The notes: a model not told the origin generated them from the letters alone. 64,000 nt of DNA from Alphaproteobacteria bacterium (GCA_016124385.1 WGNU01000005.1:496001-560000), one strand, 5' to 3'. Counted from the stretch's first letter, positions 1 to 64,000 are shown. Numbers and translations: made by a program.

Positions 1-174
1 CCCGCGCGCGGTCGCGCTCCTCCTGGCTGAGCAGCGGCATGCCGCCGTTCTTGCGCACCTGGTCCTCGATGAAGGCGAAGCGCTCGGCGGTGAAATCCTC
101 GCGCGCGAGCTGGCCGTCCGGGCCGCTCGGGCGGAAGTGGTTGCGCAGCGCCTCGTCGTCAGACGATCCGTGAG
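1..174 (-). CDS. Partial CDS (N-terminus only), unknown product, runs off the left edge
   Basis: Reverse strand reads V(GTG)THGSSDDEALRNHFRPSGPDGQLAREDFTAERFAFIEDQVRKNGG...; GTG start overlaps the 3' end of the acyl-CoA synthetase gene, suggesting translational coupling. Confidence 0.5.
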
Positions 175-1694
175 TCACGCTTGCCCCAATACTGGTCGCG
201 GATCAAACGCTTGTAGAGCTTGCCGGTCGGATGGCGCGGCAGCTCCTCCATGAAATCGACCGTACGCGGACATTTGATCGCCGAAAGCTGCTCCCGGCAA
301 AAGGCGATCAGCTCCTCGGCGAGCGCGGGTCCCGCATCCGCCCAGTTCATCGGCTGGACGACGGCCTTCACCTCCTCGCCGAAATCCTCGTTCGGTACGC
401 CGATCACCGCAACGTCGGCGACCTTGGGATGCGTGATGAGCAGGTTCTCGCATTCTTGCGGATAGATGTTGACCCCGCCCGAGATGATCATGAAGGCCTT
501 GCGGTCGGTGAGGTAGAGAAACCTCTCCTCGTCGAGCTTGCCGACATCGCCCAGCGTCGACCAGCCATTGGCGTTGCGGCTCTCGGCCGTCTTGCCCGGA
601 TCGTTGTGATAGGAAAATTCCGGCCCGCCCGCGAAATAGATGACGCCCTCCTCGCCCACCGGCACGTCCTTGCCGTCCTCGCCGACGATGTGCACTTCGC
701 CCAGCAGCGCGCGCCCGACGGTGCCGGGATGCGCCAGCCAATCCTGCGGCGAGCAATAGACGAAGCCGTTGCCCTCGGTGCCGGCGTAATATTCGTGGAT
801 GATCGGCCCCCACCAGGCGAGCATCTGTTTCTTCACTTCGATCGGGCAGGGCGCCGCCGCGTGGATTGCCGTCTGATGCGAAGAGAGGTCGTAGCGCGTA
901 CGGGCTTCTTCCGGCAGCTTCAGCATGCGCACGAACATCGTCGGCACCCATTGGCTGATCGTCACCTTGTACTTTTCGATCAGCCTGAGCGCTTCCTCCG
1001 GGTCGAAATGCTCCATCACCACGCACATGCCGCCGGAGCGTTGGATCGACATGTTGTAGCGCAAGGGCGCCGCGTGATAGAGCGGGGCCGGCGAGAGATA
1101 GACCGAGTTCTCGTTCGCCCCGAACAGCAATTGCAGCATCGCGATGAGCGGCCCGCCCTCCGTGATCGCGAGGCCTGAGAGCGGGACGCGCACGCCTTTC
1201 GGCCGGCCCGTCGTGCCGGAGGAATAGAGCATGTCGGCGCCCGAGGTCTCATCCGCGATCGGCATCTGCGGCATGGAGCCGGCCGCGTCCTCCCAGCGCT
1301 TGAGGCCGGCCACCTCGCCGCCGACGGTGTAGATCGTCACGCCCGGCACGAGCTCGGGAAGGGTCTTCGTGGGGCCCAGCGCGGCGGAGGCGATCAGGAT
1401 CTTCGCGCCGCTGTCCTTCACGATATAGGCGATCTCGCCGGGTGTCAGCCGCGTCGAGATGCAGGTGTAGTAGAGCCCCGCGCGCTGCGCGCCCCAGGTG
1501 ATCTCGAAATAACGCGCGTTGTTCTCCATGAAGATCGCGATGCAGTCGCCGACCTTAAGGCCCGCCTCGCGGAAGAGATTCGCGGCCTGGTTCGAGCGCG
1601 CTTCGAGTTGACCGTAGGTCACCGTCTCGCCGGTTGCGGCCATCACATAGGCCGGCTTGTCGGGGGTCGTGCGGGCGTGGACGCTGGGATGCAT
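159..1694 (-). CDS. AMP-binding acyl-CoA synthetase (long-chain fatty acid-CoA ligase family)
   Basis: DMLYSSGTTGRPKGV AMP-binding motif, YAGTEGNGF, GWSTLGDVGKLDEERFLYLTDRKAFMIISGGVNIYPQECENLL, PTGKLYKR; start chosen at MHPSVHARTTPDKPAYV. Confidence 0.9.
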   Translation of the reverse strand: MHPSVHARTTPDKPAYVMAATGETVTYGQLEARSNQAANLFREAGLKVGDCIAIFMENNARYFEITWGAQRAGLYYTCISTRLTPGEIAYIVKDSGAKILIASAALGPTKTLPELVPGVTIYTVGGEVAGLKRWEDAAGSMPQMPIADETSGADMLYSSGTTGRPKGVRVPLSGLAITEGGPLIAMLQLLFGANENSVYLSPAPLYHAAPLRYNMSIQRSGGMCVVMEHFDPEEALRLIEKYKVTISQWVPTMFVRMLKLPEEARTRYDLSSHQTAIHAAAPCPIEVKKQMLAWWGPIIHEYYAGTEGNGFVYCSPQDWLAHPGTVGRALLGEVHIVGEDGKDVPVGEEGVIYFAGGPEFSYHNDPGKTAESRNANGWSTLGDVGKLDEERFLYLTDRKAFMIISGGVNIYPQECENLLITHPKVADVAVIGVPNEDFGEEVKAVVQPMNWADAGPALAEELIAFCREQLSAIKCPRTVDFMEELPRHPTGKLYKRLIRDQYWGKRDSRIV

Positions 1695-1825
1695 GGACGC
1701 TTGCCTCGGCGGAAGGAAAGTGGGGTCCCGTTTCCAATAGGATAGCTGACGGGGGGCGTCTAGCCTCGCGCCCGCCAATCGCTAGACTGGCGCCGCCGCA
1801 ATTCAGCACGAAAGGGGAGGCGCCA

Positions 1826-2725
1826 ATGGCCTACGAACAAATCAAATACGAGGTCGCGAACGGGATCGCGACGCTGACGCTCAACCGCCCGGACAAGCTC
1901 AACGCCTTCACCGGCACGATGATGAACGAGATGATCGACGCGTTCGATCAGATCGACAAGGACGACGCGGTGCGCTGCGTCATCGTCACGGGCGCGGGCC
2001 GGGCCTTCTGCGCGGGCGCCGATCTCTCGCAAGGCGCCAAGACCTTCGACTACGAGGCGCGCTCCGACCGTCCGGACCGCCAGGGCGTTGCCCAGGGCGA
2101 TCAGATCGACTGGTCGAACCCCAAGATCCGCGACGGCGGCGGGCTCCTGACGCTGCGCATCTTCGAAAGTCTCAAGCCCGTGATCGCGGCCGTCAACGGC
2201 GCGGCGGTCGGCGTCGGCATCACGATGCAGCTGCCCATGGACATCCGCATCGCGAGCGACACCGCGCGCTTCGGCTTCGTCTTCTCGCGGCGCGGCATCG
2301 TGCCGGAGGCGTGTTCGAGCTGGTTCCTGCCGCGCCTCGTCGGCATCCAGACGGCGACGGAGTGGTGCTATACCGGCCGCGTTTTCGATGCGCAGGAAGC
2401 GCTCCAGCGCGGGCTCGTGAGCCGGGTCGTCAAGCCGGAAGAGTTGCTGCCGGCCGCGATGAGCATCGCCCGCGAGATCGCGGACAACACCGCCCCCGTC
2501 TCGGTCGCCCTCACGCGCCAGATGCTCTGGCGGATGCTCGGCGCCGATCACCCGATGGAGGCGCACAAGATCGACAGCCGCGGCGTCTTCGCGCGCGGCC
2601 GCCAGGAGGACGCGAAGGAAGGCGTCGTCTCGTTCTTGGAGAAGCGCCAGCCGAACTATCCCAACAAGGTCTCGAGCGACATGCCGGGCTATTTCCCGTG
2701 GTGGACGAAGCGCGAATATTCCTGA
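1826..2725 (+). CDS. Enoyl-CoA hydratase/isomerase (crotonase) family protein
   Basis: MAYEQIKYEVANGIATLTLNRPDKLNAFTGTM, GAGRAFCAGADLS, AAVNGAAVGVGITMQLPMDIRIAS; AGGGGAGG ribosome-binding site upstream. Confidence 0.93.
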   Translation: MAYEQIKYEVANGIATLTLNRPDKLNAFTGTMMNEMIDAFDQIDKDDAVRCVIVTGAGRAFCAGADLSQGAKTFDYEARSDRPDRQGVAQGDQIDWSNPKIRDGGGLLTLRIFESLKPVIAAVNGAAVGVGITMQLPMDIRIASDTARFGFVFSRRGIVPEACSSWFLPRLVGIQTATEWCYTGRVFDAQEALQRGLVSRVVKPEELLPAAMSIAREIADNTAPVSVALTRQMLWRMLGADHPMEAHKIDSRGVFARGRQEDAKEGVVSFLEKRQPNYPNKVSSDMPGYFPWWTKREYS

Positions 2726-2759
2726 CGCGGCTTAGGTCTCGTCTGCCGGACGTTTCACG

Positions 2760-2850
2760 CCCTCATCCTGAGGAGCCCTTTCGCCTCGCCCTTCGGGACG
2801 CGGAGGCTCCTCAGGGTGAGGCGAAAGGGCGTCTCGAAGGATGCGTCTGA
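2760..2850. repeat. Palindromic intergenic repeat, class 1 (CCTCATCCTGAGG family)
   Basis: CCTCATCCTGAGGAGCCCTTTCGCCTCGCCC...CTCCTCAGGGTGAGGCGAAAGGGC; inverted arms; similar copies at 4313, 8323, 25036, 29612. Confidence 0.85.
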
Positions 2851-2871
2851 CCAATGGAGACGTCAGGCGCT

Positions 2872-4254
2872 CTAGACGGGGGGCGCCGTGTCCCGCGCGC
2901 GCTCGATGCTGGCCGCGCGCGGGTCGGGCGCAGAGGCCGGCATAAGGAGCCCGTCGGGCGCCGGCACCTCGATGGCGGCGCTGGGCGCGGGCTCCTCGCG
3001 CTCGATCCGCCAGAGCGGCGTCAGGAAAAAGACGCTGCTCCACAGGATGACGATCCCGGCCATCGGCACCAAAATCGCATCGAGCACACCGATCGCGCTG
3101 ATGATGAAGCCGATGAGCAGCGAGCCGATCGGCGCGCCGCCCATCTGTGCCAGCTGATAGATCGAGATGATCCGCGCGCGCTGCTCGGGCGCGGCCGCGC
3201 TTTGAACGATCGCGCGGCTCATGCTCATCGACACGCCCGCCGCTCCGCCCCATACGAGCCCGAGCAGATAGAGCAGCGGCTCGGGCGGCGCGAGGCGCAT
3301 CAGGCCCATCGCGAGAAAGCTGATCCCCATCGAGAGCATCATCGTGCGGCCCTGGAAATGGATCGGCCGGCGCTGGGCGAGGGTCAGCGTCGTCACCATC
3401 ACGCCGCCCATGAACGCGCTGTTGAGGAGCGCCAGCTCGAGCGAGCTGCCGCCATAGACGTCGCGCACGAGAAGCGGCAGCACGACCATGAAGACGCCCA
3501 TGAAGAGGACGCTCGAGCCCAAGAGCATCGTGATGACCGGCCACACGCGCGGGTTCCGCCGCGCGGCGAGGAGGCCCTCGTTGATCTCGGAAAGAAAGCT
3601 TCTCGCGCCCGCGTCGGTCTGCGTCTTGCCGGGTGGCTGCGGCGAGAGGCGCGAGGTTGCATAGAGCGCGAGCCCCATCATCGCGGCCGCGACGACCATC
3701 AAGGGCGCGCCGCCCGTCCATTCGGCCTGCGCGGCGAAGGCGAAGCCCACGAGTTGCCCGCCGAACTGCGCGCCCGTCGCCAGCGTCACCGCCCGCGTGA
3801 GGTCGAGGCCTTGCGCGCGGGCGAGCGCGGGGAGCGCGGCGTCCCGCGCCGGCATCACGAAGGCGCCGAGCACCCCCATCGAAAGCGCGTAGACGATGAG
3901 CGCCGAATAGGAGAGCAGGTCGAACGCCAGAATGAGCGAGAGCCCCAGATAGGGCACCAGCACAAGCGATTGCAGCATCATCAATTGCCGGCGCAAATCC
4001 GTGCGGTCGGCGCGCGCGCCCCCGATCAGCACGAGGAATGGCAAGGGCGCCATCGAGAGCATCTGCGCGAAGCCGACGGACGTCGCCGGCAGCTGCAGCA
4101 CGACGGCGACCAGCCAGGGAAAGAGCACCGCCTGGAGACCCATCCCGGCGAAATAGGCGCCGAGCCCGATATAGTACCACGCCGCTTCGTTCGCGCGGGG
4201 CAGGTAGAAGGAAGCCATGGGGAAATTCGGATCGAGGATGCGTGAATGATCCAT
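2872..4254 (-). CDS. MFS transporter
   Basis: 460 aa, about 12 hydrophobic segments; GGARADRTDLRRQLMM loop; similar to the adjacent 4441..5679 product. Confidence 0.85.
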   Translation of the reverse strand: MDHSRILDPNFPMASFYLPRANEAAWYYIGLGAYFAGMGLQAVLFPWLVAVVLQLPATSVGFAQMLSMAPLPFLVLIGGARADRTDLRRQLMMLQSLVLVPYLGLSLILAFDLLSYSALIVYALSMGVLGAFVMPARDAALPALARAQGLDLTRAVTLATGAQFGGQLVGFAFAAQAEWTGGAPLMVVAAAMMGLALYATSRLSPQPPGKTQTDAGARSFLSEINEGLLAARRNPRVWPVITMLLGSSVLFMGVFMVVLPLLVRDVYGGSSLELALLNSAFMGGVMVTTLTLAQRRPIHFQGRTMMLSMGISFLAMGLMRLAPPEPLLYLLGLVWGGAAGVSMSMSRAIVQSAAAPEQRARIISIYQLAQMGGAPIGSLLIGFIISAIGVLDAILVPMAGIVILWSSVFFLTPLWRIEREEPAPSAAIEVPAPDGLLMPASAPDPRAASIERARDTAPPV

Positions 4255-4312
4255 CGTCGCATGCCCGCTTCCGCTTGGCCACCACGCGCGCAGCCGATTG
4301 TGGTGCGCTGGA

Positions 4313-4420
4313 TGCCCTCATCCTGAGGCGCCCTTTCGCCTCGCCCTTCAAGACGCTCGCTGCGCTCGCCCTCAGGATGAGGCGCCCTTCGACAAGCTCA
4401 GGAGGGCCTCGAAGGATGAA
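4313..4420. repeat. Palindromic intergenic repeat, class 1
   Basis: CCCTCATCCTGAGGCGCCCTTTCGCCTCGCCCTTCAAGACGC...CCTCAGGATGAGGCGCCC...CTCGAAGGATG. Confidence 0.85.
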
Positions 4421-4440
4421 GGGGAGGGAACGGAGGCGCG

Positions 4441-5679
4441 CTAGGCCTCTACGCCGGCGCGAAGGTACGGGAGCCGCGTCTGCGTCACGAGATAGGCGAG
4501 CACGCACGCCATCATCGCGGCGGGAACGAGCGCAGCGAGATAGGGCCCGAGCGCGGCCGCGACGAACCCGAGCGTCACCGCGCCCAGCGGCCCGCCGCCC
4601 GAAAAGCCCATCTGGTAGATCGCGAGCATGCGCCCGCGCATGTCCGCCCGCGCACGTTCCTGAACGATCGTGCGCCCCATGGTGATCGTCACGCCCGCGC
4701 CCATGCCCCACACGCACGCGAGCGAGCAGAGCAGCCAGAGCGGCATCGGGTTCGACATGAGCGAGAGCACGATCGCCCCGCCCGCGAGCGCGAAGAGGAT
4801 GGCGCGCCCCGGATAGGTCAGCCGCCCGATCCGCATCAGCGCGATGTTGGAGAGGATGGTGCCGCCCCAGAACGCGATGCTGACCAGCGAGAAGGCGAGC
4901 GGCGTCGCCGCGTAGCTTTCGCGGATGATGAGCGGCACGACGGTCATGAACGAGCCGACATAGAAAAAGCCGACGCCCACCATCGCGATGATGACGGGGC
5001 GGATCTCGGCCGACGCGGCGGCGGCGAGGATCCCCTCGCGCAGCCCTTCGGCCTGTTCGGCGAGACGGCGCGGCCGGGTGCGTTCCGCATCGTCCGCGTG
5101 AAGATCGCTCGGCAGCTGCCACGCCGCCGCGAAGCCCGCGAGCATCAAGACGCTCATGAGGAGCAACAAGGGCTCGGCGCCCACCCATTTGGCTGATCCC
5201 GCCGCCGCCATGCCGATGATCTGCACGCCGAACTGCATCATCACCGCGATCCCGATCGCCTGCTGCAGCCGCGCGGGCGACGCCAGATGCGTCAGCAGCG
5301 AATCGCGGATCGGCACGATGAAGGCAAAGAGCGTCCCCATCGCGAGCGCATAGGCGATGAGGACCGAGAAGGAGAGGGCATCGAGTCCGATCGCGGCCGC
5401 CAGACCCAGCGGCGGCAGCGCGGCCGCCATGTGATAGAGGAGGATCGCCCGCCGCCCGTCCGTCTGGTCGGCGAGCACACCCGCCGGCAGCAGAAAGAGC
5501 AGCGAGGGCAGCATCGTGCACATCTGCGCCGCACCCACGAGCGGCGCGGGCAGCGCGAGCTCGACTGTGACAAGGTAGGGAAATAGGACAAACTGCACGC
5601 CGATCGCGGCGAACGCGAGCCCGGTCGAGGCGTAATACCAGAAGAGGGGCGCGCGGACGGGCGCGGCGGCTTCGCTCAT
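4441..5679 (-). CDS. MFS transporter
   Basis: MSEAAAPVRAPLFWYYASTGLAFAAIGVQFVLFPYLV...; paralog of the preceding gene. Confidence 0.85.
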   Translation of the reverse strand: MSEAAAPVRAPLFWYYASTGLAFAAIGVQFVLFPYLVTVELALPAPLVGAAQMCTMLPSLLFLLPAGVLADQTDGRRAILLYHMAAALPPLGLAAAIGLDALSFSVLIAYALAMGTLFAFIVPIRDSLLTHLASPARLQQAIGIAVMMQFGVQIIGMAAAGSAKWVGAEPLLLLMSVLMLAGFAAAWQLPSDLHADDAERTRPRRLAEQAEGLREGILAAAASAEIRPVIIAMVGVGFFYVGSFMTVVPLIIRESYAATPLAFSLVSIAFWGGTILSNIALMRIGRLTYPGRAILFALAGGAIVLSLMSNPMPLWLLCSLACVWGMGAGVTITMGRTIVQERARADMRGRMLAIYQMGFSGGGPLGAVTLGFVAAALGPYLAALVPAAMMACVLAYLVTQTRLPYLRAGVEA

Positions 5680-5863
5680 GGGCGGCGCCTCGGGCGGGGC
5701 TTTGGGCAGGGCCTCGGGCTGGCGAGCCTGGAAGGGGATGCGAACGTGGGCATGAAGGGCGGCGCGGGGACCGGGAGAACGTGAACGGTACACTAATCAG
5801 TTTACTGCGCGCCTCGCAACCGGCAAAAGGGTTTGGCGGCGGCGGGCACGAAGGGACGGCGCG

Positions 5864-8293
<2,430 letters not shown>

Positions 8294-8322
8294 GCGCCAA
8301 CCCATGCCTCGCCATTCGCCTC

Positions 8323-8400
8323 CATCCTTCGAGGCCCGGCCCTCATCCTGAGGTGCGCGAAGCGCCTCGATGGAGAAGGGCCGGGCACCTCAGGATGAGG
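8323..8400. repeat. Palindromic intergenic repeat, class 1
   Basis: CATCCTTCGAGGCCCGGCCCTCATCCTGAGG...GGGCCGGGCACCTCAGGATGAGG between convergent genes. Confidence 0.85.
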
Positions 8401-8434
8401 CGACGGCTGGAACAAGATTCGTGATGATCGAAGC

Positions 8435-9289
8435 TCACCCGGCCCAATCGTTGAGGAACGCCGGCCGCGCGGGCAGGGCGGCGAGCAGCGCGCTCAAGTG
8501 ACGCGCCGCCATGGCGTTTCCGTGCTGCACTTTTTCACCCAGGATCAATTCGTTCTTGAGCGAATGCTCAAAGCCCACGAACTCCGTCACGCGGACGCGG
8601 TAGCCGCGCGCCTCGAGGAAAAGCGCGCGCAGCACGTTCGTCGCGTGCGCGGCGAAGCTGCGCCGATGGAGCGGATGGCGCCAGAGCGGCGCGATCGGCT
8701 GGGCGTCATCGCCCCCGAGCAGCGCCGCGAGTTCCGCCTCGCAGCACGGCACGAGCGCGACGAACCGCGCGTTCCGGGCGAGCGCGAAGCGCAGCGCATC
8801 GTCCGTGGCGGTGTCGCAGGCATGGAGCGCCGTCACGAGGCCGACGGGTTCGGTGATCTGCCGCTGCGCCTCCGCGATCGTCCCCGCGACCGCCTCGACG
8901 CTTGAAAGCCCATAGCGTTCGGCGAGATCGCGCGCGCCTGCCGCCAGCTCCTCGCGCGCCTCGACGGCGATGACGCGCCCGCGCCCCAGCGTGCGCAGCA
9001 CCGTGTCCGCGAGGAGAAAGCCCAGATAGGATTTCCCCGCGCCCAGATCGGCGATCAGGGGCGCCGCGCCCCCCTCGGCGAGCGTCTCGATCGCAGGGGT
9101 CAAGAGTTGGATCAGGTGGCGCACCTGCTTCAGCTTGCGCCGCGCATCCTGGTTGAGCTTGCCCTCGCGCGTGAGGATGTGAAGGTCCTGCAACAGCGCG
9201 CGCGACTGCCCGCTCCACAGCGCCTCGTCGGCGAGCGGATCGCCCGCCGGCGCGGCGCGCGCCTTCACCCGGTGATCCGCTCGACCCAT
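8435..9289 (-). CDS. Class I SAM-dependent methyltransferase (Methyltransf_32-like)
   Basis: APLIADLGAGKSYLGFLLAD (motif I), VIAVEAREEL, TALHACDTATDDALRFAL, FVALVPCCEAEL; start chosen at MGRADHRVKARA. Confidence 0.75.
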   Translation of the reverse strand: MGRADHRVKARAAPAGDPLADEALWSGQSRALLQDLHILTREGKLNQDARRKLKQVRHLIQLLTPAIETLAEGGAAPLIADLGAGKSYLGFLLADTVLRTLGRGRVIAVEAREELAAGARDLAERYGLSSVEAVAGTIAEAQRQITEPVGLVTALHACDTATDDALRFALARNARFVALVPCCEAELAALLGGDDAQPIAPLWRHPLHRRSFAAHATNVLRALFLEARGYRVRVTEFVGFEHSLKNELILGEKVQHGNAMAARHLSALLAALPARPAFLNDWAG

Positions 9290-9531
9290 GAATCGAACAA
9301 TTTCCCGACGCACTCGCCGGTCTCGTAATTGTCGGTCTGAAGGCGGTAGATGCCCTCGAAATTGACGATGTCGCCGACGACACCGGCGTCCTTCTCCGCC
9401 CGCATGGCGTATTCGCGCGCGAGCACCTCGCAGGGCTCCACCGCGCCGTAGATCGCATAGGACGCGACCGCCGCGCCCCCGATCACGAAGATCGTCGATC
9501 CGATCAATCCCCGAAACATGTCCCCTCCCAA
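9265..9531 (-). CDS. Small hypothetical membrane-anchored protein
   Basis: 88 aa, N-terminal hydrophobic segment MFRGLIGSTIFVIGGAAVASYAIYG. Confidence 0.6.
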   Translation of the reverse strand: MGGDMFRGLIGSTIFVIGGAAVASYAIYGAVEPCEVLAREYAMRAEKDAGVVGDIVNFEGIYRLQTDNYETGECVGKLFDSWVERITG

Positions 9532-9552
9532 CCCCCGTTGTGTGTCGCGTGT

Positions 9553-9828
9553 CTAACGCACGGTGCCATCGCCGAGGGGATCGCCCCGCCCGCCGATGCT
9601 GCCGCCGCACGATCCATAGCCCGCCGACCACCCTGCGTCATAGGCCCGCACGCCCTTGAGCTTGGGGTCACGCTGCGCCCCAGCGGCGATCGTGCCCTGA
9701 TTGCCCGCGCTCGCGCAGCCGTCGAGATAGCCTTGCTGATAGGCCGGGTCGTCCGTGAGGGCGGGATCGGTGCTCTCGCACGCCGAGAGAACCGCGCCCG
9801 CGAGGAGGAGGCCGGCAATCATACGCAT
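9553..9828 (-). CDS. Small putative lipoprotein
   Basis: MRMIAGLLLAGAVLSAC lipobox; GYLDGCASAG, YDAGWSAGY repeats. Confidence 0.7.
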   Translation of the reverse strand: MRMIAGLLLAGAVLSACESTDPALTDDPAYQQGYLDGCASAGNQGTIAAGAQRDPKLKGVRAYDAGWSAGYGSCGGSIGGRGDPLGDGTVR

Positions 9829-9985
9829 GGGACCGTTCCTTCACTCAGGGGTTCCGGGCGAGCTTCCATAGCACAATCCCGACCCGTCGCGCACGCACGC
9901 CGCGTTGCGCGGGCAGGATTGGCGCGCGACACTTTCTCGTTGATTCGAAGCGCCCGCCGTCCCGCGGCGGGCTTGCGGTGCCGCC

Positions 9986-11032
9986 ATGTCGAGCGATGTT
10001 CTCCTGACCTTGAAGGAATTGGCGGCGAACCCGACGCAGCTCGCCCGGTCCAATCTGTTCGAGCGCATCGGCGATGTCGCGCTCAGCGATGCCGAGCACT
10101 GGACGCCGCAGGTCAAGGAACTGGTCGACGACATTCTCGTGAGCCTCGTCAAGCGCGTCGAGGTCGACGCGCGCGCGCGCCTTGCCGCGCGGCTCGCCGA
10201 TCAGGCGAACGTGCCGCAAAAGCTGCTGCATCGTCTGGCGGCCGACGAGATCGAGATCGCCCGCCCGATCCTCGAACGCAGCCCCGCGCTGGTCGAGCGC
10301 GATCTCCTGGCGCTCATCGCGGCCGGCAGCGCCGGTCACCGCGAGGCGATCGCGGGCCGCGCGCATGTGCCGTCCTCCGTCGGCGACGCGCTGATCGGCT
10401 TCGATGAGATGAAGGTGCTTGAGCGCCTCGCGGCCAATGACGGTGCCGAGCTCAGCCGCGCCGCGCTCTCCCATCTGGCCACGCGCTCGCGCGAGAGCGA
10501 GAACCTGCGCCGCCTGCTGCTCGACCGCGCGGATCTTCCGGCCGAATTCGCGCACAAGATCTTCTGGTGGGTCTCCGCCGCTCTGCGCGCGCATATTCTG
10601 GAGCACTACGAGATCGACCGCGCCGTGCTCGACCGCGCCCTCACGGACATTCTGAAACAGCCGCCGCGGACGGGCCGCATCGCGCGCACCGGCGAGATGA
10701 GCGCGGCGAGCATCATCGCAAAACTCCGCGCGCGCGACGGCGCGGGCGCGATCGATCATCTGGCGGCGCTGCTGGGCGTTGCCCGTGAGACGGCGGCACG
10801 GATCGTGGCGGACGAAGGCGGCGAGGCGCTGGCCGTTGCCTGCAAGGCGATCGGTGCCTCCAAGCAGGATTTCGCGACGCTCCTCCTGCTCTTCGATTTC
10901 CACCGCTCCGGCAAGGCGCGCCCGGCCGGTCGTTTGAATGAGACGACGCAAATTTACGATCGCTTAGCCATCGATCGCGCGAAAGCGACCGCGAAGCTCT
11001 GGGATCTCGATGTTGCGGCAAAAGCCGCCTAA
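9986..11032 (+). CDS. DUF2336 domain-containing protein
   Basis: HEAT-like helical protein with IEIARPILERSPALVERDLLALI signature shared with 23779..24894. Confidence 0.75.
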   Translation: MSSDVLLTLKELAANPTQLARSNLFERIGDVALSDAEHWTPQVKELVDDILVSLVKRVEVDARARLAARLADQANVPQKLLHRLAADEIEIARPILERSPALVERDLLALIAAGSAGHREAIAGRAHVPSSVGDALIGFDEMKVLERLAANDGAELSRAALSHLATRSRESENLRRLLLDRADLPAEFAHKIFWWVSAALRAHILEHYEIDRAVLDRALTDILKQPPRTGRIARTGEMSAASIIAKLRARDGAGAIDHLAALLGVARETAARIVADEGGEALAVACKAIGASKQDFATLLLLFDFHRSGKARPAGRLNETTQIYDRLAIDRAKATAKLWDLDVAAKAA

Positions 11033-11102
11033 CGACTTAACCACCCCTTAAGCGCGGATTCCTATCGTCGCTCCTGTGTGCCGCATCGTCGGCCGCGGCG
11101 TG

Positions 11103-11870
11103 ATGGAGGAGTGTTCCCAAGTGGTCATGGCCCCGCAAATGCGTGTCCTCGTGTGTGCCTCGCAAAAGGGCGGGTCGGGCAAGACGACCCTCGCCGGCCA
11201 TCTCGCCGTGCAGGCCGAGCGGGCCGGCGCCGGCCCCGTCGCCCTCATCGACACCGACCCCCAAGGCAGCTTGGCGAAATGGTGGAACGTGCGCGCCGCC
11301 GAGACGCCCTACTTCATCCAGTCCGCCTTCACGCAGCTCTTTCAGGACATCGAGGCCGCGCGCGCGCAGGGCATTCGCCTCGTCGTCATCGACACGCCCC
11401 CGGCGGTGACGAAGGCGATCGCCGAGGTCGTGAGCTTCGCCGATCTCGTCGTGGTGCCCACCCGGCCGAGCCCGCACGATCTGCGCGCCGTCGGCCCGAC
11501 GGTCGATATCGTCGAGGGCAAGAAGAAGCAGATGATCTTCGTTCTGAACGCCGCGACCGCGCGCGCGAAGATCACGATGGAAGCCGCCATCGCGCTCTCG
11601 CAGCACGGCACCGTCGCGCCGGTGACGGTGCATAACCGCCTCGATTTCGCGGCCTCGATGATCGACGGCCGCACGGTGATGGAGGTCGATCCCGCCGGCA
11701 AATCGGCGGCCGAGATCGCCCAGCTCTGGGAATATCTCGAAACGCGCCTCGCGCGGCTTGAAGGCGCGCACACGACCTGGGTCGATGACGGCGCGCGCAC
11801 GGGGCTCCTGCGCAACCTCAACGCACTCGGCCGCTCCGCGCCGGCCTTCGGCCGCCGGGCCTTTCCATGA
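11103..11870 (+). CDS. ParA family ATPase (orphan)
   Basis: CASQKGGSGKTTLAGHLAVQAE (deviant Walker A), LIDTDPQGSLAKWW, LVVIDTPP; start could be at 11076, 11103 or 11130. Confidence 0.9.
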   Translation: MEECSQVVMAPQMRVLVCASQKGGSGKTTLAGHLAVQAERAGAGPVALIDTDPQGSLAKWWNVRAAETPYFIQSAFTQLFQDIEAARAQGIRLVVIDTPPAVTKAIAEVVSFADLVVVPTRPSPHDLRAVGPTVDIVEGKKKQMIFVLNAATARAKITMEAAIALSQHGTVAPVTVHNRLDFAASMIDGRTVMEVDPAGKSAAEIAQLWEYLETRLARLEGAHTTWVDDGARTGLLRNLNALGRSAPAFGRRAFP

Positions 11871-12406
11871 ACGAAGGCGAAGGGATGATCCCGCGAACGA
11901 AATTCGCCGCGTTGACGGCTGGCCTCTTGGCCCGCAAGGGCGAGGCGCATCCCGCGACCGCCGTCGCCGCGACCGAGGACTTGGAGCCGCTCGATCACGG
12001 CTTTGTGCGCCACCCCGCGGCCCCGGTCGTCCGCCCGCGCTTGGCGGCGGTCGGCGAAGATCGCGCGCGCGTGACGTCCGTCGCCGACATCCAGCGCTCG
12101 ATCGAGGCCGCGTTGACGGGCGGTGAGATCGATGAGGCGCCGCGCGCCCCTGCCGCCACGCCGCCGGCTCCGGCCGCGACAGGCGAGACCCCGCGCGAGC
12201 GCTGCGAGGCGTGCCCCGGCGACAGCGACGATGACCGCAAATTCCATGTTTCCGTGCGCCTCAAGCGCGGGCGCTATCTGCGCCTCAAGCTCGCCGCGGC
12301 CTCGCTGCATCGTCCCAGCCAGGACATTATCGGCGAGGCGCTGGACCGCTACTTTGCCGACCTTGGCAAGGACGTGCTCGGCGACTGCCCCTGTCTGGGC
12401 AAATAG
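11867..12406 (+). CDS. Hypothetical protein with C-terminal ribbon-helix-helix-like segment
   Basis: 4-nt ATGA overlap with parA; FHVSVRLKRGRYLRLKLAAASLHRPSQDIIGEALDRYFADL; cysteines in ERCEACPGD and GDCPCLGK. Confidence 0.7.
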   Translation: MNEGEGMIPRTKFAALTAGLLARKGEAHPATAVAATEDLEPLDHGFVRHPAAPVVRPRLAAVGEDRARVTSVADIQRSIEAALTGGEIDEAPRAPAATPPAPAATGETPRERCEACPGDSDDDRKFHVSVRLKRGRYLRLKLAAASLHRPSQDIIGEALDRYFADLGKDVLGDCPCLGK

Positions 12407-12605
12407 CCGGTCCCAACGCGCCGGCGCCGCACCCGTCTTGAATGCGGGCTGCGACTCCGCATAACGCGCGGAGATTGCATTGAGCGCAAATTTATTTCCG
12501 CGCCTTCGGCATCACAATGAGGCCGGGATCGCCGGCGGCTCTGCATGCCACGCTTGTAACCGCGAGGGTGTTGCGTAAGTTGTCAGGCGACACTGCCTTT
12601 GATTC

Positions 12606-13019
12606 GTGAGAAAAATGCAAACCTCGCTCAATCTCGTCGAGTTGACGGCCGAGATCGTCGGCTCCTATGTCAGCAATAACCGGGTGATGTCTGGTGATCT
12701 GCCAAATCTGATTCAGAAGATCCACGGCACGTTGACTGACCTGCACGGTGGCGTCGTCTCTGCGCCGCCGCAAGTGTTGGCGCCGGCGGTCAATCCTCGC
12801 CGATCTGTCTCGAATGAATACATTGTCTGTCTTGAGGACGGCCTCAAGTTCAAGTCATTGAAACGTCATATTCGCTCGAAGTACAATCTGACGCCGGAAG
12901 AATACCGCCGCAAATGGGACTTGCCGCCCGATTATCCGATGGTCGCGCCCGCTTACGCAAAGGCACGATCGGCCCTTGCGAAGAAGATGGGTCTGGGACA
13001 AAAGTCTCCCAAGGCCTGA
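12606..13019 (+). CDS. MucR/Ros-family transcriptional regulator
   Basis: [62 protein letters not shown]. Confidence 0.93.
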
Positions 13020-13165
13020 GGGTGGGAGGAAGCGGAGCGGAAGGCGGACGCGCTTGGGGAAGCGGCCGCGGCCCGTTCCGGGACTGAGCGAGCGATTTGA
13101 GCGAGCGGCCGGGGCCATCCTGTCGCTGCGCGCAAGGTAAGCGATTTTAGTCCTCCTGGCGCGAA

Positions 13166-15121
13166 ATGGCCGACGTCGAAACGACGTTCGGGTGTGGGGT
13201 GATGCGGCCGGGTTGGGTGTGGGTGAGCGCATGGCTGTGCGCGGTGGCGGTCGGCATTTTTGCCGCCGTCGGCCCCTGGCTTGACCCCTCGACCGGCGGA
13301 CAGGTCGGCGGTTACCGTCTCGGCGAACACTACGCGATGGAATTGGCGCCGGTGCCGGGCGCGGCGCCCTCGCCCTGCGCGGCCTGCAAGCCGCTCGATG
13401 AATTGCGCGAGGCGTTCGTCCGCCGCACGGAAGGCGCGACGCGCCGCCTGGTAACACTTCGCTCGGCCCTTGAGGAGGCCGAGGCCGCGCAGATTAGCGG
13501 CGTCGCGGTTGCGGCCGGCGATACCTCCACCGTGTCTCTCGCGCACGAGATCAAGGACGCGGAACATTCGCGCGCGGCCGGCCTCGCCGCGATCGAGCGC
13601 CTCGATGTCTGGCGCACGCGCTGTCAGGCCGAGGCGGTGTGCCTTGCCCAGACGGTGGCGCCGGCCGGGCGCGTGTGCGCCGCGCCCGCGAGCCTGGCTG
13701 CCGTCCCCGAGATCCTCTCCCTTGCCGAAAGCGCACGCGCGATCGCCGATCAGTGCAAGGACGCATCCTGCCCGCTCCTTGATTGCCCGAAGGCGAACGC
13801 GGTGCGCGGAGCGCTCGCCGCGCTCGATCAGAGCCTGGTGGCCGAGGCCGGCATCGCCGCGACGCCCGAAGCCGGACCGCTCGAGACGCGCGTGCGCGGC
13901 GAGGTCGAGCGCTCGATCGAGGACATCCGCTATGCCGCGCGCGTGCTGCCCACGCTGTTCGATGATTCCGCCGACACCGCGTCCGACGACATCGCCGCGC
14001 TGGCCCACGAATTGATCCGCACACGGTTGAATTCGATCGCAAGCTTGGAGCGGGCGGCCTCCGGGTTCTCCAGCGATTCCGCGACCGTGGAGCGCCTCTG
14101 GCGGCTCCATGTGCTCAAGCTCGATCTCGCGAGCGTCGAGAACCTCGCGCGCCACGCGCTCGCGAAAGTTTCCGCTGAGCCCGCGGCCGCCGGCTGGATG
14201 CAGCTTGCCGATGATCTGGGCTCGGCGCTGCTCGGTACCGCGCGCCTGCAAACGACACTCGCCGCCGTGCCCGGGCCGGACGAGGAACCCTGCGCGGAAG
14301 GCGCGCCGCTGGCCGAGGCCGCCGCGGCGCTCTCCGCCGCGCTCGCCGGGCTCGATGCCTGCCGCCGGCGCGGGGGCTGCGACGTGCCGATGGCGGCCGA
14401 GCTCCACGCCGGGGCGAAGCCCGAGCCCGCTTCGCTGATGGAGCGGATCGCCGCCGCGCGTGCGGCGCTGCGCGGACTGACGGTCGCGCCCTCGCCCCAG
14501 CACACGCTCACGCTCGGCGAGGAGAAGATCGGCGCGGGCGAGCCCGTCACCGTCGCGCTCGGCACGGCCGGCATGACGTGCTTGCGCGATGCCGCGCCCC
14601 GCATCAGCCTTCGGCGTTGGCGCGCGCAGACGGGCGAAGACCTGACGCTCCGCCCGCTTCCGGTGCCGGGCGAGGAGGGCGCGCGCGCCATGGTCGCGCC
14701 CAGCGCCCCGGGGGTCTATGCGCTTGAGCTGCGCAGCCCGATCGCGCGCGGCGATGAAGTGCTCGCGAGCGGCAAGCTGCAAGTGACCGCCGCCCCACGC
14801 TCTTGCAGCGGTTTCGCCGGCCGCTGGGATCTGGGCGAGAGTGGCCTGCTCGTGCTCCATGTGAACGCTGATCGCGGCCAAGGCGTCCTCAGCGACCAAT
14901 CGGGCCAGATTCAGGCGCTCGTCGCCGGCACGGTGGTGGGCGATGTCTTCCGCGGCGAATGGGGCGATGGCACGGCGCGCGGCGGGCTGCGCCTCGTTCT
15001 GGCCGACGACGGCAAGCATCTCACCGGCACGACGGGCTTGCTGCCGAACGCGATCGCGGGGCTGGGCACGCTTGCCGGCCGCTGCGGCGGGGCGGAGCGG
15101 GCGGCGCTCGGCCGCCCTTAA
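13166..15121 (+). CDS. Hypothetical, probably exported or membrane-anchored Cys-containing helical protein
   Basis: 651 aa; N-terminal hydrophobic segment WVSAWLCAVAVGIFAAVGPW; paired cysteines (CAACKPL, CKDASCPLLDC, CRRRGGC); C-terminal beta-rich GRWDLGESGLLVL module. Confidence 0.65.
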   Translation: MADVETTFGCGVMRPGWVWVSAWLCAVAVGIFAAVGPWLDPSTGGQVGGYRLGEHYAMELAPVPGAAPSPCAACKPLDELREAFVRRTEGATRRLVTLRSALEEAEAAQISGVAVAAGDTSTVSLAHEIKDAEHSRAAGLAAIERLDVWRTRCQAEAVCLAQTVAPAGRVCAAPASLAAVPEILSLAESARAIADQCKDASCPLLDCPKANAVRGALAALDQSLVAEAGIAATPEAGPLETRVRGEVERSIEDIRYAARVLPTLFDDSADTASDDIAALAHELIRTRLNSIASLERAASGFSSDSATVERLWRLHVLKLDLASVENLARHALAKVSAEPAAAGWMQLADDLGSALLGTARLQTTLAAVPGPDEEPCAEGAPLAEAAAALSAALAGLDACRRRGGCDVPMAAELHAGAKPEPASLMERIAAARAALRGLTVAPSPQHTLTLGEEKIGAGEPVTVALGTAGMTCLRDAAPRISLRRWRAQTGEDLTLRPLPVPGEEGARAMVAPSAPGVYALELRSPIARGDEVLASGKLQVTAAPRSCSGFAGRWDLGESGLLVLHVNADRGQGVLSDQSGQIQALVAGTVVGDVFRGEWGDGTARGGLRLVLADDGKHLTGTTGLLPNAIAGLGTLAGRCGGAERAALGRP

Positions 15122-15750
15122 GACTTTACCGAATCCGTAAACGGAGCCGGGCCGTCCAGCGGCTCGATCCGCAGGCTGATCGGCGCCGCCCAGCGCACCC
15201 GCTGGCGATGCAGCGCGCTCTGCCCGGGGGTAAGCGGCACGAGCGTCACGTGATCGCGCCCGCCCGGCACGAGCCGCGCGATCAGCGTGCGCCCATCCGC
15301 CAGCCCTATGATGCAATCCCGGTCGAGCGCTAAGGCGATATCGCCGCGCCGCTGGCCGATCAGGATGTCGCCGGCCGAGAACCGGCCGAGCGGGGCGGAC
15401 AGCGTGACCGCGACCGCGTCCCCACCGGGCAGCGGAAGGCTAAACTCCGCCTGGCTCTCGCGCACGGCAGCGATATCACCCGTGGCGTCCGCCTGGCCCA
15501 GAAAGGCGGGCGGCCGCGCGCCCCCGCCCTCCACGAGATCGGCCGGCAGCACGCCGAGCGCCGAAGCGAACCGCTTCAGCCAATCGGTCGAGACGCTCAT
15601 CACCTCGGTCTCGAGCCGTGAAACCGTCTGCGGCGTCGTGCCCACCATCGCGGCCAGCTGCTGCAGCGTGAGGCCGGCCCGGTGGCGGTAATAGCGGATG
15701 CGGTTGTTCATCACCTCAGGATCCAAAAAACGAGGCGCAGCCTCGTCCAT
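15118..15750 (-). CDS. XRE-family repressor with LexA-like C-terminal fold; candidate RogA-like GTA repressor
   Basis: MNNRIRYYRHRAGLTLQQLAAMVGTTPQTVSRLETEV HTH; C-terminal FSAGDILIGQRRG..GLADGRTLIARLV; divergent from the DnaA-HTH/DUF6456 pair. Confidence 0.8.
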   Translation of the reverse strand: MDEAAPRFLDPEVMNNRIRYYRHRAGLTLQQLAAMVGTTPQTVSRLETEVMSVSTDWLKRFASALGVLPADLVEGGGARPPAFLGQADATGDIAAVRESQAEFSLPLPGGDAVAVTLSAPLGRFSAGDILIGQRRGDIALALDRDCIIGLADGRTLIARLVPGGRDHVTLVPLTPGQSALHRQRVRWAAPISLRIEPLDGPAPFTDSVKS

Positions 15751-15780
15751 TGACACGCGTTGTAGGAAACTTATCCTCGT

Positions 15781-15798
15781 CTTGCGGGATCGTGCAAG
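15781..15798. promoter_or_regulatory. Candidate operator in the divergent intergenic region (CTTGC-N8-GCAAG)
   Basis: CTTGCGGGATCGTGCAAG inverted repeat between the XRE gene and the DnaA-HTH gene; TTGACA (15750)-16 bp-TATCCT (15772) lies just upstream. Confidence 0.35.
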
Positions 15799-15834
15799 GA
15801 TTATAACCGATTTCGTAAATTTTTGGAGGTTTGG

Positions 15835-16224
15835 ATGCGCACCGCCCCGAGACCCTTGCATGCGAGAGGGCTGGCCGAGACGCCCATAGAGCTCGCACTC
15901 CGGCTTGTCGCCTTCATGCTCGACGTGCCGGTGGACGCCATCCGCGCGACGACCCGCTCGCGGGCCGAGGCCGCCTTTGCGCGCCAGCTCGTGATGTATC
16001 TCGCCCATGTGGGCTTCGGCTATTCGCTGAGCGAGGTGGGCGACGCCCTGGGCCGCGACCGCACCACCGTCTCGCACGCGTGCCACCGCGTGGAGGATCT
16101 GCGCGACGACCCGCAGGTCGAGGAAACGCTGGCCGCGCTCGAGCGCGCGCTTCAGGTTCGCTGCGATCGCCGGCTGCGCCGGTACGGACGGCCGCGTCAT
16201 GTCGCAGCGCTCGCCTGTCGTTGA
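15835..16224 (+). CDS. DnaA C-terminal-like helix-turn-helix protein; GafY-like
   Basis: LVMYLAHVGFGYSLSEVGDALGRDRTTVSHACHRVEDLRDD, the DnaA domain IV signature without an AAA+ domain. Confidence 0.8.
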   Translation: MRTAPRPLHARGLAETPIELALRLVAFMLDVPVDAIRATTRSRAEAAFARQLVMYLAHVGFGYSLSEVGDALGRDRTTVSHACHRVEDLRDDPQVEETLAALERALQVRCDRRLRRYGRPRHVAALACR

Positions 16225-16969
16225 TCGCGCGACAGCGCGGCTGTTGGCGGCGCTCTGCGCGCGCGGCGCCGTGCTCCGCGAGACGGCGGACGCGAGCGCG
16301 TTCATCGCCGAAGGAGATGGCGTGCCCCTGCGTCTGCCCGCCCGCCTCGTCGCCGCGCTCGAGCGCCGTGGCTTCTTGACCACCGGGCCGGAGAAGGCAA
16401 CGCGCGTGCCGACGCCCGCCGCCCATCATCTGGCGCGCCGGGCAACGCGCGTGCGCCGCCTCGTGCGCGCGCCCGATGGCACCGAGGTGCCGGTCGAGAT
16501 CGATCTCGCCGAAAGCCCGCTCACCTGGCTGGCGACCCGCAAGGACCGCGACGGCAAGCCGTTCCTCTCGCCAAGCGAGCTTGCGGCGGGCGAGCGGCTG
16601 CGCGCCGATTTCACGCAAGCGGGCTTGTCGCCGCGCGTGACCTCCGATGCCGGCGTTCCCGTCTCGCGCGAGCAGCGCGGCAGCCACGGCGCGGAGATGG
16701 CGCATGTCGCCGCGCTCGATGCCAAGCGCCGCCTCAATCGCGCATTGGCCGTGCTGGGGCCGGGCCTCAGCGATGTCGCGCTCTCGGTCTGCTGCTATTT
16801 GGAAGGCTTGGAGCAGGCCGAGAGCGCGCTCGCCTGGCCGCGCCGGTCGGGCAAGATCGTGCTTAAGATCGCGCTCCGGCTGCTCGCGCGCCACTATGGC
16901 CTTGAGCACGCGCCGCGCGAGCGCGCGCCGATCCGCGCCTGGCGGAGCGAGGGGGGCGATGCCGCCTGA
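16199..16969 (+). CDS. DUF6456 domain protein; GafZ-like
   Basis: 256 aa; SPLTWLATRKDRDGKPFLSPSELAAGERLRADFTQAGLSPRVT..., LSDVALSVCCYLEGLEQAE; 26-nt overlap with the upstream gene. Confidence 0.75.
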   Translation: MSQRSPVVDRATARLLAALCARGAVLRETADASAFIAEGDGVPLRLPARLVAALERRGFLTTGPEKATRVPTPAAHHLARRATRVRRLVRAPDGTEVPVEIDLAESPLTWLATRKDRDGKPFLSPSELAAGERLRADFTQAGLSPRVTSDAGVPVSREQRGSHGAEMAHVAALDAKRRLNRALAVLGPGLSDVALSVCCYLEGLEQAESALAWPRRSGKIVLKIALRLLARHYGLEHAPRERAPIRAWRSEGGDAA

Positions 16970-16972
16970 AGC

Positions 16973-17452
16973 TCAGACGCTCCGCCGACGGATGAGATAT
17001 TTGTGGACGCCCTCCAGCACCGTCACGCGGTCCTGGTTGTGCACGCTCGCCGCCATCTCGATGACGCCGGTCGTTTTCTGCGGCGTCAGCGCCGTGATCT
17101 CGAGCGCGGGGTAGAGCGTGTCGCCCGGAAAGACGCCTTTGAGGAATTTCGCCTGCACCTCGATGAAGCCGATCAGCGCATCGCCGACCATATGCGGGAA
17201 CAGCCCCGCGCCCGCCGCCGTAAAGGCGAGCACCTGCAGCCCGTGCGCGAGCGGGGCTTTGAGCCCCCGCGCCTGGCAATAGGGGTAGTCGTAATGGATC
17301 GGGTGATTGTCGAGGCTGAGCGTCTGGAAGGCCGCGAAATTCGCGTCCCCGATCGTGCGCGAGGGAAGCGGGAAGCGCTCGCCGACCGTGAAATCCTCGA
17401 AAAAGCGCTGCGGCAGCATCTGGTGCTGCGTTGGATCGAAATCGCTGGCCAT
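16973..17452 (-). CDS. MaoC-like (hot-dog) dehydratase
   Basis: FFEDFTVGERFPLPSRTIGDANFAAFQTLSLDNHPIHYDYPYCQARGLKAPLAHGLQVL. Confidence 0.88.
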   Translation of the reverse strand: MASDFDPTQHQMLPQRFFEDFTVGERFPLPSRTIGDANFAAFQTLSLDNHPIHYDYPYCQARGLKAPLAHGLQVLAFTAAGAGLFPHMVGDALIGFIEVQAKFLKGVFPGDTLYPALEITALTPQKTTGVIEMAASVHNQDRVTVLEGVHKYLIRRRSV

Positions 17453-17508
17453 GGCGTCCTCCCTCGTTGGGGCGGACGCTACGCGCGATCGGCGAGCGAG
17501 AGAAGCCT

Positions 17509-17793
17509 CTAGCGGGCGGCGCGCGCGCTCGGCTGCGCGATCTCATCGGCGAGCGCGTTGAGATTCGCGGCGCCGACCGTCACGACCGTGTCGAGCATCG
17601 CGAGCGCGGTTGCGCACAGCTCTGCCTCGCGCGCGCAATAAGCCTCGTCCGGCATCGCATGCGCGCTCGCGCTCTGATAGGGCTCCAGCCGCTCCGGCAG
17701 ATGCAGGTGGCTGAGATCGATGATCCGGTCCTGCGGCGCCATGAAGAAGGACACCACCGTGAGCCAAAACGCCGCTCGTACGCAAAACATCAT
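17509..17793 (-). CDS. Hypothetical protein
   Basis: 94 aa with hydrophobic N-terminus. Confidence 0.45.
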   Translation of the reverse strand: MMFCVRAAFWLTVVSFFMAPQDRIIDLSHLHLPERLEPYQSASAHAMPDEAYCAREAELCATALAMLDTVVTVGAANLNALADEIAQPSARAAR

Positions 17794-17972
17794 CGGACCG
17801 AAACTCGCGAGACCGGGGGAACGCGAGGGCCACCCTAGAGAGGAAGCTTTAGGCCGCCGTTAAGGGACTTGGTTAAGACGCGGCCACCAAACCGCGCAAA
17901 GGCGTGTTTGCCGGTTAAGGTGAATGAAGACCGGCCGCGATTTAACGCATTTGAATTGAATGCGGCCGGTGC

Positions 17973-18962
17973 TCAGTAGGCGGAGGCCGGGAGCAGCCAC
18001 TCGACGCACGCCGCCACCTCGTCCGCCCCGTGCCGGCCCGCGCAATAGGCCGCTTCCGCCGCGCCATGCCGCGCCGCCATGCACTGATTGAGGTTGAGCT
18101 TGGCGAATTTGAAGCATTGCCGGATCGCCTGGTTCTCCATCAGCGAGACGGTGGAGGCGGCGTTCGCGCCGTCCGCGGCGCCGAGCACGATCCGCGCGCC
18201 GAGCACGAGGATGCGGTCGACCGTGAGCGCGGCTTCGCTGGAGCCCGTGCCGAACGGCAGGACGCCGAGGCTGGAGGCGCAGACGCCGCCTTGCGTCGCC
18301 GTGCCCGCATCGGCGCGGCGCTGCATTTCGGTCCAGGCCTCGCGGAACTGCGTGCCGACCGCCTTGATGGCGCCGACGCTCTGCGCCATGCCGTCATGGA
18401 GCGAGGCGAGGCCGTCCTTGGCGCCCGGCAAACGGCGCAGGCTCTCGGGATGCGCGGTGATCGCGGCGAGGAACGCCTCGGTTCCCATCGCGTCCGCGCC
18501 GTCTTTCACGGCATCGCGAAAGCCAGGTGCCTGCGCGGCGAGCATCGCGTGATAGGCGATGAAGCTGGCGGACAGCTCTTCGGCCGACCAGCCGGTGATG
18601 CGCTTGAGCGCGCGCGTGACGTCGCTCGAGGAGCGGATCGGCTTGCGCGTGACCTCGGTCATTGCCGAGGTGAGCGAGGTATAGCGTTCCGCGACGCCCG
18701 AGACGCCCTTGGAGCTGGCGAGCGTCGGCGAGAGCGTGACGGCGGCCGGCACCACGCGGGCGGCCTCGCTCTCGCGCCGCGGCGCGGGCTTGGGATCGAG
18801 CGCGGTGGCGGGATCCGGCAGGGCTTGCGGCGCGGGCGCGGCCGCGATGACGGGCGCCGGGGCCTCGGCCTTCGGTGCCTCGCCGCTCGAGAGCGACATC
18901 GTGCACGCGCCGAGAGACCCGGCGGCGGCGGCGAGGAAGAGAGCCCGAATCATCGAACGCAT
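17973..18962 (-). CDS. Hypothetical lipoprotein
   Basis: MRSMIRALFLAAAAGSLGACTMSL lipobox, 329 aa. Confidence 0.7.
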   Translation of the reverse strand: MRSMIRALFLAAAAGSLGACTMSLSSGEAPKAEAPAPVIAAAPAPQALPDPATALDPKPAPRRESEAARVVPAAVTLSPTLASSKGVSGVAERYTSLTSAMTEVTRKPIRSSSDVTRALKRITGWSAEELSASFIAYHAMLAAQAPGFRDAVKDGADAMGTEAFLAAITAHPESLRRLPGAKDGLASLHDGMAQSVGAIKAVGTQFREAWTEMQRRADAGTATQGGVCASSLGVLPFGTGSSEAALTVDRILVLGARIVLGAADGANAASTVSLMENQAIRQCFKFAKLNLNQCMAARHGAAEAAYCAGRHGADEVAACVEWLLPASAY

Positions 18963-19147
18963 GATGTGCCTTTCAATCGTCGTCAGCCGTATGGAACACG
19001 AAGCCGGGTCGCATCAAGCACTAAGCAATTTCGCGACCAATTTGGAGGCCTGATCCGCGCTGCCAGAAAAGATTCACGGTTCATTAATCCTGTCGGGCCA
19101 GCATCCGCCAAAGCCCCGCTGACACGAGAGCGGCCGGAGCAAGCCCC

Positions 19148-20923
19148 ATGACCCTCGCCCCCGACGGGGTGCCCGTCGCGCGACGCCCGCGCGGCGCGGC
19201 GGCTCAACGTCTGACGTCCCGTTCCGCGACGTCGCATCGCCTGTCCTCCTTTGAGACTGCGCAGGGTCTCGGCGGGCTGATCGGCGTCTTGGTCGCGGCC
19301 GGCTTCATCGTGTGGGTCGGCTGGCCGGACCTCATCGAGGCGATCGCGCTCACCTGGCTGGTCGTGCCGCTGGCGCTTGCGATCGCGGCTAACCGTGCGC
19401 CGCGCTCCCCCTGGCCGCAAGCGCTGTCGGTCCTCAGCGTGAACGGATTGACGATTTTCGTTGCGGCATTTTCAGGAGGCGCGCTCTCGCCCTTCGCGCT
19501 CTGGCTGGTTTTGGCGCCGTTCGAGGCGGCGCTGCGCCGCCACCGCGCGATGGTCTGGCTCGCGATGGGATCGGCGGCGCTGGGCTATGCGGGGCTCCTG
19601 GCGCTGAGCGCGCTGGACGCGCTCCCGCCCTCGCGCCTGACGCCCGCATTCGCCGAGATCCTCTTTGCCGCGCTGCCGCTGCTCGCGATCCTTTACGCGG
19701 GCGCCGCCGCCTTGAGCGCCGACCGCGCCTATCGCGCCGCCGCCCGCGCGGCCGAGGAGGGCGCGGCGCATTACCGCCTGCTCGCTGAGAACGCGGGCGA
19801 CATGATCACGCGTCACCGCGCCGACGGGCGGATCGTTTTCGTCTCGGCCGCCGCGCGCGCGCTCACCGGCTACGCGCCCGAGGATCTCATCGGCCGCGCG
19901 CCGGGCGATCTCGTGCACGGCGAGGATCTCGCCAAGATGGAGACGGCCTTCGCCGAGGCGAGCTATCGCGGCCGCGACGCCGCCGCCGAGATCCGCCTGA
20001 AGCGCGCGGATGGCGAGTATGCTTGGGTGGATCTGCGCTGCCGGCCGACGCGCGAGGGCGGTGAGGCGGGCGCGATCGTCGCCGTCACGCGCGACATCGC
20101 CGAGAGGAAGCGCCACGACGCCGAACTGAAGGCCGCGTGCGACGCGGCCGAGGCGGCCAACCGGGCGAAGTCGCGCTTCCTCGCGAACATGAGCCACGAA
20201 TTGCGCACGCCCCTGAACGCGATCATCGGGTTTTCCGATATGATGCGCCAAGGCATGTTCGGACCCATCGGCCACGCGAAATACGAGGAATATGCTGGGC
20301 TCATCCACGGCTCGGGCGAGCATCTGCTCGCGCTCATCTCCGACATCCTCGACATGTCGAAGGTCGAGGCCGGCAAATACGAATTGCAGAAGGAGCGGGT
20401 CGATCTGGGTGCGCTCATCGCTGAGACGCTGACGATCATGCGCGTGGGCGCGGAGCAGCGGAAGATCCGCCTGCGGACGGAATGGCCCGATGCGCCGCCC
20501 GCGCTTGAGGCCGATCGCCGTGCGCTGAAGCAGATCTTGCTCAACCTCCTCTCGAACGCCGTCAAATTCACGCCCGAGGGCGGCCGCGTGACGGTATCGG
20601 TCGCGCGAAGCGAAAACGGCCTGCGTCTCACCGTCAGCGATACCGGGCGCGGCATTCCCGCGGAGGCGCTCTCGCGCCTCGGCGCCGCGTTCGAACAGGT
20701 GGCCGGCGCCTATACCAGCGGCCAGCCCGGCACGGGGCTCGGCCTTGCGATCGTCAAGGCGCTCACCGGTCTTCACGGCGGCACGATGACGATCGAGAGC
20801 GAATTGGGGCGCGGCACGCGCGTCACGATCGCGCTGCCCGCCGCATGCATCCTGCCGCCAGAGCACGCGCCGGAGGGTGAGAGCAACATCCACTATCTAG
20901 AGCCGCGCCGGGCGAGCGCGTGA
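19148..20923 (+). CDS. Membrane PAS-domain sensor histidine kinase (PleC/DivJ-like architecture)
   Basis: PAS region; RFLANMSHELRTPLNAIIGFSDMMRQGMFG H-box, NLLSNAVKFTPEGG N-box, DTGRGIP, GTGLGLAIVK. Confidence 0.92.
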   Translation: MTLAPDGVPVARRPRGAAAQRLTSRSATSHRLSSFETAQGLGGLIGVLVAAGFIVWVGWPDLIEAIALTWLVVPLALAIAANRAPRSPWPQALSVLSVNGLTIFVAAFSGGALSPFALWLVLAPFEAALRRHRAMVWLAMGSAALGYAGLLALSALDALPPSRLTPAFAEILFAALPLLAILYAGAAALSADRAYRAAARAAEEGAAHYRLLAENAGDMITRHRADGRIVFVSAAARALTGYAPEDLIGRAPGDLVHGEDLAKMETAFAEASYRGRDAAAEIRLKRADGEYAWVDLRCRPTREGGEAGAIVAVTRDIAERKRHDAELKAACDAAEAANRAKSRFLANMSHELRTPLNAIIGFSDMMRQGMFGPIGHAKYEEYAGLIHGSGEHLLALISDILDMSKVEAGKYELQKERVDLGALIAETLTIMRVGAEQRKIRLRTEWPDAPPALEADRRALKQILLNLLSNAVKFTPEGGRVTVSVARSENGLRLTVSDTGRGIPAEALSRLGAAFEQVAGAYTSGQPGTGLGLAIVKALTGLHGGTMTIESELGRGTRVTIALPAACILPPEHAPEGESNIHYLEPRRASA

Positions 20924-21258
20924 GCGAGCCGCGCCTGAAAACCGGCTTCTTCGTCGCCGCCCATATCCGCCGCTGCGAAGGAGAGGGCATTGCCGCGATG
21001 CTCGTGCGCCGGGGCGCGGAGGAAGCGGGCGACCTCCTCATCAAGCTGAACTACCTCGATGGCCGTGCGCTCGTCTTTACACGGACGACCCTGGGCGACG
21101 GCACGCGCGCCTGGATGCGCGCGCCCGCGCCCGATCCCGTTGCGGAGGCGGACGCCGATGCCTACATCCAGCGCCGGCTGAAACAGGACCCCGACATCTG
21201 GATCCTCGAGATCGAGGACCGCCACGGCCGCCACCTCTTGGACGACAAGGTGGTGTGA
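20920..21258 (+). CDS. DUF1491 family protein
   Basis: RLKTGFFVAAHIRRCEGEGIAAMLVRRGAEEAGDLLIKLN...DPDIWILEIEDRHGRHLLDDKVV; ATGA overlap with the kinase. Confidence 0.85.
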   Translation: MSEPRLKTGFFVAAHIRRCEGEGIAAMLVRRGAEEAGDLLIKLNYLDGRALVFTRTTLGDGTRAWMRAPAPDPVAEADADAYIQRRLKQDPDIWILEIEDRHGRHLLDDKVV

Positions 21259-21269
21259 GGCTCATCCCT

Positions 21270-21729
21270 CATGGCCCGCGAAGGCGGTACCTCCTTGTCC
21301 CCCAATGTCATGGTCCGCGAAGGCGGTACCTCCTAGTCCCCCGGTGTCATGGTCCGCGAAGGCGATACCTCCTCCTTGCCCCCAATTGTCATGGTCCGCG
21401 AAGGCGGTACCTCCTAGTCCCCCGGTGTCATGGTCCGCGAAGGCGATACCTCCTCCTTGCCCCCAATTGTCATGGTCCGCGAAGGCGGACCATCCATGCC
21501 TTGGACGAATCGCGGGAAACGCCGCCAAGCCATGGACCCTCCGCCTTCGCGGAGGGTGACAAGAAAGAAGTGGGGGCGGAGCCTTGTGTCGTCCCCCCAA
21601 TTGTCATGGTCCGCGAAGGCGGACCATCCATGCCTTGGACGAATCGCGGAAACGCCGCCAAGCCATGGACCCTCCGCCTTCGCGGAGGGTGACAAGGAGG
21701 GGTGAAGGCGGACCATCCACGCCTTGGCC
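21270..21729. repeat. Nested tandem array of palindromic class 2 repeat (GTCATGGTCCGC-NNNN-GCGG...)
   Basis: CATGG unit starts at 21270, 21309, 21348, 21390, 21429, 21471, 21605; periods 39/39/42/39/42/134, giving an 81-bp superperiod. Confidence 0.9.
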
Positions 21730-22017
21730 TCACCGATTGAGATCCAAAGAGAGGTCCCGCCAATCAGGATTGCCTTGCTGGATCAGCCGCACCTTCCACG
21801 CCCGATTCCAGGTTTTTAGCCGCTTCTCGCGCCAGATCGCGTCGCGGATGTCGGCATACGCCTCGTAGTGGACGAGCCGGGCAAGCCCATAGCGCGCGGT
21901 GAAGCCGGGCACCGCCTTCTCGCGATGTTCATGAACGCGCCGTGCGAGATCGTTGGTGACGCCCACATAGAGCGTGCCGTGCGGCCGGTTCGTGAGGATG
22001 TAGACCCAATTGGGCAT
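21730..22017 (-). CDS. GIY-YIG nuclease family protein (YhbQ/UPF0213-like)
   Basis: MPNWVYILTNRPHGTLYVGVTNDLARRVHEHREKAVPGFTARYGLARLVHYEAYADIRDAIWREKRLKTWNRAWKVRLI. Confidence 0.93.
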   Translation of the reverse strand: MPNWVYILTNRPHGTLYVGVTNDLARRVHEHREKAVPGFTARYGLARLVHYEAYADIRDAIWREKRLKTWNRAWKVRLIQQGNPDWRDLSLDLNR

Positions 22018-22023
22018 CGCGAA

Positions 22024-22056
22024 GCCGTGGATGGTCCGCCTGCGCGGACCATGACA
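22024..22056. repeat. Class 2 palindromic repeat, inverted orientation, at the 5' side of the GIY-YIG gene
   Basis: GCCGTGGATGGTCCGCCTGCGCGGACCATGACA; 16 bp (22026-22041) is the exact reverse complement of 21706-21721. Confidence 0.9.
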
Positions 22057-22172
22057 CAAGGGGCGCGGCGGAACCACCGAGCCGGAGGCCGTGCGCGCGG
22101 CGGAGCGAACGCAAGGGCATGACAACGCCCCCCGCCCGCGCTAGAACCCCCCGCTTCGATGAGGACCACCGC

Positions 22173-23774
22173 ATGAGCACCGCCGCGACGACGGCCGCGC
22201 CGCCATCCGCGCCCACGGGCGCGCCGCGGCGGACCTTCGCCATCATCTCGCACCCGGACGCGGGCAAGACGACGCTGACGGAGCATCTCCTCCTCATGGG
22301 CGGCGCGATCCGGCTCGCGGGCGAAGTGAAGGCGAAGGGCGAGCGCCGCCGCGCGCGCTCCGACTGGATGAAGATCGAGCAGCAGCGCGGCATTTCGGTG
22401 ACGACCGCCGTCATGACCTTCGAGCGCGGCGGCGTCACCTTCAACCTGCTCGACACGCCGGGCCACGAGGATTTCTCGGAAGACACCTACCGCACGCTCA
22501 CCGCCGCCGACAGCGCGGTCATGGTGCTCGACGCCGCGCGCGGCATCGAGGCGCAGACCTTAAAGCTCTTCGAGGTCTGCCGCCTGCGCGACATTCCGAT
22601 CCTCACCTTCATCAACAAGATGGACCGCGAGACGCGCGATCCGCTGGAACTGCTGGACGAGATCGCGTCCCGCCTCGCGCTCGAAACCGCGCCCATCACC
22701 TGGCCCGTCGGCATGGGGCAGGGCTTTCGCGGCGTCGCCAATCTGTATACGGATGAATTCATCCCCTTCTCGCGCGAGGGCGCCCCGCACCCGGAGCCCG
22801 TACCCTTGACCGGCCCCGCGATCGAGAAACTCCTTACGCCCGCCGAACGCGAAAAACTCGCCGAGGACGCAGACCTCGTGCGCGGCGTCTATCCCCCCTT
22901 CGATGAAACCCATTTCCGCGAGGGGCATCTGACACCGGTTTTCTTCGGCTCGGCGCTGAAGGGCTTCGGCGTGAAGGAATTGCTGGACATGCTCGCCGCC
23001 GCCGCGCCCGGCCCCGGCCCCCGCCACTCGACGGCGCGCGACGTTGCGCCCGATGAGCCGAAAGTCTCCGGCTTCGTCTTCAAGGTGCAGGCGAACATGG
23101 ACCCCAAGCACCGCGACCGCGTGGCGTTCCTCAGGCTCTGCTCGGGCAAGTTCAGGCGCGGCATGCAGCTGCGCCAGACCGGCACCGGCAAGACGGTCGC
23201 GGTCCACAACCCCATCCTCTTCTTCGCAAGAGAGCGCGAGATCGTGGACGAGGCCTTTCCGGGTGACATCATCGGCATTCCCAATCACGGCGTGCTGCGC
23301 GTCGGCGACACGCTGACCGAGGGCGAGGATCTGGCCTTCACCGGCATTCCCGATTTCGCGCCGGAGATTCTGCGCCGCATCCGCCCGCGCGATCCCATGC
23401 GCGCGAAGCATCTGGGCCGCGCGCTCGAGGCGCTGGCCGAGGAGGGCGTCACGCAAGTCTTCAAGCCGATGATCGGCTCGGCCAATTGGATCATCGGCGT
23501 CGTCGGGCAATTGCAGTTGGACGTGCTCGCGAGCCGCATGGTCGCCGAATACGACATCGACGCGATCCTGGAGGCGAGCCCTTACGAGACCGCGCGCTGG
23601 GTGCTGTGCGACGACGCGGCCGCGCTCAAATCCTTCCTCGATGCCAATACCGGCCAGCTCGCGACCGATCGCGACAACGCGCCGGTGTTTTTGGCGAAAG
23701 GCGCGTGGGAGCTCAACTACGCGGCCGAGAAATGGCCGCAGATCCGCTTCGCCAAAACGAAGGAACGCGCGTGA
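22173..23774 (+). CDS. prfC: Peptide chain release factor 3
   Basis: RRTFAIISHPDAGKTTLTEHLLL, RARSDWMKIEQQRGISVTTAVM, DTPGHEDFSEDTYRTL, NKMDRE; full-length RF3-like GTPase. Confidence 0.95.
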   Translation: MSTAATTAAPPSAPTGAPRRTFAIISHPDAGKTTLTEHLLLMGGAIRLAGEVKAKGERRRARSDWMKIEQQRGISVTTAVMTFERGGVTFNLLDTPGHEDFSEDTYRTLTAADSAVMVLDAARGIEAQTLKLFEVCRLRDIPILTFINKMDRETRDPLELLDEIASRLALETAPITWPVGMGQGFRGVANLYTDEFIPFSREGAPHPEPVPLTGPAIEKLLTPAEREKLAEDADLVRGVYPPFDETHFREGHLTPVFFGSALKGFGVKELLDMLAAAAPGPGPRHSTARDVAPDEPKVSGFVFKVQANMDPKHRDRVAFLRLCSGKFRRGMQLRQTGTGKTVAVHNPILFFAREREIVDEAFPGDIIGIPNHGVLRVGDTLTEGEDLAFTGIPDFAPEILRRIRPRDPMRAKHLGRALEALAEEGVTQVFKPMIGSANWIIGVVGQLQLDVLASRMVAEYDIDAILEASPYETARWVLCDDAAALKSFLDANTGQLATDRDNAPVFLAKGAWELNYAAEKWPQIRFAKTKERA

Positions 23775-23778
23775 AGGC

Positions 23779-24894
23779 TCACCCCGCCGCCGCGGCCGCC
23801 GCCGGCGCGTCCATCGCCTGCTTGCGCACTTTCCAGAACCGCATGGCGCGCTGCGCGGCCTCGATCGGCACCTTGTCGTAAAGCGCGAGCAGGTTCGCCG
23901 TTTCATCGGTCGAGCGCACGGTCGAGGGATCGCTCAGAAGCGCGAACGTCGAAAAGGTCGAACGGTCGAAGCGCGCCGCCTTGCACGCGATCGCCAGCGC
24001 CTCCGCGCCGCCCTTGGTGATGATGCGCTGCGCCGTCGACAGGTCGAGATCGGTGAGCTTGGAAAAGCCGATGATGAATTCGTTGGCGCGCTTGGCTTTC
24101 GCGAGTTCGACCAGCAGCCGTTCGGTAAGCCCGCGCTCGCGCTCCTTCTGGGCGATGAAGCGCTCGGCGTTCGCCCATTGCGGCGAGGGCGCCAGCAGCT
24201 TGCGGCGGATGCGGGAGCGCGAAATGACGAGCGCGCGCTCGATCGCGGCCTCATCGAAACTGGCGAGACGTTCCACCAGATGCTGCTTCACGGCGGAGGT
24301 GACGAACAGCAGCATCTCGTTGACGAGATCGGGCGGCAGATCGGCGCGCTGCGCGACCGGCGTCTGCAGGCGCGCGTTTGTCTCGGCCCGGTCCACCACG
24401 GTCTCGAGCGCGCCGCGCGAGAGGCTCGCCCCCGCGTTCTTGACGAGCGTCTCCAGCACGTTGTCGTCGGCGCGCGCGACGATCGCATCGGCCAGCGCCT
24501 CGCTCACGCTGGAGCGGCTCGAAAGGGCCTGAAGATGCTCCTGGCCCTTTTCGCCCGCGAGCGCGATGAGGTCGCGCTCCTCGAGCACCGGGCTGTGCGC
24601 GAGCACCGGCCGCGCGACTTCGATGTCGTCGGCCGCGAGGTCGAGGATCAGGTTGCGCGGCGCCTCCGCGACATGGGCGAGCGAGCCGGCGAGCTGCTTG
24701 CGCACGGTCAGCTCCATCTCCCGCGCGACCTGGCCCATGATCGCGCCGAAATGCGCGGTCTCGGATTCGGAGAATTTCTGCGGTTCGGCGAGGAAAAGAT
24801 CGGTCACGTCGCGCAGCAGCTCGCGGCGTTTTTCCGAGGACGGTTCCTTCGCCAGATCGACGAGGCGCGACAGGTTCTCGGCGGGGCGGCTCAT
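23779..24894 (-). CDS. DUF2336 domain-containing protein
   Basis: DIEVARPVLAHSPVLEERDLIALAGEKGQEHLQALSSRSSVSEALADAIVAR; paralog of 9986..11032. Confidence 0.78.
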   Translation of the reverse strand: MSRPAENLSRLVDLAKEPSSEKRRELLRDVTDLFLAEPQKFSESETAHFGAIMGQVAREMELTVRKQLAGSLAHVAEAPRNLILDLAADDIEVARPVLAHSPVLEERDLIALAGEKGQEHLQALSSRSSVSEALADAIVARADDNVLETLVKNAGASLSRGALETVVDRAETNARLQTPVAQRADLPPDLVNEMLLFVTSAVKQHLVERLASFDEAAIERALVISRSRIRRKLLAPSPQWANAERFIAQKERERGLTERLLVELAKAKRANEFIIGFSKLTDLDLSTAQRIITKGGAEALAIACKAARFDRSTFSTFALLSDPSTVRSTDETANLLALYDKVPIEAAQRAMRFWKVRKQAMDAPAAAAAAG

Positions 24895-25035
24895 GGCGTC
24901 TCGCGGGGGCGGGCGGTTGGGTGTTTGCCCGAGCCTGCCGCAGAGCCGTTAAGAATCTCTAAGATTTCATGGCTAAATGCTGAAGGTCGGGGGCGGGCCT
25001 GGCCGCGCCTCGCCCCTTTTCCGCACGGGCCGATG

Positions 25036-25122
25036 CATCCTTCGAGGCCCTTTCGCCTCATCCTGAGGGCGAGCGCAGCGAGCGTCTCGAAGGGCGAGGC
25101 GAAAGGGCACCTCAGGATGAGG
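25036..25122. repeat. Palindromic intergenic repeat, class 1
   Basis: CATCCTTCGAGGCCCTTTCGCCTCATCCTGAGGGCGAGCGC...GGCGAAAGGGCACCTCAGGATGAGG. Confidence 0.85.
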
Positions 25123-25158
25123 ACGGGCGCGCGATTGCGATAATGTGGGACGCGGCGC

Positions 25159-26355
25159 CTAGCCGATCGTGACGAACGTGTCGGGATAAAATCCGTTGAA
25201 GCCTGTGCGCAGCGCGCAGGAATAAGCGCCGATCATGCCCCACTCGATCCAGTCGCCGGTCTCGGTTCCCTGCGGCAGCAGCACCGGGCGCGGCAGCACG
25301 TCGAGCGTGTCGCAGGTCGGCCCGAAGATCTTGTAGGGGCTCTTAGGCCCCTGCCGCTCGAAGGGCGTGCCGCCCTCGGTAAGGCTGATGACGCGCTTGG
25401 GGTAATCGACCGTCCAGCTCGGGATCGCCATCTCATCGAGGCTGCCATAGGTGCCGTCGTTGATGTAGATCGAGGAGCCGCGCCGGCGCACGACGAGCGT
25501 GACGAGCGAGACGCCCTCCGCGCACAGCGCGCGCCCCGGCTCGCTGTAGACGGGCGTGCCCTTGGGCAGCTTCAGCGCCGCGAGCCCGCTGCGCACTTCG
25601 GCGAAATAGACGCTGAGATCCTTCGCGTGATGGCCGGGATAGGGCACGGGGAACCCGCCGCCCACGTCGAGCGCGGCGAGCGTGACGCCCGCCTTCGCGC
25701 TCACCTCGGCGCAGATCGCGATCGCCTCGGAATAGGCTTCCGGGCGCAGGCACTGCGAGCCGACATGGAAGGTGAGGGCGGGCTTGCAGCCCGCCTCCGC
25801 GACGAGCTTCAAGAGCCGCGCGCCGTTCGCGGCGTTCGTGCCGAACTTGCTGGAGAGTTCGAGAAGCGCGCCCTCGACCGGCGTTGAGAGGCGCACGAAG
25901 AGCGTGAGGTCGCTCGCGCGCTTGCCTTTGAGCGCGCCCGTCTCGTCCAGCACGCGCGCGAGTTCCACCTCGTCATCGATCACGAAATCGCGCACGCCGT
26001 ATTTCTTGTAGGCGATACCCGCCGCGCCCGGCAGGCGGATCGGCGCCATGAAATGACACACGGCGTCCGGATAGCGCTTGGAGATGAGCGCCACCTCCGG
26101 AATCGAGGCCGTGTCGAAATGCCGGATGCCCGAGGCATAGATGAGATCGAGCACTTCGGGCGCGGGGTTCGCCTTCACGGCATAGAGCGTCGTGCCCGGA
26201 AAGCCTTTCAGAAACCGCTCGGCCGCCGCGCGGAATTTCTTCGGGTAGAGCGCATAGACCGGATCGACCGGCCGCAGACTACGGCACACGCGCTCGACGT
26301 CCTTGAAGTCGGGAAGCGCGCGCGCCGCTTGGCGCGGAGCGGTGGTCACGGCCAT
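25159..26355 (-). CDS. Type III PLP-dependent decarboxylase (ornithine/lysine decarboxylase family)
   Basis: FPGTTLYAVKANPAPEVLDLIYASG, LTFHVGSQCLRPEAYSEAI, LDVGGGFPVPYPG, YSEPGRALCAEG, FGPTCDTLDVL. Confidence 0.92.
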   Translation of the reverse strand: MAVTTAPRQAARALPDFKDVERVCRSLRPVDPVYALYPKKFRAAAERFLKGFPGTTLYAVKANPAPEVLDLIYASGIRHFDTASIPEVALISKRYPDAVCHFMAPIRLPGAAGIAYKKYGVRDFVIDDEVELARVLDETGALKGKRASDLTLFVRLSTPVEGALLELSSKFGTNAANGARLLKLVAEAGCKPALTFHVGSQCLRPEAYSEAIAICAEVSAKAGVTLAALDVGGGFPVPYPGHHAKDLSVYFAEVRSGLAALKLPKGTPVYSEPGRALCAEGVSLVTLVVRRRGSSIYINDGTYGSLDEMAIPSWTVDYPKRVISLTEGGTPFERQGPKSPYKIFGPTCDTLDVLPRPVLLPQGTETGDWIEWGMIGAYSCALRTGFNGFYPDTFVTIG

Positions 26356-26434
26356 GAACGAATCCTCGGCGAGGGGAAAAGCGCGCTGAGGATTAGGGCG
26401 CGCCAGCCTTTCGGTCAATCGCGCGGCGGTGACA

Positions 26435-26863
26435 TCACCGGCTCGCCGCCTCGCCGAATTGCCGCACGAACACCCGCGCCGCCGGATCGCGGAGCGATGC
26501 CGCCAGTTCGGTGAGGAACATCGGATCGAGCCGCTTGAGGCCGCGCACCGAGGCGATCTCGCTCGCGCGGGCCGGGCGGAAGCCCATGGCCCAGTCGGCG
26601 AAGTCGCGCGTCTCGGTTTGGCGGTCGTGGACGATCAGGAGGCCGCGATGGCGCGGGTCACGTCCGATCCGCGCGAGCGTCGCGGCGACCGCGTCCGGCG
26701 GCCCTTCCAGAACCTGGAGGATGTCCACCGAATCGTAGAGCAGCAGGCCCGTGACGCCGCAGGCCGTGTTGCGTCGGCGGGAGTCCTCCAGCAGCGCGAC
26801 GAGGTCGGCGTCACTGAAGGGTAGGGTGGCGGACGAAAGATAGACGATCTGGCGGTATGGCAT
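26435..26863 (-). CDS. Short BLUF-domain (blue-light, FAD) photoreceptor
   Basis: MPYRQIVYLSSATLPFSDADLVALLEDSRRRNTACGVTGLLLYDSVDILQVLEGPPDAV...FADWAMGF; Y8, N32, Q50, W91, M93 all present. Confidence 0.9.
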   Translation of the reverse strand: MPYRQIVYLSSATLPFSDADLVALLEDSRRRNTACGVTGLLLYDSVDILQVLEGPPDAVAATLARIGRDPRHRGLLIVHDRQTETRDFADWAMGFRPARASEIASVRGLKRLDPMFLTELAASLRDPAARVFVRQFGEAASR

Positions 26864-26949
26864 GGCACATCGGGACCTTCTCTTTCGAGAACGTCACACC
26901 GCGCGTAAAGGCGGCGTTAACGCCGGCCGCGATCGAGCGCGGCGGCGCG

Positions 26950-27432
26950 TCAGGGTTGAAGATGCACCGGCCGGCGCCCGTCGACCGAGGGCTGATAGAC
27001 GCGCGAGAAGGTCGCGAGCGCGCGCTTGACGACCGGCAGGTCAATGGGCTCGGCCATCTCGAAGCTCGTGAAGCCGACCCGCGTCATGAAGAAGAGCTGA
27101 TCGACCAGCACCTCGCCGGTCGCGCGCAGATCGCCGCTGAAGCCCAGCCGCTGGCGCAGCATCCGCGCCCAGGTATAGCTGCGCCCGTCGCGAAAAGTCG
27201 GGAAGGGCAGCGCGATCAGCGCGAGCCTGGCGACATCGCCCTGCAGCGCCTCCGGGCTCTGATCGTTCGGCAGCGCGACGCCGACGGGATCGCCCCGCTG
27301 AAGGATCGCGTCGCGCTCGTCCTGGAACCGCTTGAGACTGACGAGCACCGCGCCCGCCGCCGGCAGCGGCGCATCGTCCGCGACCGCCGTGAAGGGATCG
27401 GCGATGATCGCGCCGTCTTTAATGAGCGCCAT
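26950..27432 (-). CDS. DUF934 protein (sulfite-reduction associated)
   Basis: MALIKDGAIIADPF...LIALPFPTFRDGRSYTWARMLRQRLGFSGDLRATGEVLVDQLFFMTRVGF; overlaps the end of the sulfite reductase gene. Confidence 0.85.
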   Translation of the reverse strand: MALIKDGAIIADPFTAVADDAPLPAAGAVLVSLKRFQDERDAILQRGDPVGVALPNDQSPEALQGDVARLALIALPFPTFRDGRSYTWARMLRQRLGFSGDLRATGEVLVDQLFFMTRVGFTSFEMAEPIDLPVVKRALATFSRVYQPSVDGRRPVHLQP

Positions 27433-29077
27433 AGAGCCGTTCCTTGAAGGGCTGAACGCCGACGCGCCTAACGGTGTCGAGCAGGCGCTCGCCGCCGCCG
27501 CGCAGCGAGAGATAGGTCTCGACCACGGTCTCAACCGCATCGACGATCTTCGTCTCGTCGAACGCGGGCCCGAGGATTTCGCCGAGCGAGGCATCCTCCG
27601 CGCCCGAGCCGCCGAGCAGAATCTGGTAATTCTCGACGCCCTTCCGGTCGACGCCCAGAATGCCGATATGCCCGGCGTGGTGGTGTCCGCACGCGTTGAT
27701 GCAGCCCGAGATCTTCACCTTCAATTCGCCGATGTCGCGCTGGCGTTGCAGATCGGCGAACCGCGTCGCGATCGCCTGGGCGACCGGGATGGAGCGCGCG
27801 TTGGCGAGGTCGCAATAATCGAGCCCCGGACAGACGATCATGTCGGAGATGAGCCCGAGATTGGCGGTCGCGAGGCCCTGCGCCTGAAGTCCCTGCCAGA
27901 CCGCGAAGAGATCCTCCTTCTTCACGTGCGGCAGCACGAGGTTCTGCTCGTGGGAAACGCGGATCTCGTCGAACGAGAAGCGCTCCGCGAGGTCGGCGAC
28001 CGCCTCCATCTGCGTGTCGGTGGCATCGCCCGCGATCCCGCCAATGGGCTTCAAGGAGATCGTCGCGACCGCATAGCCCGCCTGCTTATGCGCGGCGACG
28101 TTCTGGTTGACCCACTCGGCGAACGCGGGCTCGCGCGCCATCGCCGCGTCGAACGCGGGCGAGGCATCGGGGAGGGACGCGAAGGCGGGCGGCGCGAAAT
28201 AGGCCGCGATCCGCGCCATCTCGGCCTCGGGCAGTGCCAGATGGCCCTCGCGCTTGATCTCGGCGAATTCCTCCGCCACCTGCCGGCGCATCTCCTCCGC
28301 GCCGATCTGATGCACGAGGATCTTGATCCGCGCCTTGTAGAGATTGTCGCGCCGCCCGTAGGCATTGTAGACGCGCATCACGGCTTCGAGATAGGCGAGA
28401 ATGTCCGCCTTCGGAACGAAATCGTTGAGCGCGGGGCCGATGAAGGGCGTCCGCCCCATGCCGCCGCCCACATGCACGCGGTAGCCGACCGCGCCCTGAT
28501 CGTTCCGCACCACCTGAATGCCGATGTCGTGCAGCTGGATCGCCGCGCGGTCTTGTTTGGCGCCCGCGACCGCGATCTTGAACTTGCGCGGCAGGAACGA
28601 GAATTCGGGATGGAACGTCGACCATTGCCGGATGATCTCCGAGAGGATCCGCGGATCCTCGATCTCATCGGCGAACGCGCCCGCATAGTGATCGGCGGTG
28701 ACGTTGCGGATGCAATTCCCGCTCGTCTGGATCGCGTGCATCTCGACGCTCGCCAGGTCATCGAGAATGGCCGGCACGTCGCCGAGCTTTGGCCAATTGT
28801 ACTGAATGTTCTGCCGCGTCGTGAAATGCCCGTAGCCTTTGTCGTAGACGCGCGCCACGTGCGCGAGCATGCGCATCTGGCGCGACGACAGCGTGCCGTA
28901 GGGGATCGCGACGCGCAGCATATAGGCGTGCAGCTGCAAATAGAGCCCGTTCATCAGCCGCAGCGGCTTGAAGCGCTCCTCGGTGATCTCGCCCTTGAGG
29001 CGCCGTTCCACCTGGCCGCGAAATTCCGCGACCCGTTCTTTGACGATCGTCGCGTCGAACTCGTCGTAGCGATACAT
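27419..29077 (-). CDS. Nitrite/sulfite reductase (CysI-type siroheme hemoprotein)
   Basis: GHFTTRQNIQYNWPKL, QTSGNCIRNVTADHYAG, KVKISGCINACGHHHAGHIGILGVDRKG. Confidence 0.92.
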   Translation of the reverse strand: MYRYDEFDATIVKERVAEFRGQVERRLKGEITEERFKPLRLMNGLYLQLHAYMLRVAIPYGTLSSRQMRMLAHVARVYDKGYGHFTTRQNIQYNWPKLGDVPAILDDLASVEMHAIQTSGNCIRNVTADHYAGAFADEIEDPRILSEIIRQWSTFHPEFSFLPRKFKIAVAGAKQDRAAIQLHDIGIQVVRNDQGAVGYRVHVGGGMGRTPFIGPALNDFVPKADILAYLEAVMRVYNAYGRRDNLYKARIKILVHQIGAEEMRRQVAEEFAEIKREGHLALPEAEMARIAAYFAPPAFASLPDASPAFDAAMAREPAFAEWVNQNVAAHKQAGYAVATISLKPIGGIAGDATDTQMEAVADLAERFSFDEIRVSHEQNLVLPHVKKEDLFAVWQGLQAQGLATANLGLISDMIVCPGLDYCDLANARSIPVAQAIATRFADLQRQRDIGELKVKISGCINACGHHHAGHIGILGVDRKGVENYQILLGGSGAEDASLGEILGPAFDETKIVDAVETVVETYLSLRGGGERLLDTVRRVGVQPFKERLYGAH

Positions 29078-29112
29078 GCTTCGATCCGCTTTCTCGTTCT
29101 TCGATCCTCATC

Positions 29113-29270
29113 CTCCCCCGCTTGCGGGGGAGGTCCGGCGAAGCCGGGGAGGGGGGAACGCGGCCCGCCCCCTCCGGCTCGCTGTGCTCGCCACCCTCGC
29201 CCTCGAGGGGAGGGTTTCGTTGGCATGCTCCCTCCCCCTTGTGGGGAGGGAAGGGGTGGGGGGCGTGGCC
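29113..29270. repeat. GC-rich palindromic intergenic repeat, class 3 (CTCCCCCGC..GCGGGGGAGG)
   Basis: CCTCCCCCGCTTGCGGGGGAGGTCCGGCGAAGCCGGGGAGG; related copies at 32672 and 38107. Confidence 0.75.
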
Positions 29271-29271
29271 C

Positions 29272-29565
29272 TCATGCGCCCGCCTGCTTGCCGAGATCGC
29301 GCCGCACGGTTGGCCCGGCGGCCCGGATGCGCTCGCGCGCGCTCTTGACGCTGAGCGCGCCGCCCGCGCCCTCGACCGCGATCAGATAGGGCGCGACGAC
29401 TTTGAGCTGGCGCACCGCGTTCTGCCCGATGGCCTCGAGCGCGGCGGCTTCGTCCTTCGTATGCGCGAGGCGCGCGCCGGAGAGATCGCCGACCCAGGCC
29501 TCGCCGTCGGCCAGATAGACGACCTCGCCGTCGGCGAGCCGATTCGCCGTGAGAACCTCGGGCAT
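29272..29565 (-). CDS. DUF2849 protein (sulfite-reduction associated)
   Basis: MPEVLTANRLADGEVVYLADGEAWVGDLSGARLAHTKDEAAALEAIG; upstream of cysI-like gene, same strand. Confidence 0.75.
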   Translation of the reverse strand: MPEVLTANRLADGEVVYLADGEAWVGDLSGARLAHTKDEAAALEAIGQNAVRQLKVVAPYLIAVEGAGGALSVKSARERIRAAGPTVRRDLGKQAGA

Positions 29566-29611
29566 GCCCATTCTCTCCTTGTCACGGGCCGCGTGGCACC
29601 CGTGTCGCATC

Positions 29612-29694
29612 ACCCTTCGAGGCCCGGCCCCTCATCCTGAGGTGGCCGCGAAACGGCCCTCGAAGGGCGAGGGGCCGGGCGCCTCAGGGTGAGG
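29612..29694. repeat. Palindromic intergenic repeat, class 1
   Basis: CACCCTTCGAGGCCCGGCCCCTCATCCTGAGGTGGCCGCG...GGGCCGGGCGCCTCAGGGTGAGG. Confidence 0.85.
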
Positions 29695-29785
29695 AAGGGG
29701 GTCCGATTGCCTGATGGATATATCGGCCCGCTGCTAAAAGATCAATCGCAAGTGTGGAATTTTATAATCCACATATGAGTATCGT

Positions 29786-30574
29786 TCAATTGCGCGGCGA
29801 GGCGCTTTCGTGCCACCGCCGCAGCAGCCACCATTCGATGAGCGAGACGATCGCGAAGACCAGCACGCCGAGCGCGGCAAGGAGCACGAGGGCGGCGAAC
29901 ATCTTGGCGACCTGCAGCCGGTTGCCCGCCTCGATGATCCGCCAGGCGAGCCCGGCCGTGCCGCCCGTGCCCGCGACGAACTCGGCGATCACGGTGCCGA
30001 CGAGCGCGAGCCCGGCCGAGATCTTCGCACCCGACAAGAGATAGGGGAGCGCGCTCGGCATCTCGAGCAGCCACAGCCGCTGCCAGCGCGTCGCGCCGTG
30101 CAGGCGAAAGAGTTCATCGAGATTGCGGTCGACCGATTTGAGTCCGATCGTCGTGTTCGCGAGCACCGGGAAGAGCGCGACGATGACCGCGAGGATGAGA
30201 ACGGCGAGCTGCGCGCGCTCGAGCCCCACCCAAATGACGATCAACGGCGCGATCGCGACGATGGGCGTCACCTGCAGGATGACGGCATAGGGCCAGAGCG
30301 CGCGCTCGATGACGGGGCTTTGCAGGAACAGCACCGCGAGCGCGACGCCGAGCGCGAGCGCGATCGCGAAGGCGGCCGCCGCGAGGCTCATCGTCACCGC
30401 CGCCGAAGCGAGGAGAGAGGCCGCATTCTCATAGAGGCTGAGCGCGATGGCGCTCGGCGCGGGCAGCACGAACGGCTTCACCGCGAACGCCGTGACCGAC
30501 CATTCCCACGCGAGGAGGAAGAAGACGAAGAGCGTCAGGGGCGTTCCGATGGCGATGAGGCGCTCGGCGGTCAT
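29786..30574 (-). CDS. ABC transporter permease (SsuC/ThiX-like)
   Basis: YAVILQVTPIVAIAPLIVIWVGL...LFRLHGATRWQRLWLLEMPSALPYLLSGAKISAGLALVGTVIAEF. Confidence 0.9.
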   Translation of the reverse strand: MTAERLIAIGTPLTLFVFFLLAWEWSVTAFAVKPFVLPAPSAIALSLYENAASLLASAAVTMSLAAAAFAIALALGVALAVLFLQSPVIERALWPYAVILQVTPIVAIAPLIVIWVGLERAQLAVLILAVIVALFPVLANTTIGLKSVDRNLDELFRLHGATRWQRLWLLEMPSALPYLLSGAKISAGLALVGTVIAEFVAGTGGTAGLAWRIIEAGNRLQVAKMFAALVLLAALGVLVFAIVSLIEWWLLRRWHESASPRN

Positions 30575-31308
30575 GGGCGCGGCTCCCCGCGCAGCGCCGC
30601 GCGCACGCGCTCGACGCGCGAGAGATAATCGGGCGAGGCGCGATAGCCGCGCGGCCGGGGCGTCGGGTCTGGATTGTCGATGGTCGCGACGATCCGCCCC
30701 GGATCGGCGTGCATGACGAGAATGCGGCTGGCGAGATAGACGCTCTCATAGACGCTGTGCGTGACGAACACCGCGCCGAATTTCCGCTGCGCGAAGAGCG
30801 CGAGCAGCTGGTCGTTCAAATCCTCGCGCGTCAATTCATCGAGCGCGGCGAAGGGCTCATCGAGCAGCAGCAGATTGGCCTCCGCGCTGAGCGCGCGCGC
30901 GAGCGAGACGCGCATCCGCATGCCGCCCGAAAGCTCGCGCGGAAGCGCCGCACCGCGATCGCCGAGCCCGACGGAGGAGAGCGCCGCCCGCGCGCGCTCG
31001 GTCCGCATCGCCTTCTCCGCGCCTTCGAGGCGAAGCGGCAGCGCGACGTTCTCCTCCGCGCTCGCCCAAGGCATCAGCGTTGCATCCTGAAAGACGAAGC
31101 CGAAGCGCGGCGCCGGCGTGGCCAGCGAGCGCAGCCCCGCGTTGAGCGGCATGAGGCCCGCGAGGAGCCTGAGGATCGTGCTCTTGCCGCAGCCCGACGG
31201 CCCGAGGATCGCCACCACCTCGTTCGCGCGCACGCTGAGGCTGACCGGGCCGATCTGCACGCCCGCGAAGGATTTCTCGGCTCTCTCGAGGGTGACGAGC
31301 GCGGTCAC
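30571..31308 (-). CDS. ABC transporter ATP-binding protein
   Basis: AILGPSGCGKSTILRLLAG Walker A, LSGGMRMRVSLARAL, LLLLDEPFAALDELTRE; GTG start overlaps the upstream stop. Confidence 0.92.
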   Translation of the reverse strand: MTALVTLERAEKSFAGVQIGPVSLSVRANEVVAILGPSGCGKSTILRLLAGLMPLNAGLRSLATPAPRFGFVFQDATLMPWASAEENVALPLRLEGAEKAMRTERARAALSSVGLGDRGAALPRELSGGMRMRVSLARALSAEANLLLLDEPFAALDELTREDLNDQLLALFAQRKFGAVFVTHSVYESVYLASRILVMHADPGRIVATIDNPDPTPRPRGYRASPDYLSRVERVRAALRGEPRP

Positions 31309-32294
31309 GGGGCCGGCGCAACGCCCGGCGGCGGCGGCAGGAACTCGGTCGAATAGGCGCGGCGCCACTCGAGGCTCGGCTCATAGACGCCGTTCGCCGA
31401 CATCACCTCGAAGAAATCCTTCCACCGCGTCTCGCTCATGAAGCCGATGCCGAAGGTCTGCGTCTCGGGCGTCTCGACGAGCCCGTTCGCGCGGATCGTC
31501 TGAATGGCTTGGCTCAGCACGTCGTCGGTCATTTCGGGATTGTCGGCCTTGATGAGCGCATTGCCGGGGGCGGGATCCTCGTGGAGATAGCTGCGCCAGC
31601 CCAGAAGGCTCGCCTCCACGAACGCGCGCACGGCCTGAGGTTTCTGCTCGGTCAGCGCCGTCGGCACGAGGATCATGTTCGCGTAGCCCGGATAGCCCGC
31701 ATCCGCGAGCAGGAAGACCTGCGGTTTGAAGCCGCCTTCCGTCTCGATGAGATAGGGCTCGGACGACAGATAGCCCTGCTGGATCGCCATGGGGTCGGTG
31801 AGGAACGGCGCGAGGTTGAACGTGTATTTGCGGATCTGATCGTCCGTGAAATCGAACTTCGCCGCCAGCCACACCCAGAACGCGCCGATCGTCGCGTCCG
31901 AGACCATGATCGGCTTGCCCTTCATGTCCGCGATCGATTGTACGTCCTCGCGCGGATGCGTGATGAGAACCTGCGGGTCCTTCTGGAAGACAGCCGCGAC
32001 CGCGACGATATCCGCGCCCGCCGCCACGAGATTGAGCGGGATGAAACTGTTCGATCCCATGCCCATGTCGGCCGCGCCCGCCGCCAGCAATTGGGGAATG
32101 TTGATCGCGGGCCCGCCCTGGATGATCTGAACGTCGAGGCCGCGCGCATCGTAAAGGCCGAGCGCCTTGGCCTGATAGAAGCCGCCATGCTCGGCCTGCG
32201 CCTTCCAATCGGTGACGAATCGGATCGTCTCGGCCGCGCGCGCGGGCGCGGCGAGCGCGAAGGCGGCGAGAACGACGGCGAAGAGAACGCGCAT
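31305..32294 (-). CDS. ABC transporter substrate-binding protein (NMT1/THI5-like)
   Basis: Signal peptide; IRFVTDWKAQAEHGGFYQAKALGLYDARGLDVQIIQGGPAINIPQLLAAGAADMGMGSNSF. Confidence 0.9.
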   Translation of the reverse strand: MRVLFAVVLAAFALAAPARAAETIRFVTDWKAQAEHGGFYQAKALGLYDARGLDVQIIQGGPAINIPQLLAAGAADMGMGSNSFIPLNLVAAGADIVAVAAVFQKDPQVLITHPREDVQSIADMKGKPIMVSDATIGAFWVWLAAKFDFTDDQIRKYTFNLAPFLTDPMAIQQGYLSSEPYLIETEGGFKPQVFLLADAGYPGYANMILVPTALTEQKPQAVRAFVEASLLGWRSYLHEDPAPGNALIKADNPEMTDDVLSQAIQTIRANGLVETPETQTFGIGFMSETRWKDFFEVMSANGVYEPSLEWRRAYSTEFLPPPPGVAPAP

Positions 32295-32359
32295 GGTGAC
32301 CCCTATTGCGGCGCGGCGAGGCTAGCGTGTCGGCGGCGGTGATGCCACTCCCACGACCT

Positions 32360-32445
32360 GTCATGGTCCGCGAAGGCGGACCATCCATGCCTTTCGACCC
32401 TGGCGGAGACCGAGCCGTGGATGCTCCGCCTGCGCGGAGCATGAC
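32360..32445. repeat. REPIN-like inverted doublet of class 2 repeats
   Basis: GTCATGGTCCGCgaagGCGGACCATCCATG ... CCGTGGATGCTCCGCctgcGCGGAGCATGAC. Confidence 0.85.
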
Positions 32446-32480
32446 TACAATAAGTGCCCCTCACTCCGGCTTCAGCGCCG

Positions 32481-32608
32481 GCGGCGATGCCGCTCCCTCG
32501 ACGTGTCATGGCCGGGCTTGTCCCGGCCATCCATCGCGCCCCGATCGACGCGGGGCGCCGCGACGGCTGAACCATGGATGGCCGCCACGAGGGCGGCCAT
32601 GACACGCA
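32481..32608. repeat. 128-bp direct repeat, copy 1, containing a class 2 inverted doublet (32505-32603)
   Basis: GTCATGGCCGGGcttgtCCCGGCCATCCAT ... ATGGATGGCCGCcacgagGGCGGCCATGAC; identical by eye to 32715-32842. Confidence 0.9.
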
Positions 32609-32671
32609 CGGATACCCTCACTCCGGCTTCGGCGCAGGCGGTGATGCGAGGGGATCGTTCCTGAACGCGCT

Positions 32672-32714
32672 CCTCCCCCGTCTACGGGGGAGGTCCGGCA
32701 AAGCCGGGGAGGGG
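32672..32714. repeat. Class 3 GC-rich palindromic repeat
   Basis: CTCCCCCGTCTACGGGGGAGGTCCGGCAAAGCCGGGGAGGGGG. Confidence 0.75.
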
Positions 32715-32842
32715 GCGGCGATGCCGCTCCCTCGACGTGTCATGGCCGGGCTTGTCCCGGCCATCCATCGCGCCCCGATCGACGCGGGGCGCCGCGACGG
32801 CTGAACCATGGATGGCCGCCACGAGGGCGGCCATGACACGCA
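32715..32842. repeat. 128-bp direct repeat, copy 2 (class 2 inverted doublet)
   Basis: Same sequence as 32481-32608 with an offset of 234 bp. Confidence 0.9.
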
Positions 32843-32851
32843 TGGATTTCC

Positions 32852-33430
32852 TCACTCCGGCTTCGGCGCGGGCGGCGGCGGCGCGGGCATCGCCTCGGGC
32901 GGCGCGGGGCTCGCGAAGGGCCGGCAAGAACCCGTGCGGCGGATCGCATCGGCCTTTGCAGCGTCCTCCGGCGAGGTCGCGAGCATCCGCACGAGCGCAA
33001 GACCCGTTTCGCTCGGCGATTTGATGATCGGAATGTCGGTCTGCGGCCGCTCGGTTCCCGAGACGAGCACGATCTCGATGGAATCGAACGGCGCCTGCGT
33101 GTCGTTGACGACGAAAAAATTGTCCGTCACGTCCGAATAGAGCGCGAGCGAGGCATAGGCATCCTTCGTGATCGGCACGGAAATCTCGACCGGCCCGCCC
33201 GAGAGATCGAACGCGCACACCGAATAGAGAAGATCGGGCGAGGGGCGGATGACGCCGCGCGAGGACGCATCGGGAAGCGGGGGAAAGATCATCTGATTGA
33301 CGCCGCCATCGGCGCCGATCCGCGAAAGCGCGGTCGCCATCACGCGCCCGGGGATCAGCGCAAGCACGATGAAGTGAACGAGGATCGCGACGCCAGCGAC
33401 CGTGAGGAGAAGGCCGATCCCGCGCCTCAT
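32852..33430 (-). CDS. DUF1254 domain-containing protein
   Basis: MRRGIGLLLTVAGVAILVHFIVLALIPGRVMATALSRIGADGGVNQMIFPPLPDASSRGVIRPSPDLLYSVCAFDLSGGPVEISVP. Confidence 0.8.
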   Translation of the reverse strand: MRRGIGLLLTVAGVAILVHFIVLALIPGRVMATALSRIGADGGVNQMIFPPLPDASSRGVIRPSPDLLYSVCAFDLSGGPVEISVPITKDAYASLALYSDVTDNFFVVNDTQAPFDSIEIVLVSGTERPQTDIPIIKSPSETGLALVRMLATSPEDAAKADAIRRTGSCRPFASPAPPEAMPAPPPPAPKPE

Positions 33431-34068
33431 GACGCGCACTCCCCCCGCACGATGCGCGGCAGGCGCGCGCGTGTCGGATCGCTCGCGATCGCGGGCGAGG
33501 GGTTGTAGAGCCGCAGCAGCAGATTGAAGGCGCCAGCGCCGGTCGGCAGCACGTCGCGCACATTCTCGCGCGTGATCGCGGGGCGGAGCGCGATCGCGAT
33601 CCCGCCGTCCGGCGTCCGCCCCGTGTTGGTCGCGCCGAGCGAGAAGCGACCGTTCGCTTCCGGCAGCAGATAGCCGTCCGCGCCATAGACGGTTAGGCTC
33701 CACCAGCGCGCATCGGGCGCGGCGCCTTCGACCGAATAGCCGCACGCCCCGCTCAAGGCGCGCCCCTCGCTGTCGGTCTCGGCGCTGTAATAGACGGTCT
33801 CGGACGGGTTGAGCGCGAAGAGGCCAAAGAGCGCGACCCGCGCGCGCGTCGTCAGCCCCGCCTCGGTGCTGCCCGCATCCGGGCTGACATGCCACGGCCC
33901 CTCGCCGATGGTGACGGCGCCCCCGCCGCTGAGCGCGACCCAGACGCTGAGGAGGCCGAGCAGCGCGCCCGCGATCGCGGCGAGCCCATAGGCCGCGAGC
34001 CGGACGGTGAGCCCGCCCTCGCGCGGCCGCGCGCGCCGCTCCGTGAAGAAGCCAGTAAAGAACGCCAT
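33427..34068 (-). CDS. DUF1214 domain-containing protein
   Basis: ETVYYSAETDSEGRALSGACGYSVEGAAPDARWWSLTVYGADGYLLPEANGRFSLG...LPTGAGAFNLLLRLYNPS; 4-nt overlap with the DUF1254 gene. Confidence 0.85.
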   Translation of the reverse strand: MAFFTGFFTERRARPREGGLTVRLAAYGLAAIAGALLGLLSVWVALSGGGAVTIGEGPWHVSPDAGSTEAGLTTRARVALFGLFALNPSETVYYSAETDSEGRALSGACGYSVEGAAPDARWWSLTVYGADGYLLPEANGRFSLGATNTGRTPDGGIAIALRPAITRENVRDVLPTGAGAFNLLLRLYNPSPAIASDPTRARLPRIVRGECAS

Positions 34069-34070
34069 CG

Positions 34071-36179
34071 CTAATACCGCCCCGGCGGCGGGCCATAGGG
34101 GCGCGGCGGCGGCGGCCCGAACAGCCAGTCGAGGATCGCCTCGCCGAGATCGCGCTCGTCATAGCGCCGGCCCTGCGGCGGCGGCGTATAGGGCGGATAT
34201 TCCGTCTGCGGAGCATTCGGGTAGCGCTCCTGCCACGGCTCGCGGGCGACCTGATAGCGGTCGTAATAATCATCCGCCCCCGGAAGGGGTTTCGCCGTCC
34301 GGCCGGCATGCGCGGTGGCCATGATCCGCGCCCAGATCTCCGCCGGCAGATTGCCGCCGACGACTTTGTCCATCGGCTGGTTGTCGTCGTTGCCGATCCA
34401 CACCGCCCCCAGATAATCGGCCGTATAGCCGACGAAGAGCGCGTCGCGGTAATCCTGGCTGGTGCCGGTCTTGCCCGCGACCGGGCGGCCCGAAAGCTGC
34501 GCGCGCCGCCCGGTGCCGAAGCGCACGACATCGGCCATGAGGTAGTTCATCTCGCGCGCCACGCGCTCGGCGATCACTTGCTCGCTGACGGGCGGCACAT
34601 ACCGGTAAAGCTCATCGCCCGCCGGCGTTTTCACCGCCAGCACGACGTGGCGCTGCTCGCTGCGGCCGAGATTGGCGAAGGGGAGATAGGCGCCCGCGAG
34701 ATCGACGAGCGTCACCTCGGACGTGCCGAGCGGCAGCGAGCGATTGGCTTCGACGGGCTGACGCAGGCCCAGCCGCGCGGCGGCCGCCACCACGTTGCCG
34801 ATGCCGACTTCCTGGCCCAGCGCGGCCGCGACCGTGTTGATCGATTTCGAGAACGCTTCATCGAGCGTCACGGGCCCTGCGTACGTGCCGCCGAAATTCG
34901 CCGGCTTCCAGCCCTCGATGTCCACCGGCTCATCCCAGCGGATGGTCGACGGCGTCAGCCCCATCTCCATCGCGCAGAGATAGACGAACGGCTTGAACGC
35001 CGAGCCCGGCTGGCGCATCGCCTGCGTCGCGCGGTTGAACGGGCTGTCGAGATAGTCGCGCCCGCCCACGATCGCGCGGATCGCGCCGGTCGTCTCCATG
35101 ATGACGACGGCGCCCTGGCTCGCGCTCTTGTCCTCGCCCTTGCCCGAGAGCGTCTGCGTGATCGTCTCCTGCGCCGCCTGCTGGATCGCGGGATCGATCG
35201 TGGTCGTCACGATCAGATCCTGGTTCATGTCGATGCCGAGCGCGGCGACTTCCTCCGCCGCATAGTCGACGAAATAATTGGCGCCGATATTGGCCGTGCT
35301 GGTGCCCGCGCCCGCCGGGATCACCCGTGCGGCATAGGCCTCGCCATGCGTCAGGCGCCCCGTCTCGATCATCGCATCGAGCACGAGCGCGGCGCGCAGC
35401 CGCGCCCCGTCGAGATCGCTGGTCGGCGCGAAGCGCGCAGGCGCGCGCGTCATCGCGGCCAGCATCGCGGCCTGCGCGAGCGTCACCTCGCGCGCCGAGA
35501 GGCCGAAATAGCGCCGCGCCGCCGCGTCGACGCCGTTCGCGCCCGAGCCCAGATAGACGCGGTTGAGATAGAGCGTCAGGATCTCGTCCTTCGAGAAATG
35601 CGCTTCGAGCCACAGCGCGATGAACGCTTCTTCCACCTTGCGCGTGAGGCTGCGCTCGTTCGACAGGAACAGCGAGCGCGCGAGCTGCTGCGTGATCGTC
35701 GAGCCGCCCTGAACGAACCGCCCGGCGGAGACATTCGCCCACATCGCGCGCGTGAGCCCGATGAGGTCGATCCCGAAATGGGAATAGAACCGCCGGTCCT
35801 CCGCGCCGATGAAGGCATCGCGCAGATGCGGCGGGATGTCGTCGAACGTCAGCGGCTCGCCGAACGCGGAGCCGCGCGAGGCGATGATCGTGCCGGCTTC
35901 GTCCGTGAAGGTGAGGCTCGGCACGCGGTTGAGCGCGACGAGATCGATCTCGGCATCGAGAGCGGCGGTGAAATAGAGATAGAGCCCGGCGAAGAGGAGA
36001 ACGCCCGCGCCCGCCGTGCCGAGGAGCCCATAGGCCGCGATCCGGAGCCAGCCGCCGCGCCGGCCCGTCGCGCGTTCGTTGTCGTCCCGCTCCGCCACGC
36101 TCCGGCCTCCCAGCCCGCGCGCCGGCCCCGCGCCCGCGCGATCATGCCCCGCTCCATGCCACGGGGCCGATGACTGCAT
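34071..36179 (-). CDS. Penicillin-binding protein 1A-type transglycosylase/transpeptidase
   Basis: FIGAEDRRFYSHFGIDLIGLTRAMWANVSAGRFVQGGSTITQQLARSLFLS; RQPGSAFKPFVY; GRPVAGKTGTSQDYRDALFVGYT. Confidence 0.93.
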   Translation of the reverse strand: MQSSAPWHGAGHDRAGAGPARGLGGRSVAERDDNERATGRRGGWLRIAAYGLLGTAGAGVLLFAGLYLYFTAALDAEIDLVALNRVPSLTFTDEAGTIIASRGSAFGEPLTFDDIPPHLRDAFIGAEDRRFYSHFGIDLIGLTRAMWANVSAGRFVQGGSTITQQLARSLFLSNERSLTRKVEEAFIALWLEAHFSKDEILTLYLNRVYLGSGANGVDAAARRYFGLSAREVTLAQAAMLAAMTRAPARFAPTSDLDGARLRAALVLDAMIETGRLTHGEAYAARVIPAGAGTSTANIGANYFVDYAAEEVAALGIDMNQDLIVTTTIDPAIQQAAQETITQTLSGKGEDKSASQGAVVIMETTGAIRAIVGGRDYLDSPFNRATQAMRQPGSAFKPFVYLCAMEMGLTPSTIRWDEPVDIEGWKPANFGGTYAGPVTLDEAFSKSINTVAAALGQEVGIGNVVAAAARLGLRQPVEANRSLPLGTSEVTLVDLAGAYLPFANLGRSEQRHVVLAVKTPAGDELYRYVPPVSEQVIAERVAREMNYLMADVVRFGTGRRAQLSGRPVAGKTGTSQDYRDALFVGYTADYLGAVWIGNDDNQPMDKVVGGNLPAEIWARIMATAHAGRTAKPLPGADDYYDRYQVAREPWQERYPNAPQTEYPPYTPPPQGRRYDERDLGEAILDWLFGPPPPRPYGPPPGRY

Positions 36180-36286
36180 GATGAAGCCAAAAAAGACGGC
36201 AACATCAAGGCGATGGGGGGCTTTGGGGGCGCGGGTGCGCGAAACGGCTGCAAGACGCGCCCCTTACAAGGGCCGCACCCTCAAAT

Positions 36287-36429
36287 GTCATGGTCCGCGC
36301 AGGCGGACCATCCACGCCTTGGCCTTGGTGTCATGGCCGGGCTTGTCCCGGCCATCCAGCGTGCCGATTCGTGAGTGCCGCTTGGCGATCGGCCAGCCAT
36401 GGATGGCCGGCACGGGGGCCGGCCATGAC
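36287..36429. repeat. Class 2 repeats: single unit plus inverted doublet
   Basis: GTCATGGTCCGCgcagGCGGACCATCCACG; then GTCATGGCCGGGcttgtCCCGGCCATCCA ... CCATGGATGGCCGGCacggggGCCGGCCATGAC. Confidence 0.85.
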
Positions 36430-36594
36430 GTCATGAACGACGGCCCAATTTTTTTCGCCGCCCCCTCTTGTCAGCGTCACGCTCGCTCCCCACCTCCCAT
36501 TTATCTCTAGAACTGTATCCGAACGGACGGCGTGGCCCCGCGGCCACCGCCGTGATCACGCTTGCCTGCAATCCAAACATCACAGCTCACCGCC

Positions 36595-36900
36595 ATGACG
36601 CATCGCATTGTCGCCGTGCTTGACCGTCAGATCCGCTTGATCGAACGCCGCCTCGAGGAAGAGGAGGCCAAGGACGCCCCCGACGCGCTCGTCGGCGAGA
36701 AGGAGGCGCGCACGCTCGTCGCCGTCACCCGCACGCTCGAGCGCGTGAAGGCCTTCCTTGTCGCTGAGGAGGACCGCGCGAAGAAAAGGAAAGCCAAATC
36801 GAATGACCCCGCAGAGCTGGACCGCCGCCTCGATAAACTCCTTGTCGAGTGCGAAAAGGCGGATGCTGCTCGCGGGCCTGAGCGCGGACGAAAAGACTGA
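36595..36900 (+). CDS. GTA small-terminase-like protein (g1 position)
   Basis: Short charged helical ORF (RQIRLIERRLEEEEAKDAPDALVGEKEARTLVAVTRTLERVKAF) overlapping terL; assignment mainly positional. Confidence 0.6.
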   Translation: MTHRIVAVLDRQIRLIERRLEEEEAKDAPDALVGEKEARTLVAVTRTLERVKAFLVAEEDRAKKRKAKSNDPAELDRRLDKLLVECEKADAARGPERGRKD

Positions 36901-38104
36901 GCTGCTGGCGCGCTGGCGCTTCTGGGCGCGGCCCGAACAGCTGGCGCCCGAGGGCGATTGGACGACATGGGTGTTTCTGGGTGGGCGGGGCGCGGGCAAA
37001 ACCAGAGCCGGCGCCGAATGGATCCACGAGGAAGTGCGGGCTGGCCGCGCTGGCCAGATCGCGCTCATCGCTGAGACTTTCGCCGATGCGCGCGACGTGA
37101 TGATCGAGGGCGTCTCGGGCCTGATCGAAACGGCGGGCGAGGGCGAGCGGCCGTTTTTCGAGCCCTCGAAACGCCGGCTCACCTGGCCGAATGGCGCGGT
37201 GGCGCTGGTCTTCTCGGCCGAGGATCCTGAAAGCCTGCGCGGGCCGCAATTCGATTGTGCGTGGGCGGATGAATTCGCCAAATGGCGCTATGTGGAGGAG
37301 ACTTTCTCGATGCTGCAATTCGCGCTGCGTCTGGGAGAGCGCCCCCGCCAGATGGTGACGACGACGCCGCGCCCGATCCCCGCGCTAAAGCGCCTGCTGG
37401 CCGACCCCGGAACGCGCGTCACGCGCGCCTCCACCTTCGCCAACAGCACCAATCTCGCGGGCTCGTTCCTCGCCGAGGTCGCGCGCCGCTATGGCGGAAC
37501 GATGCTCGGCCGTCAGGAGCTCGACGGCGAGATCATCGAGGAGGTGAAGGGCGCGCTCTGGACCCGCGCGATGATCGACCGCGCGCTGGTGCGCGAGGCG
37601 CCGCCGCTCGCGCGCATCGTCGTTGCCGTCGACCCGCCGGTCTCCAGCGGCCCGAACGCGGATGCCTGCGGCATCGTCGCGGCGGGCAAGGGCGAGGATG
37701 AGCGCTTCTACGTGCTCGCCGACCGCACGATCGAGCGCGCGAGCCCGCGCGAATGGGCCGCGCGCGTCGCCGAGACCGTCTCGATGGTCAAGGCCGACCG
37801 CCTGATCGCCGAGGCCAATCAGGGCGGCGAGCTCGTGCGCAACCTCCTGCTGCGCGAGGAGGCGGATCTGCCGCTGAAGCTCGTCCATGCGCGGCTGGGA
37901 AAGCGCCTGCGCGCGCTGCCGATCGCCGCGCTCTATGAGCAGGGCCGCGTCTCGCATGTCGGCGGCTTCGCGGGCCTGGAAGACGAGATGTGCTCCTTCG
38001 ACGGCGAGGGCAAGAGCCCCGACCGCATGGACGCGCTCGTCTGGGCACTGACGGAATTGACGGCAGCCGACGCCGGCGCCACGGCCCGGCTGCGAACGCT
38101 CTAG
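36803..38104 (+). CDS. GTA/phage terminase large subunit (g2)
   Basis: TTWVFLGGRGAGKTRAGAEWIHEEVRAGRA Walker A, RGPQFDCAWADEFAKW Walker B, IVVAVDPPVSSGPNADACGIV nuclease, DRMDALVWALTEL. Confidence 0.93.
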   Translation: MTPQSWTAASINSLSSAKRRMLLAGLSADEKTELLARWRFWARPEQLAPEGDWTTWVFLGGRGAGKTRAGAEWIHEEVRAGRAGQIALIAETFADARDVMIEGVSGLIETAGEGERPFFEPSKRRLTWPNGAVALVFSAEDPESLRGPQFDCAWADEFAKWRYVEETFSMLQFALRLGERPRQMVTTTPRPIPALKRLLADPGTRVTRASTFANSTNLAGSFLAEVARRYGGTMLGRQELDGEIIEEVKGALWTRAMIDRALVREAPPLARIVVAVDPPVSSGPNADACGIVAAGKGEDERFYVLADRTIERASPREWAARVAETVSMVKADRLIAEANQGGELVRNLLLREEADLPLKLVHARLGKRLRALPIAALYEQGRVSHVGGFAGLEDEMCSFDGEGKSPDRMDALVWALTELTAADAGATARLRTL

Positions 38105-38106
38105 GC

Positions 38107-38260
38107 GGCCCCCACCCCAACCCCTCCCCACGAGGGGGAGGGGCAATCGCGGTCACCCTCCCGACAAGGGTGAGGGGCAACCGCTCTTACCCTCCCCTTG
38201 AGGGGGAGGGTGGCGACCCCGGACTTGTTCCGGGGGAGCCGGGTGGGGTGCCGCCCGGCC
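38107..38260. repeat. Class 3 GC-rich palindromic repeats inside the GTA cluster, between terL and portal
   Basis: CCCCTCCCCACGAGGGGGAGGGG; ACCCTCCCCTTGAGGGGGAGGGT; GCCGGGTGGGGTGCCGCCCGGC followed 7 nt later by T9. Confidence 0.75.
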
Positions 38261-38291
38261 ACGACATTTTTTTTTGATGATCGGAGACCCC

Positions 38292-39488
38292 ATGCCCACA
38301 ACGCCCTTTTGGCGGCGCTGGCTGATGCCGCGTGCGTCCGCGACGCCGCCTGAGCTGAAGGCGAGCGCCGCCGGCCCGCTCCTCGCGCTGCAGACCGCCG
38401 GCCGCCCCGTCTGGACGCCGCGCGACTACGAGGCGCTGGCGCGCGAGGGCGTGATGAAGAACCCCATCGCTTATCGCTGTACACGGATGATCGCCGAAGC
38501 CGCCGCCTCCGTTCCCTGGCTCGTCTATGAGGGCGCGCGCGAGCTCGACGATCACCCGATCTTGGGGCTCCTCGCTGAGCCCAATCCGCTGCAATCGGGC
38601 GCGGGATTGATGGAGCGCTGGTACGGCTATCTCCAGGCCTCCGGCAATGCGTATCTGGAGGCCGTTTCCATCGACGGCGCGCCGCGCGAACTCTACGCGC
38701 TCCGCCCCGACCGCATGACAATTGTTCCGGGTCCGGATGGCTGGCCCGAGGCTTACGAATACGGCCTTGCCGGCCGCGTTGCGCGCTATGAGCGCGACGA
38801 GACGGGCGGAATGCCGATCCTCCACATGGCGCTCTTTCATCCCGTGAACGATCACTACGGCCTCTCGCCGCTCGAGACCGCCGCGACCGCCATCGATGTC
38901 CACAACGCGAGCGCGGCCTGGACGAAATCGCTGCTCGACAATGCGGCGAGGCCTTCGGGCGCGCTCGTCTACAAGGGCCCGGACGGCGCGAGCCAATTGA
39001 GCGAAACGCAATTCGCGCGCCTGAAGGACGAGCTGCAGGAGAACTACCAGGGCGCGCGCAATGCCGGCCGCCCGCTCCTCCTCGAAGGCGGGCTCGACTG
39101 GAAGGCGATGAGCCTCTCGCCCGCCGATATGGATTTCATCGACACCAAGCACGCCGCCGCGCGCGAGATCGCGCTCGCCTTCGGCGTGCCGCCGCAGCTG
39201 CTCGGCATTCCGGGCGATTCCACATACTCGAATTATCGCGAGGCCAATCTCGCCTTCTGGCGCCAGACCGTGATCCCGCTGGTGCTGAAGACGGCGCAAG
39301 CGCTCACCCAATGGCTGGGCCCGCGCTATGGCGGGAGCGTGCGCCTCGGCATCGATCTCGATCAGGTCGACGCGCTCTCGATCGAGCGCGAGGCGCTCTG
39401 GCAGCGCGTCTCGGCCGCCGATTTCCTCTCCGACAATGAAAAGCGCGCCGCCGTCGGCTATGGCGCGCGCGAGGACGGCGAGCGATGA
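38292..39488 (+). CDS. Phage portal protein, HK97 type (GTA g3)
   Basis: NPIAYRCTRMIAEAAASVPWLVYEG...YGLSPLETAATAIDVHNASAAWTKSLLDNAARPSGALVYKG; GGAG RBS before ATGCCCACAACG. Confidence 0.92.
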   Translation: MPTTPFWRRWLMPRASATPPELKASAAGPLLALQTAGRPVWTPRDYEALAREGVMKNPIAYRCTRMIAEAAASVPWLVYEGARELDDHPILGLLAEPNPLQSGAGLMERWYGYLQASGNAYLEAVSIDGAPRELYALRPDRMTIVPGPDGWPEAYEYGLAGRVARYERDETGGMPILHMALFHPVNDHYGLSPLETAATAIDVHNASAAWTKSLLDNAARPSGALVYKGPDGASQLSETQFARLKDELQENYQGARNAGRPLLLEGGLDWKAMSLSPADMDFIDTKHAAAREIALAFGVPPQLLGIPGDSTYSNYREANLAFWRQTVIPLVLKTAQALTQWLGPRYGGSVRLGIDLDQVDALSIEREALWQRVSAADFLSDNEKRAAVGYGAREDGER

Positions 39489-40027
39489 GCGTCGCAGTGG
39501 CCCGCATCAGCCGGCGCGGCGGCGAACGGCGCGCGGAGAGCTTCGCCTTCACCGAGCTGCGCGCCGACGGCGAGTTCGAGGGCTATGCCTCGCGCTTCGG
39601 CGTCATCGACACGGCGAACGATGTGATCGCGCCCGGCGCCTTTCGCCGCTCGCTCGCCGCGCGCGGGCCCGGCCGCGTCAAGCTGCTCTATCAGCATTTG
39701 CCGCACGAGCCGATCGGCCGCTGGCACGAGCTGCGCGAAGACAAGAACGGCCTTTACGTGCGCGGGCGCCTCCTCACCGACGTGCAGCGCGGCCGCGAGG
39801 TGCTGGCGCTCATCCGCGCCGGCGCGCTCGACGGGCTCTCGATCGGCTTCCGCACGATCCGCGCACGGACGGATCAGCGAAGCGCGGTGCGCACCATTTT
39901 CGATCTCGATCTTTGGGAGATCTCGATCGTGACCTTCCCGATGTTGACGGAGGCCCGGGTCACGGCCGTGAAGCAGAGCCGGGCCAGGCCGTCCCCCAAC
40001 CCGCCTATGCGAGAGAAAGGACTGTGA
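39485..40027 (+). CDS. HK97-family prohead protease (GTA g4)
   Basis: EFEGYASRFGVIDTANDVIAPGAFRRSL...VKLLYQHLPHEPIGRWHELREDKNGLYVRGRLL...LSIGFRTI. Confidence 0.92.
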   Translation: MSVAVARISRRGGERRAESFAFTELRADGEFEGYASRFGVIDTANDVIAPGAFRRSLAARGPGRVKLLYQHLPHEPIGRWHELREDKNGLYVRGRLLTDVQRGREVLALIRAGALDGLSIGFRTIRARTDQRSAVRTIFDLDLWEISIVTFPMLTEARVTAVKQSRARPSPNPPMREKGL

Positions 40028-40029
40028 GG

Positions 40030-41322
40030 ATGGAGTATGAAACCGGGGCGGCCCTCCCGCCCATCGAAACGAAGGCGTTGCCCGAAGGGGCCGCGCAGTC
40101 GAGCCGCGATCTCCTGGATGCGTTCGACGAGTTCCTCGGCACGTTCGAGGCCTTCAAGGCCGCGAACGACGAGCGCCTCGCCGAAATCGAAAAGCGCGTC
40201 TCCGCCGATGTCGTGACCGAGGAGAAGGTCGACCGCATCAACCGCGCGCTCAGCGAATATAAGGCGCGCACCGACGAAATGGCGCTCTCGCTGCGCCGTC
40301 CCGCGATCGGCGCGCCGGCCGCAAAGGGCCGGGGCCTCGAGCCGCGCGACCGCGACCACGCGGCCGCCTTCGATCACTATGTCCGCAAGGGCGAAACCGC
40401 CGGGCTCTCGAGCCTTGAGGTGAAATCGCTCTCGACATCGTCCGATCCCGATGGCGGCTATCTCGTGCCGCGCGAGACCGAGGCGATGATCGAGCGCGTG
40501 CTGCGCCAGGTCTCCCCGATCCGCGCGATCGCGAGCGTGCGCCAGATCGCCTCCGCGAGCCTGAAGAAACCGACCTCGCTCGGAACGCTCGGCTCCGGCT
40601 GGGTGGGCGAAACCGCCGCGCGGCCCGAAACGGCGGCGAGCACGCTCTCGGTCGTCGAGTTCCCGACGATGGAGCTCTATGCGATGCCGGCCGCGACGCA
40701 AAGCCTGCTCGACGATGCGCTCATCAACGTCGATGAGTGGCTGGCCGAGGAAATCCAGCACGAGTTCGCGGCGCAGGAAGGCGCGGCCTTTGTGGGCGGC
40801 GATGGCATCGCGAAGCCGCGCGGCTTCCTCTCCTACGAGACCGTCGCGAACGCGAGCTATGCCTGGGGCAAGATCGGCTACATCGCGTCCGGCAACGCCG
40901 GCGCGTTCGGCTCGCCCAACCCCTCGGACAGACTGATCGATCTCGTCTACGCGCCCAAGCAGATCTATCGCCAGAACGCGAGCTGGGTGATGAACCGCTC
41001 CGTCGAGGCCTCGGTCCGCAAGCTGAAGGACGGGCAGGGCAATTATCTCTGGCAGCCTGCGGCCGCCGCCGGCCAGCCCGCGACGCTGCTGGGCTATCCG
41101 GTCATCGAGGCCGAGGATATGCCGGACCTCGCGCCCAACGCGCTCTCGATCGCCTTCGGTGATTTCGCGCGCGGCTATCTGATCGTCGACCGCGCGGGCG
41201 TGCGCGTGCTCCGCGATCCCTTCACCGCCAAGCCCTTCGTTCTCTTCTACACGACGAAGCGCGTCGGCGGCGGCGTGCAGAATTTCGAGGCGATCAAGCT
41301 GATGAAATTCGCCTCGACCTAA
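40030..41322 (+). CDS. Phage major capsid protein, HK97 fold (GTA g5)
   Basis: SSDPDGGYLVPRETEAMIERVLRQVSPIRAIASVRQI...FVGGDGIAKPRGFLSY...SWVMNRSVEASVRKLKD...GYLIVDRAGVRVLRDPFTAKPFVLFYTTKRVGGGVQNFEAIKLMK. Confidence 0.94.
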   Translation: MEYETGAALPPIETKALPEGAAQSSRDLLDAFDEFLGTFEAFKAANDERLAEIEKRVSADVVTEEKVDRINRALSEYKARTDEMALSLRRPAIGAPAAKGRGLEPRDRDHAAAFDHYVRKGETAGLSSLEVKSLSTSSDPDGGYLVPRETEAMIERVLRQVSPIRAIASVRQIASASLKKPTSLGTLGSGWVGETAARPETAASTLSVVEFPTMELYAMPAATQSLLDDALINVDEWLAEEIQHEFAAQEGAAFVGGDGIAKPRGFLSYETVANASYAWGKIGYIASGNAGAFGSPNPSDRLIDLVYAPKQIYRQNASWVMNRSVEASVRKLKDGQGNYLWQPAAAAGQPATLLGYPVIEAEDMPDLAPNALSIAFGDFARGYLIVDRAGVRVLRDPFTAKPFVLFYTTKRVGGGVQNFEAIKLMKFAST

Positions 41323-41342
41323 CGCCCGGCCCTCTCCCCCCT

Positions 41343-41385
41343 GGCGCCATCGTCTGCACGCGTGGGCGATGGCGCCTCTTTTTTT
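41343..41385 (+). terminator. Intrinsic (Rho-independent) terminator inside the GTA cluster, directly after the capsid gene
   Basis: GGCGCCATCG (41343-41352) - loop - CGATGGCGCC (41367-41376) perfect 10-bp stem followed by TCTTTTTTT. Confidence 0.88.
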
Positions 41386-41398
41386 CAGGAACCCATCC

Positions 41399-41824
41399 AT
41401 GACCGACGTCTTCCACAACATCCACCCCGTGACGGTGATCGCCCCGGCGGCCGCCACCACGGACAACACGCCGCTCGTCGGCGCGATCATCGACCGCAAG
41501 GGCTTTGACGCGCTCACCTTCGTCATCGCGGCCGGCGATCTCGCCGATGCCGACGCGACTTTCGCCGTGCTGGTCGAGGACGGCGATGCCGCCAACCTCT
41601 CCGATGCTGAGCCCGTGGCCGATGCCGCGCTCTTGGGCACGGAGGCGGCGGCCCGCCTCACGTTCGGCGACGACAACGAGCCGCGCAAGATTGGCTATCG
41701 CGGCGACAAGCGCTATGTGCGCCTGACGATCACGCCCTCGGGCAACAGCGGCGATGCCTATCTGGCGGCAATTGCGATCCTCGGCACCCCGCACGTCGCG
41801 CCGACCGCGAACCCGCCGGTCTGA
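41399..41824 (+). CDS. Hypothetical GTA-cluster protein (position suggests head/decoration component)
   Basis: MTDVFHNIHPVTVIAPAAATTDNTPLVGAIIDRKGFDALTFVIAAGDLADADATFAVLVEDGD...; beta-rich, between capsid and g6. Confidence 0.65.
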   Translation: MTDVFHNIHPVTVIAPAAATTDNTPLVGAIIDRKGFDALTFVIAAGDLADADATFAVLVEDGDAANLSDAEPVADAALLGTEAAARLTFGDDNEPRKIGYRGDKRYVRLTITPSGNSGDAYLAAIAILGTPHVAPTANPPV

Positions 41825-41832
41825 GGCGCGCC

Positions 41833-42390
41833 ATGACAGCCCTTGAACGTCTCGCGGGCCCCGCGAGCGAACCCGTGACGCTGGCCGAGGCCAAGGCGTT
41901 CCTCCGCATCGAGACGGATGCGGAGGATGCCCTCGTCACCGCCCTCATCGCGGCGTCCCGCGAGGCGCTCGAGGGCTGGACGGGCCGCGCGCTCATCACG
42001 CAATCCTGGCGGCTCTGGCGCGATACGATCGGCCCGGGCGGCGCGATCGTGCTGCCGCGCCCGCCGCTGATCGCGGTGAGCGAGGTTGCGGTGGTGGCCG
42101 CCGACGGCACGGAGAGCCTGCTCGCGCCTGCCTCCTATCTGATCGACGGCCAGAAGGATCCCGGCCGCCTGGTGCTGGCGCCGCTCGTCCATCCGGCTGG
42201 GCGCCTGCGGATCGATTTCACGGCCGGTTATGGCCCGGCGGCGGCGGATGTGCCCGCGCCCCTCCGCCAGGCGTTGCGCCTCCTCATCGCCGATGGCTTT
42301 GAGACGCGCACGCCGGTTGCGGCGACCGGAACGCTCGCGCCCTTCGGCAACGAGGCGCTGATCGCGCCCTATCGCGTGGTGCGGCTGTGA
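41833..42390 (+). CDS. Phage gp6-like head-tail connector (GTA g6)
   Basis: VTLAEAKAFLRIETDAEDALVTALIAASREALEGWTGRALITQSWRLW. Confidence 0.88.
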   Translation: MTALERLAGPASEPVTLAEAKAFLRIETDAEDALVTALIAASREALEGWTGRALITQSWRLWRDTIGPGGAIVLPRPPLIAVSEVAVVAADGTESLLAPASYLIDGQKDPGRLVLAPLVHPAGRLRIDFTAGYGPAAADVPAPLRQALRLLIADGFETRTPVAATGTLAPFGNEALIAPYRVVRL

Positions 42391-42710
42391 CGTTCGAACG
42401 GCTGACGACGCGCATCGTGCTGCAGGAAAAGCAGACGAGCGATGACGGCGCGGGCGGCGTCACCGAAAGCTGGAGCGATCTCGCAACGCTCTGGGCGGAT
42501 GTCGCCTATGGCGAGGGCACGCTCCGCATCGAGGGCGATCACCGCGAGCCGCGCCGCCCCGTCACGGTGATCCTCCGCGCGCGGACGGGCCTCCTCGCCG
42601 GTCAGCGCCTGCTGATCGCGGGCGTGCCCGTCGCGATCCTGAGCATCAGGCCCGATCGCCCAACGCAAGGCTACGTGACGCTCGATGGCATCGAGGGGGC
42701 GCCGCTATGA
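42387..42710 (+). CDS. Phage head-tail adaptor (GTA g7)
   Basis: Stop/start overlap with g6 and g8; VLQEKQTSDDGAGGVTESWSDLATLWADVAYGEGT. Confidence 0.85.
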   Translation: MTFERLTTRIVLQEKQTSDDGAGGVTESWSDLATLWADVAYGEGTLRIEGDHREPRRPVTVILRARTGLLAGQRLLIAGVPVAILSIRPDRPTQGYVTLDGIEGAPL

Positions 42711-43117
42711 GCGCGGCCGCCGCCCTCCAAAAGGCGATCGTCGCCGCGCTGAAGGCGAACGCACCGCTCCAGGCGCTGATCGGCGCGCCGGCCCGCGTGT
42801 TCGACGACGTGCCGCACGCGCCCGTTTTCCCGTTCGTCGCGATCGGCGAGGCGCAGGAGCGCGACCAGAGCGGCGACGCGGCACCGTTGAGCGAGCATCG
42901 CCTGCTGGTTGCCTGCTGGTCGCGCGCCGGCGGCCGGCGTGAGGTGAAGACGATGCTGGGCCTCGTGCGCGCCTGCCTCGATGACGCCGCGCTCGCGCTC
43001 GAGGGCCACACGCTGATCGCGCTCGCCTTCCAGAGCGCGGAGACGCAGCGCCAGAGCGACGGCGAAACCTATCAGGGCATTGCCCGCTTTCGCGCGGTCA
43101 CCGCGCCTGCCCCTTGA
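42707..43117 (+). CDS. DUF3168 tail terminator-like protein (GTA g8)
   Basis: LQKAIVAALKANAPLQALIGAPARVFDDVPHAPVFPFVAIGEAQERDQSGD. Confidence 0.88.
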   Translation: MSAAAALQKAIVAALKANAPLQALIGAPARVFDDVPHAPVFPFVAIGEAQERDQSGDAAPLSEHRLLVACWSRAGGRREVKTMLGLVRACLDDAALALEGHTLIALAFQSAETQRQSDGETYQGIARFRAVTAPAP

Positions 43118-43135
43118 ACGAGAAAGGAAACACCG

Positions 43136-43549
43136 ATGGCCGCCCAGAAAGGCCGTGACCTGCTTTTGAAGATCGGCACCGGCACGCCGGAGACGTTCCA
43201 AACCGTGGCGGGCCTTCGCACCCGCTCGCTCACGCTGAACAGCGGCACCGTCGATGTGACGCACGCCGAAAGCGCCGGCCAGTGGCGAGAGCTGCTGGCG
43301 GGCGCGGCCGTGCGCTCGGCAACCGTGTCTGCCGCCGGCATCTTCAGCGATCAGACGTCGGACGATCTCGTCCGCGCGGCGTTCTTCGCGGGCGAGACGC
43401 GGAACTATCAGCTGATCGTCCCCGACTTCGGAACGCTTTCGGGGCCGTTTCAGATCACCGCGCTCGAATATGCCGGCACCTACGATGGCGAGGTGACGTT
43501 CTCGATCACGCTCGCCTCGGCCGGCGTCCTTGCCTTCGTGGCCGCGTGA
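43136..43549 (+). CDS. Phage major tail protein, TP901-1 family (GTA g9)
   Basis: MAAQKGRDLLLKIGTGTPETFQTVAGLRTRSLTLNSGTVDVTHAESAGQWRELL. Confidence 0.92.
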   Translation: MAAQKGRDLLLKIGTGTPETFQTVAGLRTRSLTLNSGTVDVTHAESAGQWRELLAGAAVRSATVSAAGIFSDQTSDDLVRAAFFAGETRNYQLIVPDFGTLSGPFQITALEYAGTYDGEVTFSITLASAGVLAFVAA

Positions 43550-43926
43550 TGGCGAACGGGGCACGCGGCGAAACGCGGATCGAAATCGCGGGCCGCTCCT
43601 ATCGGCTCTGCCTCACCTTGGGCGCGCTCGCCGAAATCGAGACGGCGTTCGGCGCGGGCTCGCTCGGCGCGCTCGATGAGCGCCTCGGCAATCCCGGCGC
43701 CCGCGACGTGATCGCGATCCTGGCAGCGCTCCTGCGCGGCGGCGGCGAGGCGGTGAGCGATGAAGACGTTGCCGCCATGCCGCTCTCGATGAGGGAAGCC
43801 GCTTCCGCCATCGCTGCGGCCTTCGCCGCCGCGGGCCTTGGGCGAGGCGCGGGAGAGCCGCCGGGAAACGCATCGGCGCCGGGCCAGACGATGGGTCCGG
43901 CGCGATCCCGTGGGGCGAATGGATGA
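43549..43926 (+). CDS. GTA family protein (g10)
   Basis: GETRIEIAGRSYRLCLTLGALAEIETAFGAGSLGALDERL; ATG overlaps g9 stop (TGATG). Confidence 0.85.
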   Translation: MANGARGETRIEIAGRSYRLCLTLGALAEIETAFGAGSLGALDERLGNPGARDVIAILAALLRGGGEAVSDEDVAAMPLSMREAASAIAAAFAAAGLGRGAGEPPGNASAPGQTMGPARSRGANG

Positions 43927-44105
43927 GGCTCGGCCTCGGTCTCCTCGCCGTGCCGGCGGATGTCTTCTGGCGCCTCAGCGTTCCTGAATGGCGCGCGCTG
44001 AGCGATGGCGCCGGCGATCGCTTGGGGCTCGCCCGCCTCGTGCCGCCGATGGCGCGCACGGACCTCCGCACCCTGATGAACCGCTTTCCGGATGAGCAGA
44101 TATGA
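43923..44105 (+). CDS. Phage tail assembly chaperone (GTA g10.1)
   Basis: 60 aa; DVFWRLSVPEWRALSDG, PMARTDLRTLMNRFPDE; overlaps both neighbours. Confidence 0.82.
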   Translation: MRLGLGLLAVPADVFWRLSVPEWRALSDGAGDRLGLARLVPPMARTDLRTLMNRFPDEQI

Positions 44106-44677
44106 CATTTCTGGATGATGATCCGCGGCGCGTCGAAATCCGCGCCGATCTCTCGCGCCTGCGCGGCGATCTGGCCGAAGCCGGCCGCGCGATCGCCGAG
44201 CTTGCCGAACCGGCGAAGGACGCCGCAATTCAGATCGAAAAATCCTTCTCGGTCTCCTTCCGCAGTTTCGGCTCGACGCTTGAAGGCGTGCTGCGCGGCG
44301 GGCGCGCCTCGTTTCGCGATTTCACGAACGCGATCCTGTCTGACTTGACGCGCACGGCGGTGCAGAGCGTCGTAACGAAACCCTTGAGCGGCTTCCTCAA
44401 CCAGCTTGTCGGCAGCGTCATCGGTTTCGGCGGCGGCCGCGCCATCGGCGGCCCGGTCGCGCCGGGCACCGCCTATCTCGTGGGTGAGCGCGGACCTGAG
44501 CTCTTCGTTCCTTCGACGAACGGCCTCATCGATCAGCCGGGCGCCGGCCAGCGCGCTGCCGCGCCCACCATCGTCTTCAACGTCCAGGCGCGCGACGCGG
44601 AAAGCTTCCGCCGCTCCGAGACGCAGATCGCCGCGATGCTGAACCGCGCCGTCGCGCGCGGCACGCGCAACCGGTAG
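44102..44677 (+). CDS. Short tail tape measure protein (GTA g11)
   Basis: 191 aa; FRSFGSTLEGVLRGGRASFRDFTNAILSDLTRTAVQSVVTKPL...AYLVGERGPELFVPSTNGLI. Confidence 0.88.
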   Translation: MTFLDDDPRRVEIRADLSRLRGDLAEAGRAIAELAEPAKDAAIQIEKSFSVSFRSFGSTLEGVLRGGRASFRDFTNAILSDLTRTAVQSVVTKPLSGFLNQLVGSVIGFGGGRAIGGPVAPGTAYLVGERGPELFVPSTNGLIDQPGAGQRAAAPTIVFNVQARDAESFRRSETQIAAMLNRAVARGTRNR

Positions 44678-44685
44678 GAGCGGCC

Positions 44686-45318
44686 ATGTCCTTCCACGAG
44701 GTACGTTTCCCGACCGCCATCGCGCGCGGCGCGAGCGGCGGGCCCGAACGCCGCACGGAGATCGTCACGCTCGGCTCGGGCTTTGAGGAGCGCAACGCCG
44801 TCTGGTCGCAATCGCGCCGCCGCTACAACGCGGGCTATGGCGTCAAGTCGCTGGACGATCTCCACGCCGTGCTCGCCTTCTTCGAGGCGCGCGAGGGCCG
44901 CCTCTATGGCTTTCGCTGGAAGGACGCGGGCGATTTCAAATCCTGCGCGCCGCTCCAGACCATCGCCGCCAACGATCAGACGATCGGCATCGGTGACGAC
45001 GAAGAAACCGAGTTTCAGCTGACGAAGACCTATGTCTCGGGTTCGGCCTCCCATGTCCGCCAGATCACAAAGCCCGTCGCGGGAACCGTCCTCGTCGCCG
45101 TCGATGGCGTCGCGCAGACGCTCGGCGTCGACGTGACGCTGGATGCCGCGACCGGTCTCCTCACGTTTGCGTCTCCGCCCGCCGCCGACGCGGTGATTAC
45201 CGCGGGCTTCGAGTTCGACGTGCCCGTGCGCTTCGACAGCGACAGCCTGGAGATCAACCTCGCCGCGTTCGACGCGGGCGAAATCCCGTCCATTCCCATC
45301 ATCGAAGTGAGGCTCTGA
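44686..45318 (+). CDS. DUF2460 distal tail protein (GTA g12)
   Basis: FHEVRFPTAIARGASGGPERRTEIVTLGSGFEERNAVWSQSRRRYNAGYGVKSLDDLHAVLAFFEAREGRLYGFRWKD. Confidence 0.92.
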   Translation: MSFHEVRFPTAIARGASGGPERRTEIVTLGSGFEERNAVWSQSRRRYNAGYGVKSLDDLHAVLAFFEAREGRLYGFRWKDAGDFKSCAPLQTIAANDQTIGIGDDEETEFQLTKTYVSGSASHVRQITKPVAGTVLVAVDGVAQTLGVDVTLDAATGLLTFASPPAADAVITAGFEFDVPVRFDSDSLEINLAAFDAGEIPSIPIIEVRL

Positions 45319-46208
45319 TGAAGACGCTTCCTTTGTCGCTCGCCGCCAGCCTCGCGAGCGGCGCGACGACTTTGTGCTATTGCTGGAAGGTGACGCGCGC
45401 GGACGGCCTCGTCCTTGGCTTCACCGATCACGACCGCGCGCTCGTCTTTGACGGCGTCGTTTACGCCGCCGGGAGCGGACTTGCCGCGACCGCGCTCGAG
45501 GCCTCGCTCGGCCTCGGCATCGACAATCTGGATGTCGAGGGCGCGCTCTCGAGCGCGAGCCTCACCGAAGACGATCTCGCGGCCGGGCGCTATGATGATG
45601 CGACGGTCGAAATCTACCGCGTCGATTGGCGCGACGTCGCCTCGCGCGTGCTGCTCCGCGTCGGAACGATCGGCGAGGTCCGGCGCGGCACCACCGCCTT
45701 CGCGGCGGAGATTCGCGGCCTCACGCACCGCCTCAACCAGCCGACGGGCCGGCTCTATCAATTCGGCTGCGACGCGGATCTGGGCGATGCCCGCTGCGGC
45801 GTCTCGCTGAGCGATCCCAGCTTTCGCGGCGACGGCGCGGTCGTTACCGCGAACGATCGCCGCCGCTTCACCGCGAGCGGCCTCGGTGCCTATGCGGCCG
45901 AATGGTTCGCGCGCGGGCGCCTCACATGGACGAGCGGCGCCAATGCCGGCCTCGCGATGGAGGTGAAGTTCCACAGCCGGATCGAGACGACCGTCACGCT
46001 CGCGCTCTGGCAGGCGATGCCGTTCACGGTCGCGGCGGGCGATGCCTTCACCGTTACCGCCGGCTGCGACAAGCAATTCGCGACCTGCCGCGCGAAGTTC
46101 GGCAACGGCGTCAATTTTCGCGGCCACCCCCATATGCCGGGCAATGACTGGGTCGTCTCCTTCCCCGCGCGCGGCGAGAAGAACGACGGCGCGAGCCGGA
46201 GGGCGTGA
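45318..46208 (+). CDS. DUF2163 tail/hub protein (GTA g13)
   Basis: LCYCWKVTRADGLVLGFTDHDRALVFDGVVYAAGSG...CGVSLSDPSFRGDGAVV...TAGCDKQFATCRAKFGNGVNFRGHPHMPGND. Confidence 0.92.
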   Translation: MKTLPLSLAASLASGATTLCYCWKVTRADGLVLGFTDHDRALVFDGVVYAAGSGLAATALEASLGLGIDNLDVEGALSSASLTEDDLAAGRYDDATVEIYRVDWRDVASRVLLRVGTIGEVRRGTTAFAAEIRGLTHRLNQPTGRLYQFGCDADLGDARCGVSLSDPSFRGDGAVVTANDRRRFTASGLGAYAAEWFARGRLTWTSGANAGLAMEVKFHSRIETTVTLALWQAMPFTVAAGDAFTVTAGCDKQFATCRAKFGNGVNFRGHPHMPGNDWVVSFPARGEKNDGASRRA

Positions 46209-46642
46209 TGGTCGCGCGCGCGGAGATCATCGCCGAGGCGCGGGCCTGGCGCGGCACGCCCTATCGCCACCAGGCGAGCGTCAAGGGCATCGGCGCGGAT
46301 TGCTTGGGTCTCGTGCGCGGCGTCTACCGCGCGCTCTATGGCGAGGAACCCGAGCCCATGCCGGCGTACACGGAGGATTGGGCGGAAATCACCGGCGCAG
46401 AAACGCTGGCGGATGCCGCCGCGCGCCATCTCGTGCCCATCGCGATTGACGAGGCGCAGCCCGGCGACGTCGTGCTCTTTCGCATCGTGCGCGGCGGCCC
46501 CGCCAAGCACGCCGCGATCCTGAGCGAGCCCGCGCGGATCGTCCACGCCTATTCCGGCCACGCGGTCGCGGAGAGCCCGCTGACGCCCTGGTGGCGCCGC
46601 AAGATCGCCTACGCCTTCTCCTTTCCCGCGCTCACCGGCTGA
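46208..46642 (+). CDS. NlpC/P60 family peptidase (GTA g14)
   Basis: IIAEARAWRGTPYRHQASVKGIGADCLGLVRGVYRALYG...KHAAILSEPARIVHAYSGHAVAES. Confidence 0.92.
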   Translation: MVARAEIIAEARAWRGTPYRHQASVKGIGADCLGLVRGVYRALYGEEPEPMPAYTEDWAEITGAETLADAAARHLVPIAIDEAQPGDVVLFRIVRGGPAKHAAILSEPARIVHAYSGHAVAESPLTPWWRRKIAYAFSFPALTG

Positions 46643-46646
46643 GATC

Positions 46647-49600
46647 ATGGCAACGCTTGTCCTCACCTTGGCCGGCGCCGCCGCCGGCAACGCGCTTCTG
46701 CCGGCGGGCTTGACGCTGTTCGGCGCGACGCTCTCGGGCGCGAGCATCGGCGGCACGATCGGCTCGTTCATCGGCGGGCAGATCGATTCAAGCCTCGCGG
46801 GCTCGGGCGGCGGCCGCCACGTGGAAGGCCCGCGCCTTTCCGAATTGCCGCTGCAGACCTCCACCGAAGGCGCGCCGATCCTGCGTGTCTATGGCCGCGC
46901 GCGCGTGGGCGGGCAGATCATCTGGGCCGCGAATTTCAAGGAGGTGCAGGAAACTTCGACCGTCTCCTCCGGCGGCGGCGGCAAGGGCGGCAGCCGCCGC
47001 ACCGCGAAGACGACCGTCACGGAATACAAATACTACGCGAGCTTCGCGCTCGCGCTCTGCGACGGCCCGATCGGCGGCATCGGCCGCATCTGGGCGGATG
47101 GCAAGCCGCTCGACGTGAAGAACCTCACGATGCGGCTCTATCGCGGCGAGGAGGATCAAGACCCAGACGCGCTGATGGAACTCATCGAGGGCGAGGGCGC
47201 GGTGCCGGCCTATCGGGGCCTCGCCTATCTCGTGTTCGAGGATTTGCCGCTCGCCTCCTTCGGCAACCGCGTGCCGCAACTGAACGTGGAAATCTTCCGC
47301 CAGGTCGTCAGTACCGAGAGCACCAGCCTCGATCGGCTCGTGCGCGGCGTCGATCTCATTCCGGGTTCGGGCGAGTTCGTCTACGCGAGCGAACCCGTCG
47401 CGCGCAATCTGGGCCCTGGCGAAACGGCGCCCGAGAACGTCATGAACGGCACCGGCCAGCCCAACATGCTGGTCTCGCTCGATCAGCTGGAGGCGCAGCT
47501 TCCCGCCGTGGAGGCGGTGCTCCTGGTCGTTGCCTGGTACGGCAACGATCTGCGCTGTGCGCATTGCGAAATCCGCCCGGGCGTCGAGATCGCGAACAAG
47601 TCGACGACCGTCACGTGGAGCGTGAACGGCGTCTCGCGTGCGGCCGCGCATCTCGTTTCATCGGACGAGGATGGCCCGCTGCTCGGCGGCACGCCCAGCG
47701 ACAAATCGGTCGTTCAGGCGATCGCCGAATTGAAGGCGCGCGGCTTCGCGGTCGTCCTCTATCCCTTCTTGATGATGGACATCCCGCCGGAAAGCCCGCT
47801 GCCCGATCCGCGTGCGCCCGGCGAAACGCAGCCCGCTTTTCCCTGGCGCGGCCACATCACGATCGACCCTGCGCCCGGTATCGTCGGCTCGCCCGATAAG
47901 ACGGCGACGGCCGCGACGCAGATCGGGGGCTTCTTCGGCGCCGCGGCGCCCGGCCATTTCAGCGTCGCGGGAACGAACGTCTCCTATACGGGCCCCAGCG
48001 ACTGGGGCTATCGCCGCTTCGTGCTCCACTACGCGCATCTGGCGGCGGCCGCCGGCGGCGTCGATGCCTTCCTGGTTGGAACGGAACTCCGGGGGCTGAC
48101 GACCGCGCGCTCCTCCGCCACCGCCTATCCGGCCGTCGACGCGCTGAGGACGCTCGCGGCAGACGTGCGCGGCATCTTGGGCTCGGGGACGAAGCTCTCC
48201 TACGCCGCCGACTGGACGGAATACGCGGTCCACCGCCCGGAGGATGGCTCGGGCGACGTGCTCTTTCACCTCGATCCGCTCTGGGCCGATGCGAATATCG
48301 ATTTCGTCGCGATCGATTCCTACGCGCCCTTGAGCGATTGGCGCGACGGCGAGGATCATCTCGATCGCGAGGCGGGCGCGCCTTCGATCTACGATCTCGA
48401 CTATCTCAAGGGGAACGTCGAGGGCGGCGAGGCCTATGAATGGTTCTACGCAGACGACACCGCGCGCAACGCGCAGAATCGCACACCGATCGTAGACAGC
48501 GCGCATGGCGAGCACTGGATCTTCCGCGCGAAGGATCTGCGCGGCTTCTGGCAGAACGCGCATCACGACCGCCCGGGCGGCGTGCGCGCGGCCACGCCGA
48601 CCGGATGGGTTCCGAAATCCAAGCCGATCTGGCTGACGGAGCTCGGCTGTCCCGCGATCGACAAGGGCGCGAATGAGCCGAACGTCTTCTACGATCCCAA
48701 ATCTTCGGACGGCGGCGTGCCGCATTTCTCGACCGGCCGGCGCGACGACTTGATGCAGCGCCGCTATCTCGAGGCTGCCATCGGTTATTGGGAGGCGGAC
48801 GCCGGCAACAATCCGTCCTCGGATGTTTATGCAGGCCGGATGATCGACTCGAGCCGCATTTTCGTCTGGGCCTGGGACGCACGGCCCTTCCCCGATTTCC
48901 CGACGCGCGCCGACGCGTGGCGCGACGCGCCGCTCTGGGCGTTCGGCCATTGGCTGAACGGGCGCGCGGCGGAATTGCCGCTCGCCGATCTGGTGCGCGC
49001 GCTGACCGGCGCCGTCGAGGGCGTGCCAATCGAAACCGTAGGCCTCTCGAGCCTCGTCGAAGGCTATGTGCTCGACCGCATCATGTCGCCGCGCGACGCA
49101 ATCGAACCGCTGATGCTCGCCTTCCGCTTCGATGCGGTGGAGGCGGGCGGCCTGGTGCGCTTCGTGCCGCGCGGGTCCGCGCCTGAGCTGACGCTGAGCC
49201 CCGCCGACCTCTGCGAGAGCGCGCCCGGCGCCGCAACGACCTATCTCATCGCCCGCGCGCAGGAGACCGATCTTCCGGCCGCCGCGAAACTCACCTTCAT
49301 TGAATCGCTTTCCGAATATCGCCAGGCTGCGGTCGAATCCCGCCGCACCACCCGCGCGAGCGACCGCATCGCGAAAGCCGAACTGCCGATTGTGATGGAG
49401 CAGGCGACCGCGCAAGGCATCGCCGATACCTGGCTGATGGAGACCTGGACCGGGCGCGAGACGGCGGAGTTCCGCTTGCCGCCCTCGCGTTTGGCGCTGG
49501 AGCAGGGCGATGTCGTGACGCTGGCGCTCCCGTCCCGCACGCTCGACCTGCAGATCGAGCGGATCGCCGATGCGGGCGCCCGCGCCATCGAGGCGAAGGC

Positions 49601-50618
49601 GACCGATCGCTCGCTTGCGGAAGGCGTTGCGGGCCCCGGCCGGGGTCTCGCGGCCGCGCCGCCGCCCTTCTATGGCGCGCCGCTGATGACGTTTCTCGAT
49701 CTGCCGCTGTTGTCGGGCGAGGAGAACCCCGCCGCGCCCCATGTCGCGGCCTATGCGAAGCCCTGGCCCGGCGCGGTCGCCGTCTATCGCGCGGGCGCGG
49801 ACGCGGTCTATGCCTTCAACACGCAGCTGCCGCTGACCGCGACGGTTGGTGAGACGATCACCGATTTCTACGCCGGCGCGACCGGGCGCTGGGAGCGCGG
49901 CAACGCGGTCTGGGTGCGCCTCTATGACGGCGCGCTCTCAAGCGCGAGCGAGGAACTGGTGCTCGACGGCGCCAATCTCATCGCGATCGAGAACGCCGAT
50001 GGCGGCTTCGAGGTGCTGCAATTCCTCACCGCCGAGCTGGTCGACGTGAAGACCTACAAGCTCACGACGTTCCTGCGGGGGCAGGGCGGTACCGGCCACG
50101 AGATGAGGAACCCGGTCGCTGCCGGTGCGCGGGTCGTCCTGCTCGATGCCGCCGTGCGTCAGGTCTCGATGACGCTCGATGAGCGCAATCGCCCCTTCAA
50201 TTGGCGAAGCGGCCCGATCGCGCTGCCGATCGGCGATCCGGCGTTCGCGGTGCAAACCCGCGCCTTCGCCGGCATCGGCCTGCGGCCGCTCTCGCCGGTT
50301 CATCTGCGCGCAAAGCGCCCGATCGCTGCCGGCGACATCACCATCACCTGGATCCGCCGCACCCGCGAGGGCGGCGACGCCTGGGACGGCGCGGACGTTC
50401 CCCTGGGCGAGGACACCGAAAGCTATGTGGTCGAGATCCTCTCTGGCGGGCTCGTCGTGCGCACGCTGACGAGCACGAGCGAGAGCGTCAGCTACTCCGC
50501 CGCCGCGCAGATCATCGATTTCGGATCGAGCACGTTTTCTGCGCTCGCCATCCGCGTCGCGCAGGTGAGCGCGGTCTTCGGGCGCGGCATCGCCGCAGAG
50601 GCGACGCTCTATCTGTGA
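46647..50618 (+). CDS. GTA host-specificity/baseplate megatron protein (g15; glycoside hydrolase/TIM-barrel-like region)
   Basis: 1323 aa; GRARVGGQIIWAANFKEV...EYKYYASFALALCDGPIGGIGRIWADGKPL...LTELGCPAIDKGANEPNVFYDPKSS...FVWAWDARPFPDFP. Confidence 0.93.
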   Translation: MATLVLTLAGAAAGNALLPAGLTLFGATLSGASIGGTIGSFIGGQIDSSLAGSGGGRHVEGPRLSELPLQTSTEGAPILRVYGRARVGGQIIWAANFKEVQETSTVSSGGGGKGGSRRTAKTTVTEYKYYASFALALCDGPIGGIGRIWADGKPLDVKNLTMRLYRGEEDQDPDALMELIEGEGAVPAYRGLAYLVFEDLPLASFGNRVPQLNVEIFRQVVSTESTSLDRLVRGVDLIPGSGEFVYASEPVARNLGPGETAPENVMNGTGQPNMLVSLDQLEAQLPAVEAVLLVVAWYGNDLRCAHCEIRPGVEIANKSTTVTWSVNGVSRAAAHLVSSDEDGPLLGGTPSDKSVVQAIAELKARGFAVVLYPFLMMDIPPESPLPDPRAPGETQPAFPWRGHITIDPAPGIVGSPDKTATAATQIGGFFGAAAPGHFSVAGTNVSYTGPSDWGYRRFVLHYAHLAAAAGGVDAFLVGTELRGLTTARSSATAYPAVDALRTLAADVRGILGSGTKLSYAADWTEYAVHRPEDGSGDVLFHLDPLWADANIDFVAIDSYAPLSDWRDGEDHLDREAGAPSIYDLDYLKGNVEGGEAYEWFYADDTARNAQNRTPIVDSAHGEHWIFRAKDLRGFWQNAHHDRPGGVRAATPTGWVPKSKPIWLTELGCPAIDKGANEPNVFYDPKSSDGGVPHFSTGRRDDLMQRRYLEAAIGYWEADAGNNPSSDVYAGRMIDSSRIFVWAWDARPFPDFPTRADAWRDAPLWAFGHWLNGRAAELPLADLVRALTGAVEGVPIETVGLSSLVEGYVLDRIMSPRDAIEPLMLAFRFDAVEAGGLVRFVPRGSAPELTLSPADLCESAPGAATTYLIARAQETDLPAAAKLTFIESLSEYRQAAVESRRTTRASDRIAKAELPIVMEQATAQGIADTWLMETWTGRETAEFRLPPSRLALEQGDVVTLALPSRTLDLQIERIADAGARAIEAKATDRSLAEGVAGPGRGLAAAPPPFYGAPLMTFLDLPLLSGEENPAAPHVAAYAKPWPGAVAVYRAGADAVYAFNTQLPLTATVGETITDFYAGATGRWERGNAVWVRLYDGALSSASEELVLDGANLIAIENADGGFEVLQFLTAELVDVKTYKLTTFLRGQGGTGHEMRNPVAAGARVVLLDAAVRQVSMTLDERNRPFNWRSGPIALPIGDPAFAVQTRAFAGIGLRPLSPVHLRAKRPIAAGDITITWIRRTREGGDAWDGADVPLGEDTESYVVEILSGGLVVRTLTSTSESVSYSAAAQIIDFGSSTFSALAIRVAQVSAVFGRGIAAEATLYL

Positions 50619-50793
50619 CGGCTAAGATCCGTGACGGCCAAGCGACGCTCTCTCGCTTCGTTCTCACGCCGGTCTCGAATCGGCACAAAAGTTAAGAAAT
50701 CCACAACGTCATGTTCCAGAATCGTTCGACTTGTCTGGCGCAAACGCTTTCTTAATACAACTAAAGGTAACAATAACGAAGTGAGAACAACGC

Positions 50794-51255
50794 ATGCGCG
50801 ATGGACCCCGGCCCATGGACAGCGATCCCGGAAAAGCGCCAACCCTCGATGAGATGGTCCGGTTTGCCGAATGCGTCGCACGACTGGCCGCGGCGCCCGA
50901 TACGTTGGCGATGGACGCGGCCGCCCACCTCGTTCTCAACCGGCGCGCGAAGGCCGCCTCCCATCGCGCACGGACGGGCCGCGCGCACCGCGAATTCGGC
51001 GACGGGCGGCTGTTGGACGCGTGCCTCAGTCTGGAAGGCGGGACGGGCTTGGGTGAAATCCGCCTGCCGAGTTTTTCCGATCCGCAATTCGCCCGCGCCT
51101 TCGCGCGCTGTTGCCTGGCGCTGCACGGCGAGACATCCGATCCGACCGGCGGCGCGCTTTTTCGCTGCGACCACGCGAGCGCCGATGCCGCCGCGCGCGG
51201 CCATCGCGCGACCGCGCTCATCGGCCATCACCTCTTCATGCGCCCCCGCGCCTGA
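50794..51255 (+). CDS. SleB-like cell wall hydrolase (divergent)
   Basis: AAAHLVLNRRAK...ACLSLEGG...SFSDPQFARAFARCCLALHGETSDPTGGALFRCDHAS...ATALIGHHLFM resembles the hydrolase_2 C-terminal pattern (DPTGGATHYH...IGxHxFY). Confidence 0.6.
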   Translation: MRDGPRPMDSDPGKAPTLDEMVRFAECVARLAAAPDTLAMDAAAHLVLNRRAKAASHRARTGRAHREFGDGRLLDACLSLEGGTGLGEIRLPSFSDPQFARAFARCCLALHGETSDPTGGALFRCDHASADAAARGHRATALIGHHLFMRPRA

Positions 51256-51324
51256 CGTGGCGTCGCCCTTGTCTCCGCGCGACCGGGCTCCATAATCCCT
51301 GCGTCGTTGGGAGGCGGCATCCGC

Positions 51325-52461
51325 ATGAATTTCTTCCGTTTCGATCCCTGCGAACTTCCGGCCGAGACCGAGGCGCTGCGCGCCGACGTGCGTGCCTTTC
51401 TCGATGCGGAAATCGGACGCTATCCGCCGGAGGTGCGCGCGCAAACGTGGAGCGCGTCCGATCCCGCCTTCAGCCGCAAGATGGGCGCGAAGGGCTGGAT
51501 CGGCATGACCTGGCCGAAGGCCGTCGGCGGCCATGAGCGCAGCTTCCTTGAGCGCTACGTGGTGCTCGAGGAAATGTTGGCCGCCGGCGCACCGGTGGGC
51601 GCGCATTGGGTCGCTGATCGCCAGAGCGGACCGCTGCTCCTTCGCTACGGCACCGAGGCGCAACGCGCCGACATTCTTCCGCGCATCTGCCGGGGCGAGG
51701 CCTATTTCTGCATCGGCATGAGCGAACCGGATTCCGGCTCCGATCTCGCGAGCGTCCGCACCAAGGCCGAACGCGTGAGCGATGGCTGGCGGATCAACGG
51801 CACGAAGCTGTGGACCTCTGGCGCCCAGCACGCGCACTACATGATCGGCCTCTTCCGCACCTCGAGCGAAAGCAAGCACGGCGGCCTCACGCAATTCCTC
51901 GTCGACATGAAGACGCCCGGCATCACGGTGCGGCCTATCCGCGATCAATCGGGCTCCGAGCACTTCAACGAGGTGACCTTCTTCGATTGCGTCGTCCCGC
52001 CCGATGCCGTGATCGGCGCGGAGGGGCAGGGCTGGGCGCAGGTGACGGCTGAACTCGCCTTCGAGCGGTCGGGACCTGAGCGTTATCTCTCGAGCTTCCG
52101 CCTGCTCGTTGAAATCCTCCGCGAAGCCGGCAAGGACGCCGACGCGCTGCAAAAGGATGCGATCGGCCGCATGATCGCGCAGGCGCTGACGCTGCGCCGC
52201 ATGTCGCTCTCGATGGCGGGCATGCTCGCGCGCGGCGAGGATCCCTCGCTGGAGGCGGCGGTCGTCAAGGACCAAGGCGCGCTCTTCGAGCAGGGCCTGC
52301 CGGAAATCGCGCACGGCCTCCTCGCGCGCGACGGCAATCGCGGCGAGGCGTACTTAAAGACGTTGCATCAATTGACGATGATCGCGCCGTCCTTCTCCTT
52401 GCGCGGCGGTACGCGCGAAATTCTCCGTGGGCTGATCGCTCGTGGATTGGGGCTGAGGTAG
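51325..52461 (+). CDS. Acyl-CoA dehydrogenase
   Basis: CIGMSEPDSGSDLASVRTKAERVSDGWRINGTKLWTSGAQHA; C-terminal LRGGTREILRGLIARGLGLR. Confidence 0.92.
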   Translation: MNFFRFDPCELPAETEALRADVRAFLDAEIGRYPPEVRAQTWSASDPAFSRKMGAKGWIGMTWPKAVGGHERSFLERYVVLEEMLAAGAPVGAHWVADRQSGPLLLRYGTEAQRADILPRICRGEAYFCIGMSEPDSGSDLASVRTKAERVSDGWRINGTKLWTSGAQHAHYMIGLFRTSSESKHGGLTQFLVDMKTPGITVRPIRDQSGSEHFNEVTFFDCVVPPDAVIGAEGQGWAQVTAELAFERSGPERYLSSFRLLVEILREAGKDADALQKDAIGRMIAQALTLRRMSLSMAGMLARGEDPSLEAAVVKDQGALFEQGLPEIAHGLLARDGNRGEAYLKTLHQLTMIAPSFSLRGGTREILRGLIARGLGLR

Positions 52462-52465
52462 CGCG

Positions 52466-53200
52466 ATGGCGAGCACGAACGCGATTCTGGAAGATGCCGT
52501 GAACCGCCTTTTTGCGGACGCGGTAACGCACGACCTGCTGCGCGCGACGGAGGCGGGAAAACCTGCGCCCGTGCTTGAGCGCGCGGTCGCCGAAATGGGT
52601 CTCGCCGATCTCTTCGCCGGCAATTCGGATGATCCCTGGCGCGACGCGGCGATCGTCCTGAAGGCGTGCGGCCGGCACGCGCTTCCCTTGGCCCTCGCCG
52701 AGCAGCTGATGGAAAAGGCGCCGGGCGATGCGATGGAGAAGGGCGCTCTCATGCGCGCGGCCCAATTGGCGGGCGCCGTCGAGCGCACGCTCGCTCTGAC
52801 GGTTCAATATGCGCGCGACCGGGTGCAATTCGGCAAGCCCATCGGCAGCTTCCAGGCGATCCAGCAGCAATTGGCGATCCTGGCGGGCCAATCCGCCTCG
52901 GCGAGCGCGGCGGTCGATGCGGCGTTCGAGACCGCGGCGCGCGGCGAGAGCGCGTCGCGCGATATCGCTGTTGCGAAGGTGCGGGCTGGCGAGGCCGCGG
53001 GCGCGGCGGTCGCGATCGCCCATCAGGTGCACGGCGCCATCGGCTTTACCGATGAGCACGTGCTCCATCACTTTACGCGTCGCTTGTGGATGTGGCGCGG
53101 CGAATTTGGCGCTGAATCATATTGGGCTGCCCGCCTGGCCGATTGGGCGTTGGCGGGCAGCCCGGATGATCTGTGGAGCCGCGTCGCGACGCGGCGCTAG
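52466..53200 (+). CDS. Acyl-CoA dehydrogenase-like protein, short (C-terminal domain) form
   Basis: YARDRVQFGKPIGSFQAIQQQLAILAGQ...AHQVHGAIGFTDEHVLHHFTRRLWMWRGEFG. Confidence 0.88.
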   Translation: MASTNAILEDAVNRLFADAVTHDLLRATEAGKPAPVLERAVAEMGLADLFAGNSDDPWRDAAIVLKACGRHALPLALAEQLMEKAPGDAMEKGALMRAAQLAGAVERTLALTVQYARDRVQFGKPIGSFQAIQQQLAILAGQSASASAAVDAAFETAARGESASRDIAVAKVRAGEAAGAAVAIAHQVHGAIGFTDEHVLHHFTRRLWMWRGEFGAESYWAARLADWALAGSPDDLWSRVATRR

Positions 53201-53201
53201 G

Positions 53202-53552
53202 CTACTTTGACGAGGACGTCGGGATGAACGTCGTGACGGCCTGTTGCATGCCCTCGCGCGTCATCTGCATCAGCTTGTTGGCTTCCTGCATATAATCTTC
53301 GGTGGTCGCGCGGGCCCAGTCACGTTGGGCGGCGGCGGCGTCCTCGAAGGTCTTGCACTTCAGCAGAGCCTCTCCCGCGGCCGTATTCGTCTGCAGGCGG
53401 TGGTTTGCGAATGCGAAGATTTCCTCTTGCAGCGCAATCGTCGATTTCATTGCCGCTTCGAGTGACGAGCGGATGGATTCGGCGACCTCGCCGTTCATTC
53501 CAAGCACTGCGGCGGCTGGCGTGGTTTCATCGGAAGTTTTTGGGCGTGCCAT
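53202..53552 (-). CDS. Phasin family protein
   Basis: EVAESIRSSLEAAMKSTIALQEEIFAFANHRLQTNTAAGEALLKCKTFEDAAAAQRDWARATTEDYMQEANKL. Confidence 0.85.
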   Translation of the reverse strand: MARPKTSDETTPAAAVLGMNGEVAESIRSSLEAAMKSTIALQEEIFAFANHRLQTNTAAGEALLKCKTFEDAAAAQRDWARATTEDYMQEANKLMQMTREGMQQAVTTFIPTSSSK

Positions 53553-53798
53553 GCTGTCCTCCTGTCAACTCCCCTGCGCGGTCACCATACGCCGACAAGG
53601 CGAGCGGAATCAATCCCGACGAGGGTAACGCTGGTTAACATACTCTTTTTGAGAGTGAGTTTTGCGTGCAGTGCAACCGACAAGGGTCGCAGGGTGGGTC
53701 TGGAGCGCGATTGGCCCCGCACCGAAGGACGCAAGCGGTGCGGGGCCAGCTCCGAGTGGGCGACGTCCGTAGGGGTCGGCCGCCGCCCGTCGAACCGT

Positions 53799-54503
53799 CT
53801 AGGACCGGGGACGGATGCTCACGACCTCGCCTGTGAAGACGTTGAGCGTCAGCGAGACCGGTCGGCCGCGCGGATCCCACGCCTCGACGTAGGACTGCTC
53901 CCCTTGCCGGGTGAACGCGCCGACGCGCGAATAGCGATCCTGCGTCAGCGCTGCACGGAGCGCATACTCGTTGAGCGGCTCCCAGCCAAAGCGGTCATTG
54001 GCGGCGTGCCGCCAGCCGACCGGGCGCACCGCGATGACTTGGCCCGAGCGCGCATCGACCACAAGCCGCAGGGCCGCGCCGCGCGGGCCACGCGCTGCCA
54101 CGCGATACTCATCGCGCGTTTCCTGGATCAGGCGCACATGCGTGTAGCCCTGACGCTGAAGCTTGCGCTCAACGCGCGCGAACGTCAGATGGTGATGGCG
54201 GGGCAGGGTGACGACCTGGATGACGTGCCCGCTATAGGCGTCGACTGTGAGCCGGACATCGCGGCCGCGCCGGTCTTCGGCGGTCACGACATAGATCGGC
54301 CCCTGGAGGCGGATCGAATCGATCTCGCGGTAGTTCTGCCGGGCGAGCGCATGGGTGATCGCGCCGATCGGCAGGGCCGCGGATGGCACGCCGCGCGTGT
54401 GGGACGCGTGCATCGCCGCAACGCCTTGGCCGGCGAGCGCGGGCAGGGGCGCGAACACGGGAACGGCAAGGGCGAGCGCCAACGTGGCGGGAATGAGTTT
54501 CAT
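53799..54503 (-). CDS. Secreted protein with three PepSY-like repeats
   Basis: Signal peptide; VRLTVDAYSGHVIQV, LRLVVDARSGQVIAV, VSLTLNVFTGEVVSI. Confidence 0.7.
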   Translation of the reverse strand: MKLIPATLALALAVPVFAPLPALAGQGVAAMHASHTRGVPSAALPIGAITHALARQNYREIDSIRLQGPIYVVTAEDRRGRDVRLTVDAYSGHVIQVVTLPRHHHLTFARVERKLQRQGYTHVRLIQETRDEYRVAARGPRGAALRLVVDARSGQVIAVRPVGWRHAANDRFGWEPLNEYALRAALTQDRYSRVGAFTRQGEQSYVEAWDPRGRPVSLTLNVFTGEVVSIRPRS

Positions 54504-54639
54504 TGTGGGTCTCCTCGTACGCAGCGGCCGGGCAAAAGGGGGGGTGGCCGTTGCGGGCGAGACTGCGCCGGGCGCTCTGAACCGGTGCTGGACGCAAAGT
54601 TCATGGCGTGTTCATAGGGTCTCCCCGATAGAGGATGGC

Positions 54640-54960
54640 ATGCGCGTGAACCGGATGATGGCTTTGGGACTGGTGGCGTTGGTGGCCCTGCCGCTGGCAA
54701 CCAAGGCCCATGCCTTCTCGCCATTCGCGCAGCCGCAATCGAATTTCATCGTCGCAGAGGGCGTCGTCCCGCTGGAGGATGTCCTGGCCGGCCTGCGCGC
54801 GCGCTATGCGGGGCGGCACATTTCCGTTTCGGGCCCCAGCGCCGGCCTCGACGGGCGCGAACGCTACAACATCAAATGGCTGACGCCGGAGGGACACGTG
54901 TTGTTCATTGCGGTCGATGCGCAGACTGGCCAGACGCTGTCCGTGGACGGCGCGCGGTAG
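54640..54960 (+). CDS. Secreted PepSY-like small protein
   Basis: MRVNRMMALGLVALVALPLATKAHA signal; YNIKWLTPEGHVLFIAVDAQTGQTLSVDG. Confidence 0.72.
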   Translation: MRVNRMMALGLVALVALPLATKAHAFSPFAQPQSNFIVAEGVVPLEDVLAGLRARYAGRHISVSGPSAGLDGRERYNIKWLTPEGHVLFIAVDAQTGQTLSVDGAR

Positions 54961-54990
54961 AACGAACCGGGGGGCGTCAAGGAGAAAGAC

Positions 54991-55680
54991 ATGCGGCTCT
55001 TGGTGGTCGAGGACGACGCGGATCTCAATCGCTTGCTCGTCAATGCGCTGAAGGAAGCGGGCTACGTGGTGGATTCGGCGCGGACTGGCGAGGAGGGTCA
55101 CTATCTGGGCGACACAGAGCCCTATGACGCAGTGGTGTTGGATCTCGGCCTTCCCGAGATTGACGGCGTGACGGTGCTTGAGCGTTGGCGCAAGGCGGGC
55201 CGCACGATGCCTGTCTTGATCCTGACCGCTCGCGATCGCTGGAGCGACAAGGTCGCCGGATTCGATGCGGGCGCCGATGACTACGTAACCAAGCCGTTCT
55301 ATACGGAAGAGGTCCTTGCCCGCCTGCGCGCGCTGCTGCGCCGCGCCTCGGGCCACGCGACGTCCGAACTCGATTGCGGCCCCGTACGGATCGATACGCG
55401 CGCGGCGCGTGTCACTGTCGATGGCAATCCGATCAAGCTGACCTCGCTCGAATATCGCCTCTTGGCCTATCTGGCGCATCACCAGGGCCGCGTCGTCTCG
55501 CGCTCGGAGCTCGTCGAGCATCTCTACGACCAGGATTTCGACCGCGATTCGAACACGATCGAGGTTTTCGTCGGCCGCATCCGCAAGAAGCTCGGCGTGA
55601 ATGTCATCCACACGATGCGCGGTCTCGGCTATCGTCTGGCGCCGCCGGACGAAGCGGAAGACCTGGATGCCCAACGCTGA
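54991..55680 (+). CDS. OmpR/PhoP-type response regulator
   Basis: MRLLVVEDDADLNRLLVNALKEAGY, DAVVLDLGLPEIDG, LILTARDRWSDKVAGFDAGADDYVTKPF, winged helix ..TIEVFVGRIRKKLG..IHTMRGLGYRL. Confidence 0.95.
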   Translation: MRLLVVEDDADLNRLLVNALKEAGYVVDSARTGEEGHYLGDTEPYDAVVLDLGLPEIDGVTVLERWRKAGRTMPVLILTARDRWSDKVAGFDAGADDYVTKPFYTEEVLARLRALLRRASGHATSELDCGPVRIDTRAARVTVDGNPIKLTSLEYRLLAYLAHHQGRVVSRSELVEHLYDQDFDRDSNTIEVFVGRIRKKLGVNVIHTMRGLGYRLAPPDEAEDLDAQR

Positions 55681-57100
55681 CTGGCCGCGCCTCGCGGCGC
55701 TTGTCCCCAGTTCACTCAAAGGCCGACTGATCCTCGCCGCAGGGGTGTGGACGCTGACCGTCCTGATCGCGGCGGGCATCGGGCTGGCCACCATCTTTCG
55801 CGGCTCGGTTGAACGCAGCTTCGATCAGCGGCTGATCGCCGACATGGAGATCGTGATCGCCGCCGCCGAGCCGCAGCTGGATGGGCGCTTGGTGATCGCC
55901 CGAGCGTCGGTTGATCCGCGCTACGACAACGCGTTTTCCGGCTGGTATTGGCAGGTCTCAGAAGGCGGCGGGCCGAGCACCGATGCCCCGCCGATGGCGC
56001 CGATCACGTCCCGCTCGCTCTGGGACAAGACGCTCACGATTCCCGAATGGAGCGAAGAGGAAGGCATGCGCACGGGTTATACAACCGGACCCGAGGGCCA
56101 GGAGCTGCGCATCATCGAGCGTGACATCACGTTGCCGGATCTGGCGGCGTCCGCTCAAGGCCGCCGCGGGCTCTATCGCCCCTACCGCTTTGCCGTCGCC
56201 GGCGACCGGGCGAGTATCGAAGCGGAAATCGAGACCTTCAATACGACATTGATCGGAACGCTCGCCGTGCTGGGGTTGGGCGTCGTCGTGGCGATCGTCC
56301 TTCAGGTAAGCGTCGGCCTCCGCCCCCTCGATCGGGTACGCCGGGCACTGACGGATATTCGCTCGGGCCGCGCGGTGCGTCTGGAAGGCGAGTTTCCCTC
56401 CGAAATCGAGCCGCTGGCGCACGAGCTGAACGCGCTCCTCGCCCACAACGCCGAGGTGCTGGCGCGCGCTCGCACCCATGTTGGCAATCTTGCGCACTTC
56501 TTGAAGACGCCGCTCACGATTCTCACCAACGAGGCGGAAGCCCGGGGCGGACCGCTTGCTGAGTCGGTTCTCAAGCAGGCAAGCGCCATGCGCCGCCAAG
56601 TCGATCACTATCTCGTCAGAGCGCGCGCCGCGGCCGCTGTCGATGTCATTGGCTCGCGCACGGACCTCAACCCGGTGATCGCTGATCTCGCGCGCACGCT
56701 CGGTCGCATCTACGACCGCCGTGGCATCGAGATCGAAACGCAACTCGCGACCGATTTGGTCTTCCGCGGCGAGCGGCAGGATCTTGAGGAACTGGTTGGC
56801 AATCTGATCGACAACGCTTGCAAATGGGCGCGCTCGGCGGTCCGCGTCACGTCGGCGCTGCAAGCGGACGGGCGGATCGCCGTGCTGGTGGAGGACGACG
56901 GTCCCGGCATGACGCAAACGCAAAGCGCACGGGCGCTGGAACGCGGCGAGCGGCTCGATGAGTCCGTGCCTGGATCAGGGCTCGGCCTCGGCATCGTGCG
57001 CGATCTCTCGCGGCTCTATGGTGGGGATATCCAGCTTGGCCGCTCGGAGGCGCTGGGCGGTCTCTTGGCAACGCTCCTCCTGCCGGCGGCAACACGCTAG
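55667..57100 (+). CDS. Sensor histidine kinase (EnvZ/PhoQ-like)
   Basis: Two TM segments, HAMP-like region; VGNLAHFLKTPLTILTNEAEA H-box, NLIDNACKWA, VEDDGPGM, GSGLGLGIVRDLSRLYGG; overlaps the regulator ORF. Confidence 0.93.
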   Translation: MPNADWPRLAALVPSSLKGRLILAAGVWTLTVLIAAGIGLATIFRGSVERSFDQRLIADMEIVIAAAEPQLDGRLVIARASVDPRYDNAFSGWYWQVSEGGGPSTDAPPMAPITSRSLWDKTLTIPEWSEEEGMRTGYTTGPEGQELRIIERDITLPDLAASAQGRRGLYRPYRFAVAGDRASIEAEIETFNTTLIGTLAVLGLGVVVAIVLQVSVGLRPLDRVRRALTDIRSGRAVRLEGEFPSEIEPLAHELNALLAHNAEVLARARTHVGNLAHFLKTPLTILTNEAEARGGPLAESVLKQASAMRRQVDHYLVRARAAAAVDVIGSRTDLNPVIADLARTLGRIYDRRGIEIETQLATDLVFRGERQDLEELVGNLIDNACKWARSAVRVTSALQADGRIAVLVEDDGPGMTQTQSARALERGERLDESVPGSGLGLGIVRDLSRLYGGDIQLGRSEALGGLLATLLLPAATR

Positions 57101-57105
57101 AGCGC

Positions 57106-57426
57106 CTAGGCCTTGTCTTTTTCTTTGTCCTTGGCCCGCTGAGTCTTCGCCGGGCGTTCCTTAGCCGGCCGCTCCTTCGCGGGCCGCTCCTTTGCGGGGC
57201 GTTCTTTCTCGCGCTCCTTCGGCCCGTGATAGTCGGTCACGCCCTGCGCCAGCGCCCAGCAGGCAAGCCGGACGGAGCGCGGAATCTTAACTGGTTCCCC
57301 GTCGCGTTCGCCCTTCTCGTAATACTGGACGACCCGCCGTTTGAGGCCGAGCGCTTCCGCAGCGTCCTTCTGCGAGAGAGTCAGTGATTTCCGCCATCTT
57401 TTGAAGTCGTTCGGCTTCATTGGCAT
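57106..57426 (-). CDS. XRE-type HTH protein with (ERPAK)n basic tail
   Basis: FKRWRKSLTLSQKDAAEALGLKRRVVQYYEKGERDGEPVKIPRSVRLACWALAQGV; C-tail KERPAKERPAKERPAKERPAKTQRAKDKEKDKA. Confidence 0.82.
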   Translation of the reverse strand: MPMKPNDFKRWRKSLTLSQKDAAEALGLKRRVVQYYEKGERDGEPVKIPRSVRLACWALAQGVTDYHGPKEREKERPAKERPAKERPAKERPAKTQRAKDKEKDKA

Positions 57427-57430
57427 CGAC

Positions 57431-57569
57431 GCACCCCGTGCACAGTCCCGTTCCGCGACACCGTATGCGGATCATTTAAACGAAAGATGACAATACGCAC
57501 AAAGTGCGCACGAATTTTCTTGAAATTAACGCACGATGTGCGCATATGGGGATTGAGCGCACGGTGTGC
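57431..57569. promoter_or_regulatory. Four GCAC-N3-GTGC operator-like palindromes in a divergent intergenic region
   Basis: GCACCCCGTGC 57431-57441, GCACAAAGTGC 57497-57507, GCACGATGTGC 57531-57541, GCACGGTGTGC 57559-57569. Confidence 0.75.
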
Positions 57570-57632
57570 GCGCCATCGATGGGCCTGAAACCCATCACTT
57601 TGGCCGAAAACGAAAGGCTGGAGGGCCCTGCC

Positions 57633-57872
57633 ATGTTGAATCGGATTTTCGTCTACAAGTCCCACGCATATCGTCGCGCGGAGGATCTCGAGGCGAAGGA
57701 ACATGTTTCCGAGTCGCAGGCGGAGCGGTTGAGCGTCTTTTTCCCGCTTCCGCGTATGGTTTATCGCGTTCTCTTCGGTGGGCGGAGCCGGCTGACGACG
57801 GACAGCGTCGAAGTCAGCAAGCTCACGAAGAACCACCCGGAGGCAACGGTGGAAGTCATCCCTGTCCAGTAA
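57633..57872 (+). CDS. Small hypothetical protein
   Basis: MLNRIFVYKSHAYRRAEDLEAKEHVSESQAERLSVFFPLPRMVYRVLFGGRSRLTTDSVEVSKLTKNHPEATVEVIPVQ; GGAGG upstream; terminator downstream. Confidence 0.6.
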   Translation: MLNRIFVYKSHAYRRAEDLEAKEHVSESQAERLSVFFPLPRMVYRVLFGGRSRLTTDSVEVSKLTKNHPEATVEVIPVQ

Positions 57873-57896
57873 TGGGACTAGGGTAAGCCTTGAAGA

Positions 57897-57925
57897 GGGG
57901 GTCGGCGCTGCCGGCCCCCTTTTTC
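57897..57925 (+). terminator. Intrinsic terminator
   Basis: GGGGGTCGGC GCT GCCGGCCCCC TTTTT. Confidence 0.85.
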
Positions 57926-58036
57926 ATGGCCCCCCCTGGCTAAGCGAAGCAGTTTGCCGTTGCGGGCGCAGCGGATAAAACGAAGAGCTGCGATTCGTAG
58001 AGCTCCGGCGAAAGGCGCCGGAGAAAAGGCCGCTGA

Positions 58037-59440
58037 TTGACGCCGGACAAAAAGCGCATCCTCGAGGAGTTCCTGGGCAAGCTGCCGAACCAGTCGGCCG
58101 TCCGGCTCGCTGCCGCCGTCGAGACCGACAAGGTCGGCGGCGGCTCGCTACTGCCCCACGACACGCTTCTTGACGCCCTCCGCCCGGCACTGCGCAAGGA
58201 GCAACGCCCGCCCCGGACGCCGACGCCCCTGCGGCTCGTCTGCGATGCCTTCAGCGACATGCTGATCGATGGCCCGCGCGCCCGAAAGCAGCCGGGCCGG
58301 ATCATGCGCTCCTCGATCGTGCCGATGTGGACCTGGGTTCGCGAGCAGCTGATGCCCGCGCGCCTGGCGGAGCAGACGCAGCGCATCTCCAAGAGTATTC
58401 AGACGCGCAACATGCCCGCTGCGATGGAAGTCGTCGGCGTTCTCCAGCAGGAGGTGAGCGAGGCGCTCCGCGCGGGTCTTGCCGCCTACGATCCCGATAC
58501 GAAGGAGGGCCGCGCCCTCGCGGCAAAGCTCGGCGGTCCGGACGTCATCGGCGATCTGCGCGACATGGCTCTGATGCTTCAGGTTGGCCCGGACCTCGCG
58601 CCCCTGCGGGACATGCTGCCGAAGCGGATCGACTCGCTCTCGGAAGAACAGCTAACCCTCATTCGCGCGACCTATGACGGCTTCACGGAGCATCACCCTG
58701 AACAGGCGCCTTATATCGCCTTGATGGTTCTCGGACGCCTCGAAAAGCCGTGGGAGGGCTTGAAGCTCCTGGGCGCCATCTCGCGGCAATCGGTCGACAC
58801 GCTGATCGCCAACACCGATCTTGGAATCGTTGGCGAGGTGCTTTTCTCCGACATGGAGGACATGGCGCACGCGGTTCGCCTGGTCGCCGGCGCCAATTTC
58901 AATCCGTTGGAAGTGGTCGAGAAAGTGGCGCAATTCGCACGCCATTCGGCGGGCATGACCCGCGAAATCGGGATCCGCAAGGATGGCAAATGGGGCCAGC
59001 GGCTCTTGAAGGCCCGGGCCGATATCGGCGAGGCAATGGAAACGCTCCTTTCGCGGGCACCTCGCGAGATCTTGAACGCGCTGCCGGTTCACAGGGTCGG
59101 CGGTTATGGCTCACGCGGACCGCGCCGCCCCGATCTCAGCCACCGCCCGGACCTGGAAAAGGTCGCGCGCGCGGCCCGCTTCGCCGAGCTCCTCTCGGGC
59201 GTCAAACCCTACGCCGCGCAGATCGCCTTCAACGCCGCCGCGAGTGACGCCTTCGAGGAGGTCGCCAATTCCTTGCGGCTCTACAACCAGGAAATCGTCA
59301 ACGAGATCCGCGCGGCCGAGCCCGAGGATCGCGTCAATGCGGAAGACTATGTCCGGATCGCGATGCGCATCTCCGATCTTCTCTTAGGAGAAGAAGAGAG
59401 CGATCAGCTCCGCCGCCGCGCCGCCGCGGCCGCACGCTAG
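58037..59440 (+). CDS. Hypothetical helical protein (467 aa, TTG start)
   Basis: Long ORF with consistent protein character: KKRILEEFLGKLPNQSAVRLAAAVETDK... ; no family recognised. Confidence 0.6.
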   Translation: MTPDKKRILEEFLGKLPNQSAVRLAAAVETDKVGGGSLLPHDTLLDALRPALRKEQRPPRTPTPLRLVCDAFSDMLIDGPRARKQPGRIMRSSIVPMWTWVREQLMPARLAEQTQRISKSIQTRNMPAAMEVVGVLQQEVSEALRAGLAAYDPDTKEGRALAAKLGGPDVIGDLRDMALMLQVGPDLAPLRDMLPKRIDSLSEEQLTLIRATYDGFTEHHPEQAPYIALMVLGRLEKPWEGLKLLGAISRQSVDTLIANTDLGIVGEVLFSDMEDMAHAVRLVAGANFNPLEVVEKVAQFARHSAGMTREIGIRKDGKWGQRLLKARADIGEAMETLLSRAPREILNALPVHRVGGYGSRGPRRPDLSHRPDLEKVARAARFAELLSGVKPYAAQIAFNAAASDAFEEVANSLRLYNQEIVNEIRAAEPEDRVNAEDYVRIAMRISDLLLGEEESDQLRRRAAAAAR

Positions 59441-60633
59441 ACGATTTTCGCCTCCCGCAGCGCGGCGATCGCACCTGAATCATAGCCGAGCGTGCTGAGG
59501 ATCTCCTCGGTGTGTTCGCCAAGGAGCGGCGGGCGCGCCCGCAGCCGCCCCGGCGTTTCGGAGAGCTTCACCGGCGTCTCGGCGAGCGGCGCGGGCGTCT
59601 CGAGCCCCGGATAGACGAGCGGCTTCAAATAGCCCATCGCGCGAACGTGAGGATCATCGAGCGTCTGCTGCGGCGCGTAGACGGGTCCCGCCGGAATGCG
59701 CGCGCCTTCGAGCGCGGCGATCGCTTCATCGACTGTGCGCTCCGCGACCCAAATCGCCATCCGCTTGCTGAGCAACGCGCCGTTGTCGCCGCGCGATTGA
59801 TCGCTCATGAAACGCGGATCCGACAGCCAATGGTCCTCACCCATCAGCTTCGCCCAACGCCGGAAGAGCGGATTGCCGTTGACGGTCGTCAGCACGAAAC
59901 CGTCCTTCGCGCGGAAAATGTCGGAGGGTCCTGAGTTTTGCGCGCGATTGCCGGTCGCGACGCGATCGAGCTTCAGGATCGCCTGCTCGATCAGATGGTA
60001 GTTGAAGAACGCGAGGGCCGTCTTGATGAGTGCGCCCTCGACGAGCTGGCCGCGACCGGATTTCTCGCGGTGATGAAGCGCGGCGAGCGTACCCAGCGCT
60101 GCAAGTGACGCGGTTCCGAAATCCACCCACGCCGCATAGCTCTTGATCGGCTCCTCGGGCGAGCCCGTCAGGTAGGTCGAGCCGCACATCGCCTGCGCGA
60201 TGCCGTCGAAGCCAACGCGGTTGGCATAGGGTCCCTCGCTGCCGAACGCGGAAACGGTTGTGACGACCAGGCGCGGATTGATCCGCGAAAGCGTGTCGTA
60301 GTCGAGGCCCATTGCGCTCAACGTTTCGGGCGGCAGATTGGCGACGACGACATCCGCCTCGGCCGCGAGCGCATGGGCGATCGCGCGGCCTTTTTCGGTC
60401 ATGGGGTCGAGCGTCAGCGAGCGCTTGTTGCGGTTCATCTGGAGGAACATTGCGCCGTCGCCATCGCTGCCGTCTGGCTTTTGCGTCAGCGGCAGCAGAT
60501 AGCGGTCTTCGCTGCCCTCGCGTTTTTCCACGCGAATGACATCGGCGCCGAGATCCCCCAGCAGTGCCGCGCAGTAGGGCCCCGCGATGTACCGGCCGAA
60601 ATCGAGGACCTTCACTCCCTCAAGTACGCTCAT
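59437..60633 (-). CDS. CaiB/BaiF-family CoA transferase
   Basis: LEGVKVLDFGRYIAGPYCAALLGDLGADVIRVEKREGSEDRY, NRNKRSLTLDPMTEKGRAI, GFDGIAQAMCGSTYLTG. Confidence 0.93.
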   Translation of the reverse strand: MSVLEGVKVLDFGRYIAGPYCAALLGDLGADVIRVEKREGSEDRYLLPLTQKPDGSDGDGAMFLQMNRNKRSLTLDPMTEKGRAIAHALAAEADVVVANLPPETLSAMGLDYDTLSRINPRLVVTTVSAFGSEGPYANRVGFDGIAQAMCGSTYLTGSPEEPIKSYAAWVDFGTASLAALGTLAALHHREKSGRGQLVEGALIKTALAFFNYHLIEQAILKLDRVATGNRAQNSGPSDIFRAKDGFVLTTVNGNPLFRRWAKLMGEDHWLSDPRFMSDQSRGDNGALLSKRMAIWVAERTVDEAIAALEGARIPAGPVYAPQQTLDDPHVRAMGYLKPLVYPGLETPAPLAETPVKLSETPGRLRARPPLLGEHTEEILSTLGYDSGAIAALREAKIV

Positions 60634-60719
60634 GGTTTCTCGCCTCTCTTGAGCGGATGACATTTGCAAGCTTAGGTATCGCAAGGAAGCGGGTCACGCG
60701 AAGAATGGAGTCGGCGCAG

Positions 60720-61064
60720 ATGACGGAAAAGGTCAACCCCTTGAAGCTGAACGCTCTTCAGCTCCGTACGCTGACCGTCCTTCAGGCGCTCGCCCGCTCG
60801 GGCGCGGCCTCCCTCAACGAGGACGGGACGGAGGCCACGATCCGCGGCTTGCCGAGCCCTCACGGCGATCACGTCCATATCGGCGATGCCGTGGTGCGGA
60901 CGGCCGATATGTCCGGCCTATCGCGCGAACCCGTCTGGAATGCGCTCGCGCGAAAGGGCCTCGCGCGCTCGGAGTGGCCGCGGGCCATCACGCTAACCGC
61001 GGCCGGGCTACTCTATGCGACGGGCCTCGACGACGAAATTCTTCATCGCCATAGCGGCCACTAG
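60720..61064 (+). CDS. Hypothetical protein
   Basis: MTEKVNPLKLNALQLRTLTVLQALARSGAASLNEDGTEATIRGLPSPHGDHVHIGDAVVRTADMSGL. Confidence 0.65.
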   Translation: MTEKVNPLKLNALQLRTLTVLQALARSGAASLNEDGTEATIRGLPSPHGDHVHIGDAVVRTADMSGLSREPVWNALARKGLARSEWPRAITLTAAGLLYATGLDDEILHRHSGH

Positions 61065-61666
61065 TGTTCGCGCAGCGCCGGCAGAGAGACGGGGCGGCCG
61101 TTTGGCTGCGCGCAATCCGCACCCAGGAGGCCGAACAGCGTTAGCGCGCGGTCGAGCAGTGTGCAGGAAGAAGCAATCGGCTCGGCCATCGCGCTGGTTT
61201 CGCAGGACAAAGCGTTGCTCGAGCAATAGGGCCATTCGCGCGGATGGACGATGATCTCGATTTGATCGAAAGAGATCGCCGGATTAGGCCCCTCGGTCAT
61301 GAAGGCTTCAAGATACTGCGCGGCCGCGAGGGCGTCGTAGTCGGTCCAGAGGATCGAGCCGTTCTTGGGGATCGCGCCAAAGCGGTAGCACGACACTGCA
61401 AACGTAACGGGCGCGCCACGCGCCATGTCGCCGCGAAAGACCTGCGCGACCGTTCCCGTGACCATGCAGTCGCCGCGCGCGCCCTCGGGTGACGTCACCT
61501 CGTTGATGCGGATCTGCAGATGATTGGCGGCCGACATGCGCGCGGCGAGGTAGGCTTCGGGTCCAACGCGCGCCCATGACGGCGCGACCGTCCCCGCCAG
61601 CATCGCGCACGCGATCGGAAGGGCGCTGGCCAGGAGGCGTAGCGATTGGACCGGGATCGCCGACAT
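61061..61666 (-). CDS. Hypothetical secreted protein
   Basis: N-terminal signal-like segment LRLLASALPIACAMLAGTVAPSWA; four cysteines. Confidence 0.6.
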   Translation of the reverse strand: MSAIPVQSLRLLASALPIACAMLAGTVAPSWARVGPEAYLAARMSAANHLQIRINEVTSPEGARGDCMVTGTVAQVFRGDMARGAPVTFAVSCYRFGAIPKNGSILWTDYDALAAAQYLEAFMTEGPNPAISFDQIEIIVHPREWPYCSSNALSCETSAMAEPIASSCTLLDRALTLFGLLGADCAQPNGRPVSLPALREH

Positions 61667-61770
61667 TCGTTCTCAAAAAACCATTTGCCGCAGAAGCGCT
61701 GGGCATTCCGTATTGTATTTAATACCGCGCTCATGATCTGTTGCATTAAATCGACGACATTGTTGCTCAA

Positions 61771-62604
61771 ATGCTGCTTTGGATCTTTTTTGCGCTGCTG
61801 ACGGGCGCGGCGACCATCCTGGTCATGGCGCCGCTCTTGCGCGGCGGCGCGCCCTTGGCAAGTGGCTCGGCGGAGGGAACGCAGGCTGCGCTGCTCGACG
61901 AAATCGAGGCCGAGGCAGCGTCAGGTCTGATCGACAAGGCGCAGGCCGAGGCCGCGCGGGCGGAGATCGCCCGCCGCTTTCTGCGGGCGACGCAAGGCGC
62001 GGCGGCCGCGGCACCCCTTAAGACTGAACGCGCACCCGCTTTCGCGCTCGCCGTCGGCGCGGGTGTGACGGTCGTGGCGTTGGGGCTTTATCTGACGCTC
62101 GGCTCGCCCGAGGTGCCCGATCAGCCGCTGTCGGGCCGGGGCGAGGAGATCGCCCGCCTGAAGGAGTTTCGCGGCCTCATCGGCGAGCTCGAGGCAAGGC
62201 TCGCGGCCGATCCCGCCCAGCCGAGAGGCTGGGAGATCCTGGCGCAATCCTATTTGCGGCTCGGCAATGTCGACGGGGCGATCGATGCGTTCGGCAAGGC
62301 CGCCGCGGCAAGCAAGCCCGAGGATGCGGACGGGTACTATGTCGCCCAGGCTCAGGTGCTGATCGAGCGCGATGGGGGCGTGATCGGTGCGACCGCACGC
62401 GACATCCTTTCCAAGGCGCTGGCTGCCAACCCGCGCAACGTGCTGGCGCGATATCTCTCCGCACTCGGCGCGGACCAGGCGGGCGACTACGATGATGCGA
62501 TCGCGCGCTGGCAGGCGCTGCTCGATGACATGCCGGAAGGCATGCCGTTTCGCGGCGAGATCGAGGAACGCCTCGCCGCCGCGCGAGCCGCCGCCGCTAG
62601 ATGA
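61771..62604 (+). CDS. CcmI-like c-type cytochrome biogenesis protein (TPR-containing)
   Basis: MLLWIFFALLTGAATILVMAPLLRG...LLDEIEAEAASGLIDKAQAEAARAEIARRFL; GWEILAQSYLRLGNVDGAIDAFGKA. Confidence 0.8.
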   Translation: MLLWIFFALLTGAATILVMAPLLRGGAPLASGSAEGTQAALLDEIEAEAASGLIDKAQAEAARAEIARRFLRATQGAAAAAPLKTERAPAFALAVGAGVTVVALGLYLTLGSPEVPDQPLSGRGEEIARLKEFRGLIGELEARLAADPAQPRGWEILAQSYLRLGNVDGAIDAFGKAAAASKPEDADGYYVAQAQVLIERDGGVIGATARDILSKALAANPRNVLARYLSALGADQAGDYDDAIARWQALLDDMPEGMPFRGEIEERLAAARAAAAR

Positions 62605-62608
62605 AAGA

Positions 62609-63403
62609 CTATTTCGCTGCGCTCATTGCCGAGGCAATGCGCAGCGTCTCGAAGGCGGCATCGCCTGCCTGGAACAGGCGGTTGATCGTGTCGAACAGCG
62701 GATCGCCGCGATAATCGCGCGACCAGATGCGCGGCAACTCCTGATTGACGATCCGCATCAGCCGCTTCCGGACGACTTCGAAATTCTCATAGAACACACG
62801 CACGATCCGCCCGTCCTCGATGGGAAGGGCGTTGATGCGCTCGCGGGCGGTTTCGAACTCGCGCATGTCGAGGCAATGCGCGTGATCGTGGCAAAACTGC
62901 GTGAATTCTGACGCGCTCGCGAGCACGTCGTAGAGGAGCGCCTGAATGAGCTTGGTCTTTGTGCCGTCGGGATAGTCCGCAAGGCGCGGATGCTCACTCG
63001 AGAAGGTGATGACGTGGCGATGCGCGATGACGACGCGCCCCAAAAGATTTCCCAGAAAGCCGATCTTGGACTCAAGATCGAGGGCGATCTCCGGCAGCCG
63101 TTTCTCAAGGCGGCGCTTCGCCGTCGGCTCCAGCGAGGAGCGGTAGTTTTTCCAGCCTTCGACCGCCTTGGAGGCAAGTTCGACGGCCTGCGGCACGAGC
63201 AAAAGCGTGCCCGGATCGAACACCGGGATCGCCTTGGGCGCGCTCACGAAGAGGGGCGCGTGCTCTTCCTCGAGATCGATCCGGAAATAGGCCGGTGTGA
63301 ACGGTGAGAACTGCCGATCACCTGGCGGAGGCGCCAAATCGAGCATCTGCAACATGCGCTCGATCGCATCCTCTGCACGGTCCCGCTTGCGCTTGAAGAG
63401 CAT
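62609..63403 (-). CDS. Hypothetical protein, paralog of 63439..64000
   Basis: HDHAHCLDMREFETARERINALPIEDGRIVRVFYENFEVVRKRLMRIVNQELPRI. Confidence 0.65.
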   Translation of the reverse strand: MLFKRKRDRAEDAIERMLQMLDLAPPPGDRQFSPFTPAYFRIDLEEEHAPLFVSAPKAIPVFDPGTLLLVPQAVELASKAVEGWKNYRSSLEPTAKRRLEKRLPEIALDLESKIGFLGNLLGRVVIAHRHVITFSSEHPRLADYPDGTKTKLIQALLYDVLASASEFTQFCHDHAHCLDMREFETARERINALPIEDGRIVRVFYENFEVVRKRLMRIVNQELPRIWSRDYRGDPLFDTINRLFQAGDAAFETLRIASAMSAAK

Positions 63404-63438
63404 GAAGTGACCCCCGATCGATCGCCGCTTTCGGCGCC

Positions 63439-64000
63439 CTAGCGCTCCTGCTTGAAGAGCGGCACGGATTCCTTCAGCACGCGCAGCAGCGCGACCGCGA
63501 TCTGATCGAGCCGCCCGATGATCGCGATCACGATCTCACCCACTGAATTCGCTTCGCGCATGATCCCAGGAACGTTCACGGTCAGAACGCGGTGCACCAC
63601 GCGGAACGCCGTCTGGAAGTTCGTATAGAAAACCGAAAGGAGGCGCTGGTCCGCCGCCGACATCTTCGCGATCTCGCCGCGCGCACTCTGATAGTCGGCC
63701 ATGTCGAGATAGTGCGCGTAGTCGGAATAGATTTCGAGGATTGCGTTCAACCGGCCGAAGAACTCACCCAGAAACTCGCGGTACTGGTTGATCCGGTCTT
63801 CTTCCGACCGATTGGCGAACGTGCGGCCCTCGTTCTCCATCTCGCTCATGAAGTCGTGGACGATCTGATAAACCGAGACGACTTTCTCCAGCACCGATCC
63901 CAGAAGCTCGATCTTGCGCTGCAGGTCGAGCGCGAGCGGCGCGGACGTCCCCTCGATGCGCTTGAAGACGGCGTCGTCGAGCACGACCTGGATGTGTTTG
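63439..64000 (-). CDS. Hypothetical protein, partial (runs off right edge), paralog of 62609..63403
   Basis: YSDYAHYLDMADYQSARGEIAKMSAADQRLLSVFYTNFQTAFRVVHRVLTVNVPGI; frame stays open to the window end (…KHIQVVLDDAVFK). Confidence 0.6.
   Translation of the reverse strand, partial: KHIQVVLDDAVFKRIEGTSAPLALDLQRKIELLGSVLEKVVSVYQIVHDFMSEMENEGRTFANRSEEDRINQYREFLGEFFGRLNAILEIYSDYAHYLDMADYQSARGEIAKMSAADQRLLSVFYTNFQTAFRVVHRVLTVNVPGIMREANSVGEIVIAIIGRLDQIAVALLRVLKESVPLFKQER

Follow-up and report, generated by a model that had tools for sequence, protein, structure and literature searches.

GTAs are tamed-virus clusters that ship random host DNA between bacteria, and the control of domesticated phage clusters outside Caulobacter and Rhodobacter is still little settled. 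In Caulobacter, gafYZ (CCNA_01111-01112) is repressed by the unlinked product of rogA (CCNA_00080), a 213-residue protein with an HTH and a LexA-like domain without cleavage residues, which binds GGAA-N4-TTCC (PMC9632790). GafY, together with IHF, activates through RpoD, and GafZ is loaded at a palindrome in the −35/−10 spacer of the GTA promoter and acts as an antiterminator (PMC11150451). Further XRE proteins also repress gafYZ in Caulobacter (PMC10688885). Rhodobacter GafA is a fused form, and in Hyphomicrobiales the genes are split with an HTH gene upstream (PMC9638019); a roseophage carries GafA as well (PMC6363796).

We analysed a window of 64,000 nucleotides (contig C6, 496001-560000) from a 2.43-Mb alphaproteobacterial assembly that is 74% complete. 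A first-pass annotation had read in it a divergent XRE repressor facing overlapping genes for a DnaA-domain-IV HTH protein and a DUF6456 protein, and Pfam recovered all three. The RogA-like repressor gene (15118-15711 of the window, minus strand) encodes a clear N-terminal HTH (HTH_31, E=5e-11; HTH_3) and lies in an open frame of 15118-16383, in which homology and the ribosome site point to a start at 15711 (ATG) or 15750; GAGG ahead of the ATG at 15711 and the homologues favour the former. On the plus strand, gafY (15835-16224) encodes a small protein of 129 residues (Bac_DnaA_C, E=3.7e-16) directly before the DUF6456 gene; its frame lists a TTG at 15823, but GGAGG at 15825-15829 favours the ATG at 15835. 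The DUF6456 gene, gafZ (16199-16969, plus strand; E=3.5e-50), is the single one in this 2.43-Mb, 74%-complete genome, and of the 14 named genomes used as controls only Caulobacter vibrioides gave a DUF6456 match. Domain, order and profile agree, making the proposed GafY and GafZ identities firm at the sequence level, and activators of this type are already a known kind. As the annotation had implied, they are two genes of the split Caulobacter-like type, not a fused Rhodobacter GafA. The overlap of 26 nt between them (16199-16224) is likewise real; the fixed stoichiometry drawn from it is unsupported, since relatives such as G147, G208, G301 and G454 have no such overlap. The repressor/gaf arrangement itself recurs across many families and is therefore not due to chance.

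Searching the PDB by sequence with GafZ gave nothing convincing. In an AF2 model built from 46 sequences (pLDDT 76), the C-terminal helices of GafZ fit onto the SigD domain that binds the −35 (3vfz_A) over 61 columns at 1.2 Å (TM 0.90 of the target), albeit with a Foldseek E-value that is not significant. The modelled C-terminus fits a sigma-region-4-like HTH, in line with the published sigma-like HTH. Rhodobacter capsulatus GafA has homologous N- and C-terminal domains and acts on an RcGTA-type cluster, but it is one fused protein, unlinked to the GTA, with no adjacent repressor of the window's family, and in Rhodobacterales it is flanked by lipA and guaA (PMC6363796), unlike the locus described here. 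The split gafA loci of Hyphomicrobiales share with the window both the small DnaA-like gene before the gene for the GafA C-terminal part and the HTH gene reported upstream, whereas sufE is reported downstream of them (Sherlock and Fogg 2022, PMC9638019) and the window has GTA linkage. The downstream neighbour of the window locus is a MaoC-like gene.

The GTA structural cluster (about 36595-50618, plus strand; Pfam) is genuine, comprising a small terminase-like ORF, terL, portal, prohead protease, capsid, tail, GTA_TIM (E=3e-150) and Rcc01698_C, with the terL-to-GTA_TIM gene set in the order of the RcGTA/CcGTA type. The small terminase, called by position and sequence reading, starts at about 36595, 19.6 kb from the end of gafZ, in agreement with the distance of about 20 kb given at first. 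The intervening host-gene block (19148-36179) includes a His kinase, DUF1491, RF3, DUF2336, sulfite/nitrite reductase, an ABC transporter and PBP1. DUF6456 and GTA_TIM share a contig in 30 genomes. In 26 of these, representing eight families, gafYZ and the GTA lie 14-115 kb apart (within 120 kb), and gafYZ is 5′ of the cluster every time; the exceptions are two Rhodobacteraceae-like genomes (G158, G339), G290 and G458. Since the block between them is syntenic in three families (f1, f9 and f125), the linkage is inherited. This sets the locus apart from that of Caulobacter, whose gene order the first-pass annotation had taken to match: it does not, because rogA is unlinked to gafYZ there (PMC9632790), whereas the window repressor lies divergently beside gafYZ and gafYZ is in turn linked to the GTA. 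The operators, the conserved linkage and side, the GTA promoter and the head-of-cluster versions described below go beyond that annotation.

Ahead of the cluster we predict a GTA promoter (36468-36520, plus strand) from a layout common to seven genomes: a TTG-type −35, a spacer of 17 bp or similar, a degenerate −10 and a ATCTCCAGAATTG-type element 6-7 bp further. In the window these are TTGTCA (36468-36473), CACCTC (36491-36496) and the conserved start-region element ATCTCTAGAACTG (from 36503), and the −35/−10 spacer holds a ZBE-like palindrome, AGCGTCACGCT (36473-36483), all on the plus strand. AGCG-N3-CGCT opens this spacer in the window, G403, G331 and G054, the window copy, TTGNNAGCGNNNCGCT, being a candidate GafZ site, and in Rhodothalassium the same palindrome directly follows gafZ (TTGACAAGCGTGACGCT). 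An EM palindrome search at GTA promoters returned no good 15-bp motif. As in Caulobacter, the palindrome falls between −35 and −10, and it matches the Caulobacter GafZ element in position and symmetry; by this analogy it is a predicted GafZ site.

To place the repressor, a profile (A1) was built from the window XRE and ten relatives. The search covered 84 DUF6456-bearing genomes; 21 of them contain full-length relatives, to which one weaker relative (G377) is added. All 22 relatives from the genome searches are divergent neighbours of a DUF6456 gene, and where this neighbour is missing the genome has no full-length relative. Within the window's family the repressor is confined to the window's genus, no other genus searched having it, and because many relatives are without any repressor of this family it is not indispensable. 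Caulobacteraceae-like genomes (labelled so by GafZ similarity to MW462191) instead carry an S24 family of roughly 210 residues, present in 27 of 40 genomes and away from gafYZ; one member is without the Ser/Lys pair, as reported for RogA, and this widespread family is probably the true RogA. Pfam gave no S24 match in the window repressor, and with HMMER the A1-type profile does not match the S24 regulators of Caulobacteraceae-like genomes. Remote homology nonetheless points to a degenerate S24-like domain in its C-terminal part: hhalign aligned the two families over 174 columns (E=1.4e-6, prob 90), with the Ser and Lys positions lost. In an AF2 model from three sequences the HTH alone is reliable, the C-terminal part being of low confidence. 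On these comparisons the window repressor is a separate family, a remote cousin of the S24 family, probably with the RogA-like architecture of an HTH plus a degenerate S24-like domain. The earlier equation of the XRE protein with RogA is thus partly right: the probable architecture and the remote S24 kinship fit it, orthology is not supported, and the genome has an S24 member elsewhere. As far as we could find, the literature holds no description of this repressor, its paired predicted sites or its conserved place beside the cluster.

EM on the sequence ahead of the repressor gene, taken from 20 genomes, yielded a predicted operator, the 17-bp palindrome TTTACSnATWnSGTAAA, with a log-likelihood of 97.7 against 30.6 (sd 3.3) for dinucleotide shuffles, which ignore shared ancestry. 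When the window was scored at 63,984 positions with a PWM built without its own sites, the two highest-ranking sites flanked the repressor gene: predicted operator 2, TTTACCGAATCCGTAAA (15125-15141; 21.2 bits), inside the 3′ end of the gene, and predicted operator 1, ATAACCGATTTCGTAAA (15803-15819; 19.6 bits), in the rogA-gafY intergenic region. The third-best position in the 64 kb reached 13.5 bits. Both the paired arrangement and the predicted operator sequence differ from Caulobacter. The strict consensus with 1 mismatch allowed occurs at a single location in the window's own 2.43-Mb genome, 15125; its matches are few genome-wide, with the rogA locus among them in 5 of 10 genomes. With leave-clade-out matrices the intergenic operator is present in most repressor loci, the f12 loci G012, G250 and G333 having no good one. 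The second operator, at the repressor 3′ end, recurs in G009, G147 and G058 and is weak in G143. Repressor-free gafYZ promoters score no higher than 7.5 in 12 of 13 cases (the exception, G018, scores 11.9). No strong copy lies at the GTA promoter, which holds none of the top twelve sites in the 64-kb window, implying that repression acts through gafYZ. Two convergent genes end at the 3′ operator, making a promoter role there unlikely; our guess is that it serves looping or as an auxiliary operator.

Sequence reading gave a candidate gafYZ promoter (15750-15777, plus strand) consisting of TTGACA, 16 bp and TATCCT, overlapped by a DnaA-box-like TTATCC element, AGGAAACTTATCCTCG (15764-15779, plus strand), a candidate GafY site. 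In the same orientation, TTATCCNC occurs in 10 of 13 gafY-containing repressor loci, where 0.27 would be expected, and is absent from all 8 loci that have gafZ and no gafY; across 28 gafY promoters TTATCC was counted 28 times, against 5.2 in shuffles. DnaA boxes have the sequence TTATCCACA. Since the TTATCC elements resemble them and GafY is a DnaA-domain-IV homologue, they may be GafY autoregulatory sites. The mapped Caulobacter GafY site includes ACTATG, not TTATCC. With chances a little short of even, the element is instead the promoter −10 or an operator of S24-type RogA: TATCCT is correctly placed for the former in the window, 16 bp from TTGACA, and in several genomes the element is, or overlaps, a palindrome, AGGAW-N4-WTCCT, resembling the Caulobacter RogA site. 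Yet some relatives have no conserved −35, many genomes without the palindrome arms keep TTATCC, and TTATCC is absent wherever gafY is absent, all of which argue for a GafY box.

The same promoter bears on whether the S24 protein encoded outside the window at C6:132118-132750 mainly controls the GTA, the local XRE protein being an accessory for another signal, like RtrA/RtrB/CdxA/CdxB. The wide occurrence of the S24 family, own genome included, is consistent with this, as are the several Caulobacter XRE proteins that repress gafYZ (PMC10688885) and GGAAACTTATCC (15765-15776), which lies within the gafYZ promoter with 1 mismatch to the published Caulobacter site. Sites with 1 mismatch to GGAA-N4-TTCC number 23 in the window against 19 expected, and we dropped the motif as a marker of RogA control as too common. 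Moreover, the association of the GGAW-N4-WTCC palindrome with S24-family presence is not significant (p=0.20), the identity of that family with Caulobacter RogA is itself inferential, and the local XRE protein is strictly co-located with DUF6456 genes and has its own predicted operators there; we consider main control by the S24 protein rather unlikely. That the locus is a relic no longer controlling the GTA is very improbable. The assembly is incomplete, the GTA may be silent, and gafYZ or repressor-gafZ persists in some genomes that have no GTA_TIM (G125, for one, has the locus and no GTA_TIM match), but all frames and GTA genes in the window are intact, and operators, promoter and synteny are conserved.

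We therefore think it likely that the locus is a switch dedicated to turning the nearby GTA on and off, and it looks like an inherited, local variant of such control. In this switch, the XRE repressor would bind the 17-bp palindrome in the interval that separates its gene from gafYZ as well as the second copy at its own 3′ end, 678 bp away, keeping gafYZ off and probably its own gene too. Once repression is lost, GafY, by extension from Caulobacter, would bind the DnaA-box-like TTATCC elements, reinforcing its own operon, and bring sigma-70 polymerase to the promoter of the GTA at 36.47 kb. GafZ, which has a sigma-region-4-like HTH at its C-terminus, would load at the palindrome in the promoter spacer and, as in Caulobacter, travel with the polymerase, antiterminating through the 14-kb cluster. 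The locus offers a second family of repressors whose predicted operators are exactly defined, together with a predicted GafY box and GafZ site.

Control locus and cluster lie closer still in some genomes. Rhodothalassium salexigens (L052) and the MAG B26T1B10 (L039) have repressor, gafZ, terL and portal in this order, and gafY was found in neither; in Rhodothalassium repressor-gafZ directly adjoins terL, providing a culturable organism where switch and cluster touch, and in G130 gafZ is likewise followed by terL. In the IMG/VR contig L210, a genuine prophage, the gene for a DUF6456 protein (E=7e-41) stands between phage primase genes and those for TerL, portal, protease and capsid, and a cI-type repressor lies upstream. 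These head-of-cluster forms and L210 support, short of proof, an origin in phage late regulation. We tentatively propose, at somewhat less than an even chance, that repressor-gafYZ descends from the ancestral prophage of the GTA as its domesticated switch for immunity and late genes, with a dedicated cI-like repressor, two operators on either side of the repressor gene, possibly a DNA loop, and an antiterminator of the Q kind. The locus would first have stood directly ahead of the structural genes, as it still does in Rhodothalassium and as GafZ does in L210, and later 14-115 kb upstream on the same side, with gafY gained, and with linkage and the local repressor lost in Caulobacter/Rhodobacterales. 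The likeness to lambda cI/Q lies in the divergent cI-like repressor, the late-gene antiterminator near the late operon and the possible paired operators, whereas no sequence similarity of lambda Q to GafZ is reported, and looping and antitermination in the window are proposals. With conserved 5′ linkage in eight families and a prophage that has GafZ where lambda has Q, it becomes possible to test directly where GTA regulation came from.

Two further IMG/VR contigs, L202 and L203, were rejected as real phages: L203 has an ABC transporter between gafZ and terL, which makes it probable that both are GTA regions from bacterial genomes. The record MW462191.1 was rejected as a phage with gafYZ, being a bacterial contig. 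In L210, the DUF6456 protein occupies the place of lambda Q.

Directly 3' of the predicted GTA promoter lies a ATCTCCAGAATTG-type element (window 36503-36520), which is conserved across several families and may serve for pausing or loading in the start region. The segment immediately 5' of the same promoter (36300-36440) carries strong GC-rich inverted repeats, GGCCGGGCTTGTCCCGGCC and GGCCGGCACGGGGGCCGGCC, possibly a terminator or a REP-type element.

GTA_TIM, part of the structural cluster, is present in multiple copies in each of three comparison genomes (G411, G412 and G102). In another, the GTA_TIM gene is divided between two frames (G456:C1:1654359-1655245), and the GTA of this genome is likely decaying.

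The repressor and gafZ are retained and gafY is absent in genomes of family f12 (L124, L128, L151 and L152); these have no GTA_TIM, and no terL within a few kilobases around the repressor–gafZ pair. In the prophage IMGVR_UViG_2515154196_000001 (L210), the DUF6456 (GafZ) gene follows primase genes and precedes terminase genes, and immediately ahead of it is a phrog_21451-type neighbour, albeit a weaker match. GenBank record MW462191.1 (L145, 56124-96516), entered as 'Bacteriophage sp.', was rejected as a phage: it is a mislabelled bacterial contig that carries gafYZ, a SufE-like gene and numerous genes of metabolism.
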